DNA of 60,587 bases from Ignavibacteriota bacterium (GTDB taxonomy: Bacteria > Bacteroidota > Ignavibacteria > UBA10030 > UBA6906). Positions 1 through 60,587 of the stretch are shown piece after piece. A program made the translations under genes and the position numbers. Within the stretch, counting starts at the first letter, position 1. Every line of letters starts with the position of its first letter. The stretch is taken from NCBI GenBank assembly GCA_003158475.1, contig PMJR01000130.1, forward strand, positions 1 to 60,587, read 5' to 3'. The notes under the pieces are model-generated. The model made no database searches, was not told the origin of the DNA, and was given only the letters and a program-made list of their open reading frames with translations.

Positions 1-3000
1 GACGGAGTCACGCCGAACAGGGTTCCGGCTCATCCGACGCCGCAACTATATCCGACGAATCCGGATACAATATATGCAGGTCAGAATTATCCTCTTCTCT
101 ATGTCGCAGTCCCCGAATCGACTCTTATACGGGGTTCAATCGTAAGCTGGCCGAATACACCATTGACAATCCAGGTGTTCTCGAACCCCGCTGCCGACAC
201 ATCCGGGTTCGGGCAGGGGCAGACGCTTATCGGGACGACGACACTCACGACGGACGGGCTCGGCAATGCAGTCTTTTCGCTCACGCCGACTGCGCCACTT
301 CAGCCGGGGCAGTATGTTTCCGCAACGTCGACGGACCCGGGGAATAATACGTCGGAATTCTCGCCCGATCTGATCGCCGGGACAAAAACGAAGATCTACG
401 GCAATCACTACGTCGTCAATACGACACTTTCAGGTGTCCCGCTTCACTGGCCGGGGGGTAAGGCATCGTTCCAGATCAGCAACAGCGTGGTGAATAATGT
501 CACGCCGTCGATTCTCCAGGCCATCCGTAGCGGCTTCGGGACCTGGGGGACTGTGAGCCCGATCGCATACACTGAAATCCAGGGTCCCTCCCAGTCGAAT
601 TCCACCTGGGGAGGAAATCCGGACGGGATCAATAACGTCGTCTGGATCGACAGCACCGGTCCGAACAGCACGTGGCAGACAATCACCGGCGCTCCGGTAC
701 AGGCTATTGCCGTCACGCGTGTCCGGTACAACGCACTAAACGGCGAACTGACGGATGCCGATATTGCCCTGAACCATCAGGTGTTCACGTTTGGGAAGGT
801 GACAACCCCCTCGGGGGATCCCGTCACCAAGGACATGCAGGACGTGGCCACGCACGAGATCGGCCATTTCAGCGGTCTGGGGGATATTTACAATCCCGGA
901 TACGCACCGTATATCCCGTTCATGGGGGCGGGAAACGACTCGGTCACGATGTATGGGTTCATCGTCAACGACGAGATCGCCAAGCGAACCCTTCACGTTC
1001 CCGACACCGCGGCGATCGGCTACGTCTATAGAAATCTCCCCGGAAGCCGGGTCGACATGATCGTTGTGATTGACGCCTCATCGACATTCGCGGCGGCCTA
1101 TGATGGATTCACGCCGTCGAAAGCCGCCGCGACCGAGTTGATAAGCAGGATGAGAGTCGGCGATCGCATTGGTGTGATCCAGCTTCCCAACCAGGTAATC
1201 GTCGGGCCCCAGCTGGCAACGATTTCGGATTCGGCCTCGCGGGCCGCCGTCATTGCCAAAATAGGCGCCATGGCCATGGGCGGGACAAGCGCTGTCGGTC
1301 AGGGGCTGCAGGCGGGAACGTCACTCCTCACCGGTGCGACCCCACTGCCGAACCGAGCGCGGGCGATGATTCTTCTGAGCGCCGGAGAGGAAACGAGCTC
1401 TCCGGCTGCCCTGAGCACCCCGGTGCTGCAGGGTCTCCGGTCGTCCCTGACCCCGGTGTTCACGCTCGGTTTCGCCGGGAGCAGCGGGCAGGACGTCTCG
1501 AGCAGGCTCGCCGACTCGACGGGAGGAGCGTATTTCCTGGCGGCGGACACAACGATCGACAAGGTCGTCCAGCAGATCTGGGTCGATCTGAGCGGCCAGC
1601 AGATACTTGCCGATACGACATTCGCGTCAAGCTCCCCGGGGTTCCAGTGGCAGGGTGGGTTCCAGTACCAGGGGGGATTCCAGTGGCAGGGAGGCTTCCA
1701 GTGGCAGGGGGGCTTCCAGTGGCAGGGCGGGCTTGTGGATCCCGGAACCACGACAATACTTCCCGGATTCCAGTGGCAGGGGAGCACGGGTGTCCTCGCC
1801 CTTGTGCCGCCTCAGGCCGGCTTCACTGTGTCGAACAGTGGCAATCTCTTTAGTATTCCTCCCGGCGTCGCGGTGATCACGCCGGACATCCTGCCGCTCA
1901 TACCGAAGCCCAACCCGTTCTTCACCGACATTCAGTACGTCAAGGGTCCGACGTATAACTACTATGTGATACAGAACCCGAAGCCCGGCCGATGGGCCCT
2001 CATACCGGGTGGTGCGACGGGTAACATGCCGGAAAACCTCGGCCTCTCCATCATCGCGATTGCGGATGTGACGATGAAAGTGACATTCAACAAATCGTAC
2101 TACCTCCCCGGGGACCAGATTCTCGTCCAGGCTTCTCTCGCGACGGGAGGCACCACGCCCGTGCAAGCGGCGGGCGCCTCCATACCTTCGCTTGCGGGAG
2201 CTCCGATAGTAGACGCGACGGTGAATGCGACAATCACTGCCCCTGACGGGACGAAACAGGCTGTGTCGTTGGTTTCGATCGGGGGTGGGTCATATTCAGC
2301 GAAGTTCACAATTCCAATCACGCCGGGGAGCTACCCGATCACCGTCAATGCGACGGGGAACATACCGGGGACGCAGGTTCCTTACAGCCGGCAATTCCGC
2401 CAGTCGGTGTTCGTGCAGGCGCCGTTCCAGCCCGATGCCGTCGTCTTTGCGACGAACAGCATACTCCTTTCGGACAGCACGAGCATCAACTCAGGGAGCG
2501 TCATCGTCAACAACGCACTGCCGGCAAAAACCACCGTCCCGGCGGCGGAACTGACGCTCGGGAAGTACGTCGCCACGTCGATCAGGTACAACCTGAAGGC
2601 GAACAAGATCATACTCGGGCCGGGAGACAAGATAGCGGGCAATCTCCTTTACAATAAGCTGACGAACAACGGTGGGACGATCAGCGGGACCGCCACGTCA
2701 TCACTCACTCTCCCTGTTGTCACCGCACTCCCGGCCTTCAATGCCGCACCCCCCGGGACCAAATCGGTGACGGTGAGTGCCAACGGCCAGACGACGATCA
2801 CAGCGGGTAATTTCGGGAACATCGTGATAATGGACGGTGGGACGCTGACCTTCAAAGGGGGGACGTACAATATCAATTACCTCCTTGCGGGGATAAACAC
2901 GAAGATACTTTTCGGCGCGAAGAGCGAAGTGAGGGTCGCGGGGCAGATTGTCACGGTATGGAACACGACGATCGGGCCGGCTTTCGGCTCGGGAATCAAC

Positions 3001-3552
3001 GCATCACAGATCGTGTTCTATGTCGCGGGAACGGACGGTCCCATATTCGGCCTGCCGAAGGCGGTGACGATCGGCCCGAAGAGCACACTGGTTGCCAACC
3101 TGTACGCAAAGAACGGCACACTCTGGCTCACGGGGGCATCGATAGCAACCGGTGCATTCCTGGGCAAAGACGTCATCATCGGCAACTCGACCCAGGTAAA
3201 CCTTGCGACTGCCTTCTCCGGGCTCAGTAAAGAATCGGAGGGAGGAGAGTTCGCCCCGGGTCCCGAAATGCCGGTAACGTACGCCCTGGAACAGAACTAT
3301 CCGAATCCGTTCAATCCGACGACGACGATCACGTACCAGCTCCCTGAACAAAGGGATGTGACGCTCGTCGTGTACAACATACTCGGCCAGGTGGTGAAGT
3401 CCCTCGTGCAGAATGTCCAGTCGTCGGGCACCTACGCGGTCCGCTGGGACGGGACAAATGATCACGGTACGGGTGTGAGCAGCGGCGTGTACATCTATCG
3501 TCTCAAAGCGGGGAACTTCGTCCAGAGCAGAAAGATGATGATGCTCCGGTAG
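1..3552 (+). CDS. Secreted T9SS cargo protein with metzincin, VWA and GFQWQG repeats (5' end outside window)
   Basis: The frame is open to the first base, so the start lies upstream; 1183 residues are visible. Residues ~1-120 look like the Ig-like segment of large surface proteins ('VFSNPAADTSGFGQGQT', then 'SATSTDPGNNTSEFS'). A metzincin-type zinc site HEIGHFSGLGD sits at ~285-295 (HExxHxxGxxD, matrixin/snapalysin style). A VWA-like domain follows from ~351; its metal site reads DASST rather than DxSxS. Residues 547-576 are five GFQWQG hexapeptides. A Gly/Thr-rich beta-helix-like region precedes a T9SS sorting domain (~1096-1183) starting 'YALEQNYPNPFNPTTTITYQ' and ending in RKMMMLR. The protein is therefore expected outside the cell or on its surface. 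Substrate and role are unknown. The domain calls are by eye; the zinc motif and the sorting domain are the firmest. Confidence 0.9.
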   Translation, partial: DGVTPNRVPAHPTPQLYPTNPDTIYAGQNYPLLYVAVPESTLIRGSIVSWPNTPLTIQVFSNPAADTSGFGQGQTLIGTTTLTTDGLGNAVFSLTPTAPLQPGQYVSATSTDPGNNTSEFSPDLIAGTKTKIYGNHYVVNTTLSGVPLHWPGGKASFQISNSVVNNVTPSILQAIRSGFGTWGTVSPIAYTEIQGPSQSNSTWGGNPDGINNVVWIDSTGPNSTWQTITGAPVQAIAVTRVRYNALNGELTDADIALNHQVFTFGKVTTPSGDPVTKDMQDVATHEIGHFSGLGDIYNPGYAPYIPFMGAGNDSVTMYGFIVNDEIAKRTLHVPDTAAIGYVYRNLPGSRVDMIVVIDASSTFAAAYDGFTPSKAAATELISRMRVGDRIGVIQLPNQVIVGPQLATISDSASRAAVIAKIGAMAMGGTSAVGQGLQAGTSLLTGATPLPNRARAMILLSAGEETSSPAALSTPVLQGLRSSLTPVFTLGFAGSSGQDVSSRLADSTGGAYFLAADTTIDKVVQQIWVDLSGQQILADTTFASSSPGFQWQGGFQYQGGFQWQGGFQWQGGFQWQGGLVDPGTTTILPGFQWQGSTGVLALVPPQAGFTVSNSGNLFSIPPGVAVITPDILPLIPKPNPFFTDIQYVKGPTYNYYVIQNPKPGRWALIPGGATGNMPENLGLSIIAIADVTMKVTFNKSYYLPGDQILVQASLATGGTTPVQAAGASIPSLAGAPIVDATVNATITAPDGTKQAVSLVSIGGGSYSAKFTIPITPGSYPITVNATGNIPGTQVPYSRQFRQSVFVQAPFQPDAVVFATNSILLSDSTSINSGSVIVNNALPAKTTVPAAELTLGKYVATSIRYNLKANKIILGPGDKIAGNLLYNKLTNNGGTISGTATSSLTLPVVTALPAFNAAPPGTKSVTVSANGQTTITAGNFGNIVIMDGGTLTFKGGTYNINYLLAGINTKILFGAKSEVRVAGQIVTVWNTTIGPAFGSGINASQIVFYVAGTDGPIFGLPKAVTIGPKSTLVANLYAKNGTLWLTGASIATGAFLGKDVIIGNSTQVNLATAFSGLSKESEGGEFAPGPEMPVTYALEQNYPNPFNPTTTITYQLPEQRDVTLVVYNILGQVVKSLVQNVQSSGTYAVRWDGTNDHGTGVSSGVYIYRLKAGNFVQSRKMMMLR
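1639..1728 (+). repeat. Five tandem 18-bp repeats encoding GFQWQG, sixth copy at 1765-1782
   Basis: Five contiguous in-frame 18-bp units (1639, 1657, 1675, 1693, 1711) encode GFQWQG, with Trp replaced by Tyr in unit 2. A detached sixth copy lies at 1765-1782. Third-codon positions of Gly vary between units while Phe, Gln and Trp codons are fixed, so the repeat is kept at protein level. It sits between the VWA-like domain and the beta-rich part. Confidence 0.95.
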
Positions 3553-3579
3553 ACGCGGTCGCGATTGCGGGAACTCTTT

Positions 3580-3627
3580 GCCAGGCTCTCCGGGATCAGA
3601 TCCGGCGGAGCCTGGCTTTCCCTTTTC
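3580..3627 (+). terminator. Rho-independent terminator after the T9SS cargo gene
   Basis: GCCAGGCTC (3580-3588) pairs with GAGCCTGGC (3608-3616). An inner CCGG/CCGG stem closes an 8-nt loop, and the right arm is followed by TTTCCCTTTTC. It lies 28 bp after the stop codon of the first gene and upstream of the ATG at 3652, so it argues against the in-frame TTG at 3565 as the start of the next gene. Confidence 0.85.
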
Positions 3628-3651
3628 AAGTGCACGCGGGAGATCAGGTGC

Positions 3652-6600
3652 ATGAGATACACAGAAGCATGCCGTTGTGATAACGCACGGAGCGAGAGGC
3701 CGCATACACTGCGCCGGTTCACCGGACTGCTCACCTCCGCCCTCCTTGCCGTGGTGTGGCTCCAGTCGGGACGCGCACAGGAGCATACGGTGTTCGAGCA
3801 TCTCTCGGTCAGACAGGGTTTGTCGCAGGCGGACGTGAACTGCATTCTTCAGGACAGCCGCGGCCTGATCTGGATCGGGACGCAGGACGGGCTCAACAGG
3901 TACGACGGTTACGGTTTCAGGGTGTACAAACACGATCCCGGGGATCCCCGGTCGCTCAACGACAGCTGGATTGTTTCTATCGCGGAGACCCCCGAAGGGA
4001 CACTCTGGGTAGGAACGCAGGGAAACCCGCGTTCGCTCAACAGGTTCGACAGGCTCACGGAGACGTTTGCTCATGTCCCTCTCGACAACGCCCCCCTCAA
4101 GGGCGCCCGGATCAGCGCCGTCCGTCCATCCTACGAAGATGCATTCGGCGAGACATGGTCGGGGACACTCGGCAGCGGGCTCACCCGGCGCAATCCCCGC
4201 ACGGGCGCGGTCAACAGCTACAGACACAACCCCGCCGATCCAGGGAGCATCGCTGACGACAGAGTGTATTCTGTGGCAGGCGATCACCTCGGGGAGATCT
4301 GGGTCGGGACGCATGAAGGCCTCGATCGGTTTGACCCGAAGACCGGGTCCTTTGTCCACTACAAGCACGATGAGAAGAACCCGAACAGCCTGAGCGATAG
4401 CTGGGTCTGGCCGATTTTTGAGGACAGGATGGGGGTCCTCTGGGTAGGGACTGTCCGCGGGGGACTGAACAGGTTCGACCGCGCGACGGAGCGGTTCGTC
4501 CGATTCAGACATGAGGAAACCGACCCGAAGAGCATCGGCAATGACCGCCTGTATTCCATTTACCAGGATGCCTCAGGGTTGATGTGGGTGGGGACGGCGG
4601 AGCATGGCGTGGACCGGTTCCATCCCGAGCTCATTGCATTTGCGCATTACGCGCACACCCCCTCGAATCCGGCAAGCCTCATCAACAACGACGTGGTCTC
4701 GGCATTTGTGACTCGATCCGGCGTTCCCTGGATCGGGACGCGGGGGGGGCTGGAGCGAATGGACCGGTCGACACAGAAATTCACACATTTCGCACACGAT
4801 CCGTCCGAACCGCGGTCGATTGCAGACAACACCGTCGAGTGCATTGTCGAGGACCAATCGGCACTTCTGTGGCTGGGGACATTCGCCGGCGGTCTCGACC
4901 GGTTCGATCCACGCACCGGTCAGTTTACGCATTTCAAGCACGACCCATCGAATCCAAAGAGCCTGAGCGACAACAGGGTTTATGCGCTTTGTGTGGACCG
5001 GACTGGCGTCCTCTGGGCAGGGACATACGGGAGTGGACTCAACAGCTTCGACCGCGCCTCCGGGACATTCACGTGCTATGCACATAACGACACGGTCCCG
5101 GGAAGCCTGGCCGCATCGGGCGTCTTCGCTCTTTGTGAGGATCATGAAGGGGTCCTCTGGGTGGGAACCTCCAGCGGCGGACTCGACCGCTTTGACCGCG
5201 ACGCGGGAACGTTCACGCATTTCAGGCACGATACCGCGGACCCGGGGAGCCTGAGCGATGACCTGGTCGCCTGTCTCTACGAGGACCGTGCGGGAACACT
5301 CTGGGTGGGAACAACAGGAGGTCTGAACCGGTTTGACCGCGCGACGGGGAAATTCAAACGATACACGCAGAAGGAGGGTCTCCCGAATGACGTCATTTAC
5401 GGCATTCTGGGAGACGGCCGGGGGAACCTCTGGATGAGCACGAACAAAGGGCTCTCCCAGTTCGATCCCCGCCGCGAACTTTTCCATAATTACGACGATA
5501 ACGACGGCCTCCAGGGGAATGAATTCAACCAGGGAGCGTACACGAGCGATCCGCGAACGGGCGAGATGTACTTCGGGGGGGGGAACGGGTTCAATCTCTT
5601 TCACCCGGACAGTGTCAGGGGGAACCCGTACGTTCCGCCGGTGGTTTTCAGTTCGTTTACCCGCTACAACAGCGACGATAAGGAAGGGGAACCGATCGAG
5701 GAAAAGGGGATCGGCGCAAAACCGGAAATCGTCCTCTCCTACAAGGATAACGTGGCCATCTTTGAGTTTGCGGCGCTGAATTACTATAATACGTTCAAGA
5801 ACCAGTACGCATACAAACTGGAAGGCTACAACGACAACTGGATCCGGCTCGGGACCGACCACCGGGCCACGTTCACGAACCTGGACGGGGGCCGGTACAC
5901 GCTCCGCGTCAGGGGCTCCAATAATGACGGCGTCTGGAACGATGAAGGTGCCTCTCTCCGCCTGATCATCATGCCGCCGTGGTGGAGGACGAAGTGGGCG
6001 TACGGGTCGTATGCCTTCCTGCTACTCTGCTCGCTCTACGGGATCCGCAAGTTCGAGATGAACCGGCAGGCGCAGAAAACGCAGGTTCGTGAATCGGACC
6101 TGAGGGCGCGGGCGGCGGAGGCGGAGAAACGGGCACTCCAGGCGGAGAACGAGCGGCAGACCAAAGAGCTGGAGGACGCGCGGCAATTGCAGCTCTCCAT
6201 GCTCCCGAGGGACGTGCCGGATTTCCCCGGCTATGATATCGCCGTCTACATGAAGACCGCGACGGAGGTCGGAGGGGACTACTACGATTTCAGCGGCGCA
6301 CCGGACGGTGCTTTAAACATCGGGTTCGGGGACGCGACGGGGCACGGAATGCAGGCAGGGACGATCGTGACGCTCATGAAAGGGCTCTTCCTTTCCGAAG
6401 CTTCCCGGTTCGATATCCAGGCATTCTTCGGCCACTGCAGCAGGGCGATAAAGGAAATAAGGCTCGGAAGACTTTTCATGGCCTTCACGCTCGTGCGCCT
6501 GAAGGGGGACAGGCTCTCGTTCTCGAGCGCAGGGATGCCCCCGCTCTTCCTCTACAGGCAGAATGACGGCTCAGTGGAGGAGATACTCCTCAAGGGGATG

Positions 6601-6876
6601 CCCCTGGGTGCGATGAAGAGTTTTCCGTATGCGCTCCATGAAGAAGAACTGCATCCGGGAGACACCATTCTCCTCCTGACAGACGGACTGCCGGAGCAGA
6701 AAGACGCCGCGGGCGAGATGTTCGACTATGCCCGTGTCCGGAGCGCACTGGCAGAGGCGGGAGGGCGCCCCACCGGCGAGATCATATCACGCCTCGCCGG
6801 CGACGCCGAGGCATGGCTTGCCGGGGCCTCCCTCGATGACGACATCACGTTGCTTGTAATCAAGAAAAAGGTGTGA
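3652..6876 (+). CDS. Two-component-regulator propeller / Y_Y_Y sensor with cytoplasmic SpoIIE-type PP2C phosphatase
   Basis: About 1074 residues. After a hydrophobic signal or anchor (~18-38), roughly a dozen propeller repeats of the form 'LWVGT..GLNRFDR.TG.F..Y.HDP..P.SLSDN' fill the periplasmic part to ~640. A Y_Y_Y domain follows ('YAYKLEGYNDNWIRLG', ~700-770), then a transmembrane helix (~781-803), a charged coiled coil, and a SpoIIE/PP2C phosphatase from ~846 with the metal-binding Asp motifs in GGDYYDF and FGDATGHGM. Periplasmic ligand binding would thus control dephosphorylation of a phospho-serine/threonine target. The natural target is the STAS protein encoded at 7325. The TTG at 3565 is rejected because a terminator lies inside that extension. 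The next gene begins 1 bp after this stop, so they are co-transcribed. Confidence 0.9.
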   Translation: MRYTEACRCDNARSERPHTLRRFTGLLTSALLAVVWLQSGRAQEHTVFEHLSVRQGLSQADVNCILQDSRGLIWIGTQDGLNRYDGYGFRVYKHDPGDPRSLNDSWIVSIAETPEGTLWVGTQGNPRSLNRFDRLTETFAHVPLDNAPLKGARISAVRPSYEDAFGETWSGTLGSGLTRRNPRTGAVNSYRHNPADPGSIADDRVYSVAGDHLGEIWVGTHEGLDRFDPKTGSFVHYKHDEKNPNSLSDSWVWPIFEDRMGVLWVGTVRGGLNRFDRATERFVRFRHEETDPKSIGNDRLYSIYQDASGLMWVGTAEHGVDRFHPELIAFAHYAHTPSNPASLINNDVVSAFVTRSGVPWIGTRGGLERMDRSTQKFTHFAHDPSEPRSIADNTVECIVEDQSALLWLGTFAGGLDRFDPRTGQFTHFKHDPSNPKSLSDNRVYALCVDRTGVLWAGTYGSGLNSFDRASGTFTCYAHNDTVPGSLAASGVFALCEDHEGVLWVGTSSGGLDRFDRDAGTFTHFRHDTADPGSLSDDLVACLYEDRAGTLWVGTTGGLNRFDRATGKFKRYTQKEGLPNDVIYGILGDGRGNLWMSTNKGLSQFDPRRELFHNYDDNDGLQGNEFNQGAYTSDPRTGEMYFGGGNGFNLFHPDSVRGNPYVPPVVFSSFTRYNSDDKEGEPIEEKGIGAKPEIVLSYKDNVAIFEFAALNYYNTFKNQYAYKLEGYNDNWIRLGTDHRATFTNLDGGRYTLRVRGSNNDGVWNDEGASLRLIIMPPWWRTKWAYGSYAFLLLCSLYGIRKFEMNRQAQKTQVRESDLRARAAEAEKRALQAENERQTKELEDARQLQLSMLPRDVPDFPGYDIAVYMKTATEVGGDYYDFSGAPDGALNIGFGDATGHGMQAGTIVTLMKGLFLSEASRFDIQAFFGHCSRAIKEIRLGRLFMAFTLVRLKGDRLSFSSAGMPPLFLYRQNDGSVEEILLKGMPLGAMKSFPYALHEEELHPGDTILLLTDGLPEQKDAAGEMFDYARVRSALAEAGGRPTGEIISRLAGDAEAWLAGASLDDDITLLVIKKKV

Positions 6877-6877
6877 C

Positions 6878-7315
6878 ATGCCGGAAGGGACGACCCTCAT
6901 GAGCGACGCTGTGACGATGAAAATTACGCTGCCGAAGATCCCGGACATAGAGCTTGTTGCGCTCGAAGGGCTCGACAGGCTCGCCCGTCACCTCGGCATC
7001 CCGGACGAGAAGATCGGTGAGGCGAGAATCATCGTCACGGAGGCGATCATCAACGCGCTCGAACATTCGGGAGAAAAAAACCCTTCGGTGCGGTTGGAAT
7101 TCACGATGACCACGAAGGAACTCTCCGTATTCGTGCGGGACTACGGCAAAGGGTTCACACCGGGCTCGGTCGAAGACCCGGATATCAAGGTCAAGCTGGA
7201 CTCGAAAAACAAGCGCGGCTGGGGCCTGAACCTGATGAAATCCATGTCGGATGATTTTCGGATCGAGTCGGGCAAGAGCGGGACCAAGATCACAATCAAG
7301 AAGCTTCTTCTCTGA
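6878..7315 (+). CDS. RsbW/SpoIIAB-like anti-sigma-type serine kinase (HATPase_c_2)
   Basis: 145 residues, almost entirely one GHKL ATPase domain. The N box reads EAIINALEHSG, the G1 box VRDYGKGF and the G2 box GWGLNLMKSM. Proteins of this family phosphorylate a STAS antagonist and, when free, sequester a sigma factor or another partner. The antagonist (7325) and two phosphatases (3652, 7690) flank it, so the whole partner-switching cycle is encoded together. No cognate sigma factor lies alongside, so the output target is unknown. The ATG at 6878 follows AAAGGTG at good spacing. Confidence 0.9.
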   Translation: MPEGTTLMSDAVTMKITLPKIPDIELVALEGLDRLARHLGIPDEKIGEARIIVTEAIINALEHSGEKNPSVRLEFTMTTKELSVFVRDYGKGFTPGSVEDPDIKVKLDSKNKRGWGLNLMKSMSDDFRIESGKSGTKITIKKLLL

Positions 7316-7324
7316 GACAATCAC

Positions 7325-7693
7325 ATGGAACAGCCATTCAGTCTGACGTCGGAGGTGCGCGAGAACCGTCTTATCATCACGACATCGGGGTACGTGAACA
7401 ATGTCGGGGGTGAGGCGATCGCGGCCGAGTTCGCACGGCATTTTGAGCAGGGGACCAGGCATATCGTCATAAACCTGGGACAGTCCAGGGTCGTCAATTC
7501 CGTCGGGATGTCCTTCCTTATCGAAATCATCGAGCGGCTGCAGGATGCCGGCGGGAAGCTCGTGTTCACAGACCTGGACCCGGCGGTGGAAAAAATGCTT
7601 TCGATCATGGGGCTCTTCCAGTACGCGGGGAAGGAGAAGACCGTTGGGGATGCTCTCCTTTCGTTCCACGAGGCGGGGAAGCCCGGACCATGA
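7325..7693 (+). CDS. STAS-domain anti-sigma factor antagonist (SpoIIAA/RsbV-like)
   Basis: 122 residues forming one STAS domain. The phosphorylatable serine is expected in 'RVVNSVGMSFLIE' (family pattern D/N-S-x-G). It would be phosphorylated by the kinase encoded just upstream and dephosphorylated by one or both SpoIIE phosphatases. It starts 9 bp after the kinase stop and its end overlaps the next gene by 4 bp (ATGA), indicating translational coupling. Confidence 0.92.
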   Translation: MEQPFSLTSEVRENRLIITTSGYVNNVGGEAIAAEFARHFEQGTRHIVINLGQSRVVNSVGMSFLIEIIERLQDAGGKLVFTDLDPAVEKMLSIMGLFQYAGKEKTVGDALLSFHEAGKPGP

Positions 7694-9291
7694 ACGAACG
7701 CACGGATGTCGACACACGCAAGCGGCTGCCCGACGGGCAGATCGAGGCCCTGGAAAAAGCGTTCCGCACACTCTCCGCGGCCCCGACGCTGATGGACCAG
7801 GCCACACGTCTCCGCGACGTCCTCGGGGGCTACTTTCCCGGTGACACTGTGAGTCTCTACAGACGGACGGGCATGGAGTGGGAGAGCCTTGGTGTAAGGG
7901 TGGACGGAACGGTACCGCACCTCCCGTCCGCCGACGGGGATGCGGCAACAGTCTCTGCGCTGGAGGGGGGGAAGGTCTCGATCGTTCAGAAGCTCGCCGA
8001 CCGTTCACAGATCGGCGTTGTCCTTGTACGGGGCGGCCGCGGGACTCCCTACGCCGAGACCGATCTGGTCACGCTCCGCCTCTTTTTGACGCTCTTTGAC
8101 AACGCCTTCAGGGAGTTGGTCGCCCGACGCAACGAGAAGGAACTCATATTCTCCCTGAACCACAGGGTGCTCCAGTTGAACAGCCTGATCGACACGGGGA
8201 TCGAGGTCTCCAAACTCTCCGGCAGCGCACCACCTCATCATCTGGCGCTCGAACGCGCGGCGTCGCTGACCAACGCTTCGAGCGGTGTGTTGCGCGTCTC
8301 ACGCGGCGGACGGACGGAGGAAGAGGGGTGGTTCCCTCACGGCGGCGCGCCTGAGGGGGCCGGCTCCCGCGGCGGAGGAATCTCCACGGCATTCGATTTC
8401 GGCGGGGAGACATACAAGTTCCAGCTCTTCGACAAAGAGAGCCGGAGCGGGATTATCCCGTTCGATGAAACGGACCAGCTGCTTCTTGACGCGCTCTCCC
8501 GGCAGGTCCATGCGTCGCTCGAGAACCTGTATCTCCACCAGGAGGCGCTTGAGAAGCAGAAGATCGAACAGGACATTGCCGTCGCCGCGTCCATACAGCA
8601 GCGGATACTTCCGAAGACTCTCCCAGGGATCGACGGCTACGACATCGCCGGTGTCAACATCCCATCAAAATCCGTCGGGGGAGACTACTACGACTGCATC
8701 CCGCTTCCGGACGGCCGCTTCGCGATGGTGATCGCCGATGTGGCGGGGAAGGGGGTCCCTGCGGCTCTCCTTGTCAGCAGTTTCCATGCCTACCTGACTG
8801 CATACCTGGAAGCTGCCCTGCCGCTGGTCGACCTTGCCGTGCGGCTGAACAGGGTCATCGCACGGGCATCCACGGAGGACAAGTTCATCACAGCCTTCTT
8901 CGCACTCCTCACCCCTTCCTCCGGTGCACTGGAAACGGTTTCCGCCGGCCACAACCCGGTCTTCCTGCGGCACACGGACGGAACGCTCCGGGAGCTCTCA
9001 CTGGGAGGGATTCCCCTGGGGATGCTCGATATGGATTTTCCCTACCAGAGCGAATCGCTCACACTGGGGAAGGGGGAACGCCTCCTCCTGTACACCGACG
9101 GGATTCCCGAGGCGACTGACGGACGACAGCGGTTGTACGAGGCGGATTTCCCCCTGAAGGAGTTTGTGAGCCGCCACGTCCCGGTCCGGGCTGAGACATT
9201 CATTCACGAACTGATCGCGGACGTGAAGAAGTTCACCGGCCCCGCGCCGCAGAATGACGATATCACCGCGCTCTATCTCCTGAAACATTGA
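7690..9291 (+). CDS. Soluble GAF-like / SpoIIE PP2C serine phosphatase
   Basis: 533 residues. Two GAF-like regions (~20-165 and ~175-285) are inferred from spacing and weak patterns only. A helix with many Gln and Glu residues ('LEKQKIEQDIAVAASIQQRILPK') leads into a SpoIIE catalytic domain from ~310, with GGDYYDC, IADVAGKGVPAALL and a C-terminal QNDDITAL metal motif. No signal peptide or transmembrane segment is seen, so this is the cytosolic counterpart of the membrane-bound phosphatase at 3652. Two phosphatases with different sensory inputs acting on one STAS protein would resemble the RsbP/RsbU arrangement of Bacillus. The start overlaps the STAS gene by 4 bp. Confidence 0.9.
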   Translation: MNERTDVDTRKRLPDGQIEALEKAFRTLSAAPTLMDQATRLRDVLGGYFPGDTVSLYRRTGMEWESLGVRVDGTVPHLPSADGDAATVSALEGGKVSIVQKLADRSQIGVVLVRGGRGTPYAETDLVTLRLFLTLFDNAFRELVARRNEKELIFSLNHRVLQLNSLIDTGIEVSKLSGSAPPHHLALERAASLTNASSGVLRVSRGGRTEEEGWFPHGGAPEGAGSRGGGISTAFDFGGETYKFQLFDKESRSGIIPFDETDQLLLDALSRQVHASLENLYLHQEALEKQKIEQDIAVAASIQQRILPKTLPGIDGYDIAGVNIPSKSVGGDYYDCIPLPDGRFAMVIADVAGKGVPAALLVSSFHAYLTAYLEAALPLVDLAVRLNRVIARASTEDKFITAFFALLTPSSGALETVSAGHNPVFLRHTDGTLRELSLGGIPLGMLDMDFPYQSESLTLGKGERLLLYTDGIPEATDGRQRLYEADFPLKEFVSRHVPVRAETFIHELIADVKKFTGPAPQNDDITALYLLKH

Positions 9292-9446
9292 ACGCGGGGA
9301 ACCAGAGCTTTTTCCTTGCGGAGACGCTAAAATACCGCTATCTTCTGTGTGCCACGCCGGAGACGCTGGATTTCGACGGGATGACGCTCAATACTGAATC
9401 GCATCCCCTCCGCGGGACGTGGCAAACCAGTGCGAGGACGAAATGA
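9291..9446 (+). pseudogene. Remnant of the C-terminal end of a GH47 class I alpha-mannosidase
   Basis: Frame beginning at 9291 reads NAGNQSFFLAETLKYRYLL, then ATPETLDFDGMTLN and TESHPLRGTWQTSARTK before a stop at 9444-9446. The blocks 'QSFFLAETLKYLYLLF' and 'NTEAHPLR' are the conserved extreme C-terminus of glycoside hydrolase family 47. About 51 codons survive; the catalytic body is absent, because the SpoIIE gene ends exactly where the similarity begins. A TTG at 9288 could in principle start it, but nothing this short would fold as a mannosidase. I interpret it as a deletion remnant. The similarity is recalled from the family, not computed here. Confidence 0.7.
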
Positions 9447-9790
9447 GAGGACCCGGATATACGCTCTCTTCCTTCGGTGACCTGAGCGCCAGGGCCGGGG
9501 CGGTCAGGCGGCAGGAGGTTTCCCCGGGAGACAGCATCATCGTCCGGACACAGAATTCAGTGTATGCGCTGCGGCTGGGGGAGGATGGCGCGTTCTCCGT
9601 TTCCGGGGGCTGGTTTCGCCGGAAAGGGAGGGAGAACATACGCATGACGATCACCGGGTGCTCCCTTGGGGGGAACATGATCCGAATCGACACGCTCGTC
9701 GCCTGCGGGTTTTCCATTGAGTTCGGCAACCGGCTCATCACCAGTCCCGTCCGGAGTTTTTTTGTCCTCCGGAACGGCTGGGTGAATTGA
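9443..9790 (+). CDS. Small conserved-looking protein of unknown function
   Basis: 115 residues from the ATG at 9443, which has GAGGA six bases upstream and overlaps the stop of the GH47 remnant (ATGA). A GTG at 9419 is also in frame. The protein is beta-rich and soluble, with no signal peptide. The second half has a 'TITGCSLGGNMIRIDTLVA' segment, a pattern I associate with uncharacterised small bacterial proteins but cannot name. The tight coupling to the remnant suggests it was once the downstream partner of the mannosidase gene. Confidence 0.6.
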   Translation: MRGPGYTLSSFGDLSARAGAVRRQEVSPGDSIIVRTQNSVYALRLGEDGAFSVSGGWFRRKGRENIRMTITGCSLGGNMIRIDTLVACGFSIEFGNRLITSPVRSFFVLRNGWVN

Positions 9791-9800
9791 GACGACATAC

Positions 9801-9833
9801 TTGACAATATGCCGGCTGTAGTGTAGATTACAC
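9801..9833 (+). promoter_or_regulatory. Sigma-70-like promoter with dyad over the -10, upstream of the dual kinase gene
   Basis: TTGACA (9801-9806), a 17-base spacer and TAGATT (9824-9829) form a near-consensus promoter. The -10 lies inside a perfect dyad, GTGTA-GAT-TACAC (9821-9833), which looks like an operator. The kinase ATG is about 190 bases downstream and no Shine-Dalgarno sequence precedes it. The rest of 9791-10018 holds no open frame that I can support. Confidence 0.5.
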
Positions 9834-10018
9834 GATTCCTGATTTCCAGTTCATTGAATCAAGGCCCGTACCGGATTCCCCGTGAAGCTTCTGAAGTACG
9901 ACCTGACTATTTCCTTCCGCGAAATTCTCCGTACAGCTCCCTCCGCTCCCGAAATTAGGATCGCAGAAAATTTAAGATTCTGTCTGAATGTCCCGGTACT
10001 CATCGTGGTCGCGCGCGC

Positions 10019-13687
<3,669 letters not shown>

Positions 13688-13713
13688 CCGACCTCAACCG
13701 ATGGAGAATCCCC

Positions 13714-15075
13714 ATGATTTCAAACTTACCGCGCAGATCGCAAGCCGTACTGCTCTTCTGTTGCTTCGTGGCGTTCGTTCAGCCCGCCCCGGCGCAGCTG
13801 AACACTGTTTTCAGTAGCATATTCAACGAGGTTCTCGAGACGCGTCTTGTCCTGAGTCCGGGGAGGCACGCTAACCACTTCGTCCCGGCCGCGAACAAAG
13901 CGAACGCCGAACTTGTCCCTGCGCTCAACAGCCTGATAACGGGAGATATCTCCTCATTTCCTCTCAGTTCGACGAGTCCCAGGATCGGGTTTGATTTTTC
14001 CTCCGGAAGGCCGGTACCGATGACTGAAAGCCTGGGACCGATCATGTCGGAGACGGCAGAACCTCTCGGAAAAGGGAGGCTCGTCGTTCAAGCGAGCTAC
14101 ACATACCTCGATCTCAGTGAAATCAGAGGGCTCCCGACTGATCAGATGGAGTTCACGTTCACTCATGTTCCGGTCACCTCGGGAGAGCCTGCGCTCGGAC
14201 AGAACACTAATGAAAGCGACCTGATCAACCTGGTCATGGACCTGCACACGCGCGTGAGCATTGGTGCGATCATTGCCACGTACGGGGTGACGAACAACCT
14301 TGATCTCAGTGTCGCCCTCCCGATTATTAACGTCCGGATCAACGGTACAGCGACCGCGACAATCGACAGTTACACGTTTGCTTCCGGGGGTGCCGCGCAC
14401 CATTTCTTCGGCGGCGATTCACTGAATCCGGTGCTGACGACAAAGGTCCCGTACGACCAGAGTTCAACAGGGATCGGTGACGTGGCACTCAGGCTGAAAT
14501 ACAACCTCGCGCAGGGGGAGGGGATGAATGCCGCAGCACTCCTCGATGTGCGGCTTCCCTCCGGCAGGGTGGCGGATTTTCTCGGGTCGGGACGGCCGAC
14601 ATACCGGCTATGGGGGATACTTTCTTCGCGTATGGGGGGCCTGACACCACATCTCAATCTGGGTTACACGCACAAAGTGGCCGACCTCCAGAGCGACGCG
14701 ATCGAGTTCAGGCTCGGCTTTGACAGCAAGCTGTCATCGAAATTCACATTCGCTGTCGACGTGCTCGGACAGATCGACGTGAACCCGAGCAAAGCCATTC
14801 ACCTCGCTCCGGGATCCGCCACCATTATCGACAGAATCGATTCTGTGCGGGACAATGCGAGTTCAGGCCGCCTGTCGAACGTCCAGTCTGTCAGAAACGT
14901 CAACCTGAGCAATATCCCCGATTTGAATAATGATGACGCGTTTTCGCTTGCGAGCGGGTTTCGTTATTCTCCCTCGGAGGCAGTCATGCTCTTTGCGGAC
15001 ATTCTTGTACCGCTGAATACAAGGGGCCTGCGGGCGTCCATCGCGCCGACAATAGGCTTCAGTGTCTCCCTGTGA
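13714..15075 (+). CDS. Outer-membrane beta-barrel protein, MetA/phenol-transporter-like
   Basis: About 453 residues from the ATG at 13714; an in-frame ATG at 13663 would overlap the kinase gene and put 17 polar residues before the signal peptide, so it is less likely. The signal peptide ends near 'FVQPAPAQ'. The mature protein alternates amphipathic strands and glycine turns ('VVQASYTYLDLSEIRG', 'STGIGDVALRLKYNLA', 'LLDVRLPSG'), as in the 'transporter' family related to phenol-degradation meta-pathway porins. The final residues 'PTIGFSVSL' fit a barrel C-terminus. It follows the dual-kinase gene by 26 bp and may be co-transcribed. The substrate cannot be inferred. Confidence 0.75.
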   Translation: MISNLPRRSQAVLLFCCFVAFVQPAPAQLNTVFSSIFNEVLETRLVLSPGRHANHFVPAANKANAELVPALNSLITGDISSFPLSSTSPRIGFDFSSGRPVPMTESLGPIMSETAEPLGKGRLVVQASYTYLDLSEIRGLPTDQMEFTFTHVPVTSGEPALGQNTNESDLINLVMDLHTRVSIGAIIATYGVTNNLDLSVALPIINVRINGTATATIDSYTFASGGAAHHFFGGDSLNPVLTTKVPYDQSSTGIGDVALRLKYNLAQGEGMNAAALLDVRLPSGRVADFLGSGRPTYRLWGILSSRMGGLTPHLNLGYTHKVADLQSDAIEFRLGFDSKLSSKFTFAVDVLGQIDVNPSKAIHLAPGSATIIDRIDSVRDNASSGRLSNVQSVRNVNLSNIPDLNNDDAFSLASGFRYSPSEAVMLFADILVPLNTRGLRASIAPTIGFSVSL

Positions 15076-15174
15076 ACGGACGGCCCTGTTTCAGGAACCC
15101 TGCGTTCCCGCTTTGATTCTGTCACCAGGAACGGTTATTTTGCCCGGACAGGACCCACCCGGCATACATCTGCG

Positions 15175-15612
15175 ATGACGAAAAACTACGATCCGCGGAT
15201 GCACTCCGCCGAGCACATACTCAACCAGACGATGGTCCGTATGTTCGACCGGGGACGTGCATTCAGCGCTCACGTCGAGAAGAAGAAATCCAAGTGCGAC
15301 TATCACTTCGAGCGTGATCTGACGGGTGAGGAGAGGGAAGAGCTCGAGCGGCGTGTGAACGAGGTGATCGCCGCCGACCTGCCTGTGCGGGAGGAATATC
15401 TGACGCGGGAAGAGGCGGGCCGCTCGTTCAACCTCTCGCGCCTGCCGGGAGAAGCGGGGGAGACGATCCGCATCATCCGGATCGGCGACTACGACGCATG
15501 CCCGTGCAGCGGCGAGCACGTGGAACACTCGGGCACGATCGGGGCGTTCCGGATACTCTCCACCGCCCACGGGGAGGGTGTCCTCCGCATACGTTTCAGG
15601 CTCGAGGAGTGA
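15175..15612 (+). CDS. alaX: Alanyl-tRNA editing protein, AlaX-like
   Basis: 145 residues, matching the stand-alone second additional domain (SAD) of alanyl/threonyl-tRNA synthetases. The zinc ligands are visible as HSAEH near the N-terminus (~10-14) and the ACPCSGEHV motif near ~110. This family deacylates mischarged tRNA-Ala in trans. No tRNA-binding C-terminal extension is present, so it is the small form. The 99-bp gap upstream contains a weak GGAAC/GTTCC hairpin but no T tract. Confidence 0.85.
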   Translation: MTKNYDPRMHSAEHILNQTMVRMFDRGRAFSAHVEKKKSKCDYHFERDLTGEEREELERRVNEVIAADLPVREEYLTREEAGRSFNLSRLPGEAGETIRIIRIGDYDACPCSGEHVEHSGTIGAFRILSTAHGEGVLRIRFRLEE

Positions 15613-15676
15613 AGCCGGACTTCCGCCGCCATTGCCCGCGGGCAATCTCCAATTCGATCTCGAAAGGGACAACATC

Positions 15677-17113
15677 ATGAAACAGATCGCCGGACTCGTG
15701 TGCGTGCTCATTCTGGGGGCAGGCCCGCTCTCCGGACAGGCACATTACGAGAGGTTCTTCACGGGCGGAACGCTCCGCGTGGATCTGTATCACACCGGGA
15801 CGAAGGGGGAGGAGCGCTTCACGCTGGACCGGGCGCTCCAGGAGGGGCCGTGGCCGGGCCACCGTATCAACCTCGTCGATACGCTCAATCTCGGCGAGTA
15901 CCTCCTGTCGGTGACGGACCGCGCCACGAATACCCTCCTCTATTCCAGGGGATTCTCTTCGCTCTTCAATGAATGGCAGACCACCGATGAGGCTCTCGCG
16001 GGCATCTACCGGACGTTTTCGGAAAGCGTGAGGTTCCCCTCCCCGAGGCGTGCCGTCCGCGTCGCTCTTTCGCGGCGTGACAGGAGGATGGAATTCCACG
16101 AGGTGTTTTCCTGCGTCATCGATCCCGCTGATCCCACACAGGTCATGAAAGAACGTCCGGCGCCCCGCTTCCCGGTCGCTCCGGTGATCGAGAACGGACC
16201 TCCGTCCGTCAAAGTGGACATCCTGGTGATGGGTGACGGTTACGCCGCGGCGGACATGGAGAAGTTCAGGACGGACGTCAGACGCTTCGTGGACACGATG
16301 TTCCGGACACACCCCTTCCGTGAGAGAAAGAGCGACTTCAATGTCTGGCGGATCGACGTCGTGTCGGAGGAGAGCGGGATCGACGTTCCGGACAGAAACG
16401 TGTGGAAGAGGAACGCGCTCGGAACGGCGTACAATACGTTCGGCTCCCCGCGCTACGTGCTGACGGCGGAAAACAAGTCGGTGCGCGACATCGCCGCCGC
16501 CGCCCCGTATGATTTCCTCTGCATCCTCGTGAACGACTCCCGTTACGGAGGAGGAGGGATATACAACCTGTACGCGACGACATACACGAACGAGTCCGTC
16601 GCGGGGCAGGAGTGGCAGATGGACTACGTCTTCGTCCACGAATTCGGACATTCATTCGCGGGGCTGGCGGATGAATACTATACATCGTCGACAGGGTACA
16701 ACGATTTCTACCTTCCCGGCATCGAGCCGTGGGAACCCAACGTGACCGCGCAGGCGGTCGGGGAACGAGTCAAATGGAAGTCAATGCTTACGGCGGGAAT
16801 TCCGGTCCCCACCCCCTGGGAAAAGCCGGCGTATGACAGCGTGGAGGCGATCCGGGGAAAACTCGACCGCCTCGCGCCCGACTACTACCGGAAGAGGGAA
16901 CCGCTGCAGAAAAGTGCCATGGAACTGCTCAGGACGTCGAAATATGCGGGGAGCGTCGGCGTGTTTGAGGGGGCGGGTTACGTCTCGAAGGGGCTCTACC
17001 GCCCGTCGGTCGATTGCAGGATGTTCTCCCTGAGCCTCGCGGATTTCGATCCCGTGTGCAGCGCGGCCATCGGGAGGATGATAGACTTCTACGCCGATCC
17101 GGGGGGGAAGTAA
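15677..17113 (+). CDS. Secreted M64-family zinc metallopeptidase (IgA-peptidase family)
   Basis: 478 residues from the ATG at 15677, preceded by GAAAGGGA and starting with a signal peptide ('KQIAGLVCVLILGAGPLSGQ'). An N-terminal beta domain (~20-165) precedes the peptidase core. The zinc site is HEFGHSFAGLADEYY, with His321, Glu322, His325 and the conserved downstream Asp-Glu-Tyr. 'VDILVMGDGYAAADMEKF' is the typical M64 opening motif. There is no T9SS sorting domain, so it is probably periplasmic or a lipid-free exported enzyme. In-frame codons upstream (from 15578) lack a signal sequence and overlap alaX, so they are rejected. The stop codon lies in the loop of a G7/C10 hairpin. Confidence 0.88.
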   Translation: MKQIAGLVCVLILGAGPLSGQAHYERFFTGGTLRVDLYHTGTKGEERFTLDRALQEGPWPGHRINLVDTLNLGEYLLSVTDRATNTLLYSRGFSSLFNEWQTTDEALAGIYRTFSESVRFPSPRRAVRVALSRRDRRMEFHEVFSCVIDPADPTQVMKERPAPRFPVAPVIENGPPSVKVDILVMGDGYAAADMEKFRTDVRRFVDTMFRTHPFRERKSDFNVWRIDVVSEESGIDVPDRNVWKRNALGTAYNTFGSPRYVLTAENKSVRDIAAAAPYDFLCILVNDSRYGGGGIYNLYATTYTNESVAGQEWQMDYVFVHEFGHSFAGLADEYYTSSTGYNDFYLPGIEPWEPNVTAQAVGERVKWKSMLTAGIPVPTPWEKPAYDSVEAIRGKLDRLAPDYYRKREPLQKSAMELLRTSKYAGSVGVFEGAGYVSKGLYRPSVDCRMFSLSLADFDPVCSAAIGRMIDFYADPGGK

Positions 17114-17123
17114 CCCCCCCCCC
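17101..17123 (+). other. Homopolymeric G7/C10 hairpin enclosing the M64 stop codon
   Basis: Seven G (17101-17107), the loop AAGTAA holding the stop codon, then ten C (17114-17123). It can form a seven-pair GC stem. No T tract follows on the plus strand, so it is not a standard terminator; it could still stall polymerase between these two convergent genes. Homopolymers of this length are also where sequencing errors occur. Confidence 0.6.
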
Positions 17124-17140
17124 GCAGGGCTTTGTACGCG

Positions 17141-18442
17141 TCACACGGCGGTTGCCGGTGGCGGCTGCTCAGGCCGTTTCCTCTTTCTGAAGACCATGAG
17201 CCAGATCAGGGCGGCGATGACGAGAATCCCAGCGATGTAGGCCATAAACGTCATGTCAATCGTCTCCCGGGAGAGTTCGCTCACGAGTTTGTCCAGGGCT
17301 GCGTATTCCGTCCTCCCGAGCATGGCATCCTTCGACAGTCCCTCGCGCCACTCCTTATCGATCTTCTGTTTCCAGAGCGTCTCGACGAAGGGTTGCGGAT
17401 CCTGTTTGCTCGCGGCGAGCGCGGCGACATACTGCCGCACGCTTGAACTGAACGAGGGGCCATCGTTGAAAGCCGCGACAGTGATTCCCGCTGTCGTGAA
17501 CTCCTTCTGGAGGCCCCCCCAGAAACCGGTGTTCAGTCTCGCGTGCCACTCCGCCAGCACGGAGTCCACATGCGCGGCCTCCACGGTGGCTGTTGCGGAC
17601 GCCGTCCTGATTTCCTTCACACCCCCGCGCGCGACCGGGGTCTTCGCGGATCCCTTCCCGGTCGACCCGGTCGGGACCATCGCGCTTGTGGCCGCAACGT
17701 CCGTGATCTTCTCCTTCAGCCCCGCCCAGCGCGCGGTGAAAGCCTGGTACTGCTCGATGAGATTGCCGTAGTCTTTCCCCTGCAGCTGCGTCACGTCCAG
17801 AAATTTCACGTTGTCCGCAGCAATCTCATAGACCCGTGTGAGCACGTTCGTCTTTTCCAGCCGCTGGCCGATCGCCTCTTTCTGCAGGTCGGCAACCTGG
17901 TGGAGGTCTTTCCCGTACGGCAGAAAAATCGTATCTGCGATGGCGAATATCAGCCGATCCTTCGCCGCAAGATTGGCTGAAAGTCTCTTCACCGCTTCAC
18001 GGAGCGCTGTGAGCGATTTCCTGCTTTCCTGCAGCTCGCCGAAAAGTTGATCGCGCTGCGCGGTGAGCGAGTCGAGCCGCGTCGTGAGCGAGTTGAGTCG
18101 GGCTTCGAGCTCACTGAGCTTCACCCCCTGCGTCCGTATAAGGTAGACCCGGTCATAGGTGAGGACCTGAAGGGAGCGGAGCTTCGCAATGCTCTCGGTG
18201 AAGGTCAGCGGGTAGAGTGCTCTGTCCAAAAATTGCTGATGCGGCGCATAGTCCGTTTCGAGCTTTACGATCTCCCCTTTCAGGGATTCGATTTCCTGCG
18301 TGGTCTCCGCGGAATCGAGGTGTGAGGAGATCTGTCGGTACCGGTCTTCAAAATCGCTCTTGAGCGCGAAGTCGGATCGCTGTGCCGTTGCGGCGGCACA
18401 GAGCGTGGCGCCCAGGAGCGCGAGCAGGAATAGTCGGTTCAT
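17141..18442 (-). CDS. Exported coiled-coil protein with C-terminal membrane anchor, unknown function
   Basis: 433 residues. The signal peptide is 'MNRLFLLALLGATLCAAATA'. Residues ~25-185 are strongly helical, with heptad-like stretches rich in Leu, Glu, Arg and Ser, suggesting a long coiled coil. A Gly/Ser/Thr/Ala-rich linker is near ~255-285. One transmembrane helix ('MTFMAYIAGILVIAALIWLM') near ~397-417 is followed by a basic tail, placing most of the protein outside the inner membrane with a short cytoplasmic end. It overlaps the upstream lipoprotein gene by 4 bp, so the two probably act together. I do not recognise the family. Confidence 0.8.
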   Translation of the reverse strand: MNRLFLLALLGATLCAAATAQRSDFALKSDFEDRYRQISSHLDSAETTQEIESLKGEIVKLETDYAPHQQFLDRALYPLTFTESIAKLRSLQVLTYDRVYLIRTQGVKLSELEARLNSLTTRLDSLTAQRDQLFGELQESRKSLTALREAVKRLSANLAAKDRLIFAIADTIFLPYGKDLHQVADLQKEAIGQRLEKTNVLTRVYEIAADNVKFLDVTQLQGKDYGNLIEQYQAFTARWAGLKEKITDVAATSAMVPTGSTGKGSAKTPVARGGVKEIRTASATATVEAAHVDSVLAEWHARLNTGFWGGLQKEFTTAGITVAAFNDGPSFSSSVRQYVAALAASKQDPQPFVETLWKQKIDKEWREGLSKDAMLGRTEYAALDKLVSELSRETIDMTFMAYIAGILVIAALIWLMVFRKRKRPEQPPPATAV

Positions 18443-18900
18443 TTCTTCACCTCGACGATATCGTCAGACGTGAGGAGTGTGTGGAAGTTATCCCCGTCCA
18501 GAAGCTCGACATAAGGAGTGCGCTGATTCAGCGCGGGGTTCCTGAGGCCCACCTCCGAGACGGGTATCGCCCTGTTCAGGAGGAGGGACGAAGGCCCGGG
18601 GGAGAAGACGTAGACATGTTTGAATTTCGGACCGGTGAGAAAGTAGTAACCCTCCGAGCTTCTCAGGAGACGGAGCTTTGCGCCGTGGAGGGCGGTCGAG
18701 TCCTGAAACTCTTCCTGGGCGAGCCCTGCGACCCATGCGGTCACGGAATACCTGACATCCTCTATCTTGTTTGCGCTGGTGACCGTGACGACGCTCTCGA
18801 CGGGCCAGCCGAAATCCACGAGATCCAGCTTCAGACTGCTGCACGATGCCATGAGGAGCAGGGCAGCCGGAACCAAACAGATCTTCACGAGGCGAATCAT
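18439..18900 (-). CDS. Predicted lipoprotein, unknown function
   Basis: 153 residues. The N-terminus has a basic start, a hydrophobic core and the lipobox LMASC (Cys about residue 20), so it should be lipid-anchored. The remainder is a mixed alpha/beta domain with no motif that I recognise. Its end overlaps the start of the coiled-coil gene (ATGA), which supports a two-gene operon reading towards the M64 gene. Confidence 0.8.
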   Translation of the reverse strand: MIRLVKICLVPAALLLMASCSSLKLDLVDFGWPVESVVTVTSANKIEDVRYSVTAWVAGLAQEEFQDSTALHGAKLRLLRSSEGYYFLTGPKFKHVYVFSPGPSSLLLNRAIPVSEVGLRNPALNQRTPYVELLDGDNFHTLLTSDDIVEVKK

Positions 18901-19080
18901 GGGGGATTGGCTCTCCTGACCTGGTTTAGGTGTTGTGTGTGAGTAAATCGCTATAAACTAATGATAAAATGAACTTAACGCAAGGAAAGAGTTGATTTAG
19001 GGCGGCAGTTGACGTACCTTCAATCAGCCCATGCTCCCTCCCTCATCGGGGAGGGCCTCTGCCATCTTAATGCAATACCT

Positions 19081-19497
19081 ATGCCGAAAACCCCCTCGAA
19101 CCCAGGACCCCGCTCGATTCTCATTGTTGAAGATAGCACGGATTTCTCAAACCTCCTGAAGTTCATCGTCGAAGAGGATGGGTTTTCGGGCGTCCAGTTT
19201 CCGCTCAACAGCGATGATATCGTGGGCTGGGCAACGCAACACAAGGTCGCGGCCATACTCATGGACCTGGCGCTGGGGAGGAAAGGGGGGATGGAGTTCA
19301 TCGAGCGGCTCAGGGAGGATCCGGACACTTCTTCGATCCCGATCGTCGTCATCTCCGGGCGGGACCTCCCGATGAAGGAAGTGATGCAATTTCAGTCGCA
19401 GGGTATCAGGTACCTGCGGAAGGGGAGAGTGGAGATGGATGAGATCCGCGAGGCGATCAAGAGTGCCGCCGGGAACGCGGCGGAAAAGAAAAAATGA
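19081..19497 (+). CDS. Stand-alone receiver-domain response regulator
   Basis: 138 residues, a single CheY-like receiver domain. 'ILIVEDS' gives the acidic pocket, 'AILMDLALG' the phospho-acceptor Asp, 'VVISGRD' the Ser/Thr switch and 'RYLRKGR' the conserved Lys. No output domain is present, so it works through a protein partner. The ATG at 19081 is chosen because homologous receivers begin shortly before this strand; a TTG at 19009 would add 24 residues. A 7-bp stem (CCCTCCC/GGGAGGG, 19036-19055) lies in the leader. The stop overlaps the next start by 4 bp. Confidence 0.88.
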   Translation: MPKTPSNPGPRSILIVEDSTDFSNLLKFIVEEDGFSGVQFPLNSDDIVGWATQHKVAAILMDLALGRKGGMEFIERLREDPDTSSIPIVVISGRDLPMKEVMQFQSQGIRYLRKGRVEMDEIREAIKSAAGNAAEKKK

Positions 19498-19970
19498 AGG
19501 TGTATTGCCCGGCTCTCCTGAGCGGAAAGTACATTCCGAATAAGTGTGCGCACCGCGGGGTGACGGGAGGCCAGAACGTCTCGCTGCCGGTTCACTGGGG
19601 AGACGTCCCGCCCGGGACAAAGTCATTCGTCTTCTCCGTCATCGACCGTCACCCGGCGGCAAAGAACTGGGTACACTGGTTCGTGATCAATGTGCCGCAT
19701 TCGGTGCGTGAAATCCCCGAGAATGCCTCCGGGACCCGGGAGAAGATGCCCCCCGGATCTCTCGAGCTGCGCAACTCCTTCGGCAACCTGGGGTACGACG
19801 GGCCCTCGCCTCAGAGGAACTCGGGTCCCCATGAGTACGCGATCACGGTCCATGCTCTCAGCGTGGAATCGCTCCATGTCGGGCCGTTCTCAACCGTGGA
19901 AGAATGCGGGCAGGAGATGAGGACCAGCGTGATCGACAGTGCGAGCACCGTCGGGATATTCCATCGCTGA
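19494..19970 (+). CDS. YbhB/YbcL-type PEBP (Raf-kinase-inhibitor-like) protein
   Basis: 158 residues of the bacterial PEBP family, seen in 'NVSLPVHWGDVPPGTKSF', 'NWVHWFVINVP' and the 'GPHEYAITVHALS' block, which build the anion-binding pocket. No signal peptide is present, so it is probably cytoplasmic. Coupling by ATGA overlap to a lone receiver domain is unusual and hints at a regulatory rather than metabolic role, but this is inference. It ends 18 bp from the convergent GDH gene. Confidence 0.87.
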   Translation: MKVYCPALLSGKYIPNKCAHRGVTGGQNVSLPVHWGDVPPGTKSFVFSVIDRHPAAKNWVHWFVINVPHSVREIPENASGTREKMPPGSLELRNSFGNLGYDGPSPQRNSGPHEYAITVHALSVESLHVGPFSTVEECGQEMRTSVIDSASTVGIFHR

Positions 19971-19988
19971 TCCTCCGCATGCTTCCCG

Positions 19989-21236
19989 CTACACCCACCC
20001 CCGCAACTTTGCCGCCTCTGCCACGCGCGCAACCCCGACCACCATCGCCCCCAGCCTCGGGTGCACCTTCTTCTCCCGCACCGCTTCCTGCACCGTGCGG
20101 TATGCCCGCGTGAGCTTGCTGTCCAGTCGTGCGTGGACCAGTTCCTCATCCCAGAACCAGGAGTAACTGTCCTGGACCATCTCGAAATACGAGACTGTCA
20201 CTCCTCCCGCGCTGGCGAGGATGTCGGGGATGACGTGTATTCCCTTCCGGTTCAGGATGATGTCCGCCTCCGGCGTCGTCGGGCCGTTGGCGAGTTCGCA
20301 AATGATGCGGGCCTTGATGTTCGGTGCATTGGCCGCGGTGATCACATTCTCGAGCGCGGCGGGGTAGAGCACTTCGACATCGAGTTCCAGCAGCGCTTCG
20401 TGCGGGATGACCTTCGCTCCGGGGAAACCGAGGACCGAGCCGGTCTTCAATTTGTGCATGACGAGTTCTTCCGGGTCCATCCCCTCCGGTGCGAAGAGAG
20501 CCCCCCGCGAATCGCTCACCGCGACGAGTTTCCCCCCTCCGAGTATCTCCCTGTGGAGCAACGCCGCACGCTGTCCGGCGTTCCCGAACCCCTGTATGGC
20601 GAACGCCTTCGTCGGGTCCGCACCGAGCAAGCTGCATGCTTCCCGCACGGTGATGACGCCCCCCCTCGCCGTCGCGTCCCGCCTTCCCTCGGTCCCCCCG
20701 ATCTGCTGCGGCTTGTCGGTCAGCGCGCCCGGGTGATGGCGGTTGGTGATCGTTTCATATTCATCCATCATCCAGGCCATCGTCTGGGGGTTCGTGTAGA
20801 CATCGGGGGCGGGAACATCCCTGTCGACGCCGATCAGCGGCGCGATGGCCCGTATGTAGGCCCGCGAGAGGTTCTCGAGTTCCCGCGGCGACATCGATTT
20901 CGGATCGCAGCAGACCCCCCCCTTGGCTCCTCCCAGCGGGAGGTCTGCCACGGCGGTCTTCCATGTCATCCATGATGCGAGCGCCCGGATTGTGTCCACG
21001 GTTTCATCCGGATGGAAACGTATCCCCCCCTTCGCGGGTCCCCGCGCATAATTGTACTGGATCCGGTATGCGTGGTAGTTGTTGATCCTGCCGTCGTCCA
21101 TCCTGACCTGGAGCGTGCACCGGAACTCACGCTGGGGCCAGGAGAGGAGCTCGACCGTCGCCGGATCAAGATGGAGCAGTTTTGCAGCCTCCCTGACCTG
21201 GTGTTGTGCAACCTGGAAAGAGTTATATGATTCCAT
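19989..21236 (-). CDS. Glutamate dehydrogenase, Thermus/archaeal-type (third GDH of the cluster)
   Basis: 415 residues, typical for the shorter hexameric Glu/Leu/Phe/Val dehydrogenases. The substrate-binding segment '[11 protein letters not shown]', the catalytic Lys in 'PLGGAKGG' and the Asp in '[11 protein letters not shown]' are present. The Rossmann motif is GFGNAG, with SDSRG at the end of the second strand. It catalyses glutamate + NAD(P)+ + water to 2-oxoglutarate + ammonium. It differs in subfamily from the two ~450-residue GDHs further up the same operon and is the last gene of the array. It contains an inserted His/Arg-rich loop ('[20 protein letters not shown]') of the usual type. 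Cofactor preference is not certain. Confidence 0.92.
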
Positions 21237-21253
21237 CGCCGTCGTTCCGGATG

Positions 21254-21451
21254 CTATGAATGTTTCCCCCCCGGTTTCCGTCCCTGGTCCTTCGGGTCAT
21301 AGACATCGATGATGATCCGGTACCAGCAGTTCTTGCACGTGAGCGCCCGGTCGACGCTCAACAGCACCTGCTGCCATGGGCTCAGTTTCTGTCCGCAGTG
21401 CGGGCAGGCGTCGAATATCTTCGTGTCGTGATCAGGCACCCGGGCTGGCAA
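21254..21451 (-). CDS. Small zinc-ribbon protein inside the GDH operon
   Basis: 65 residues from a TTG start preceded by GGAGAA; a GTG four codons later is an alternative. Two CxxC knuckles, CPHC (~16-19) and CKNC (~39-42), would bind one zinc. The sequence between is amphipathic and the tail is basic. It overlaps the end of the upstream REC-ATP-grasp gene by 20 bp and lies 17 bp before the GDH gene, so it is in the same transcript. The role is unknown; a protein- or nucleic-acid-binding adaptor is possible. Confidence 0.65.
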
Positions 21452-24400
21452 GGACGTTCTCCGCTTTCAGGATGACACCTTTGTTCGAATGACCGTTGAT
21501 CCTTATTGTCAGCGGGGCGGCGAACCGTATGTGCCGCGTGAACGTGAAACGTTCGACAGGCTCCTGTGCGAGAAGCCAGTCCCAGTCGAGATACCCCTGG
21601 CGGGCATGGACGTTGACGGTGAAGTACCCCACCATGAATGACGTAATGTTCTGGAAAAAATGGGAGCCCTGGGACGGGGTCACGGACATTTCCTTGAACT
21701 CCGTCTCGACGATGGCTCTCGCTCCCGCGATCTGGTCCCACGTCACGGGAATCCCGAGCCACGGGTCGAGTGAACCCCAGCGGCCGACGCCGATGAGAAG
21801 GTAGGGCCTGTTCTCGCCGACGAGCTTCGCGTTGAACGTGCTCACCTCGTGCGCCACTTCACGGCTCCGTGCCCGGTCAAACATGTGAAAATCCACGACG
21901 ACGAGATCCCGGATGTCCTCGATGGCGCCGTTTCCCAGGACCTGGTCGCTCTGGCAGAGCAGCGTATCCTTGTCGAAGTCCTCGACGTTCAACTGGTCCT
22001 GCTCACGGTACACGACGAGCGGACGCATTTGCAGCATGCCGAATTCCATCACCGTCCGCTCCCCGCTCGGGAGGTTGCCGGCGAACTCGATCTCCACGGG
22101 GGTTCCCATTCCCCAGGGGCCCATGTCCAGCAGCAGCTCGAGGATCCGGGGGAGCGGGAACGTCCTGTTCCGGAGGACGGGACCGAACGTCACGATCCTG
22201 ATTCCCTGTCGCGAGAGCCCGTCGTACACGGCGTCGTTCTCCGCGGAGTATGTCCCTCCCGCGAACTGGAGCGTCCCGTCCCGCTCGGCCACGTCGAGCC
22301 CGTACTGCTTTGTGAGTATGTCCCGCGCCCCGGCGTCGAAATCGGAGCTCGCCTCCAGGTCGAGCGCGAAGAACGAGCGCTGCGTGTTGGCGAGCGTCTC
22401 TTTGACGGAATAAAACTGTATGAGGTCCGTCGGGAATTTCGGGGAGAAGCGGATGGCATTCCCGCCGTCGACAACGGTCTTCCCGAGCCCGAGAGCGAGC
22501 GAGACGATCCCGTCCGAGGGCTTCTGCGGGGGGTGAGGGTAGAAATTGTACGAGCGGGCGACCCCCGAAAAGTCCGGGTAGAAACGCTGCTCGTGCGGCG
22601 CCCCGACCATCTTCTGAATGATGATCGCCATTTTTTCTTCTTCCAGGCGGTAGGAAGTCACCTTGATGTAATCCTTCGCGCTCTGGTAGAATGTCGAGGC
22701 GTAGACCTTTTTGATCGCGTTCAACAGGTCGTTCAGCCGCACGAGCGGGTTGAGATGCCTGTTCGGGAGCATGTATGTCTCGTAGACCCCCGCGAAGGGA
22801 TGGTATTGCGAGTCTTCCAGGAGGCTGGAGGAGCGTACCGCGAGCGGCGCCCGCATGAGGTCGAGAAATGCGGCGAGCTCCCCCAGGATCTCTTCCGGAA
22901 AGCGGGTGGCCTCGATGAACCGCCTGGTGATCTCCCGGTCGTCGGTGCATGTCAGTCCGAATTTCCGGAGCCCGTTCTCGTCCACGAACTGGTCGAAGAC
23001 ATCCGTCCCCAGGACCACTGCGGGGGGGACGTAGATGACCACGTTCTCGAAGCGGTCCCGGACGCTGTAGTCGTTGATGAGTGTGCTGACGAACCCGAGG
23101 CCCCGGGCCTTCCCTCCGAGCGAGCCCCCGCCGATCCGGGCGAAGCTGCTGTCGGGGTCGAACGTCTCCTTGGTGAAATCGGCGATGATCCCCCGCTGCC
23201 GTATGTTCCTGTAGTTGTGGAGCGATTGGATCAGGTCGGTCCTGAGAGCCTCCGTCGACGGGTAATCCGATACCTTGCGCGGCCGCAACTGGTGCGCCAG
23301 CCAGAATTCGGTCCGGGCCTTCAGCCAGTTGGAGAAATGGTTCCGCTCGGCGTGATAGAGGATGCTCTCCTCGGGGACGATCGCAAGCTGTTCCTCCAGG
23401 CTGCGGAGGTCGGTGGCGCGCCCCACCTCCACCCCCTCGCGGGTCCGGAAGGCGAAGTCGCCGAAGCTGAAGGAGTGCGCCATGAACTGCCGCAGCTCGT
23501 TCAGCATCATCGGGGTGTCCTTCAGGACGAATGACGCCCCGTTGTCTCGCGCGTCCTGTTCGTTCGCGTGGACGTTGGACATGAGCAGGATGGGTATGTC
23601 CGACTGCTGTTCCTTGACGGCGCGGACGAAGTCGATCCCCGCGCGCGGATCCTGAATCCCCCCGCGGGGGAAATCGACGTCCGAGATGATGCCGAGCGTG
23701 AACTCCCGGTATTCCTGAAAATAGGTCCATGCCTCCTCGTACGACGAACAGAGGAGGATCTTCGGCCTGGCCCTCATCCGGAGGAACTTGTGGGTCAGGT
23801 TGATCCCTTCGGAGATGAGCCGCTGGGACTGCTTCAGGATTTCGGTGTAGATAATGGGGAGGATGGAGGAATAGAACCTGACGCTGTCCTCGATCACGAG
23901 GACCGTCTGTACCCCGACCATGCGCGTGTCGTGGTCGACGTTGATCCGGTCTTCCAGGGACTTGATGATCGCGATGATGATCCGGAAATCCCCCTGCCAG
24001 ATGAACACCTTGTCGAAGACCGACGCGTCGCCTTTAAGGAGAAGGTACTTGAGCTCCCTGTTGTCGTGCGCGAGCAGCACGACAGGGATGTTCAGCCCCG
24101 ATTCCCTGACCAGCCGCGCGAACTGGATCGCCGGCATGTCGTCGATATGGAGCGTGGTGATCACGAGGTCGAACCGGCGTTCTTCTTTCGCCAGCGCTAT
24201 TGCTTCCTTCCCGCTCGAGACTCTCGTAAGCTCGGGGGAATGGCTCAGGTTGAACCCCTGGTACTCGTTCCGAATCAGCTCGTAGAGTCTCCCGTCCTCT
24301 TCGAAGAGGTACAGGTCATACAGGCTCGAGACGAGGAGCACGTCGCGGATCCGGAGCCTCATCAGGTTTTGAAAACCCTGGAACCGGTTCCCGTACCCGT

Positions 24401-24455
24401 GCTCGACGAGCAGTGTATCGAGGGTCTTTGTGATGCTGTCGATATGCTGATCCAC
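21432..24455 (-). CDS. Double-receiver / PEP-pyruvate-binding ATP-grasp fusion protein, paralogue 1
   Basis: About 1007 residues from a GTG at 24455; an ATG at 24533 would begin before a 33-bp palindrome that looks intergenic, and the GTG start matches the paralogue's N-terminus better. Residues ~35-165 form a receiver-like domain whose acceptor position is Thr101 ('FDLVITTLH'), so it is degenerate. A second receiver (~180-330) keeps the acidic pocket (VIEDS), Asp259 ('GIISDVDF') and a Lys ('FVLKD'). The ATP-binding domain of PEP synthase/PPDK follows: 'GGGSLGGKARGLG', 'PLAVRSSSLLEDS..PFAGVYET' and 'QMRPLV'. The phospho-histidine swivel domain and PEP barrel are missing; instead a C-terminal region with 'VGRWGSLDPWLGIPVTWDQ' is conserved in both paralogues. 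It is cytosolic. Function is unknown; a phosphotransfer regulator of the adjacent GDHs is an inference. Confidence 0.85.
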   Translation of the reverse strand: MDQHIDSITKTLDTLLVEHGYGNRFQGFQNLMRLRIRDVLLVSSLYDLYLFEEDGRLYELIRNEYQGFNLSHSPELTRVSSGKEAIALAKEERRFDLVITTLHIDDMPAIQFARLVRESGLNIPVVLLAHDNRELKYLLLKGDASVFDKVFIWQGDFRIIIAIIKSLEDRINVDHDTRMVGVQTVLVIEDSVRFYSSILPIIYTEILKQSQRLISEGINLTHKFLRMRARPKILLCSSYEEAWTYFQEYREFTLGIISDVDFPRGGIQDPRAGIDFVRAVKEQQSDIPILLMSNVHANEQDARDNGASFVLKDTPMMLNELRQFMAHSFSFGDFAFRTREGVEVGRATDLRSLEEQLAIVPEESILYHAERNHFSNWLKARTEFWLAHQLRPRKVSDYPSTEALRTDLIQSLHNYRNIRQRGIIADFTKETFDPDSSFARIGGGSLGGKARGLGFVSTLINDYSVRDRFENVVIYVPPAVVLGTDVFDQFVDENGLRKFGLTCTDDREITRRFIEATRFPEEILGELAAFLDLMRAPLAVRSSSLLEDSQYHPFAGVYETYMLPNRHLNPLVRLNDLLNAIKKVYASTFYQSAKDYIKVTSYRLEEEKMAIIIQKMVGAPHEQRFYPDFSGVARSYNFYPHPPQKPSDGIVSLALGLGKTVVDGGNAIRFSPKFPTDLIQFYSVKETLANTQRSFFALDLEASSDFDAGARDILTKQYGLDVAERDGTLQFAGGTYSAENDAVYDGLSRQGIRIVTFGPVLRNRTFPLPRILELLLDMGPWGMGTPVEIEFAGNLPSGERTVMEFGMLQMRPLVVYREQDQLNVEDFDKDTLLCQSDQVLGNGAIEDIRDLVVVDFHMFDRARSREVAHEVSTFNAKLVGENRPYLLIGVGRWGSLDPWLGIPVTWDQIAGARAIVETEFKEMSVTPSQGSHFFQNITSFMVGYFTVNVHARQGYLDWDWLLAQEPVERFTFTRHIRFAAPLTIRINGHSNKGVILKAENVLASPGA

Positions 24456-24489
24456 GGCGCTCGGTCCCGGGAGGAATGGTACATCAGGG

Positions 24490-24522
24490 CTGCAGGGACC
24501 GCCCGGCGGGCGGTCCCTGCAG
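24490..24522. repeat. Perfect 33-bp palindrome (15-bp arms) between gdh and REC-ATP-grasp genes
   Basis: CTGCAGGGACCGCCC (24490-24504), spacer GGC, then GGGCGGTCCCTGCAG (24508-24522). Every arm base pairs, mostly G-C, giving a very stable RNA stem. No T tract follows on either strand, so it is not a classical terminator. It lies after the gdh stop (24551) and before the GTG start (24455), where an intercistronic hairpin could stabilise or uncouple the two halves of the transcript. Confidence 0.9.
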
Positions 24523-24550
24523 CGGTCACACATGACAACAGGAGGTCACA

Positions 24551-25912
24551 TTACACGACACCCTGGTCCATCATTGCATCGGCGACCTTCAGGAACCCGC
24601 CGATGTTGGCGCCGTTGACGTAGTTCCCCGGTGTCCCGAACCGGTCGGCCATCTGAACGCACGTCGAATGGATGCTCTTCATGATCATACGGAGCCGGTT
24701 GTCGACTTCGTCCCGGGTCCAGGGGAGACGCATGCTGTTTTGCGCCATCTCCAGTCCGGAGACAGCCACGCCTCCGGCGTTGGCGGCCTTGCCGGGACCG
24801 TACAGGATCTTTGCGTCGAGGAACACCCTGACGCCTTCGAGCGTCGTGGGCATGTTTGCCCCCTCCGCCACAAGGTACGCGCCGTTCCGGACGAGATTCT
24901 GTGCGTCCTTGTTGTTGATCTCGTTCTGCGTTGCGCTCGGGAATGCGCAGTCGGCTTTGTGGCTCCAGAGGGGATTGTAGTCGAGCTTCGGGTTGACAGG
25001 GGTGTACACCGCGTTCTTGAACTTCGCCGTATACTCCTTGATCCGCTCCCGGCGCACGTTCTTCAGCTCCATGATGGCGGCCAGCTTCTCCGTCGTGATC
25101 CCGGCCTCGTCGTAAATATACCCGTCGGAGTCGGACACCGTCACCGCCTTCCCGCCGAGCTGGAGGATCTTTTCGATCGTGTACTGCGCCACATTGCCGC
25201 TGCCGGAGACCAGGCAGACCTTTCCCTCCAGAGTCTTGCCGCGCGTCGAGAGCATCTCGGCCGCGAAGTAGACCGCGCCGTACCCCGTGGCTTCGGGGCG
25301 GATGAGCGAGCCGCCCCAGTTGAGCCCCTTGCCGGTCAGCACGCCCGTGAATTCGTTCCGCAGCTTCTTGTACTGGCCGAACAGGTAGCCTATCTCCCGC
25401 CCGCCGACGCCGATATCCCCCGCGGGAACGTCGGTATCGGGGCCGATGTGCCGGGAGAGCTCGCTCATGAACGCCTGACAGAATCGCATGACCTTCAAGT
25501 CGCTTTTTCCCTTCGGGTCGAAATCCGATCCTCCCTTGCCCCCGCCCATGGGGAGTGTGGTCAGGCTGTTCTTGAACACCTGTTCGAAGGCGAGGAACTT
25601 CAGTATGCCGAGCGTCACGGAGGGATGGAACCGGAGTCCTCCTTTGTACGGACCGATGGCGCTGTTCATTTCAATGCGGTAGCCGCGGTTGATCCGGACT
25701 TCCCCCTGGTCATCCACCCACGGCACCCGGAACATGATGACCCGTTCCGGTTCGATGATGCGTTCGAGTATCCTCGCCGTCCGGTACTCCGGATGGCGTT
25801 CGAGGACGAGGGAGAGGGATTCTGCGACCTCCTGCACAGCCTGATGGAATTCAGGTTCCGCCGGGTTTTTCGTCTTCACTTCTGCTATGAGGTCATTGGC
25901 GTACTGCGACAT
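24551..25912 (-). CDS. gdhA: NADP-type class I glutamate dehydrogenase
   Basis: 453 residues, the usual length of hexameric small GDHs. The N-terminal domain carries 'GGGKGGSDFDPKGKSD' with the catalytic Lys and 'VPAGDIGVGGREIGY' with the catalytic Asp. The nucleotide site reads VSGSGNVAQY followed by SDSDG, the pattern of Escherichia coli-type NADP-dependent enzymes; on that basis it is probably anabolic (2-oxoglutarate + NH4+ + NADPH to glutamate). The ATG at 25912 has a strong GGAGGT ribosome-binding site. It lies between the two REC-ATP-grasp genes, with gaps of 77 bp upstream and 95 bp downstream. It is clearly homologous to the GDH at 28982, so the [gdh + REC-ATP-grasp] pair has probably been duplicated. 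Confidence 0.94.
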   Translation of the reverse strand: MSQYANDLIAEVKTKNPAEPEFHQAVQEVAESLSLVLERHPEYRTARILERIIEPERVIMFRVPWVDDQGEVRINRGYRIEMNSAIGPYKGGLRFHPSVTLGILKFLAFEQVFKNSLTTLPMGGGKGGSDFDPKGKSDLKVMRFCQAFMSELSRHIGPDTDVPAGDIGVGGREIGYLFGQYKKLRNEFTGVLTGKGLNWGGSLIRPEATGYGAVYFAAEMLSTRGKTLEGKVCLVSGSGNVAQYTIEKILQLGGKAVTVSDSDGYIYDEAGITTEKLAAIMELKNVRRERIKEYTAKFKNAVYTPVNPKLDYNPLWSHKADCAFPSATQNEINNKDAQNLVRNGAYLVAEGANMPTTLEGVRVFLDAKILYGPGKAANAGGVAVSGLEMAQNSMRLPWTRDEVDNRLRMIMKSIHSTCVQMADRFGTPGNYVNGANIGGFLKVADAMMDQGVV

Positions 25913-25989
25913 GACTACCTCCGTGTTGAAGTGTGTCTGTCTGGTGTGCTGCAGACGTAATCGATGAGATTACGTTTCAACCTATCGCG

Positions 25990-28971
25990 TCAGCGGCCCG
26001 GTTTCAGTATGATGCCGATGTTCTTCCTCCCGTTGATCTTCGCCACGATCGGCTCATCGAACTGCAGATGCCGCGTGAAGCGCAACTCTTCCGCGGCGGG
26101 CTGCTGCCTCAGCCAGTCCCAGTCGATGTACCCGAGGTGAGAGAACGAATTCACCGTGAAATACCCGACGCGGAACGAGGTGATATTCTGAAAGAAATGC
26201 GATCCTTGGGACGGGGTCACATTGAAATCCTTGAACCCTGACTCGACGATGACGGAGGCGCCAGCGATCTGGTCCCATGTCACCGGGATCCCGAGCCACG
26301 GGTCGAGGCTCCCCCAGCGGCCGACCCCGATGAGGAGGTACGGACGCTTGCGCGCTATCAGGTCCGTGTTGAACAGGCTCACCTCGGCCCCGACATCCTT
26401 CGCCCGGGACCGTTCGAATTGCTGGATGTCGACGACCACGATGTCGTGGATATCCCTGATGACGCCGTTTCCCAGTACCTGCTGGCTCTGGCAGATCAGG
26501 TCTTCCTGTCCGACGGAGTTGACCTCGAGCTCCTCCATCTCGAGGCTGAGGACGAGCGGGCGGATCTGCAACAGCGCGAATTCCTTGGGTTGCCCCGGGG
26601 GGACCTTCATGTTGACCGCGAACTCGATTTCCACCTGTGACCCCATCCCCCACGTCCCCATATCAAGAATAAGTTCGAGGATCTCGGCAAGCGGGAATAT
26701 CCCGTGTTTCAATATCGGCGCGAATGTGACAACCCTCTTCCCCTCCCGGGAGACCCCGTCGTACACGGATTCGTTTTCCGGGGAGTACGTCGAGCCGACG
26801 TAGAAGAGTGTCTGGTCCTCCTCCGCTTTGCTCAGGTCGTATTGTTCCACGAAGGCCTCTGGGGAGCGGCGTTCCTCCCCGTCACGCCCCCGGGCGAGGT
26901 TCAGGGCAAGAAAATCCTGCTGGGCGTTCCGTATCGTCTCCAGGGTCGAGAAAAACTGGAGCAGGTGGCGGGGATACCTGGGAGAAAAGCGGACGGCGTT
27001 TCCCCCGTCGACGACGGTCTTTCCGAGGCCGAGCGCGACCTGGACGATGCCGTCGGTGGATTTCTGCGGCGGGACGGGATAGAAGTTGTATGATTTTGCG
27101 ACCCCGGCGAACGCGGGGTAGAACCTGTCATGGTGCCGGGCGCCGACCATCCTCTGTATGATCACCGCCATTTTTTCCTCCTCCAGCCGGTAGGAGGTGG
27201 CCTTCATGTAGTCCTTTGCGCGCTTGGAAAATGTCGAAGCAAACACGAGCTTGATGCTCAGGAGCAGTTCCCTGAGCCTCACCTCCGTGTCGGGGTCGTT
27301 GTTCGGGATCATGAACGTCTGGTACACCCCGGCGAAGGGCTGGTATTGCGAATCCTCCAGAAGGCTGGAAGAGCGGACCGCAAGAGGCTCGCGCATGATC
27401 TCGAGGAATTCCCGGAGTTTTGCGGCGATGTCCAGAGGGAACCGCGGAGCCTCCATGAAACGTCGCTGCACCTCCTCCTCGTCGGTCGAAGAGAGTGCGA
27501 ATGTCTCCATGTGATTCTCGCTGAGAAACCTGTCGAAGACATCGGTTCCCACCACGATCGCGGATGGGACGGCGATCTCGACATCCGGGTACTTGTCGCG
27601 CAGATTGTAGTTGCTTATCAGCGTGTTGATGAACCCCAGCCCGCGGCCTTTCCCCCCGAGGGACCCCGAGCCGACGCGGGCGAAGCTGCTCGCAGGGTCG
27701 AATGTCTCCCTGGTGAACTCGGTGATCACACCCCTCTGGCGGATCTCCTGGTACTGATGCAGCGAGAGGATAAGCTCATTCCGCAGCTCGACCACAGACG
27801 GAAAATCCGACACCTTGCGGGGTCGGAGCCTGTGGGCGAGCGAAAACTCCGTTCTCGCCTTGAGCCAATTTGAGTAATGATTCCGTTCCGCGTGATAAAG
27901 GATGCTCTCGTCCGGGACGTGATGAAGCTGCTCCTCGAGCGTTTTGAGGTTGTTCGCGCGCCCCACCTCCCTCCCGTCCGGCGTCCGGAAAATGAAATCG
28001 CCGAAGCCGAAGTGCTCCATCATGAACTTGCGGAGGTCGTACAGGAGCCGGGGGGATCCCTTCTGCAGAAACTCGAGGCCGATTTCACGCGCCCTCTCCG
28101 CGAATTCCGTGTTGCTGGACTGGAGGAGGATGGGGATGTCTTCGTGCCGGCTCCTGACCATCCTGGCAAACGTGAATCCCCCCTCCGGGTCCTTCACCCC
28201 GTTGTGCTTGAAGTTCACGTCCGAAATGATCCCGAGGATGAAATCCTGGTACTGTTCAAAATAGGCCAGGGCCTCTTCGTAGCTTGTGCACAGGAGGATC
28301 TTCGGGCGCGCGCGCATGCGCAGGAACCGGTGCGAGAGGTTGAGTCCTTCCGAGATCAGGCGCTGCGACTGGAGATGGATCTCCGTGTAAATGAGGGGGA
28401 GGTAGGACGAGTAGAAACTGACGTTGTCTTCGATAAGGATGATGGACTGCAGCCCGACGCTCAGAGTATCGCTTTCGACATTGCGCCTGTCTTCGATGTG
28501 CTTGATTATTGCGATGAGGAGCCGGTAATCCCCCTGCCAGATGAATATCCTCTCGAAGATCGACGTATCGTAGTTGCTGACAAGCTCCCTCCGTTCCCTG
28601 TTGTCGTACGCCAGAAGAACGATCGGCACGCTGTTCCCGGCCTGCCGGACCTTTTGCGCGAACCGGACGACGTTCATGTCCTCGATATGCAGCGTCGTGA
28701 TGATCAGATCGAAATGCTCCTCCGATTGGAGGAGATCGATCGCTTCCGCCGCACTGGTGACGTGCGTTATCTCCGGGGGCTGGCTGAGGTTCAGGACCTG
28801 GAATTCCTGCCGGATCAGCTCGTAGAGTCGTCCGTCTTCCTCGAACAGGTAATTGTCGTACAGGCTGGCAACGAGAAGGATGTCGCGGATTTTGAAATGC
28901 ATGAGCCGCTGAAAGGATTTCAGCCGGCTCCCGTAGATATCCTCGATTTGGAGATGGTCAATTCTGTCCAT
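25990..28971 (-). CDS. Double-receiver / PEP-pyruvate-binding ATP-grasp fusion protein, paralogue 2
   Basis: 993 residues, collinear with the paralogue at 21432 along the whole length. The first receiver-like domain has Thr93 at the phospho-acceptor position ('FDLIITTLH'); the second has Asp251 ('GIISDVNF'), an IEDN acidic pocket and a Lys ('LQKGS'). The ATP-grasp part shows 'GSGSLGGKGRGLG', 'PLAVRSSSLLEDS..PFAGVYQT', 'GLGKTVVDGG' and 'LQIRPLV'. As in paralogue 1 there is no swivelling His domain and no PEP-binding barrel, and the GVGRWGSLDPWLG motif is kept near the C-terminus. It begins 10 bp after the NAD-type gdh stop, so it is translated from the same mRNA. PEP synthase activity is unlikely given the missing domains. 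Confidence 0.87.
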   Translation of the reverse strand: MDRIDHLQIEDIYGSRLKSFQRLMHFKIRDILLVASLYDNYLFEEDGRLYELIRQEFQVLNLSQPPEITHVTSAAEAIDLLQSEEHFDLIITTLHIEDMNVVRFAQKVRQAGNSVPIVLLAYDNRERRELVSNYDTSIFERIFIWQGDYRLLIAIIKHIEDRRNVESDTLSVGLQSIILIEDNVSFYSSYLPLIYTEIHLQSQRLISEGLNLSHRFLRMRARPKILLCTSYEEALAYFEQYQDFILGIISDVNFKHNGVKDPEGGFTFARMVRSRHEDIPILLQSSNTEFAERAREIGLEFLQKGSPRLLYDLRKFMMEHFGFGDFIFRTPDGREVGRANNLKTLEEQLHHVPDESILYHAERNHYSNWLKARTEFSLAHRLRPRKVSDFPSVVELRNELILSLHQYQEIRQRGVITEFTRETFDPASSFARVGSGSLGGKGRGLGFINTLISNYNLRDKYPDVEIAVPSAIVVGTDVFDRFLSENHMETFALSSTDEEEVQRRFMEAPRFPLDIAAKLREFLEIMREPLAVRSSSLLEDSQYQPFAGVYQTFMIPNNDPDTEVRLRELLLSIKLVFASTFSKRAKDYMKATSYRLEEEKMAVIIQRMVGARHHDRFYPAFAGVAKSYNFYPVPPQKSTDGIVQVALGLGKTVVDGGNAVRFSPRYPRHLLQFFSTLETIRNAQQDFLALNLARGRDGEERRSPEAFVEQYDLSKAEEDQTLFYVGSTYSPENESVYDGVSREGKRVVTFAPILKHGIFPLAEILELILDMGTWGMGSQVEIEFAVNMKVPPGQPKEFALLQIRPLVLSLEMEELEVNSVGQEDLICQSQQVLGNGVIRDIHDIVVVDIQQFERSRAKDVGAEVSLFNTDLIARKRPYLLIGVGRWGSLDPWLGIPVTWDQIAGASVIVESGFKDFNVTPSQGSHFFQNITSFRVGYFTVNSFSHLGYIDWDWLRQQPAAEELRFTRHLQFDEPIVAKINGRKNIGIILKPGR

Positions 28972-28981
28972 GGAACTTCGT

Positions 28982-30322
28982 TTAGACGAGCCCCTGGTCG
29001 AGCATTGCGTCGGCGACTTTGAGGAACCCGGCGATGTTGGCTCCGCTGACGTAGTTTCCCGGAGTACCGTATTTTTCCGCCGTGTCGACGCAGGTCTGAT
29101 GTATGTTCTTCATGATCTGGTGGAGCCTGAGGTCGACTTCCTCCTTCGGCCACGGGAGACGCATGCTGTTCTGACTCATCTCCAGGCCCGACGTGGCGAC
29201 TCCTCCCGCGTTTGATGCTTTCCCGGGGGAGTAAAGCACGTGCGCGTCGAGGAAGACCTTGACGCCGTCCAGCGTGGTGGGCATATTTGCTCCCTCGCAC
29301 ACGCATTTGCAGCCGTTCTTTATCAGCTCCCGCGCATCCGCCGTGTCCAGTTCGTTTTGGGTTGCACAGGGGAGAGCGACGTTCACCGGGACGCTCCAGG
29401 GGCGCTTGCCGGCGTAGAACGGGACGTTGAACTTGTCCGCGTAATCCTTCACCGCATCACGCGCGCTCGCCCTCATTTTGAGCATGTAGTGTATCTTCTC
29501 GCCGCTTATCCCCTCTTTGTCGTGTATGAAGCCGTCAGGTCCGGAGAGAGTGATCACCTTTCCCCCCAGCTCCGTGACCTTTTCCACGACACCCCACGCG
29601 ACGTTGCCGAATCCCGAGACCGCGACCGTTGCGCCGTCGAACGTCATCCCTTTGGTCTTCAACATTTCCTGCGCAAAGTAGACGACGCCATAGCCGGTCG
29701 CCTCGGGACGGATGAGCGACCCTCCCCAGTTGATCCCTTTCCCGGTGAGAACTCCGGAGAATTCTCTCGTCAATCTCTTGAACTGTCCGAAAAGGTACCC
29801 GATCTCCCGTCCCCCGACGCCGATGTCACCTGCAGGGACGTCGATATCGGGCCCGATGTGTCTGAAAAGCTCCGTCATGAAACTCTGGCAGAATCGCATC
29901 ACCTCGTTGTCGCTCTTCCCCTTGGGATCGAAATCCGAGCCCCCTTTTCCCCCCCCCATGGGGAGTGAGGTAAGGCTGTTTTTGAAGACCTGCTCAAATG
30001 CGAGAAACTTCAATATCCCGAGATGGACCGAAGGATGGAATCTGAGACCCCCCTTGTACGGACCTATTGCGCTGTTCATCTGGATCCGGAACCCGCGATT
30101 GATGTGAATCTCTCCCTGATCATCGGCCCAGGGGACCCTGAACATGACGACCCGTTCCGGCTCCACCATTCGCTCGAGTATCTTTGCGGAGCGGTATTCG
30201 GGATGCCGCTCGAGCACAAGGTCAAGAGACTCGGAGACTTCCTGCACAGCCTGGTGAAATTCCGGTTCACTTGGATTTTTGGCTTTCACCTGAGCTATCA
30301 CGTTTTTCACATACTCAGACAT
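28982..30322 (-). CDS. NAD-type class I glutamate dehydrogenase, first gene of the array
   Basis: 446 residues from the ATG at 30322, which is preceded by GAGGAT. A longer open frame to 30463 is rejected because it runs through the promoter region and an operator-like dyad. The catalytic motifs are as in the enzyme at 24551. The nucleotide site, however, reads VSGFGNVAWG followed by LSGPDG, as in the NAD-dependent GDH of Clostridium symbiosum. On that basis it is probably catabolic (glutamate to 2-oxoglutarate, NAD+). The downstream REC-ATP-grasp gene starts 10 bp after its stop. It heads the minus-strand array. Confidence 0.93.
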   Translation of the reverse strand: MSEYVKNVIAQVKAKNPSEPEFHQAVQEVSESLDLVLERHPEYRSAKILERMVEPERVVMFRVPWADDQGEIHINRGFRIQMNSAIGPYKGGLRFHPSVHLGILKFLAFEQVFKNSLTSLPMGGGKGGSDFDPKGKSDNEVMRFCQSFMTELFRHIGPDIDVPAGDIGVGGREIGYLFGQFKRLTREFSGVLTGKGINWGGSLIRPEATGYGVVYFAQEMLKTKGMTFDGATVAVSGFGNVAWGVVEKVTELGGKVITLSGPDGFIHDKEGISGEKIHYMLKMRASARDAVKDYADKFNVPFYAGKRPWSVPVNVALPCATQNELDTADARELIKNGCKCVCEGANMPTTLDGVKVFLDAHVLYSPGKASNAGGVATSGLEMSQNSMRLPWPKEEVDLRLHQIMKNIHQTCVDTAEKYGTPGNYVSGANIAGFLKVADAMLDQGLV

Positions 30323-30374
30323 ACCATCCTCACGAAATGACTGGATCAGTTGTGACGACACGGGGAAGAGTGTC

Positions 30375-30405
30375 CAAACTATGAGGTTTAAGGAGAAAAA
30401 ACAAC
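30375..30405 (-). promoter_or_regulatory. Candidate Bacteroidota-type promoter of the GDH array
   Basis: On the minus strand GTTG (30405-30402), a 20-base spacer and TAGTTTG (30381-30375) resemble the TTTG-N19/20-TAnnTTTG promoter of Bacteroidota, with one base missing in the -7 box. Transcription would begin around 30368, leaving a short leader before the ATG at 30322. The match is imperfect. Confidence 0.35.
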
Positions 30406-30437
30406 TGCTTCCCTCGCTGGTTGGTTCAACGGAAACC

Positions 30438-30458
30438 GCGTGCTCATTATGAATGAGC
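30438..30458. promoter_or_regulatory. 21-bp dyad, operator candidate
   Basis: GTGCTCATT (30438-30446), spacer ATG, AATGAGCAC (30450-30458): a perfect 9-bp inverted repeat. It lies about 70 bp upstream of the predicted start of the GDH array transcript, where an activator site would be expected. The binding protein is unknown. Confidence 0.6.
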
Positions 30459-30515
30459 ACCACTCGTGCCAGAAAATGGATTTCTGCTGGCGGCCCGGGA
30501 AGAGTATGACGTGCA

Positions 30516-30532
30516 GTTTAAATGATTTAAAC
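30516..30532. promoter_or_regulatory. 17-bp AT-rich dyad, operator candidate
   Basis: GTTTAAAT-G-ATTTAAAC is a perfect 8-bp inverted repeat with a one-base centre, of the size bound by a dimeric helix-turn-helix protein. It is 58 bp from the neighbouring 21-bp dyad. Confidence 0.55.
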
Positions 30533-30562
30533 GTGAATTTCCTCCGGAGCGGCGAAAAGTGA

Positions 30563-30576
30563 GGGAACACGTTCCC
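30563..30576. promoter_or_regulatory. 14-bp dyad GGGAAC-AC-GTTCCC
   Basis: Perfect 6-bp arms with a two-base centre; outer AGTG and CACT bases extend the symmetry imperfectly. It is the third dyad within about 140 bp of the same intergenic region. Confidence 0.5.
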
Positions 30577-30938
30577 GTTTCCACTCATGAGCTATTCTCA
30601 AAAGTGGGATCAGATTTGAGTTTTTGGGACAGCACGCCGTTGTCATTTGCATCGTCGGCATGGAGAATTGCAACAGTAGAGTTAACTCTTGATATCATAA
30701 TAGGTTATTCGGATCTGAGGGTGGGAATCAGAGCAAGTATGTTGCATAACGCAACTTCAACGCCCTCCACAAATCCCCGCGGAATTGAGGTCTATTTGTG
30801 ATCTGAGCCTAACTCATTGTTGCACACACGTTTCTTTAGCTTAAATAATCATCAGTTGCGATGAGGGGAATATGGCACGAATCCTGATAAGTTTGTGCAG
30901 AAGAGTGAACGCAGGTTACAGCCGGAAAGGAGTCAATC

Positions 30939-31571
30939 ATGTCAGCAATACTCGCCTTGGCCACAATAATCGTCCTGATGGTCGTCGGCCTGATCCGCCA
31001 TTCCAGCCATCGGGCGACCATTGCATCTCCCGTGATCGTGAAGCGCTACATACATCCGGGGCATACGTGGGTGCGTGAGACGGAGGACGGTGACGTCCTT
31101 GTGGGCATAGATGATTTCGCCCAATCCCTCATCGGGACGATAGACGGACTCGTTCTCCCCCGGCTTCTGAGAAGGGTGGAACAGGGGAAGGTTGCCTGGA
31201 AGGTCCGGCACGGGTCCCGTGCAGTACCGATGGTCTGCCCCGTGAGCGGCAGAGTGGTCGAAAAGAACGGGATGGTGATGGCGCATCCCGCGCTCGTGAA
31301 TTCCTCCCCCTATGGAGACGGCTGGCTGATACGCGTACGGCCCAGTCGGCTGCCGGCACAACTGCATAACCTGATCACCGGAAAGTCCGCGCAGCAGTGG
31401 CTCGACGGCGCGCGGGCGCAGCTTGCCCGGTTCTTTTCGGGGACTCCCGCGCTGATGTACCAGGACGGCGGCGTCATCCTGACGGATCTTGCCGACCGTT
31501 GCTCCGCGGAGGAGTGGGAGAAGCTGGTGAGTGAGTTCTTCCTCGTAGACGAAAACACGAAACAAGACTGA
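30939..31571 (+). CDS. Membrane-anchored GcvH-like protein lacking the lipoyl lysine (first copy)
   Basis: 210 residues with AGGAG before the ATG. One N-terminal transmembrane helix ('SAILALATIIVLMVVGLI') is followed by a glycine-cleavage H-protein-like barrel (~38-145): 'HPGHTWVRE', 'VLVGIDDFAQSLIG', 'CPVSGRVVEKN' and 'NSSPYGDGWL'. In true GcvH the lipoyl Lys lies eight residues before the Pro of the P-x-S-G turn; here that position is Ser and the neighbouring residue Arg, so lipoylation at the usual site is not possible. A C-terminal helical extension (~150-210) is not part of GcvH. It heads the plus-strand redox operon, 14 bp before a second copy. Confidence 0.8.
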   Translation: MSAILALATIIVLMVVGLIRHSSHRATIASPVIVKRYIHPGHTWVRETEDGDVLVGIDDFAQSLIGTIDGLVLPRLLRRVEQGKVAWKVRHGSRAVPMVCPVSGRVVEKNGMVMAHPALVNSSPYGDGWLIRVRPSRLPAQLHNLITGKSAQQWLDGARAQLARFFSGTPALMYQDGGVILTDLADRCSAEEWEKLVSEFFLVDENTKQD

Positions 31572-31585
31572 CGGGAGAGACGACA

Positions 31586-32260
31586 ATGACTGTCCTATTG
31601 ATGCTTGGCATGATCGTGATATTCCTCGCGGCCGACAGGATCGTCCAGAAACTGCGGGCGATGAAAGAAGCACGCAGGGTTCTGCAGCCGGGAACCATCC
31701 TGTCCGAACCCCCGGAGGGGGTCCGCCTCGCCCTGAACCATACCTGGATGAAAATGGAAAAAGGGGTCGCCGTGATCGGTACGGACGAATTTCTTGCGAG
31801 GATGGTCGGCGCGGTGGAATCCTTCATGCTCCCCGACGTGGGGGCGACGGTCGCCCCGGCGAGCCTGAACATTGCGCTCGCGCACGGCGGACGGAGAGTC
31901 CGGCTCGGGTCCCCTGTGGCGGGCCGCATCCTGGAGGTGAACTCCGGGATCCTCCGCAATCCCATGCTCGCCGGCCGCGATCCGTACGGGAGCGGGTGGC
32001 TCTTGAAGGTTTCCCCCGACCCGGCGCGCGGAAGTGCGTCCGGTTCGCTTACCGGCGCCGCTGCGCGCGAATGGCTCCGGGGTCAGATGTCTCTTGCGAA
32101 GGAATTTCTCGCCGGTGTCCCCCCCCGGACGTCGTTCGCGTCGCTCCCGGACGGCGGGGAGCCCGCCGAGGGTGCGCTCCTTCATTGTGATGCCGCCGCC
32201 TGGGAAGAATTCGAGCGTCGTTTCACCACAATCCATGCACCGGAAACGACTACCACCTGA
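31586..32260 (+). CDS. Membrane-anchored GcvH-like protein lacking the lipoyl lysine (second copy)
   Basis: 224 residues with the same plan as its neighbour: N-terminal transmembrane helix ('[18 protein letters not shown]'), GcvH-like barrel with '[16 protein letters not shown]', '[12 protein letters not shown]' and '[12 protein letters not shown]', and a C-terminal helical region ending in an acidic/aromatic '[11 protein letters not shown]'. No lysine occupies the lipoylation position ('[13 protein letters not shown]'). The two copies are clearly divergent from each other, so they may form a heteromer. It ends 17 bp before the ferredoxin gene. Confidence 0.8.
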
Positions 32261-32277
32261 GAAATGGGGGAAGCCTC

Positions 32278-33054
32278 ATGTTGAAATCCAAAGGGTTGTT
32301 GATTGATATCACCAGGTGCGTCGGCTGCCATGAATGCGAGCGGGCGTGCGCGGAGGCGAATCGTCTCCCGCAGGAGCCCGCCACCGATCTGTCGGCAAGA
32401 CGATGGACGTACCTGAAGAGCTACAACGATGAGACCGTGTTCGTGCGGCGCCTCTGCATGCACTGCAACGAGCCCACATGCGTCTCGGCATGCCTTGTCG
32501 GTGCCTTCACAAAGACCGAAACCGGGGCGGTGCTGTATGACGAATCAAAATGCATCGGCTGCCGGTACTGCATGCAGGCCTGCCCGTTCGAGGTGCCGCG
32601 GTACGAATGGGGAAGCCTCGCGCCGAAGATACAGAAGTGCCGCTTGTGCTATGAACGGATTGCGGGAGGAGGACAGACCGCGTGCGCCGAGGCTTGCCCC
32701 GCCGGTGCGACCGTCTTCGGTAACCGTGACGACCTGATCAGGGAAGCCCGCGCGCGGATCGACGCGAACCCGGGGGGATACGTCGATTATATCTACGGCC
32801 TGAGCGAGGCGGGGGGGACTTCCGTCCTGTTTCTTTCCGCCATACCGTTTGAGAAGCTGGGGTTCCCGATGAACATCCCGAAGGAGCCGATTCCGGACCT
32901 CTCCTGGCGGGTTCTTTCGCAGGTCCCGAAATATGCCGTCGCGGCGGGGGTCCTGCTCTTCGGCATCAACTGGATCACTGCGCGGCGCACGGATGTTGCG
33001 CGTTTTGAAGCTGAGGAACGCCGCAGGGCGATCACTGAACACCGGGAAAGGTGA
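32278..33054 (+). CDS. HybA/HmcB-like four-cluster ferredoxin with C-terminal membrane helix
   Basis: 258 residues. Sixteen cysteines fall in the four-cluster arrangement of HybA/DmsB/NrfC-type subunits: [35 protein letters not shown] and [20 protein letters not shown]. They should hold four [4Fe-4S] clusters relaying electrons between a catalytic subunit and the quinone-interacting protein encoded next. A C-terminal transmembrane helix ('[15 protein letters not shown]', ~220-235) is present as in HybA, but the N-terminus starts directly with the first cluster and has no Tat signal. The arginine-rich tail after the helix would favour a cytoplasmic C-terminus. Confidence 0.9.
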
Positions 33055-33059
33055 CCACG

Positions 33060-34238
33060 ATGAAATTCGAGGGAATATTCAAGCTCACATTCTGGAAGGC
33101 CGTCGCGATCGTGCTGATGGCAACCGGGTTCGCGGCTGCGATTGAACGATATGCGCTCGGCCTCGGAGCCACCACGAACCTGAAAGATACGTTCCCCTGG
33201 GGGATCTGGATCGGCTTCGACATTCTTGTGGGTGTCGGTCTCGCCGCCGGCGGGTTCACCATAGCGGCGACGGTCTATATTTTCGGGATTGAGCGGTTCA
33301 GGCCCATACTCCGGCCGACAATTCTCACGGCGTTTCTGGGATACCTTCTTGTCATCGCCGGGCTGATGGCCGACCTGGGCCGCCCCTGGGCCATCTGGCA
33401 CGCAATCATCATGTGGAATCCCCACTCGGTGATGTTCGAAGTCGCCTGGTGCGTCATGCTCTATACGACGGTGCTGGCGCTGGAATTCAGCCCTGTCATC
33501 CTTGAGCATTTCAAGCTTCAGCGCACGCTGAGGGTCATCAAGGCGATCACGATCCCCCTGGTGATCCTGGGGGTCATACTCTCCACGCTGCATCAGTCGT
33601 CGCTCGGATCGCTGTTCCTGATCATACCGGGGCGGATGCACCCGCTCTGGTATTCGAACATCATCCCGTTCCTCTTCATCATTTCCTGTGTGGCGGCCGG
33701 ACTCGCGATGACGATCATCGAATCGTTCCTCTCCTCCCGCGCTTTCGGGAGGGAGGTCGAGCTTCCCCTTCTCTCGGAGATCTCCCGCGTGATCGTCGTG
33801 GTGCTCGCACTCTATTTCACCGTGCGTGTCCAGGACCTGATGAGCCGCGATGCGCTGAAGTACGTCTTCATGCCGACGTATCAGAGCGGCATGTTCCTCG
33901 TGGAAATCATCCTGGGGGTGCTCCTGCCGTTCTGCCTCCTGCTTTCACGGAAAGTCCGGTCAAGCAAGACGGGTCTGTTCTACTCGGCGGTCCTCGTCCT
34001 GCTCGGGTTCGTTGCGCACAGGATGAACACGGCGATCACCAGCATGGAGCACTGGCCGGACAGGCTGTATGTCCCCTCGGTGCAGGAACTCTGCGTCACG
34101 CTGGGGCTCGTCGCCTTCGGGTTCACCGCCTTTGCATTCGTCGCACGCTATTTCAACGTCTTCGGCGAAGCGCCTCACGAGGTGGACGAGATCCGTGAGG
34201 ATCAGCCGGCGGAACTTACCCACGCCTCGTTTGAATAG
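33060..34238 (+). CDS. HybB/NrfD-family integral membrane quinone-interacting subunit
   Basis: 392 residues with about ten hydrophobic segments. 'FPWGIWIGFDILVGVGLAAGGF' is the typical HybB/NrfD opening, and 'ADLGRPWAIWHAII.WNPHSVMFEV' and 'LHQSSLGSLFLI' are also characteristic. The family exchanges electrons between menaquinone and an iron-sulfur partner. The ATG at 33060 has AGGTGA at good spacing, whereas the GTG at 33051 overlaps the ferredoxin stop and is too close to its own purine tract. No hydrogenase, molybdopterin enzyme or multihaem cytochrome gene is present in the cluster, so the catalytic partner must lie elsewhere. Confidence 0.92.
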   Translation: MKFEGIFKLTFWKAVAIVLMATGFAAAIERYALGLGATTNLKDTFPWGIWIGFDILVGVGLAAGGFTIAATVYIFGIERFRPILRPTILTAFLGYLLVIAGLMADLGRPWAIWHAIIMWNPHSVMFEVAWCVMLYTTVLALEFSPVILEHFKLQRTLRVIKAITIPLVILGVILSTLHQSSLGSLFLIIPGRMHPLWYSNIIPFLFIISCVAAGLAMTIIESFLSSRAFGREVELPLLSEISRVIVVVLALYFTVRVQDLMSRDALKYVFMPTYQSGMFLVEIILGVLLPFCLLLSRKVRSSKTGLFYSAVLVLLGFVAHRMNTAITSMEHWPDRLYVPSVQELCVTLGLVAFGFTAFAFVARYFNVFGEAPHEVDEIREDQPAELTHASFE

Positions 34239-34451
34239 GCGCAAATACCCTCCTTTCAAGGGGCGCCCCGCCATAATGTTCACAAATGCAACACTCCTTC
34301 CTAGCTGTGGGAATCCTGTACGGCGATTCAGGACGTGTGGGGACCACATCCCGCGCAAAATCTTACAATTGTGCGGTTTTCCCCGATTTGTGCATGGCAT
34401 GATTTATGAACTTTCCATGTTCACCACGGCCAGGGGAAAGATCGGCTCCCG

Positions 34452-36113
34452 ATGAGAAGAATTGTGCAGACCATTGCGTTCAGGCTTTTCCTGCTGATCG
34501 TATCCGTCCAGACCCTTGTCCTCGCTCTCCTGACGTACGCCGTCCTCCGCGTCCAGGAATCAAGCCTGATGGACAACGTCCAGTCGAGCGCGGTCCGGGT
34601 GAGCGAGATGATCCGTCGCGCGACGAGACACAGCATGATGTACAACCGTAACGCCGACGTCGACGGGATCATTGCCGAGATGTCCGGTGAACCGGGGATC
34701 GAGGGGATCCGGGTCTACAACAAGACGGGGGAGGTCTCGTACAGCACGGTTCCCTCCGAGCTCCACTCCAGGGTCGACATGAACGCCGAAGCGTGCGTGA
34801 GCTGCCACTTTGAAAGCGGTCTGGAGAATCCCCATCCGGTCTCGGCTGAACTTTCCCGCATTTTCAACACGCCGGACGGTCACCGGGTGCTCGGCCTGAT
34901 AACACCGATCCGGAACGAGGCGCAGTGCTCGGACGCCGACTGTCACGCTCATCCCCCCTCCAGGACGATACTCGGGGTCCTCGACGTGAAGATGTCGCTC
35001 GCGCAGGCGGACCTCAGGCTGGCAGACGCCAAAAGGGAACTGCTTTCCGCGTCTGTCGCCGCCGCGCTCCTTGTCGGCCTTGTCTCGGGCGGGTTCATCT
35101 GGCTTGTGGTCCGGCGCCCCGTACGCCGGCTGACGCGTGGGATGCAGATGGTCTCCTCCGGAGACCTGTCCCAGCATCTGCTCTCCACCTCGCGGGACGA
35201 GCTGGGGCAGCTCGCGCAGACGTTCAACAGCATGACGCAGGAGCTCGCGCGCGCGCGGGGTGAAGTCACCGCGTGGTCGGAGACGCTCGAGCAGAAAGTG
35301 CGCGAGAAGACCGCCGACCTGGAGCGCGCGCACCGCCAGATGGTGGGGGTGGAGAAAATGGCCTCGCTGGGGAACCTGGCCTCCAGCGTGGCGCATGAAC
35401 TGAACAATCCCCTCGAGGGGATACTCACATTCGCGCGGCTTCTCGTGAAGCGCGTGCAGCGGTCCACGCTTCCCGCAGAGGAGGCGAAACCCTATGTGGA
35501 TGACCTCACGCTGATGGGGGACGAGGCCCTCCGGTGCGGCAACATTGTGAAGAACCTTCTCGTGTTCGCCCGCCAGCGGGGAGTCTCTTTTCAAAGCGTG
35601 CGCGTTGCACAGGTGATCGAACGGTGCGTTCTCCTGATGAATCACCATGCACGGATGCACAACGTCGAGCTGAAGACGTCCTCGACCGGCGACGATCTGC
35701 TGGAATGCGATCCGGACCAGGTCCAGCAGGTGTTGATCGCACTGATGGTGAACGCCATCGAGGCGATGGCCCCTTCGGCAGGGCGGAACGAGGGGGGGAC
35801 GCTCTCTCTCGACGTCCGCTCCGGCGGGGGGGATGGCAAAATCCGCCTGCTTGTCAGCGACACCGGGGTCGGCATGAGCGAGGAAACCACGGCGCATATC
35901 TTTGAACCGTTCTACACCACGAAATCGGATTCCAAGGGGGTCGGGCTCGGTCTTTCCGTGGCCTACGGGATACTCGAGCGGCACCACGCGACGGTCGACG
36001 TGGAATCGGCCGTGGGGAAGGGGACGGTGTTCACGCTGACCTTTCCCGCGAAGCAACCGGGTCCCGGTGTTCAGCAGTCAATGTCATCTTCGGTCGAAGG
36101 AAACCACGAATGA
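34452..36113 (+). CDS. Sensor histidine kinase with periplasmic c-type haem motifs
   Basis: 553 residues. Transmembrane helix 1 (~10-32) and helix 2 (~198-222) enclose a periplasmic domain with two haem-c attachment candidates: CVSCH (115-119) and a spaced CSDADCH (159-165, CX4CH). HAMP (~222-275), a coiled-coil linker, the HisKA phospho-acceptor His315 ('SVAHELNNPLEG') and a full HATPase domain (DTGVGM, GVGLGL) follow. It resembles DUF3365/Tll0287-like haem sensors in arrangement, but the family of the periplasmic domain is not certain. It would sense redox state, O2, NO or CO through haem. It overlaps the sigma-54 regulator gene by 4 bp and follows the HybB gene by 213 bp. Confidence 0.9.
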   Translation: MRRIVQTIAFRLFLLIVSVQTLVLALLTYAVLRVQESSLMDNVQSSAVRVSEMIRRATRHSMMYNRNADVDGIIAEMSGEPGIEGIRVYNKTGEVSYSTVPSELHSRVDMNAEACVSCHFESGLENPHPVSAELSRIFNTPDGHRVLGLITPIRNEAQCSDADCHAHPPSRTILGVLDVKMSLAQADLRLADAKRELLSASVAAALLVGLVSGGFIWLVVRRPVRRLTRGMQMVSSGDLSQHLLSTSRDELGQLAQTFNSMTQELARARGEVTAWSETLEQKVREKTADLERAHRQMVGVEKMASLGNLASSVAHELNNPLEGILTFARLLVKRVQRSTLPAEEAKPYVDDLTLMGDEALRCGNIVKNLLVFARQRGVSFQSVRVAQVIERCVLLMNHHARMHNVELKTSSTGDDLLECDPDQVQQVLIALMVNAIEAMAPSAGRNEGGTLSLDVRSGGGDGKIRLLVSDTGVGMSEETTAHIFEPFYTTKSDSKGVGLGLSVAYGILERHHATVDVESAVGKGTVFTLTFPAKQPGPGVQQSMSSSVEGNHE

Positions 36114-37456
36114 ACAAAAGTGAGATCGGCATACTTGTGGTGGACGACGAGCTCATCGTCCGCGAATCGCTCAGCAAATGGTTCAGGGAGGACGGCTTCC
36201 GCGTTGACGCCGCGGAAAGCGCCGCCGCCGCACTGCGGAAGCTGCAGGCAGGCCCCTGGAACATCATGCTTGTGGATATCAAGATGCCCGGCATGGACGG
36301 CATTGAGCTCCTGCAGCGCGTCCGGCAGACAAGCAAGGACGTCGTTGTCATCGTGATCACGGCCTTCGCCACCGTGGACACCGCAGTCAAGGCCCTGAAG
36401 GAAGGCGCCTTCGACTACATCACGAAGCCGATCGATCCCGACTACCTGGACCACATGGTGGACAAGGCGCTGCAGCAACAACTGCTCGTCCGGGAGAATC
36501 AGAAACTGAAGGACACGGTGAGCGAGCTGTCGGAGGCCCGCGAAATCGTCGGCGAGTCACCTGAAATGAAGAAGGTGATGGACCTGGTCCGCACGGTCGC
36601 GCCGACGGACACGACGGTGATGATACGGGGGGAGAGCGGTACGGGGAAGGAGCTCGTGGCCCGCGCGATACATGCCGGGAGCGGCCGGAAGTACTTCCCG
36701 ATTGTCACCGTCAACTGCGGTGCGATGACCGAAAGCCTGCTCGAGAGCGAGCTCTTCGGGCACGAGCGCGGGGCCTTCACCGGGGCCCAGTACCGGAGGA
36801 AGGGGAAAGTGGAGCTTGCGGACGGCGGCACCCTCTTTCTCGACGAGGTCGGCAACATCGATACGAAGACTCAGATGGACCTTCTGCGCGTGATCGAAAC
36901 GAAGCAGTTCACGCGTGTGGGAGGCACCGAGATCCTCCGGTCGGATTTCAGGGTGGTATGCGCGACGAACAAGGACCTGGAATGCGCGGTGCGGGAAGGA
37001 ACGTTCAGGGAGGATCTGTACTACCGCCTGAACGTCTTCACGATCGATCTTCCGCCTCTCCGGGGCCGGCGGGGGGACATCGCAAATCTCGCCCACTATT
37101 TCCTGGAGAAGTTCTCCCGTCAGATGAACAGGAAAGTACAGGGGTTCAGCCCCGAGGCGATGCAGGCGCTCAAGGCCCACGACTGGCCCGGGAACGTGCG
37201 GGAGCTCGAAAACGCCGTAGAGCGGGCGATGGTGGTTGTGCAGGGGGAAGTGATCGAGAGAAGCCACCTTCCGCTGCACGCCCTGGTGACCGGCCAGAGG
37301 GACGGGAAGCGGCTGGAAGACATCGAACAACGCCACATCGAGCAGGTGCTTCGCGACAACGGGTGGAACGTGAGCCGGAGTGCGGCGATTCTCGACATCG
37401 ACAGGGTGACGCTCTACCACAAGATTGAGAAGTTCGGACTCAAGCGCGAGCAATGA
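36110..37456 (+). CDS. NtrC-family sigma-54-dependent response regulator
   Basis: 448 residues: receiver (~5-120, acceptor Asp56 in 'LVDIKMPGMDG', Lys in 'YITKP'), AAA+ domain (~145-380) with Walker A GESGTGKE, the sigma-54 contact loop GAFTGA and Walker B 'LFLDEVG', and a Fis-type helix-turn-helix ending in 'RVTLYHKIEKFGLKREQ'. It is the partner of the haem-motif kinase, and its ATGA overlaps with both neighbours indicate translational coupling. Its promoters should be sigma-54 type; a TGGCACG element with a poor -12 box lies at 30873, upstream of the GcvH-like genes. Confidence 0.93.
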   Translation: MNKSEIGILVVDDELIVRESLSKWFREDGFRVDAAESAAAALRKLQAGPWNIMLVDIKMPGMDGIELLQRVRQTSKDVVVIVITAFATVDTAVKALKEGAFDYITKPIDPDYLDHMVDKALQQQLLVRENQKLKDTVSELSEAREIVGESPEMKKVMDLVRTVAPTDTTVMIRGESGTGKELVARAIHAGSGRKYFPIVTVNCGAMTESLLESELFGHERGAFTGAQYRRKGKVELADGGTLFLDEVGNIDTKTQMDLLRVIETKQFTRVGGTEILRSDFRVVCATNKDLECAVREGTFREDLYYRLNVFTIDLPPLRGRRGDIANLAHYFLEKFSRQMNRKVQGFSPEAMQALKAHDWPGNVRELENAVERAMVVVQGEVIERSHLPLHALVTGQRDGKRLEDIEQRHIEQVLRDNGWNVSRSAAILDIDRVTLYHKIEKFGLKREQ

Positions 37457-37995
37457 ACGCCATCCACCTTCTCCCACTCGGCGGAACGAGCACTGTTCTT
37501 GTGGAGGCCCTCTCCGGGCACCTGCGGCAGACGTTCCGCACACGGGTGGAGATGCACGCGTTCAGCCTGGACCCCGAGCGGTTCTTCGACGCGGGGCGCG
37601 GTCAGTACAATTCCACCGATCTGCTCATGCACCTCAAGAGCCACTATCCCGCGCTCGAGCAGGGGCCAGGCGTCTGCACGCTGGCGCTCGTCCCGTTCGA
37701 CCTGTTCATCCCGATCCTGACGTACGTATTCGGCGAGGCCGAAGTCGGGGGGAATGTGGCGGTCGTCTCGTACCACCGTCTCTCACCGGAACGGTACGGG
37801 CTTCCTCCCGACAACGCCCTGCTCCTGGCGCGGTTCGTCAAAGAGGTTGTCCATGAGCTCGGCCACGTGTTTTCCCTCATCCATTGTTCGGCGCAATCGT
37901 GTGTCATGCATTCTTCATCGTACGTTGAGGAGATCGATCTGAAGGAACAATCGTTCTGCCGCGCCTGCGCGTCGGAACTGGGGCTCAGGTACTGA
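37453..37995 (+). CDS. amzA: Archaemetzincin-family zinc metalloprotease
   Basis: 180 residues, typical archaemetzincin length. The signature HExxHxxGxxHCxxxxCxM is present as HELGHVFSLIHCSAQSCVM (residues 134-152), but with Ser where Gly is usual. The distal CRAC gives the second, structural zinc site together with the two preceding cysteines. No signal peptide is seen, so it is cytosolic. Substrates of this family are unknown. It overlaps the sigma-54 regulator gene by 4 bp, so its production is tied to the regulatory pair. Confidence 0.9.
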   Translation: MNAIHLLPLGGTSTVLVEALSGHLRQTFRTRVEMHAFSLDPERFFDAGRGQYNSTDLLMHLKSHYPALEQGPGVCTLALVPFDLFIPILTYVFGEAEVGGNVAVVSYHRLSPERYGLPPDNALLLARFVKEVVHELGHVFSLIHCSAQSCVMHSSSYVEEIDLKEQSFCRACASELGLRY

Positions 37996-37997
37996 AC

Positions 37998-39026
37998 TTA
38001 TTTCTGCCGCTGCTGCTGCGCCCCCTGACCGGGAGGAAACCGGTAGAGGATCTTTTTCCCGCCGAGGGTCACGACCACGGAATCATCGCTCACCGCCTCC
38101 ACGCGCCCTCTCTTCAGGTCATTCTCGTCCAGAAGCGAATCGAGGTAGAGAGTCATCGTCGTCGTGCTCCCCCGCTGATCCACGCGTGTCGGGACCGTCT
38201 GTTGATCCCTTCCGGATCTCTCCCGGCTCCCCGTGAGGGCGCTGGCCGGTTTCTGGCGAAGGAGGTATTGTCCCTGAAGTGCGTCCTTTGTCTGGTCCGC
38301 CTCCTTTTTCAGGGCTTTGCTCTTGAAGAGGAGCGCATTCTTCTCCCCGGCCGAGACACCTCCCCGCGCCGCGGCGGCATCAAGTGCTCCTCCCGCCCGT
38401 TCCACGATCCCGTCCGACCAGAATCCGCCCCCGGGCTCCTCCATCGGTGCTCCACTGGATGCGGCCGTACTTCCCCGGGAGGGTTCCGTTCTTCGATTGT
38501 TGTCCGCACTCCTGGGGGCGTGGGAAGCCGATCCCTCCTGATTCGCTGCAGCATGTGCGCCGGCCGGCGCGGGAGACTCTGGAGGTTTTTCCGCCGTCAC
38601 CCTCTCCGCAAGTTCCCTGGCCGGAGCATTCCCTTCATCCTGTTTGAGTGACTCAGTCCTGCCTGCCAGTGGGGGAGATCCGCCCACCGGGGGAGAGAGG
38701 CTTCCCTTTCCGGTGAACCACGCGTAGTACACACCGAGACCTGCAATGATGCTGATAGCGGCAGCCACACTCACTATGCGGGGCCAGGCGGCTCGCACCG
38801 GTGGGGCGGCAATCCTCCGTTTCAGTTCCGCTTTGAGGTCCTCCCGGCCCAGCTTGCGGGCCCCGGCGGCGACACGCATCTCCCGCCGGAGTGCTTCCAT
38901 GCACGCAGGGCATCCTGCCGTGTGACGGTCGACTTTCTCTTGCTCCGACCCGAGGAGCCTGCCGAGCGCGTACTTGGAGAGGAGTTCCTCGTCGGAAGCG
39001 ATATGTGTGCCGATGTCGTCAGTCAT
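37998..39026 (-). CDS. Zinc-finger anti-sigma factor with long low-complexity periplasmic region
   Basis: 342 residues. The N-terminal anti-sigma zinc site is HTAGCPAC (HxxxCxxC, ~35-42), preceded by the helix that binds the sigma factor. One transmembrane helix (~85-105, 'IVSVAAAISIIAGLGVYYAW') follows. The periplasmic half is rich in Pro, Ser, Ala and Gly (~110-205), then charged, and ends with a small beta-like domain ('AVSDDSVVVTLGGKKILYRF') and a Gln-rich tail. It overlaps the sigma-factor gene by 8 bp, the usual arrangement for a cognate pair. The sensory ligand is unknown. Confidence 0.88.
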   Translation of the reverse strand: MTDDIGTHIASDEELLSKYALGRLLGSEQEKVDRHTAGCPACMEALRREMRVAAGARKLGREDLKAELKRRIAAPPVRAAWPRIVSVAAAISIIAGLGVYYAWFTGKGSLSPPVGGSPPLAGRTESLKQDEGNAPARELAERVTAEKPPESPAPAGAHAAANQEGSASHAPRSADNNRRTEPSRGSTAASSGAPMEEPGGGFWSDGIVERAGGALDAAAARGGVSAGEKNALLFKSKALKKEADQTKDALQGQYLLRQKPASALTGSRERSGRDQQTVPTRVDQRGSTTTMTLYLDSLLDENDLKRGRVEAVSDDSVVVTLGGKKILYRFPPGQGAQQQRQK

Positions 39027-39591
39027 GGCGGGGCAATCTCTCCAGGACGAGTGCCTCCAGGGCCTTTTTGCACTGGTATTTCCGGGATTTCACCGTGTCG
39101 GCATTCGCCATACCCATCTGTACTGCGATCGTTTCCATCGATTCCTCCTCCCAGTAGAACAACAGCAGCAGTTTTCTGCACGGTTCCCCCAGCCGCTCGA
39201 GTGCGGAGCGGACGATCTCCGCCTCCTCTTCTTCTATCATGAGCTCCAGCGGGGATGCATCGTCCGATGCGGGGTCGGTCTCGATCCCGGCCACCTCCCT
39301 GCGCGAGCGGGCCAGGCGCCGGAGCCACATGTTCCTGGCCGTGGCGTAAATAAACGTCCCCAGCCGGGCTGAATAGTGGAACCGTCCCGTCCTGACCCGT
39401 TCCCAGAGCGTCACGAGAGACTCCTGCAGAATGTCGTCGGCATCCTCCTCCGTTCCGCGGTTCCGCATTACGAGCGCGCGAACGGGATTCCTGTTCTCGC
39501 GATAGAGCTCGACGAGTGCTCCCTCGTCCCCTTTCCTGATCCTGTCCAGAATGCGCGCATCGTTGCTCGCAAAAAGGGGGGAGCCAGCCAT
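39019..39591 (-). CDS. ECF RNA polymerase sigma factor
   Basis: 190 residues. Region 2 ('DADDILQESLVTLWERVRTGRF', 'LGTFIYATARNMWLRRL') and region 4 ('LERLGEPCRKLLLLFYWEEESMETIAVQMGM') are clear. The ATG at 39591 has GGAAGG five bases upstream. It is co-transcribed with the membrane anti-sigma factor and divergent from the DUF4139/VWA gene pair, which are the natural first candidates for its regulon. Confidence 0.92.
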   Translation of the reverse strand: MAGSPLFASNDARILDRIRKGDEGALVELYRENRNPVRALVMRNRGTEEDADDILQESLVTLWERVRTGRFHYSARLGTFIYATARNMWLRRLARSRREVAGIETDPASDDASPLELMIEEEEAEIVRSALERLGEPCRKLLLLFYWEEESMETIAVQMGMANADTVKSRKYQCKKALEALVLERLPRHD

Positions 39592-39604
39592 TTACCTTCC
39601 GCTC

Positions 39605-39619
39605 GTTAATGTCATTAAC
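39605..39619. promoter_or_regulatory. 15-bp dyad GTTAATG-T-CATTAAC between sigma factor and DUF4139 genes
   Basis: Perfect 7-bp arms around one base, within the 102-bp divergent intergenic region and 14 bp from the sigma-factor start codon. Two ACAAGGT direct repeats (around 39624 and 39638) lie beside it. It looks like an operator shared by the two divergent operons. Confidence 0.55.
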
Positions 39620-39693
39620 TGTCACAAGGTGAACGGGACAAGGTACGACAAACGGTCAACCTTTTCAATCTACCAACGAAAGGAGAGTCAACG

Positions 39694-41205
39694 ATGCACA
39701 CAACCCCTCTTATCCACGCCGTGGCCTTCGCGGCACTCTGCGGTTCGGCCATGTCCCCGGCGCAGCCGGTGCGCGCTTCCGGGGAACGCACCTCGGTCGA
39801 CCTGACGATTTACAATCAAAACCTCTCCCTGATCCGGGAGGAGCGGACATTCGCACTCGGCAAGGGGACGACGAGCGTCGTCGTTCCCGACGTGCCGGCG
39901 ACGATCGACGGGACGTCTGTTCACTTCCTCAGCCTCACGGATCCCGAAGGGGTGCGGGTGCTGGAACAGAACTATCAGTACGACCTCGTCCACCAGGCCC
40001 GACTCATGGAACGCTACATCGGGAGGGAGGTGGAATTCATCCGGACGGATCCTGCCACGAACAGGGAATACACCGTTCCCGGGAAGCTCCTCTCCACGGG
40101 GTTCGTGCAGCAACCGGGCTATGCGAGCGCATACGCGTACGCCGGGACGGGAGGCATTATCGCCGAGGTCAACGGAAAGATCGAAATCTCTCCGGCCGGG
40201 CGTCTCGTTCTCCCCGCCCTCCCCGAGGGGCTCGTGTTGAAGCCACGGCTCCAGTGGCTTGTCTCCAGCGACAGGGAGGGGAACCATCGCTCGGAGGTGA
40301 GTTACCTGGCGGGTGGGCTCTCCTGGAGGGCGGACTATGTCGTGCTTCTCGACAGGGATGACGCCAGGCTGGACCTCACCGGCTGGGTCACGCTGACGAA
40401 CGGATCGGGGACGTCGTTCAGGAACGCGGGACTGAAGCTCGTGGCGGGGGACGTGAACGTCGTCCAGAACGCGATAGGGGGGATGATGAAGGCGCAGCGT
40501 GCCGAGGCTCCTGCCGATGCCGCGGCGCCGGAGTTCCGCCAGACAAACCTTTTCGAGTACAAGCTGTACGCTCTCAAGCGGAGGACCGACCTCGCGGACA
40601 ACGAGACCAAGCAGATCGCGCTCATCGCGGGACGGGACGTTCCCGCCAGCAAATCGTTCATCTACGACGGTCTCGGCGACGAGTGGCGTTCCTGGTTCCA
40701 CAACTACTCGTACAGGGGACAGGGGAGCTTCGGGCAGCAGTCAAATCCCAAAGTGGGTGTGTTTGTGACATTCCGGAACTCGGAGAAGGGGGGGCTGGGG
40801 ATGCCTCTGCCGAAGGGGAAGGTGCGTGTGTACAAACGGGACGACGACGGCAGGGAGCAGTTCATCGGCGAAGACGAGATAGACCACACCCCGAAGGACG
40901 AAGAGGCACGTCTCTACCTCGGCAATGCCTTCGACATCGTGGGGGAGCGGGTCCAGAAGGACTTCAAGACGTACGCCGGCGGGCGCGTCGTGGAAGAGAC
41001 GATTGAGATCAAAGTGCGCAACCACAAGGATGCGGTGGCGGATGTGCAGGTGTACGAGCACCCGTGGCGTTGGGCGCAGTGGGAGATCACCGGTGCAAAC
41101 ACCGAATGGGCGAAGGTGGACCAGAGCACGCTCCGCTTCCCGCTCCATATCGCCCGTGACGGGGAGGGGATTGTGAAGTACACAATCAAGTATTCGTGGC
41201 AATGA
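39694..41205 (+). CDS. Exported DUF4139-domain protein
   Basis: 503 residues with a signal peptide ('HAVAFAALCGSAMSPAQPVRA'). The opening 'VDLTIYNQNLSLIREERTF', 'VSYLAGGLSWRADYVVLLDRDDARLDLTGWVTLTNGSG' segment pattern and the 'VFVTFRNSEKGGLGMPLPKGKVRVY' block are those of DUF4139 proteins, a mostly beta family of unknown function. AAGGAG precedes the ATG at proper spacing. The next gene (VWA) starts 31 bp later, so both are in one unit that diverges from the ECF sigma gene. An envelope-stress role is plausible only from this context. Confidence 0.88.
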   Translation: MHTTPLIHAVAFAALCGSAMSPAQPVRASGERTSVDLTIYNQNLSLIREERTFALGKGTTSVVVPDVPATIDGTSVHFLSLTDPEGVRVLEQNYQYDLVHQARLMERYIGREVEFIRTDPATNREYTVPGKLLSTGFVQQPGYASAYAYAGTGGIIAEVNGKIEISPAGRLVLPALPEGLVLKPRLQWLVSSDREGNHRSEVSYLAGGLSWRADYVVLLDRDDARLDLTGWVTLTNGSGTSFRNAGLKLVAGDVNVVQNAIGGMMKAQRAEAPADAAAPEFRQTNLFEYKLYALKRRTDLADNETKQIALIAGRDVPASKSFIYDGLGDEWRSWFHNYSYRGQGSFGQQSNPKVGVFVTFRNSEKGGLGMPLPKGKVRVYKRDDDGREQFIGEDEIDHTPKDEEARLYLGNAFDIVGERVQKDFKTYAGGRVVEETIEIKVRNHKDAVADVQVYEHPWRWAQWEITGANTEWAKVDQSTLRFPLHIARDGEGIVKYTIKYSWQ

Positions 41206-41236
41206 AATCACCCATATACACAACGGAGGTCACACC

Positions 41237-42583
41237 ATGAAACGGATCGGTGCTGTGATGGCGGGCGTGCTGCTCCTTGCGGGCTCCTCGCTCCGCACGG
41301 AAGCGATGTCATTCCCCGGGAAATCGGACGCGCTGCAGCTCCGGGGGAACCTGAACTGCCCCATCGTCCCCGGCAGCGGCGGACGCGCATTTCTTCAGCT
41401 GGCGCTGACCGCTCCCCGCGGTGCGGCCCGTGAGCGGAAGCCTGTCAATCTCTGCGTCGTGCTGGACAGGAGCGGGTCGATGGGGGAGGAGGGGAAGATC
41501 GTGAACGCGAAGGCCGCCCTCAATGCGCTTATCGACAGGCTCTCGCGGGACGATATATTCTCGCTCGTGATCTACGACGACGTCGTCGATGTTCTCCGGC
41601 CCGCCGGGTGTGCGGGGGACAGGAGGGAACTGCACGATCTCGTCGAAGGGATCCAGCCGAGGGGATGGACGAACCTGGGGGGAGGCATGCTGGAGGGTTT
41701 TTCGCAGGTCGAGCGGTACGCCCGGAGAGAATACGTCAACAGGGTCGTGCTCCTTTCCGACGGGCTGGCCAACCGGGGGATCACCGACCCGCGGGACCTC
41801 GGCAGGTTCGCACGGAAATTCAGGGAGCGTTCCATTTCGCTCACGACGATGGGGGTCGGGCTCGACTACAATGAGAACCTGATGACATCGCTCGCCGGAT
41901 GGGGAGGAGGGAACTACTATTTCATCGAGAGCCCCCGTCAGCTTGCCTCCATACTCGGAAAGGAGTTCGACATGCTCGGGTGTGTGGCGGCCCAGAACAC
42001 CGTCATAGATCTCACGCTCGGGCGGGGTGTCAAAGTCCTTGACGTCGTCGGCACGGAATTCGCCGGGGGGGACGGGCACGTCCGGATACCGGTGGGGGAT
42101 GTGTACGCCGGCGAACGGCGGGAGTTCACCGTCGAGCTGGAAATTCCTGCCGGAACCGGGACGCGGCTGGTCGCGGAAGGTACTGTCAGGTTCGAGCCGG
42201 TCCGGGACAGGGTGAGTATGTCACGGCTGGAGAGCGTGAACGTGACATACAGCTCGGACGCCGCCGAAATCGAGCGGCACAGGGATCTCGAGACCCAGGC
42301 GAGGGCTGATGTTGCGCTGTCGACGAGGGGGGTGGAACGGGCGATGAACGCGCTCGACGAGGGGAAAGGAGATGTCGCACAGGAGGAACTTGCCGCGGCG
42401 CGCCGCGTCCTCCTGGCCTCACCCGCCGCCGGAGGCTCAGTGACCGGTGCCGCGATCAAGGAGCAGGACGCGAAACTTGGCACATACCAGCAGAGGCTCA
42501 AGGACGGGCCCGCCGAGCTCCAGAAAGCGAAGAAGGCGATCCAGTACGACAATTACAAAACCCGGAGGGGGGAGGAGAAATAA
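41237..42583 (+). CDS. Exported VWA-domain protein
   Basis: 448 residues. A signal peptide (~1-23) is followed by a VWA domain (~70-245) with an intact metal site DRSGSMG, Thr in 'GWTNLGGG' and Asp in 'LLSDGLANRG'. A beta domain (~255-345) and a helical C-terminal part rich in Ala, Glu and Lys follow. Such proteins mediate metal-dependent protein contacts in the periplasm or at the surface. There is no transmembrane helix or sorting domain at the C-terminus. It shares a transcript with the DUF4139 gene. Confidence 0.88.
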   Translation: MKRIGAVMAGVLLLAGSSLRTEAMSFPGKSDALQLRGNLNCPIVPGSGGRAFLQLALTAPRGAARERKPVNLCVVLDRSGSMGEEGKIVNAKAALNALIDRLSRDDIFSLVIYDDVVDVLRPAGCAGDRRELHDLVEGIQPRGWTNLGGGMLEGFSQVERYARREYVNRVVLLSDGLANRGITDPRDLGRFARKFRERSISLTTMGVGLDYNENLMTSLAGWGGGNYYFIESPRQLASILGKEFDMLGCVAAQNTVIDLTLGRGVKVLDVVGTEFAGGDGHVRIPVGDVYAGERREFTVELEIPAGTGTRLVAEGTVRFEPVRDRVSMSRLESVNVTYSSDAAEIERHRDLETQARADVALSTRGVERAMNALDEGKGDVAQEELAAARRVLLASPAAGGSVTGAAIKEQDAKLGTYQQRLKDGPAELQKAKKAIQYDNYKTRRGEEK

Positions 42584-42593
42584 CAGGGGTGCC

Positions 42594-44054
42594 TTACCTT
42601 GATGCGAACCTGAACGGGATCGTGAGCCATGAGGCGATCGGTCCCGTTGTCATTTCCGCGGGGGCGTACTGGGAGGCCATGACGGCTTCGATGACAGGCT
42701 GTATGAGCATGTCGTTGGTGCTCTTGAGCGTGACGGTCTGGACGGGTTTTCCCGTCGCGTCGATGCGGACCTGTATCACGACCTGACCTCCGACGCCGAC
42801 GAGAAACCTCTGTGTCGAGAACTTCGGCTTTTCCAGACGAATGATGCGCGCCTGTTTCTCGATCGCCACGAACGGGGCCGGTGTGGCGGTGTCTTCGGTC
42901 TTCGGTTGCAGTGCGGGTTCCTTGCCTCCGGGCTGGGCCTGCGTTGCCATCACCGGGGGGGAGGATTCCGGAGTATCCTGCCGGGTGACCGGAGGAGTGA
43001 GGGGCCCGGACGCGTTCTCCCGCGCCTGAGCGGCATTGGACGGCCCGGGAGATTTCTTCTCCCGCTCCTTCGCCGCGGGTGGGGGAGCGGCATTTGCGGC
43101 GAGCGCGGTGACCTGCGGAGTCCCCAACCTCGAATCGTCGTTCGACACGATGAAGTTCTGCTCGGCGGCTTCCGCGGGGGCTCCGATGAACTGTTCGGAC
43201 GACGGTGGAGGGAGTGTGGTGACAGGGCGATTCTTGTTCTGGTTCCGCTGGTAGTAGATGTACATGACAGCTCCCAGCACCGCCAGTGCGAGAAGTATCA
43301 GCACTATCAGCGGCGCACTCCCTTTCTTCTTCTCCTCCCTCTTCTCCGGGACGCGGGGCGGATGGACGGGTTCGTGCTTCACCTGCTGGGGCGGTAACGA
43401 TTCCCCGGTCGTCACCGGGGGGGGAACCGCAAGACCCGGCGGAGGTCCGGACTGGGGACGCGGCGTCACGGCCTCGGGGGAGCTTTGAGGCGCCGGTGCG
43501 GATGCAGGGGAATACATGCGGAAGGAATCTCCCCGCTTCAGCTTGTCAAGAGCTTCGAATTGCTTCTCAAATTCCTGTGCGATGGAGTTCGCGGGATCGA
43601 TGATGTAGACGCGCCGGATCTCAGAGAGAGCGTGCTGGTACTCCCCTTTGCGGATGTACTCGTGGGCGTGCTGGAAATACTGGTTCTTCAGCCATTCGAG
43701 CGCGGCCGCCTTATCCCTCTTTTCCTTTGTCGCATCGCCGCCGGATTTGAGTGCTGCTATGCTGGTAGGAGTGCCGGGGCTGAGGGAGGATTCAAGCGCA
43801 CGTTCGATGATGGAGGGGATCGACTCCAGTATGTCCGTCCGCTGCTCTTCGGTGAGGTTCCTCGCGGCGTCCAGTGTGCTCAACTGCTCCGCTTGTTTTT
43901 CGAAGGCGAGGACGTAGACGTTTTTTGGGGCGAGGGATTTCGCCTCCTGGACAGCCTTGACCGCGGCTGCATACTCACCTTTCTCCGCACGGGTCCGTGC
44001 TTCGGTCAGGTGCTGCTCAAGATGAGAAGAGTTCAGACTGTTCTCTGTCGGCAT
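42594..44054 (-). CDS. TonB-family protein with cytoplasmic TPR-like N-terminal region
   Basis: 486 residues. The first ~165 residues are helical repeats resembling TPRs ('HLTEARTRAEKGEYAAAVKAV', 'EYIRKGEYQHALSEIRRV'). A Pro-rich stretch leads to one transmembrane helix near ~250-270 ('APLIVLILLALAVLGAVMYIYY'), then a long Pro/Ala-rich periplasmic linker and a C-terminal TonB domain (~400-486: 'GQVVIQVRIDATGKPVQTVTL', 'VIEAVMASQYAPA'). Ordinary TonB has a very short cytoplasmic end; here it is a folded domain of ~250 residues. No ExbB/ExbD gene is nearby. The TonB receptor at 46624 is a possible client. Confidence 0.85.
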   Translation of the reverse strand: MPTENSLNSSHLEQHLTEARTRAEKGEYAAAVKAVQEAKSLAPKNVYVLAFEKQAEQLSTLDAARNLTEEQRTDILESIPSIIERALESSLSPGTPTSIAALKSGGDATKEKRDKAAALEWLKNQYFQHAHEYIRKGEYQHALSEIRRVYIIDPANSIAQEFEKQFEALDKLKRGDSFRMYSPASAPAPQSSPEAVTPRPQSGPPPGLAVPPPVTTGESLPPQQVKHEPVHPPRVPEKREEKKKGSAPLIVLILLALAVLGAVMYIYYQRNQNKNRPVTTLPPPSSEQFIGAPAEAAEQNFIVSNDDSRLGTPQVTALAANAAPPPAAKEREKKSPGPSNAAQARENASGPLTPPVTRQDTPESSPPVMATQAQPGGKEPALQPKTEDTATPAPFVAIEKQARIIRLEKPKFSTQRFLVGVGGQVVIQVRIDATGKPVQTVTLKSTNDMLIQPVIEAVMASQYAPAEMTTGPIASWLTIPFRFASR

Positions 44055-44153
44055 GGGCCGGGGAACTTAGGTTCCGGAGAATATATCAAATAATCACGAG
44101 AATTACAAAAGCGCGTGCGCGCTTCCATGGTCACCGCTGCACGATCACCTCTC

Positions 44154-45251
44154 TTAGAGGCTTTTTTCCGTTCCGGTGTCGAAAAAGTGCATTTTGGAAG
44201 TATCGACAAGAAGCTCGTGAGGTTTCCCGACCTCGGGAGAGCGGTCGCTGGCGATCCGGGCCACGTAGTGCGTCCCCGCCCCCGTGGAAAAATAAACGAA
44301 GATCTCATTCCCCACCGGTTCGATCACATCCACCTGCGCGGCAAAAGGGGAGAGCGTGGTGATCCCGCTCGGACGGAATGCGTAGATGTGCTCAGGTCTG
44401 ATACCGAGCGTCACATTCGCCGTGGCGGTGAACTTGTTGCCGTCGCCCGCTTCGACCGGGAGCGTGAAAGCCGTGCCCTCCTGGTGAAAAGTCCACGTGC
44501 CGTTCTTTGACACGGCGCCGGAGAAGAAATTCATCGTCGGGCTCCCGATGAACCCCGCGACGAACCTGTTTGTGGGATGATGGTAAATGCTGAGCGGCGT
44601 ATCGACCTGTTGCACGATCCCGTCCCGCATCACGACGATCCGGTCTCCCATCGACATCGCCTCGATCTGATCGTGCGTCACATAGATCATCGTCGTCTGA
44701 AGCTGATGGTGGAGCCGCGAGATCTCGGTCCGCATCTGGACGCGGAGGTTCGCGTCGAGGTTGCTCAGGGGCTCGTCAAAGAGGAAGACCTTCGGTTGCC
44801 GGACGATCGCCCTCCCCAGGGCGACGCGCTGGCGCTGGCCGCCGGAGAGCGCCTTCGGTTTCCTGTCAAGGTAGGACGATATGCCGAGGATCCCGGCGGC
44901 GTGCTGGACCCGTCGTTCGATCTCCGCCTTGTCGTATTTCCGGAGCTTCAGGCCGAAGGCGAGGTTGTCGTAGACGGACATGTGGGGGTACAGCGCGTAG
45001 TTTTGAAATACCATCGCGATATCCCGGTCCTTCGGAGCGACGTCGTTGACCACCCTGCCGTCGATGCTGACGGTGCCGGAGGAAATCTCTTCCAGCCCTG
45101 CTATCATCCGGAGCACGGTGGATTTCCCGCAGCCGGAGGGGCCGACGAGGACGACGAATTCCTTGTCCCGGATCGTGGCATCCACTTCGTGCACGGCGGT
45201 GACTTTCCCGTCGTACACTTTTGTCACATGTTCAAGCTTGACTTCAGCCAT
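44154..45251 (-). CDS. ugpC: UgpC/MalK/MsmX-type sugar ABC-transporter ATPase
   Basis: 365 residues, the normal length. Walker A GPSGCGKST, the ALSGGQRQRVALGRA signature, Walker B 'VFLFDEPLSNLDA' and the H-loop 'YVTHDQIEAMSMGDRI' are intact. The C-terminal TOBE/OB region characteristic of sugar importers carries 'TLGIRPEHIYAF'. GGAGAGAAGG precedes the ATG. No permease or binding-protein gene is adjacent, so it is probably a shared ATPase for transporters encoded elsewhere. It diverges from the LacI-family gene, whose promoter region may control both. Confidence 0.92.
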   Translation of the reverse strand: MAEVKLEHVTKVYDGKVTAVHEVDATIRDKEFVVLVGPSGCGKSTVLRMIAGLEEISSGTVSIDGRVVNDVAPKDRDIAMVFQNYALYPHMSVYDNLAFGLKLRKYDKAEIERRVQHAAGILGISSYLDRKPKALSGGQRQRVALGRAIVRQPKVFLFDEPLSNLDANLRVQMRTEISRLHHQLQTTMIYVTHDQIEAMSMGDRIVVMRDGIVQQVDTPLSIYHHPTNRFVAGFIGSPTMNFFSGAVSKNGTWTFHQEGTAFTLPVEAGDGNKFTATANVTLGIRPEHIYAFRPSGITTLSPFAAQVDVIEPVGNEIFVYFSTGAGTHYVARIASDRSPEVGKPHELLVDTSKMHFFDTGTEKSL

Positions 45252-45423
45252 GGGAGCCTTCTCTCCGTCACAGAATTGGGTTATGAAGGATCAAATCGTG
45301 AAAATATAGGCAGGGGATTCTTCAAACACAACAAATCGTCCGGATTCAGTCCCGGGACCTCAAAAGTGGGCCTTTCATGGAAGCCCTTCACCGGATACTT
45401 CCAAGATAATACCAAAAAAACAC

Positions 45424-45451
45424 TTGACTTTTGCTCTGCTCTTGCTATATT
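45424..45451 (+). promoter_or_regulatory. Promoter of the LacI-family gene
   Basis: TTGACT (45424-45429), a 16-base spacer and TATATT (45446-45451), immediately followed by the operator at 45453, so transcription would begin inside the operator. The remainder of 45252-45514 shows no gene. Confidence 0.6.
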
Positions 45452-45452
45452 C

Positions 45453-45468
45453 TTGGAAGCGCTTCCAA
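45453..45468. promoter_or_regulatory. LacI-type operator TTGGAAGCGCTTCCAA
   Basis: A perfect 16-bp palindrome with the central CG step and GC-flanked halves expected for LacI/GalR family operators. It sits at the predicted transcription start of the LacI-family gene, which suggests autorepression. A degenerate half-matching copy (TGGAAGCCCTTCA, from 45378) lies 75 bp upstream, towards the divergent ATPase gene. Confidence 0.75.
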
Positions 45469-45514
45469 TTATTCATCCTCCAGACGATTCAAATCTTCTT
45501 TCCGTACGTAACCC

Positions 45515-46552
45515 ATGAGTGTGACTATCTATGACCTCGCACGCGAGGCAGGTGTGGGGATCGGGACAGTATCGCGCTGCCTGAACAACCACCCGAGCGT
45601 CTCTGCAGAAACGCGAGCGAAGGTCCTGGAGGTGATCAAGCGCCTGAGCTACCAGCCCCACGCCTCCGCACAGCGCCTGGCGTCGAAGAAGACGAATACG
45701 ATCTCCGCGATCATTCCATTTTTTACCAACTATTTCTTCATTCAGGTTCTTCAGGGAGTGCAGGACAAGGCCGCGGAGTTCGGGTTCGACCTGATTCTCT
45801 ACGGGGTGAACAACACGTCGCAGGCCGAGTACTATCTCAGGCGTTCGCTTCACCGCGGACACGTCGACGGAGTCATGTTTTTTTCCATGAAGCTCCCCGA
45901 ATCGTATGTTCAGAAATTCCAGCAGATCCGGCTGCCGCTTGTTCTTGTCGATGCCTACCACCCCGAGTTCGACTCGATCAGCGTGAAGAACCTCGAGGGG
46001 GCGACGATGGCGACACGCCATCTCCTGAAACTCGGTCACACGAACATCGCGATGATCAACGCGAGTCTTGCCACACAGCCCGCACGGGACAGGATGGAAG
46101 GGTACCGGATCGCCCTAGAGGAGGCGGACGTGCCGTTCCGGAACGACCGGGTCTTCATATCGGAGATCGGCAAGCAGGACGGGTTCAACCGGGAGGCGGG
46201 GCGCGCATCGATGGAGGACCTGATAGGCAAGAACTCCGGCAAGGACCGGGTCACCGCGGTGTTCATCGCCAGCGATGTCCAGTCGATGGGAGCGCTCGAA
46301 GGGGCCGCCGAACTCGGCGTCCGCGTGCCTGAGGACCTTGCGATCGTGAGCTTCGACGATATCGAGCTCGCGCAGCACGCCCAGCTCACGACGATGAGAC
46401 AACCGATGTACGAGATGGGCGTCCTTGCGCTCGAGAAGCTCACCACGCGCATGAAGAATCCCGATGCGCCGCCGTCGCAGACGACATTCCTGCCGTCTCT
46501 CGTCGTCCGGCGGTCGTGCGGTGCGCGCGTGCCGAGCGAACAGCTTGTCTGA
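45515..46552 (+). CDS. LacI/GalR-family transcriptional regulator
   Basis: 345 residues. The N-terminal helix-turn-helix and hinge are typical ('TIYDLAREAGVGIGTVSRCLN', '..LSYQPHASAQRLASKK'). A periplasmic-binding-protein-like sugar domain follows (~62-340; 'HVDGVMFFSM', 'AVFIASDVQSMGALEGA', 'LAIVSFDDIELA'). It should repress sugar-utilisation genes until a carbohydrate is bound. Its palindromic operator lies directly upstream, and the TonB receptor, large secreted protein, PorV-like and T9SS cargo genes follow on the same strand. Confidence 0.94.
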   Translation: MSVTIYDLAREAGVGIGTVSRCLNNHPSVSAETRAKVLEVIKRLSYQPHASAQRLASKKTNTISAIIPFFTNYFFIQVLQGVQDKAAEFGFDLILYGVNNTSQAEYYLRRSLHRGHVDGVMFFSMKLPESYVQKFQQIRLPLVLVDAYHPEFDSISVKNLEGATMATRHLLKLGHTNIAMINASLATQPARDRMEGYRIALEEADVPFRNDRVFISEIGKQDGFNREAGRASMEDLIGKNSGKDRVTAVFIASDVQSMGALEGAAELGVRVPEDLAIVSFDDIELAQHAQLTTMRQPMYEMGVLALEKLTTRMKNPDAPPSQTTFLPSLVVRRSCGARVPSEQLV

Positions 46553-46623
46553 ATGAGGAGGATCGGTGATGAGTGACTGTCGGCCCAACATCTGATTCTG
46601 CAACGCTAAGGAGCGAACAACGT

Positions 46624-49419
46624 ATGAAACCACGTCTACTGCTTCTGTCGATCCTGCTGTTGTCCGCATTCACATACGCTCTCGCCGGGAATTCGGGGAA
46701 AATCGCCGGGGAAATCAAAGATAGTCAGACGGGAGAGGCGATCGTCGGCGCCAGCGTCCAGATCCAGGGGACGTCGATGGGTGCGGCGACGAACATTGAC
46801 GGCTACTATGTGATACTGAACGTCCAGCCGGGGAAATACACGCTCGTCGCCTCCGGCGTGGGATACAACAAGAAGACGGTCTCCGATGTCCAGGTCTCGC
46901 TCGATTTCACAACCACGATTGACTTCAAGCTTTCGTCGACCGTGGTCGAGGTGGGAGAGGAAGTGGTGACCGTGGCCGAAAGACCCCTGGTCCAGAAGGA
47001 TCTTACCGCTTCCACGGCGACGGTCAGAGGGGATCAGATCTCGGCGCTCCCGGTGACCGAAGTCGGACAGGTACTCAATCTGCAGGCGGGCATAACCACC
47101 GACCCCAACGGCGGGGTCCACCTGCGTGGCGGCAGGGCGGGTGAGGTTGCATACTGGATCGATGGTGTCCCGGTGACCGACGCGTTCAACGGGACGCAGG
47201 TTGTGGAGATCAACAAGAGCCTCGTTCAGGAGCTTCAGCTCGTTTCCGGTGCCTACAACGCGGAATATGGCCAGGCCCTCTCCGGCATCGTCAACATCTC
47301 CACGAAGGAAGGGAGCTCGAAGTTCACCGGGAGTGTCGGCTCGTATGTCGGCAACTATGTCCCGAACGGCGACAGTGCCAGCAGGGCGCTCTACACGGGA
47401 CTGAACCGGTTGCGTCCGTTTGACATACGCAACTTCGAGGGGAATATCAGCGGCCCCGTCACGGGGGATGATCTGACGTTTTTTGCAAACGGTCGCTACA
47501 TCTACTTCGGGGGCGACCTGTACGGGATCCGCCGGTTCACGCCGCAGAACGTCGCCTATGACAGCACGGGAGCATTCATACTTCACCGCGACCCGAACGG
47601 GAAGGGTGACAGTGCCATAGTTCCCATGAACTCCAGCGAACGATGGTACGGGCAGGGGAAGCTGACCTGGCATATCTCCCCGGTGATGAAGCTCACGGCG
47701 AACTACATCTTCGACCGCACGAAATCGCAGCCGTATAACCGGGAATACTACGACAATCCCGACGGGAACGGTGATGACTATAACATGAGTCACACCGTGA
47801 TAACACAGTTCTCCCAGAGCCTCGGATCCAGCACCTTTTATACGTTCGGCGGCTCGGTCGTCTATAAGACGTTCCAGCATTATCTGTACCAGAGCCCGTA
47901 TGATACGCGGTACGTGCATCCGTTTCTCTTCCAGACGTACGATCCCTGGAGCTTCTTCACGGGGGGGACGGACATGAACCACACAAAGCGGGAGACCCGC
48001 ACGCTGCTAGGGAAACTGGACGTCAGCAGCCAGATCAACGAGCACAACCTCCTGAAGGCCGGAGTCGAGTACCGCCAGCACAGGATTTTTTACGACAGCT
48101 ACGCTCTCCAGCCGGTGGACGCGCAGGCGGCGTTCAATTTTGCCTCATCGAACCCGTTCATCAATACCCTGATCCCCTCCGACACCACACTGTATCACGA
48201 CTCATACCTTCACCGGCCGAGGGAATTCTCGGTGTACGTGCAGGACAAAATCGAATTCAAGGATCTCATCATCAACATCGGCATACGGTACGATTGGTTC
48301 AATCCGGACGGGCACGTTCTGGCCGATCCGTCCGACCCGAGCATCTATTCGCCGATCAAGCCCGGGAACCGTTTTTTCGACTATAACGGAAACGGGGTTC
48401 AGGATCCAGGTGAACCCGGCAAGACCGTTGCGGATCGGGCCGCCTACTGGTTCGTCAAGTCCGCACCGGTCGGGAAACTGAGTCCCCGCATCGGATTCTC
48501 GTTCCCTGTCACCGCCCGCGGAATCGTGCATTTCTCCTACGGGCATTTCTTCCAGTCCCCCCGTTTTGAATTGATGTACACGAACCCCGATTTCAAAATC
48601 GGTCCTGGAACGGGGAATCAGGGGCTGGTCGGAAACACCAATCTCCAGCCCGAAGAGACGATAAAAGCGGAGCTCGGCGTCCAGCAGCAATTGAGCGACG
48701 ACATTTCGGTGGACGTGACCGCATTCCTTCAGGACATCCGCAACCTCACGGGGACCCGTGTGAATGACATCCTTGTCTTTGGTGGCTCCAAGAGCTACAC
48801 GCAGTACCAGAACAGCGACTTCGGATTCATTAAAGGAATCACGCTCCAGGTGGACAAGCGCTTCTCCGGGGGATTGACGGCAAGCCTGCATTACACATTT
48901 TCCGTCGCGCGGGGCAGTGCCTCCAATCCGGACGACGCGCGCAATGCGCTCCTGGGGGGGACACTCCCGGAGGTCCAGCTCAACCCCCTGGACTGGGACC
49001 AGCGGCACACGATCAACGCGGAACTAACATATGCGGCATCCCGCTGGGGGGCAAGCACAATCATGCAGTACGGAGGCGGGCTTCCCTTCACCCCCCGCCG
49101 GACGACGGATGTCACCGCCCTGTTGACAAACAGCCAGCTGAAACCGGCGACGATAAACGTTGACATGCAGGGCTATTATGAATTCCATCTCGACCCTCTC
49201 AAGCTCGTTGCGTATCTCCGGGTCTTCAACATATTCGACATTCGGAATGAAATAAACGTTTACGACGATACAGGCCGGGCGGGAGTGACGCTCGACGAGA
49301 CCAACGCCGCGCAGACCAATCCGAAACAGTACGTGAACTCTCTCAACCAGTTTTACCATACTCCGACACAGTACTCGGAACCCCGCCGTATCGAATTTGG
49401 CATGAACCTGGAGTTCTGA
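46624..49419 (+). CDS. TonB-dependent receptor with carboxypeptidase-regulatory-like N-terminal domain
   Basis: About 931 residues from the ATG at 46624 (AAGGAG 11 bases upstream). After the signal peptide (~1-22) comes a CarboxypepD_reg-like domain (~25-110: 'KIAGEIKDSQTGEAIVGASV', 'YVILNVQPGKYTL'), a plug domain (~115-245: 'GVHLRGGRAGEVAYWIDGVPV', 'NAEYGQALSGIVNI') and a 22-strand-type barrel ending in 'RRIEFGMNLEF'. Import of a sugar or peptide is likely, and the LacI regulator upstream favours a carbohydrate. It differs from SusC in having no SusD-like partner next to it. The following gene starts 1 bp after its stop. Confidence 0.93.
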   Translation: MKPRLLLLSILLLSAFTYALAGNSGKIAGEIKDSQTGEAIVGASVQIQGTSMGAATNIDGYYVILNVQPGKYTLVASGVGYNKKTVSDVQVSLDFTTTIDFKLSSTVVEVGEEVVTVAERPLVQKDLTASTATVRGDQISALPVTEVGQVLNLQAGITTDPNGGVHLRGGRAGEVAYWIDGVPVTDAFNGTQVVEINKSLVQELQLVSGAYNAEYGQALSGIVNISTKEGSSKFTGSVGSYVGNYVPNGDSASRALYTGLNRLRPFDIRNFEGNISGPVTGDDLTFFANGRYIYFGGDLYGIRRFTPQNVAYDSTGAFILHRDPNGKGDSAIVPMNSSERWYGQGKLTWHISPVMKLTANYIFDRTKSQPYNREYYDNPDGNGDDYNMSHTVITQFSQSLGSSTFYTFGGSVVYKTFQHYLYQSPYDTRYVHPFLFQTYDPWSFFTGGTDMNHTKRETRTLLGKLDVSSQINEHNLLKAGVEYRQHRIFYDSYALQPVDAQAAFNFASSNPFINTLIPSDTTLYHDSYLHRPREFSVYVQDKIEFKDLIINIGIRYDWFNPDGHVLADPSDPSIYSPIKPGNRFFDYNGNGVQDPGEPGKTVADRAAYWFVKSAPVGKLSPRIGFSFPVTARGIVHFSYGHFFQSPRFELMYTNPDFKIGPGTGNQGLVGNTNLQPEETIKAELGVQQQLSDDISVDVTAFLQDIRNLTGTRVNDILVFGGSKSYTQYQNSDFGFIKGITLQVDKRFSGGLTASLHYTFSVARGSASNPDDARNALLGGTLPEVQLNPLDWDQRHTINAELTYAASRWGASTIMQYGGGLPFTPRRTTDVTALLTNSQLKPATINVDMQGYYEFHLDPLKLVAYLRVFNIFDIRNEINVYDDTGRAGVTLDETNAAQTNPKQYVNSLNQFYHTPTQYSEPRRIEFGMNLEF

Positions 49420-49420
49420 C

Positions 49421-52400
49421 ATGAAAACGACTAAACAGAAAGTCGCCGTCGCACTCTCCATCGCCCTGTGTTCGGCCTCGATCGCTTTTGCAGACAGCGG
49501 AGAACAATACCGCCGGTCCGCGATAATGAATGCCAACCAGGTGAAGACGGTCTTCGGCAACTGGGGCGTCATCGGTCAGCCTGCGGCACTGGGAGACCGT
49601 GGAGCCTGGCGCAACGACAACGACGGCTACCTGGGTGATGTCAGCCTCTTCGTCGGCGCCGAGGTCAATTGGAACGGATCGAAGTTCCATACCGTTGCCA
49701 CCTGTCCTGTGGACCGTCCGACGCAGCGCAAGGACCAGGATCCGTCGGGGAACAAGTACTGGACATTCGAGCCGGTCGACGGCTACTTCAACGCGAACGG
49801 GCAGAAGGTTGCCGTCAGCACCGACCCGACGACGTGGCCGGACGCGTGGCCGGACAAGTTCCTCGATCCGAACGACCCCGGCTGGAGGGGGGAATGGAAC
49901 GGCTACTTCGGCAAGAAGACGAGCGCCGACCAGGAGACGTATTTCGTCATGGATGATCAGAACGACGAGCGATTCAATGTGCCGGCCAATAATCCGTTCG
50001 GCATCGCGTTCAAGCCGGACGCGACGAATCTCTCACGCAACGGGATGGGACTCGTCGTGACTGTGCGAGCGCTGCAGTGGGCCCAGTTTCTTGCCAAGGA
50101 CAACATTTTCTGGATCTATGAGATCCACAATACGGGGACCACGACGTACAACAAAATGGTTTTCGGCATGCTCGTCGGCACGTATGTCGGCGTGACGTCG
50201 ACGGAGGATTATCAGGAATACAATGACGACTGGTCGTTCTATGAACCGACGCAGAATATCACCTATACCGGCGACTACAAGGCGATCAACGGGCTGCCGA
50301 TGAAGAATCCGCTCTGGGTCGGTGGAACGGGACTTGTCGGCTATGCATTCCTTGAGAGTCCGGGGAACCCATTCGACGGTATCGACAATGACGGTGATGC
50401 TGACCTTGCTCCGGCGGGTTTGGGCGCTCCCAAGTTCACGACGGCGGATTTCGATTCACTCCTTCTGACGACGGGGATGAATATCGTGCTGATTAACGAC
50501 GACTTTACACGCACCGTCCACAAGATTGTGAACCCTGATTCGGAGCTGGTTTACACGCGCGGGCTGACCAGGTGGATCTACCCCGGTAAGACGAAAGTGG
50601 TTGAAGGAAACCAGCTTTTCGACACTCAGGGGAATCCGTACGTGAACGAGAATGCGTATGACGGGGTGGACAACAACTTCAACGGCCTCATTGACGAGAA
50701 CTACCGGATCCACTACCGGCAGGTCAAGGCGAACCCCAAGGATCCCCAGAATCCGCTGTTCGACATCCTGCGTCCGCTCCGCCACAAGGACTACGTCACG
50801 GGCGCCGGGACGAGCCCCTACAGCATGATCGATGAGGCCCGGAACGACCTCATCGACAACAACCTTAACTGGGACGTGCGATACGACGATGTCGGCCGGG
50901 ACGGTGTCGCCAACACGCATGACTTCGGTGAGGGGGACGGGATCCCGACCTCGGGCTATGACGCCAATTACAATGATACCGGTCTGCCCGGCGAGCCGCA
51001 CATCGACAAAACGGACGTCAAAGAGTCCGACCAGATCGGGCTGACGAGCTTCAGCTACTTTGCGCCGTCCAACCAGATCGTCCTGGGGGACAAGGAGAGC
51101 CTGTGGCAGCGGCTCCTCCCCGGCTTCTTTGATGTTCCCGCCTCGATATCCCACGGCAAGCCCACGAGCGGTGAAGACGGGGACTTTGTCTACGGGTCGG
51201 GCTATTTCCCCCTGCTTGCGAAGGGGACAGAACGGTTTTCGATCGCCCTCGTCTACGGCGGGGGGATACTCGGGAACGAGGGGTACAGTGCAGACACGAC
51301 CGATCTTCTCAAGAATAAGAAGACCGTGCAGAAAATTTACGACGCAAACTACCAGTTCCCCCAGCCCCCCGACAAGCCGACGCTCACGGCGGTCCCGGGC
51401 GACCACCAGGTGACGCTCTACTGGGACCGGAAATCCGAATCCTCTGTCGATCCGGTGCTCCTGACAAAGAACTTCGAAGGGTACAGGCTGTACAAATCAA
51501 CCGACCCGAACTTCAGCGACATATTCACGATCACCGACGGGTCCGGTCAGGCGCAGGGATACCGGTGGCTCGGGAACTGGGACCTCGCCGACGGGATCAC
51601 CGGGTACTTCCAGGCGAACTCCGAACAGTACCAGGCGGCCTACGGCTACACGTACTTTCTGGGGAATGATAACGGGCTCGTGCACAGCTATGTCGACAAG
51701 GATGTCAACAACGGCCAGCGCTACTTCTATGCCCTTGTCGCGTACAGCAAAGGGGATGCGTTCACAGGCATATTCCCGGCCGAGAACACGAAGTTTGTCT
51801 CGATCGCCCCATCGGGGGCGATCGTCCATGACGTTAATGTCGTCGTGGTGACGCCGAATGCGAAGGTTTCCGGGTATGTCACTCCTCCCACCGGAACCCC
51901 CCTGACGCCGATCTCCCGGTTTGGAACGGGGACGGTCACGTATCAGTCTCTTGATCCCGCGAAGATCAGCGGGCACAAGTACCGCGTGGAATTCTGGGAC
52001 ACGGAAGTTGACAGTGTAACTCCCGCCGGGAATCCCGTGCACTCCCTGGATTCGACCACGTGGGAACGACTGACAAAATCATACTCCGTCCGCGACGAGA
52101 GTACGATCGCGGAAGGATTTACGAGCCTCGATACGCTCATCACCACATTGAAGCACAGAAACATCATCCCTTCGACAGTGGTGGTGACGAACCAGCAGGG
52201 GTCGGTGATCCCGCCGGCCAGCTACAGACTGAATCCGGTCCTCGGGACGATCCGCGGGATCAATGCGGGGGATCTCCCCAAGGGGAGTGATTCCATACGA
52301 TACCAGTATTACCCCGTCCTGCGGAGTCCCAACATACTCCTGTCTCCCTTTGCGCCGGAGACCCAGGACGCTGACATATTCGATGGTGTCCAGCTCTCGT

Positions 52401-53251
52401 TCCAGAATCAGTGGACGACAGTGCTTGACGGGTTGAAATCGCGATGGACGAAGACCAACGCGTACACCTACACGTTCTCGCCCCTCTTCACGTCGATCAC
52501 GGGACCTCCCGATCTGACGTTCAAAGGGTTCAGAAAGCCGTCTGACTACGCGATCATTTTCTCCAATGCGATCGTGGACACGACCTACTTCGACGAGAAT
52601 CTGTATCCCTTCGCCGTGCCCGTCAAGTTCCGGATCTACAATCAGACGGACAGTACATTTATCAAGTTCATCTTTGCCGACAATGACGGCAATAACGTGC
52701 TCTCGAAGGGTGACGAATTCGTGTTTGTGGAGAAGGCCCCGGACGGCAAGTATCATTACACGTGGGACATGACGTTCGACAAGAGAGGAAAGGTCGACTC
52801 CGTGTACCAGCTCGGTACGGGAGACACGCTGCTGTTGAGAACCCAGAAGCCTTTCCGGTACGGTGACGTCCTGGAATTCACCGCGGTGCCTCCTGCCATC
52901 GCCCCGGCAACACCGTTGAGCGCCAGGGCGGACCTGGCGAGGGTCAAGGTCGTTCCCAACCCGTATGTGACGGCTTCCCAGTTCGAGCTCCCGTTGAACC
53001 CGGGGATCACGAGCGGTCGCGGTCAGCGGAGAATCGACTTCATCCACATGCCGGCAGGATCGACCGTGAAGATATTCACGGCACGGGGGGACTACGTCGT
53101 CACGCTGTATCAGGACGCCAACATCGAAGACGGCTCAGTCTCCTGGAATTTGAAGAGCTACGAGAATCTCGATGTCGCCTACGGCGTCTATTTCTATGTC
53201 GTCGAATCGCCCGTGGGGAACACAACGGGCAAGATCGCAATCATCAAGTGA
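49421..53251 (+). CDS. Very large exported protein with FnIII-like domain and a divergent T9SS-like end
   Basis: 1276 residues. The signal peptide is 'KVAVALSIALCSASIAFA'. The N-terminal ~640 residues have no family that I recognise, but they include calcium-loop-like Asp/Asn-rich stretches 'DGIDNDGDADLAP' and 'DGVDNNFNGLIDEN'. A fibronectin-III-like domain begins near ~650 ('PDKPTLTAVPGDHQVTLYWDRK'). The last ~90 residues ('VKVVPNPYVTASQFELP', 'VKIFTARGDYVVTLYQD', 'YGVYFYVVE') have the beta-sandwich plan of FlgD/T9SS sorting domains but lack the NYPNPFNP opening. It lies between the TonB receptor and the PorV-like gene and is tightly coupled to both, suggesting a surface complex with the receptor. 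Confidence 0.85.
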   Translation: MKTTKQKVAVALSIALCSASIAFADSGEQYRRSAIMNANQVKTVFGNWGVIGQPAALGDRGAWRNDNDGYLGDVSLFVGAEVNWNGSKFHTVATCPVDRPTQRKDQDPSGNKYWTFEPVDGYFNANGQKVAVSTDPTTWPDAWPDKFLDPNDPGWRGEWNGYFGKKTSADQETYFVMDDQNDERFNVPANNPFGIAFKPDATNLSRNGMGLVVTVRALQWAQFLAKDNIFWIYEIHNTGTTTYNKMVFGMLVGTYVGVTSTEDYQEYNDDWSFYEPTQNITYTGDYKAINGLPMKNPLWVGGTGLVGYAFLESPGNPFDGIDNDGDADLAPAGLGAPKFTTADFDSLLLTTGMNIVLINDDFTRTVHKIVNPDSELVYTRGLTRWIYPGKTKVVEGNQLFDTQGNPYVNENAYDGVDNNFNGLIDENYRIHYRQVKANPKDPQNPLFDILRPLRHKDYVTGAGTSPYSMIDEARNDLIDNNLNWDVRYDDVGRDGVANTHDFGEGDGIPTSGYDANYNDTGLPGEPHIDKTDVKESDQIGLTSFSYFAPSNQIVLGDKESLWQRLLPGFFDVPASISHGKPTSGEDGDFVYGSGYFPLLAKGTERFSIALVYGGGILGNEGYSADTTDLLKNKKTVQKIYDANYQFPQPPDKPTLTAVPGDHQVTLYWDRKSESSVDPVLLTKNFEGYRLYKSTDPNFSDIFTITDGSGQAQGYRWLGNWDLADGITGYFQANSEQYQAAYGYTYFLGNDNGLVHSYVDKDVNNGQRYFYALVAYSKGDAFTGIFPAENTKFVSIAPSGAIVHDVNVVVVTPNAKVSGYVTPPTGTPLTPISRFGTGTVTYQSLDPAKISGHKYRVEFWDTEVDSVTPAGNPVHSLDSTTWERLTKSYSVRDESTIAEGFTSLDTLITTLKHRNIIPSTVVVTNQQGSVIPPASYRLNPVLGTIRGINAGDLPKGSDSIRYQYYPVLRSPNILLSPFAPETQDADIFDGVQLSFQNQWTTVLDGLKSRWTKTNAYTYTFSPLFTSITGPPDLTFKGFRKPSDYAIIFSNAIVDTTYFDENLYPFAVPVKFRIYNQTDSTFIKFIFADNDGNNVLSKGDEFVFVEKAPDGKYHYTWDMTFDKRGKVDSVYQLGTGDTLLLRTQKPFRYGDVLEFTAVPPAIAPATPLSARADLARVKVVPNPYVTASQFELPLNPGITSGRGQRRIDFIHMPAGSTVKIFTARGDYVVTLYQDANIEDGSVSWNLKSYENLDVAYGVYFYVVESPVGNTTGKIAIIK

Positions 53252-53258
53252 GACTGCC

Positions 53259-54314
53259 ATGGACATGAAGATGATACCCCGGTTCGGGGGATGCGTTGTG
53301 GTGGCGCTGATCGTTGCGATGCCCCCGTACACCGCGCGGTCACAGTCGAAGGTGGGCACGACGGCGGCCCAGTTCCTCGGCATACCCGTCGGTGCGAGGG
53401 CAATCGCGATGGGGGGGGCGTACGTCGCCTCCGGCGAAGATGTGAGCTCACTGTACTGGAACCCGGGTGCGGTGGTCCAGTCGAACAAAAGCGAGTTTGC
53501 ATTTGTCAACACCGATTGGCTCGCCGGCACGAAATTCCGCTGGTTCGGGCTTGCGGTGAATATCGACGGCGACAACACGATCGGTGCGAGTGTGACGGAC
53601 ATGGACTACGGGCAGGGTGACGTGACCACCGTCGCCAGTCCCGAAGGAACGGGAGAGACATGGACCGCAGCGGATATTGCGATTGCGATTTCGTACAGCC
53701 GCCGGCTCACCGACAGGTTCTCGATCGGCGGTTCGGCGAAGTTCATCAGCCAGCGGATCTATAACGAATCGGCGACGACGGTTGCCTTCGATGCCGGGCT
53801 GCTGTTCATCACCGACTTTCACAATCTGCGCATCGGCATGTCGATGTCCAACTTCGGGGGCGATCTGACGCTTTCCGGCCGGGACCTTCTTGCCAAGGTC
53901 GATATCGACCCCAGTAACCCGGGGGGGAACAAAACGCTCGTCGCTAATCTGAAGACTGATCCCTGGCCCCTCCCGCTTCTTTTCCGGGTGGGCGTGGCGA
54001 TCGACGTCGTGAAAAACGATGATATGAGCGCGACGTTCGCGCTCGACGCCCTCCGGCCGAATGACAACACCGAATCGGTCAACGTGGGCGGAGAACTCGG
54101 CTGGCGGAACATGCTTTTCGTGCGGGGCGGGTACAATGCGCTCTTTGCGAATGAAGGGCCATTTACGAAGAACACGCAGCAGGAGGGGCTCACGCTGGGC
54201 GCCGGCCTGCAATATCACGTCGAAGGCTTCGCCTCATTTGAGTTCAATTATGCGTTTCAGAAGTTCGGCCTTTTCGGGAATTTGAACACCATCGCACTGG
54301 CAATCGGGTTCTGA
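53259..54314 (+). CDS. porV: PorV/PorQ-family outer-membrane protein
   Basis: 351 residues from the ATG at 53259, 7 bp after the previous stop; an ATG two codons later is an alternative. A signal peptide (~1-28) is followed by the family's hallmark 'AAQFLGIPVGARAIAMGGAYVA..EDVSSLYWNPG' opening and barrel strands ending 'NLNTIALAIGF'. PorV shuttles T9SS cargo to the attachment machinery in Bacteroidota, and homologues of this type are common in Ignavibacteria. Placement beside a cargo protein with a sorting domain fits that job, or a dedicated version of it. The name is by family, not by proven orthology. Confidence 0.85.
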   Translation: MDMKMIPRFGGCVVVALIVAMPPYTARSQSKVGTTAAQFLGIPVGARAIAMGGAYVASGEDVSSLYWNPGAVVQSNKSEFAFVNTDWLAGTKFRWFGLAVNIDGDNTIGASVTDMDYGQGDVTTVASPEGTGETWTAADIAIAISYSRRLTDRFSIGGSAKFISQRIYNESATTVAFDAGLLFITDFHNLRIGMSMSNFGGDLTLSGRDLLAKVDIDPSNPGGNKTLVANLKTDPWPLPLLFRVGVAIDVVKNDDMSATFALDALRPNDNTESVNVGGELGWRNMLFVRGGYNALFANEGPFTKNTQQEGLTLGAGLQYHVEGFASFEFNYAFQKFGLFGNLNTIALAIGF

Positions 54315-54437
54315 TCCACTATTCCCGGGATCATTCACACATACAGCTCAATGGAAGGAGGTGGCTCCGGCACAGGCAACACAGAGATGGTTTTTGCGAC
54401 ATGGTAGTCCACATTGATCCACACAACGGAGGTATGT

Positions 54438-56525
54438 ATGAACAAGATACTATTTTTTTCGCTTGTCGCGCTGCTGGTGACGGCGGTGCTTTTCCCCGCT
54501 CCGGCTCAGGCGCAGCGAAAGAACGTCACGTTCTATGTCAACACGGCGACCGTTCCCGATACGCTGGGGGCAAAATCGGTCGTTGTTTTGGTAGGGAGCG
54601 GGCGCCCGCATGATGCCGACTCGGTGATGACATCATGGGGTGGCGGAGACACGCTGCAGTATGTCGGCGGCGATTACTGGAAGACCACGCTGAGCTTTGC
54701 AGCGGCGGATACCGCGGTGTACAAGATTCGGATCGGTGCGAACGGGTACGAAAAGGACCTCACCGGAGCGGGGACCGATGGTGGTGGCCACCGCCAGGTC
54801 GACGTCTCGAAGGATTCGACCCTTCCGCTTCAATTCTGGAACAATAACCAGATTCCTTTCGACCCGAATTTCCGTCCCTATACGGCCTCGGCGGCAAGTG
54901 ACACGTTCTTCACTGTCTACTTCCGCGTCAACTTGAAGGCTGTGACTGACAACCTGACATTCAGCTGGATCCCGGCGGACAAGGATTCTGTCGCGGTCAG
55001 AGGTGACAGCAAGGCGGGCGGGTCGGGCCAGTTGACATGGGGCACGTCGAGCTACCTGACGCAGGAACACCAGCCGGGAGACGGCGGGAGCCAGTTCCAG
55101 ATGCCGTTCAACAGTTTCTACTCGGGAGGGCTGAAATTCCGCAAGAGCCAGGTTCACCCGGGCGACACGGTGAGCTACAAGTTCCTTATCGGGAGCGACT
55201 GGGGAAAGGATGAGCTGCAGGGGGGGAAACCCAACAGGATTTTTGTGATCCCGTCGAATCTGCAGGACACAACCCTCCACTGGGTATGGTATGACAACAC
55301 GGCGCCGACCGCTGTCAGCAACGGCGACACGGTTCTCGTGACATATCAGACGAACATGACCCACGCAATTGCGACCGGCGGATTCAAAAACGGCGATACC
55401 GTCGTCGTCCAGCAGGGCTTCTTCAGCACTGCGACGGAGTCACCGCGTCAGAGGAGGCTGGCCCGACAGGGGATCACACAGATCTACAAGTACACCGATA
55501 CGGTCGTAACGTCCGTGGGACACAACCTGGACTACGAATACGATATCGTGAAGAAGGGCGTCGCCGTCCGCGAGAACTACTACAACTTCCAGTTCGCCGG
55601 CGACCCGACAAATTCCGAAGCGGAGAAGAGGCAGTTCATGGTGCCGTCAAAGACATTCACCATCCTGGATACGATCAATACCGTATCCTCCGCCGCTCGG
55701 CGTCAACCGGAGTTCCCGAACCAGGACACGCTCCTGCAGGGTGTCAAAGTCACATGGGTCGTCGATATGCGCCCGGCATACTACCAGGTCTGGGCTGGCG
55801 CCACATTGAAAGACGGTCAGGGATCCGCGGATGTGACGAAGGTGGACAGCATCAAGGCCTGGGGGGTCGCGATCAACGGTCCCGCCACGGGTGGTCCCAA
55901 TGGTCCGCTTGCAAATGATTGGGCGCCCTGGGATTCCCACATAACGGCTGATTCGAGCGCGAGAAAACTGTGGGATAACGCAACACACGGTGACGTCAAA
56001 AACAATGACACGCTTTACACCGTGAACTTCAACTACACGACGAAGAACAAGAAGGGCGTGGTCTTCAAGCTGGGTGTCAGGGGTGGCGACAATGAGAGCG
56101 GTTTCGGGCTGAATCATCTCACGAATATCGACGACTCTACCCCGTTTGACACAATACTCGTCCAGTGGGGGAGCCAGAATACCGGCTTCTACACTGCCTG
56201 GAACTACGATACCCATAAGCCCGCAATTTTGGGAGGTGTCGTGACTCTGCCGGGCGTTGCACGAGTCTACGCACTCGAACAGAACTATCCGAATCCCTTC
56301 AACCCCTCCACCAAGATCGAGTTCTCGATCCCGGTGCAGTCCGAGGTGCGACTCACGGTGTACAACATCCTGGGACAGGAAGTTGCCACGCTTGTGAACG
56401 GGACGCTGAAGGCGGGCAAGCAGGCTGTCACGTTCGACGGCACCAGGCTTGCCAGCGGTGTCTATATCTACAGGATGACTGCAGGCCAGTTCGTGAGCAC
56501 AAAGAAGATGATGTTCCTGAAGTAA
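54438..56525 (+). CDS. T9SS cargo protein with repeated beta domains
   Basis: 695 residues from the ATG at 54438 (GGAGG six bases upstream). A signal peptide (~1-26) precedes several beta-sandwich units, each with a 'V.F.VN...' strand and 'GD.Y.K....' turn, reminiscent of starch-binding or Ig-like modules; the match is loose. The C-terminus is a canonical sorting domain: 'YALEQNYPNPFNPSTKIEFS', 'VYNILGQEVATLVNG', 'SGVYIYRMTAGQFVSTKKM'. It should be exported through T9SS and displayed on the surface. With the TonB receptor, large secreted protein and PorV-like protein it would form a LacI-controlled uptake locus. A strong terminator follows. Confidence 0.88.
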   Translation: MNKILFFSLVALLVTAVLFPAPAQAQRKNVTFYVNTATVPDTLGAKSVVVLVGSGRPHDADSVMTSWGGGDTLQYVGGDYWKTTLSFAAADTAVYKIRIGANGYEKDLTGAGTDGGGHRQVDVSKDSTLPLQFWNNNQIPFDPNFRPYTASAASDTFFTVYFRVNLKAVTDNLTFSWIPADKDSVAVRGDSKAGGSGQLTWGTSSYLTQEHQPGDGGSQFQMPFNSFYSGGLKFRKSQVHPGDTVSYKFLIGSDWGKDELQGGKPNRIFVIPSNLQDTTLHWVWYDNTAPTAVSNGDTVLVTYQTNMTHAIATGGFKNGDTVVVQQGFFSTATESPRQRRLARQGITQIYKYTDTVVTSVGHNLDYEYDIVKKGVAVRENYYNFQFAGDPTNSEAEKRQFMVPSKTFTILDTINTVSSAARRQPEFPNQDTLLQGVKVTWVVDMRPAYYQVWAGATLKDGQGSADVTKVDSIKAWGVAINGPATGGPNGPLANDWAPWDSHITADSSARKLWDNATHGDVKNNDTLYTVNFNYTTKNKKGVVFKLGVRGGDNESGFGLNHLTNIDDSTPFDTILVQWGSQNTGFYTAWNYDTHKPAILGGVVTLPGVARVYALEQNYPNPFNPSTKIEFSIPVQSEVRLTVYNILGQEVATLVNGTLKAGKQAVTFDGTRLASGVYIYRMTAGQFVSTKKMMFLK

Positions 56526-56543
56526 CGAGCTGATGCAGCGTAC

Positions 56544-56579
56544 AAAAGGGCGATTCCCTGAAGGGAGTCGCCCTTTTTG
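56544..56579 (+). terminator. Rho-independent terminator after the T9SS cargo gene
   Basis: AAAAGGGCGATTCCCT and GGGAGTCGCCCTTTTTG form a long stem with a GAA loop and a T5 tail. It also reads reasonably in the other direction (AAAAGGGCGA), so it can serve the convergent SGNH gene. Confidence 0.92.
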
Positions 56580-56598
56580 TTTGCGCGCGGAGGGATGT

Positions 56599-58566
56599 TC
56601 ATCTGTGCGTATCGAGATTCCGCTTGAGCACGAGGGCCGCCTGGTACGACGGAAAAAGCCGCAGTGATTCTTCGACCATCCGGCGCGCGGCCGGGAACTC
56701 CCCTTTATTTGCATAGGCGGCGGAGAGACCGTAGCAGATCGTCGCCCTCACCATCGGCTCGTTTTTCCCCCTTGTCAGGCTGTCGGCGGCATTCAGCTGA
56801 CGGATCGCCTCATCCCAGTCCCCCGTGTTGATTTCGATGAGTGCGAGATCGATCTTCGGATACTCGTAGGCGCCGTTCACAGCGATGGATTTCCTGTACC
56901 ATGTGGCGGCTTCCGGAAAATGACGCTGATCCTTCTCGAGGTTTCCGAGGAGATACATGGCAAGCGAGTTGCGGGGCGAGTTTTCAAGGAGTGACTCGTA
57001 TGTTGTCTCTGCCTCGCGGAACAGTCCCTTCCGCTCGAATAGAACTGCCGTGCGGTAGCAGCCGTCATTCCAGTCAAGTGTCCGGTGGTAGACCTGCGTG
57101 GCGATCGACTGCAGTGCGCTGTCTGCGCCGCCGATCACGCGGGACAGGGGCCGGTAGTCTCTGAAGGGCCATCTGCTTGTCAGGAAGGCCATGGCGAGGT
57201 CGGCATGGGCGAGGTCCAACCACGGGATACTGAGACTGTCCATGGAGAAGGGGAGCAACGCGCGCTGGCCCTCCGGGGTGGTGGTCTCCCCGAGAAGCCC
57301 GAGCTTGATGATTTCCCTCAGGTACAGGCATGCAATTTCGTAGTACCCGCGCACATTCGGGTGAAGATGCTCCCAGAAGAGCGTGTCACCGGGGATCCCC
57401 GATGGCGTCAATGACGAGAACAGTGAATCGGAAGAGACGAACGCCACGTGATTCGCCGTGCAGACCCTGCGAATGATGGCGTTGATCTCGGCGGGTGCCC
57501 GGAATTTCAAAAGATCGTCATCTTTTGCCATGAGAAGAAGATCCCGTCCGCCCCCGATATCTCCTGTGGCCAGCCGCACCCTTCCGAGCCAGTACCGGGC
57601 GAATGCATTGGTGGAATCGAAGCGGAGAAGATCGGTGAGGGTTCGGGAGAGCCCGGCATAGTCACCGGCTGCGAACTGCGGGGGAATAGAGGAGAAGGCT
57701 CTGGTGCCGCCGGTTGGGACTGTAAGCGTGTCGTAGGCAAACGGGGGAAAAAGGATGTTCGACGTCACATCGCTGACGATCAACGGGATTTCGCGCGACG
57801 CGCACACCCGGGCGATCTCCCCGAGGTTCGACTCAAACCGGCGGAAGATCCGCGCTGCTTCGGGAGAATCAAGCCGGACCAGGCTGTTGCGAGAAACCTG
57901 TTTCATCAGGTTCCGCTCTCCCCTGGGATCCGTCTCCTGGGACCCCGTCAAGAGCGTGCGGGCAAGCGCGAAGAGCCGGATGTCATACGCGCCGTATTTC
58001 AGGGGGATGACGACAGGCAGCACGCGTTCGATCCACGCTGCTCCGACGCCGTCGGGGCCGTAGAATTCATTGTGGCCCGCGTACAGGAGCATGACGTCGG
58101 GGTGATAGTCGACAAGCCGCTTTGTCAGATCAAGGATGACGTTGGTGTTCACCGCCGCGGCCCCGAAGTTCAGCACCTCAATCTCCCGCCCGGGGTACAG
58201 TGTGCGGAGCTGCTTTCGCAGGATGGACGGGATCGTGGCGTTCATTGCATAGGGGGTCCCGAACATGGACGATTCCCCGATACAGAAGACACGGAAGACG
58301 GACGTCCCCTTCTGCTTCCGGAACCGTTCGGTTTTCAGCTCAGGGACAAGCGGGGCGTCCGGGGGAAAATATCTCTGCAGGAATCCGCGGTTCGCCTCAT
58401 ACCAGAGTGTCCCATCGGTTGTCACTTCGTGCAGGAGCGGAGACGCCAGGGAAGGGGAAAACAGCCTCAGGGATATTTCGCCGGCGAGCAGAAGGAATAG
58501 AAGAGCGAAACCGGGGAACGCACGGAACAGGAATTGCCTTTTTCGGGAGAGCATGCGCCGCTGCAT
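56599..58566 (-). CDS. Membrane-anchored SGNH/GDSL hydrolase with C-terminal TPRs
   Basis: About 655 residues from the ATG at 58566; ATGs at 58554 and 58647 are alternatives, and the open frame continues to 58848 across the divergent gene's start, so that longer form is rejected. One transmembrane helix comes soon after the start. The hydrolase blocks are FCIGESSMFG (block I, Ser nucleophile), 'NFGAAAVNT', 'LLYAGHNEFYG' (block III Asn) and 'FWEHLHPNVRGY' (block V, with Glu replacing the usual Asp). TPR-like helices fill the last ~170 residues. It is probably an envelope esterase, acting on acetylated glycans or lipids. Confidence 0.82.
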   Translation of the reverse strand: MQRRMLSRKRQFLFRAFPGFALLFLLLAGEISLRLFSPSLASPLLHEVTTDGTLWYEANRGFLQRYFPPDAPLVPELKTERFRKQKGTSVFRVFCIGESSMFGTPYAMNATIPSILRKQLRTLYPGREIEVLNFGAAAVNTNVILDLTKRLVDYHPDVMLLYAGHNEFYGPDGVGAAWIERVLPVVIPLKYGAYDIRLFALARTLLTGSQETDPRGERNLMKQVSRNSLVRLDSPEAARIFRRFESNLGEIARVCASREIPLIVSDVTSNILFPPFAYDTLTVPTGGTRAFSSIPPQFAAGDYAGLSRTLTDLLRFDSTNAFARYWLGRVRLATGDIGGGRDLLLMAKDDDLLKFRAPAEINAIIRRVCTANHVAFVSSDSLFSSLTPSGIPGDTLFWEHLHPNVRGYYEIACLYLREIIKLGLLGETTTPEGQRALLPFSMDSLSIPWLDLAHADLAMAFLTSRWPFRDYRPLSRVIGGADSALQSIATQVYHRTLDWNDGCYRTAVLFERKGLFREAETTYESLLENSPRNSLAMYLLGNLEKDQRHFPEAATWYRKSIAVNGAYEYPKIDLALIEINTGDWDEAIRQLNAADSLTRGKNEPMVRATICYGLSAAYANKGEFPAARRMVEESLRLFPSYQAALVLKRNLDTHR

Positions 58567-58724
58567 GTGTGGATGACGTGCTGCATGGAAGATAGAGATC
58601 ACCCCCCTCAGGTGCAATACGCATCGTGTCGCCGCTCCGTCGGCCATTGCGCGCTCTTCTCTTCTGCAGGGCGATCGTCCGGCATCTTGTGTCGTGCGGG
58701 TGATTTGGCTATATTGACCGGACG

Positions 58725-60578
58725 ATGAAAATCCACGGCAACGCAATGCTCCGACGGCATTCCGCACTCTCCACCGTCCTGCTCGTCTGCGCGCTCTCCG
58801 GTGTGTCGCATGCGCAAACAGTGTCATCGCCCGGAGCGGTGATCGCACGGGCGGGTGATATCTTCGTTTCCGAAAGGGAATTCCTTGAGCGGTACGAGAT
58901 GCTCCCCGCCTTCGGCCGTCACCGTCGCTCGCAGACGGAAACCGCGAAGCTTGAGCTCCTCTACTCCATCATTGCGGAAAAGCTGCTGGCGCAGGATGCG
59001 GCGGCGAAGGGGCTGGATACGTCATTCCCGGTCCGGCGCGGGGCGGCCGAGATCGCCAAGCTCCTTGCGCGGGACGAGCTGTACAGAGAGGAAGTGCTCC
59101 AGAAGTCGGGCGTGTCGAAGAAAGAGCTGGAACGGGGACTCGCAGCATCCCAGATCGAGCTCCTGCTGCGCTATGTCTTCTTTACCCGTGAGGAAGACGC
59201 ACAGTTTATCCGGAAGCAGATGCGCCGTTTTGATGATTTTGAGGGGCTGCGGATCGACTCCTCCTTCCACGCCGTCCGTGACACCGCGACGCTCATCTGG
59301 GGTGATGCCGATCCCGGCATCGAAGCGGCTGCCTATCGCCTGAAACGGGGGGAGATATCTCCCGTCACAAAAGCCGGCAGCGGATGGTACGTCTTCACGG
59401 TCTCCTCCGTGCGCAAGAATTTTGCGTATGCCAGCATGGCCTCGGACGTGCTCCGGGATCGTGTCATGCAGACGCTCCGCCGCCGGAAGGAACATGCGCG
59501 GCTCGATGAGTTTGCCGCGGCGGAACTCCGCGGCGGGACAGGGTATGCCGTCGCCCGGTCGTTGCGGGTCCTTGCATCGGCCCTGACACAGGTGTACCGG
59601 GAGGCGGCCCATGATTCGGTCGTGTACCTCACGGCTGATCGTGCGGCTGCGCTCGAGCGAATCTGCGCCCCTTCCCTGCAAGACACAATCGCCGTCGCCG
59701 GAGACCAGTTCTGGTCGATCGGCGATGTGATCGGGAGATTGATGAGACAGGGTTTCGGCGTGGTGCGCACCGCGCTCCCCAGCATTCCGGTCCGTCTCGA
59801 TGCCGAGCTGATGGGTCTGGTGCAGAGGGAATTGATGGCGCAGCGAGCGCTCCGTCGCGGTCTCGATACAATTGCGACGGTGCGACGCCAGGTGGAGATG
59901 TGGCGGGAGTCTCTGCTTGCGTTGTCGGAACGGGATGCCATCCGTGGCGGCGTGACGGTCTCGGATCCCGAGGTCTGGGCCTACCTTAAATGGCAGGACT
60001 CGTCGATCGTCGTACCGCAGGTGCAGATCAGGGAACTCCGGACACGCTCGTTCGAGGAGATGCAGGGGGCGCTTGATGATCTTCAGCACGGCATGTCGCT
60101 GGGTGAGGTGGTGCGAAAATGGTCGGTCGATCCCTCTGCGCGGAGCAGCGGGGGACTTTCCTCCTATTTTCCGGTCACCGAACGGGCTCCCATTGGAGGC
60201 ATCGCGACACGTCTGGCTCTCGGTGAGCGCTACGGCCCGCTTGCCGTGCGGGGGGGGGTGGTGTATTTTGAATTGACCGGAAGGAAGTCGGCACCCGTCG
60301 ATCGCGATTCCTCCACGGCAATCCGCTTTGCGAAAGCACGGGAGGAAGTCACGGAGAAGAAAGGCAGGCGGGCCATTACGCTTTCCCTTGCCGGTCTGGG
60401 GAAGGAAAAGGGGGTGGATGTCTACTTTGACCGGCTCAAGATGCTCGACGTGACAACTATCCCGATGATGACATACCGGATACTCGGGTTTGGCGGGAGA
60501 ATGCTCGCTGTGCCTTTCGTCGTGCCGGAGCTGGATTGGCTTGACGTAAACGAACCGGACCAGAGGATTCAACCCTGA
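58725..60578 (+). CDS. Exported parvulin-type peptidyl-prolyl isomerase
   Basis: 617 residues with a signal peptide ('LSTVLLVCALSGVSHA'); an ATG at 58746 is also possible. The N-terminal part resembles SurA/PrsA-type chaperone helices ('ELLYSIIAEKLLAQDAAAKG', 'GVSKKELERGLAAS'). The parvulin-like region near ~430-530 has 'VQIRELRTRSFEEMQGALDDLQHGMSLGEVVRKWSVDPSARSSGG' in outline, although the domain is shorter than in SurA and some catalytic residues are unclear. It would assist folding of exported or outer-membrane proteins. It diverges from the SGNH gene with about 160 bp between starts and ends 9 bp before the window edge. Confidence 0.85.
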   Translation: MKIHGNAMLRRHSALSTVLLVCALSGVSHAQTVSSPGAVIARAGDIFVSEREFLERYEMLPAFGRHRRSQTETAKLELLYSIIAEKLLAQDAAAKGLDTSFPVRRGAAEIAKLLARDELYREEVLQKSGVSKKELERGLAASQIELLLRYVFFTREEDAQFIRKQMRRFDDFEGLRIDSSFHAVRDTATLIWGDADPGIEAAAYRLKRGEISPVTKAGSGWYVFTVSSVRKNFAYASMASDVLRDRVMQTLRRRKEHARLDEFAAAELRGGTGYAVARSLRVLASALTQVYREAAHDSVVYLTADRAAALERICAPSLQDTIAVAGDQFWSIGDVIGRLMRQGFGVVRTALPSIPVRLDAELMGLVQRELMAQRALRRGLDTIATVRRQVEMWRESLLALSERDAIRGGVTVSDPEVWAYLKWQDSSIVVPQVQIRELRTRSFEEMQGALDDLQHGMSLGEVVRKWSVDPSARSSGGLSSYFPVTERAPIGGIATRLALGERYGPLAVRGGVVYFELTGRKSAPVDRDSSTAIRFAKAREEVTEKKGRRAITLSLAGLGKEKGVDVYFDRLKMLDVTTIPMMTYRILGFGGRMLAVPFVVPELDWLDVNEPDQRIQP

Positions 60579-60587
60579 CGCGGGGGT

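Follow-up and report, generated by a model that had tools for sequence, protein, structure and literature searches.

What does a GcvH fold serve once the residue that carries lipoate is gone? GcvH and its relatives are usually taken to be lipoyl carriers. The question is raised by two adjacent genes, here called GH1 and GH2, in a window of 60,587 nucleotides from an Ignavibacteriota bacterium (positions 1 to 60,587 of contig PMJR01000130.1, assembly GCA_003158475.1); the lysine-less family to which they belong keeps the rest of the fold under selection. A preliminary description of this stretch had read both products as membrane-anchored GcvH folds without the lipoyl lysine, which may act as docking or assembly factors for a neighbouring HybA/HybB pair.

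Fold, lipoyl position and anchor of GH1 and GH2

Both ORFs were recovered, in tandem, where they had first been placed (Table 1). GH1 matches the Pfam family GCV_H (PF01597) with 80 bits (E 1.7e-22) and GH2 with 52 bits (E 6e-14), the cut-off being 22.2. Their equivalog scores fall short, at 64.5 (GH1) and 47.7 (GH2) versus a cut-off of 115.85 bits for TIGR00527, and at 84 and 47 versus 117 for NF002270. AlphaFold2 models (pLDDT 88.7 for GH1 and 85.8 for GH2) superpose on the solved structure of Thermus thermophilus GcvH (1onl) with TM scores of 0.88 (1.6 A) and 0.85 (2.5 A), respectively. In Foldseek searches (E<=0.001), each matches GcvH or GcvH-like structures only, with the whole H protein covered. 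The GH1 model retains the lipoyl hairpin as well (strands 85-91 and 94-100, with a tight turn at G92-S93).

The column of the lipoyl lysine is occupied by Ser93 in GH1, as had been described, and by Gly102 in GH2, where an arginine had been named by mistake; basic residues stand beside it, Arg94 at +1 in GH1 and Arg at both +1 and +2 in GH2. In a profile alignment, Lys fills this column in all 40 canonical GcvHs (taken from other genomes) and in 8 of 145 members of the divergent family, these and the following counts being of sequences and not of independent events, because some genes came through two collections. Of the 8 lysine-bearing entries, one (L040) is a distinct GcvH-like protein that has the lysine, and another two represent a single gene retrieved twice. 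At -3, Glu is found in 39/40 canonical and 9/145 divergent sequences, and the structural Asn turn is kept throughout, with Asn at +17 in 40/40 and 145/145. A conserved lysine close to the lipoyl site was not found in the family: the residue at +1 is Arg in 74/145 and Lys in 26/145.

It might be argued that GH1 and GH2 still carry a lipoyl group on another residue, or are just decaying copies of GcvH. The fold is wholly retained, position +1 is basic in 100/145 sequences, and in the genome of the window a canonical GcvH was not found although GcvP is present, on a different contig and near its start (C123:805). We nonetheless regard this explanation as very improbable. Arg cannot be lipoylated, Lys at +1 occurs in a minority, Glu at -3 is lost, and a canonical GcvH is encoded separately in almost every relative sampled. 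The gap in this genome is likely one of assembly, because same-genus genomes do have GcvH. Moreover, when the window genes, a second copy on contig C128 and those of two same-genus genomes are compared in pairs, GH1 has a dN/dS of 0.15-0.20 and GH2 one of 0.18-0.21; the values for HybA are lower (0.07-0.16), and those for GH1 and GH2 are still well under 1, which excludes decay and a pseudogene status. Identity with canonical GcvH was rejected on the lysine, Glu(-3), the equivalog scores and gene context, and identity with LbpA on the lysine and gene context.

The N-terminal membrane helix of the preliminary description is borne out by Kyte-Doolittle values of 2.79 (GH1) and 2.23 (GH2). In 61 relatives, K/R residues average 0.0 ahead of this helix and 4.1 in the 15 residues behind it, so that by the positive-inside rule the anchored GcvH domain is predicted to be N-out/C-in and cytoplasmic. 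The TM-receiver-GcvH fusions described below, which have a similar N-terminus, agree with this side, the cytoplasm being where receivers become phosphorylated. The C-terminal extension is likewise conserved, with little or no variation at W154, D176-G177-G178 and F200 (GH1 numbering) across 27 diverse members. On the evidence of the predicted structures, GH1 and GH2 are thereby confirmed as membrane-tethered GcvH-fold proteins without a lipoyl lysine. In other families, a gene that follows HybB encodes a third GcvH-like type, which lacks the N-terminal helix; most of these proteins have an N-terminal motif of the C-x12-C-x5-C-x2-C type, a possible metal or Fe-S site; CxWMxAGxxxYxLCxxxxxCxxC precedes the lysine-less GcvH domain at L056-L059, L066, L068, L071, L072 and L074-L079.

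The operon and its promoters

Table 1. Features of the GH1/GH2 operon, in window coordinates
Feature	Position	Strand	Length or score
Sigma-54-type promoter-like site TGGCACGAATCCTGAT, 50 bp ahead of GH1 start	30873..30888	+	
GH1: TM, GcvH-fold domain without lipoyl Lys (Ser93), conserved C-terminal extension	30939..31571	+	210 aa
GH2: TM, GcvH-fold domain without lipoyl Lys (Gly102), C-terminal extension	31586..32260	+	224 aa
HybA/HmcB-like 16-Cys ferredoxin, no Tat signal	32278..33054	+	HmcB 258 bits, cut-off 420
HybB/HmcC-like NrfD-family membrane protein, 10 predicted TM	33051..34238	+	HmcC 315 bits, cut-off 550
Weaker sigma-54-like site TGGCATGATTTATGAA ahead of kinase	34395..34410	+	
Membrane histidine kinase, CxxCH and CX4CH heme-type motifs between its two TM helices	34452..36113	+	
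NtrC-type sigma-54 response regulator	36110..37456	+	
Archaemetzincin (M54), conserved in operon	37453..37995	+	

Start and stop codons of several neighbouring genes overlap in an operon-like manner. HmcB and HmcC are the top-scoring families for the HybA/HybB-like genes, yet both matches stay under the equivalog cut-offs, and no ORF of the window has more than one CxxCH, i.e. none encodes a multiheme cytochrome HmcA. The kinase (HisKA/HATPase) and the regulator (receiver, sigma-54 AAA and Fis HTH) have the features of an NtrC-family two-component system. CxxCH and CX4CH lie between two membrane helices in every kinase listed, a pattern consistent with a periplasmic sensor to which c-type heme would be attached.

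A TGGCA-type sigma-54 site is located 35-110 bp 5' of the operon at 24 of 26 loci, compared with 3.3% of control upstream regions of the same loci; the binomial figure for this enrichment, 7e-34, overstates the evidence, because related loci were treated as independent. Since the operon encodes a sigma-54 activator, its autoregulation through sigma-54 is likely.

Without a Tat signal, the HybA encoded in the window may reside in the cytoplasm. In relatives whose HybA does carry one, HybA is predicted to be exported to the periplasm and the GcvH domain to be cytoplasmic, so ferredoxin docking would not be the general function of the GcvH-like proteins (automatic Tat calling is rough, and the calls for L046 and L085 are probably spurious, caused by ORFs extended too far at the start). 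A flipped HybB was considered as the cause of the missing signal and rejected: the loop charges show the same pattern, and predict the same topology, for the Tat and non-Tat groups. A cytoplasmic HybA would then have to dock onto an unflipped HybB, which is puzzling.

Upstream of the operon and divergent from it, the window encodes two alternating pairs of a receiver/PEP-utilising-like protein of ~1000 aa and a glutamate dehydrogenase (21432-30463). A second copy of this region, 78-84% identical, is present in the genome bin, with window positions 21093-34178 corresponding to 1-13369 of locus L009 on contig C128. The duplicated segment comprises the PEP-synthase-like/receiver proteins, the glutamate dehydrogenases, GH1, GH2, HybA and HybB, and C128 ends just past HybB; the two copies might be paralogous, or the bin might contain a second strain.

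Recurrence of the gene set and fusions of the GcvH-like domain

Forty neighbourhoods from relatives were fetched and scanned. The gene set of the operon recurs in six families of the order and in other phyla. Among named genomes, the closest relatives of GH1-type proteins are Ignavibacteriae MAGs, and the set is also found in one Acidobacteria MAG and one Hydrogenedentota MAG, a list that under-samples the GcvH-like family because only GH1-type rows were searched. With a strict profile (E<=1e-40), the divergent family was detected in 82 of 197 genomes sampled from the class, and in 31/199, 2/68 and 60/247 sampled genomes from the phyla of the Acidobacteria MAG, the Hydrogenedentota MAG and a Syntrophobacterales MAG, respectively; these fractions are lower bounds for divergent members, as they vary with the cut-off and the profile was built largely from Ignavibacteria sequences, and a few borderline matches might belong to other GcvH-like proteins. 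Neighbourhoods in those phyla again hold HybA/HybB, the kinase, the regulator and M54.

Of the 38 loci flanked on each side by over 3.5 kb of sequence, 33 have a kinase and regulator nearby, 29 have HybA/HybB-like genes, and 25 have archaemetzincin, a regular operon member. The operons often contain two or three GcvH-like paralogues each. HybB is absent (E<=1e-10) from G005 (98% complete) and G026 (100% complete), in which the GcvH-like proteins, kinase, regulator and M54 are retained; G026 has one weak ferredoxin match elsewhere in the genome. G001 also seems to lack HybB but was not counted, as its kinase sits at a contig end. All six near-complete genomes with divergent GcvH that were checked have the kinase (that of the window, G000, with G005, G012, G017, G019 and G026). 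In G012, G017 and G019 it lies elsewhere in the genome, and the loci of G012 and G019 hold GcvH-like and HybA/HybB genes.

Fusions place the domain in two settings. In sister operons (L048, L053, L054, L062, L064 and L070), the GcvH-like domain is fused to a receiver (Rec-GcvH or TM-Rec-GcvH), and these receivers are intact, with the Asp pair, phospho-Asp, Thr and Lys all present. A Tat-type HybA and a HybB adjoin them, together with a kinase with the di-heme motif and, in most, a multiheme cytochrome gene. The kinases of these operons have a four-Cys ribbon in the ATPase region; in L053:10726-12600 and other cluster-B kinases it takes the form of an insert, CPxC-x10-CPxC, that resembles a zinc ribbon. 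A class III cytochrome match was obtained for the multiheme gene of a Hydrogenedentota relative (L197) and for a small tetraheme gene from another phylum (L188). Elsewhere, the GcvH-like domain forms the C-terminus of Fer4-FlpD-Molydop_binding and Pyr_redox_2-Fer4 proteins (L182:7607-10522, L183:5136-8099 and L184:8708-12109), and the FlpD-type Fe-S fusions are without a receiver.

The docking idea of the preliminary description is partly supported by these data. Co-location with HybA/HybB stands, and docking on HybB or another cytoplasmic partner is possible. The idea is incomplete, in that the kinase and regulator accompany the GcvH-like genes even more often, HybB is missing from two genomes, and receiver fusions exist. 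A constitutive role, in which the GcvH-fold proteins are permanent cytoplasmic docking subunits of the HybA/HybB complex and the two-component system controls transcription only, draws on the HybA/HybB neighbours, on the fusions to FlpD/Fer4 and Pyr_redox_2/Fer4 proteins, and on the window HybA, which without a Tat signal may face the same side as the GcvH domain. It sits poorly with the retention of GcvH-like genes in the HybB-less genomes, with the receiver fusions, and with a Tat-type HybA predicted across the membrane from the GcvH domain; we consider it rather unlikely.

Dedicated chaperones are relied upon by Fe-S molybdoenzyme complexes elsewhere. By analogy, the GcvH-fold proteins could be assembly or maturation factors for insertion or quality control of the Fe-S/NrfD complex, leaving before it works and perhaps acting with the archaemetzincin, whose recurrence in the operon counts in favour of such a role. 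Two or three paralogues per operon, a permanent membrane anchor, the receiver fusions and persistence without HybB all speak against such a transient factor, and its probability appears low.

A proposed docking module between redox complex and signalling

The explanation that we favour, with about even confidence, is that GH1 and GH2 are lipoate-free, cytoplasm-facing docking or regulatory modules that would join a redox complex to two-component signalling. It is supported by the predicted fold, the loss of the lysine, purifying selection and operon conservation, and further by the receiver fusions, the heme motifs, the sigma-54-type sites and the two genomes that keep the GcvH-like genes although they lack HybB. 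Because the kinase lies elsewhere in G012 and G019 and the FlpD-type fusions have no receiver, the data also agree with GcvH-fold proteins that are purely structural parts of redox complexes.

According to the signalling-linked model, GH1 and GH2 would be held at the cytoplasmic face of the membrane by their single N-terminal helix, would no longer carry aminomethyl or acyl groups, and would link, as docking or regulatory subunits, a quinone-linked ferredoxin/NrfD module of the HmcB/HmcC type to the two-component system. The kinase may sense the redox state of the periplasm or of the respiratory chain through c-type hemes and phosphorylate the NtrC-type regulator, which would switch on the operon from its sigma-54 promoter. 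Meanwhile, the GcvH modules may dock on the cytoplasmic side of the redox complex, on the kinase, or on both, and set their activity and with it electron flow. In the sister operons, the docking module itself would be the output domain of a response regulator (Rec-GcvH).

Each part has a known counterpart. With GcvH (PF01597; 1onl, 3a7l), GH1 and GH2 share the full-length fold, the Gly/Pro/Asn structural turns and the geometry of the lipoyl hairpin; they differ in lacking the lipoyl Lys and Glu(-3), in having the membrane helix and an added conserved C-terminal extension of about 60 residues, and in lying outside a gcv cluster. LbpA of sHdr sulfur oxidation is likewise a GcvH-like protein recruited into a redox system, but its lipoyl lysine is strictly conserved and its genes are located with hdr-like genes (eLife 2018, PMC6067878), whereas GH1 and GH2 lack that lysine and have HybA/HybB-like, kinase, regulator and M54 genes as neighbours. 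HmcB/HmcC of the Hmc complex and HybA/HybB of hydrogenase 2 are ferredoxin and NrfD pairs of the same subfamily, and the sister operons resemble Hmc also in their multiheme cytochrome gene. The window pair departs from both in its sub-cut-off scores, a ferredoxin without Tat signal, no multiheme cytochrome, and the extra GcvH-like and kinase genes. In Melioribacter, an NrfCD pair is described as a quinol-linked complex, and GcvH is not named in the text consulted (PMC3534657), which counts against the favoured explanation. The c-heme PAS sensors GSU0582 and GSU0935 of Geobacter (3b47, 3b42) are comparable as membrane receptors with a periplasmic c-type heme-motif sensor; the window kinase has marginal sequence similarity to them, two heme-type motifs, and a histidine kinase output instead of a chemoreceptor. 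In the open literature, judged mainly from titles and abstracts, no description was found of the lysine-less GcvH family, the receiver-GcvH fusions or the GcvH-like operon. The GH1/GH2 system is a new variation on known parts, with a putative function.

On a match to Pfam GCV_H alone, these proteins would be annotated as glycine cleavage H protein and wrongly assigned to glycine metabolism. Because relatives in several phyla adjoin or are fused with electron-transfer and signalling proteins, an old metabolic carrier seems to have been turned into a docking or control part. More tentatively, and as a possibility we hold with some doubt, the lysine-less GcvH fold may be a widespread phosphorylation-controlled docking module, which in several phyla would couple two-component signalling directly to membrane and cytoplasmic electron-transfer complexes and permit post-translational control of respiration without lipoate. 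If these proteins are regulatory docking modules, they would offer a testable route from heme-motif kinases to the control of NrfD-type complexes.
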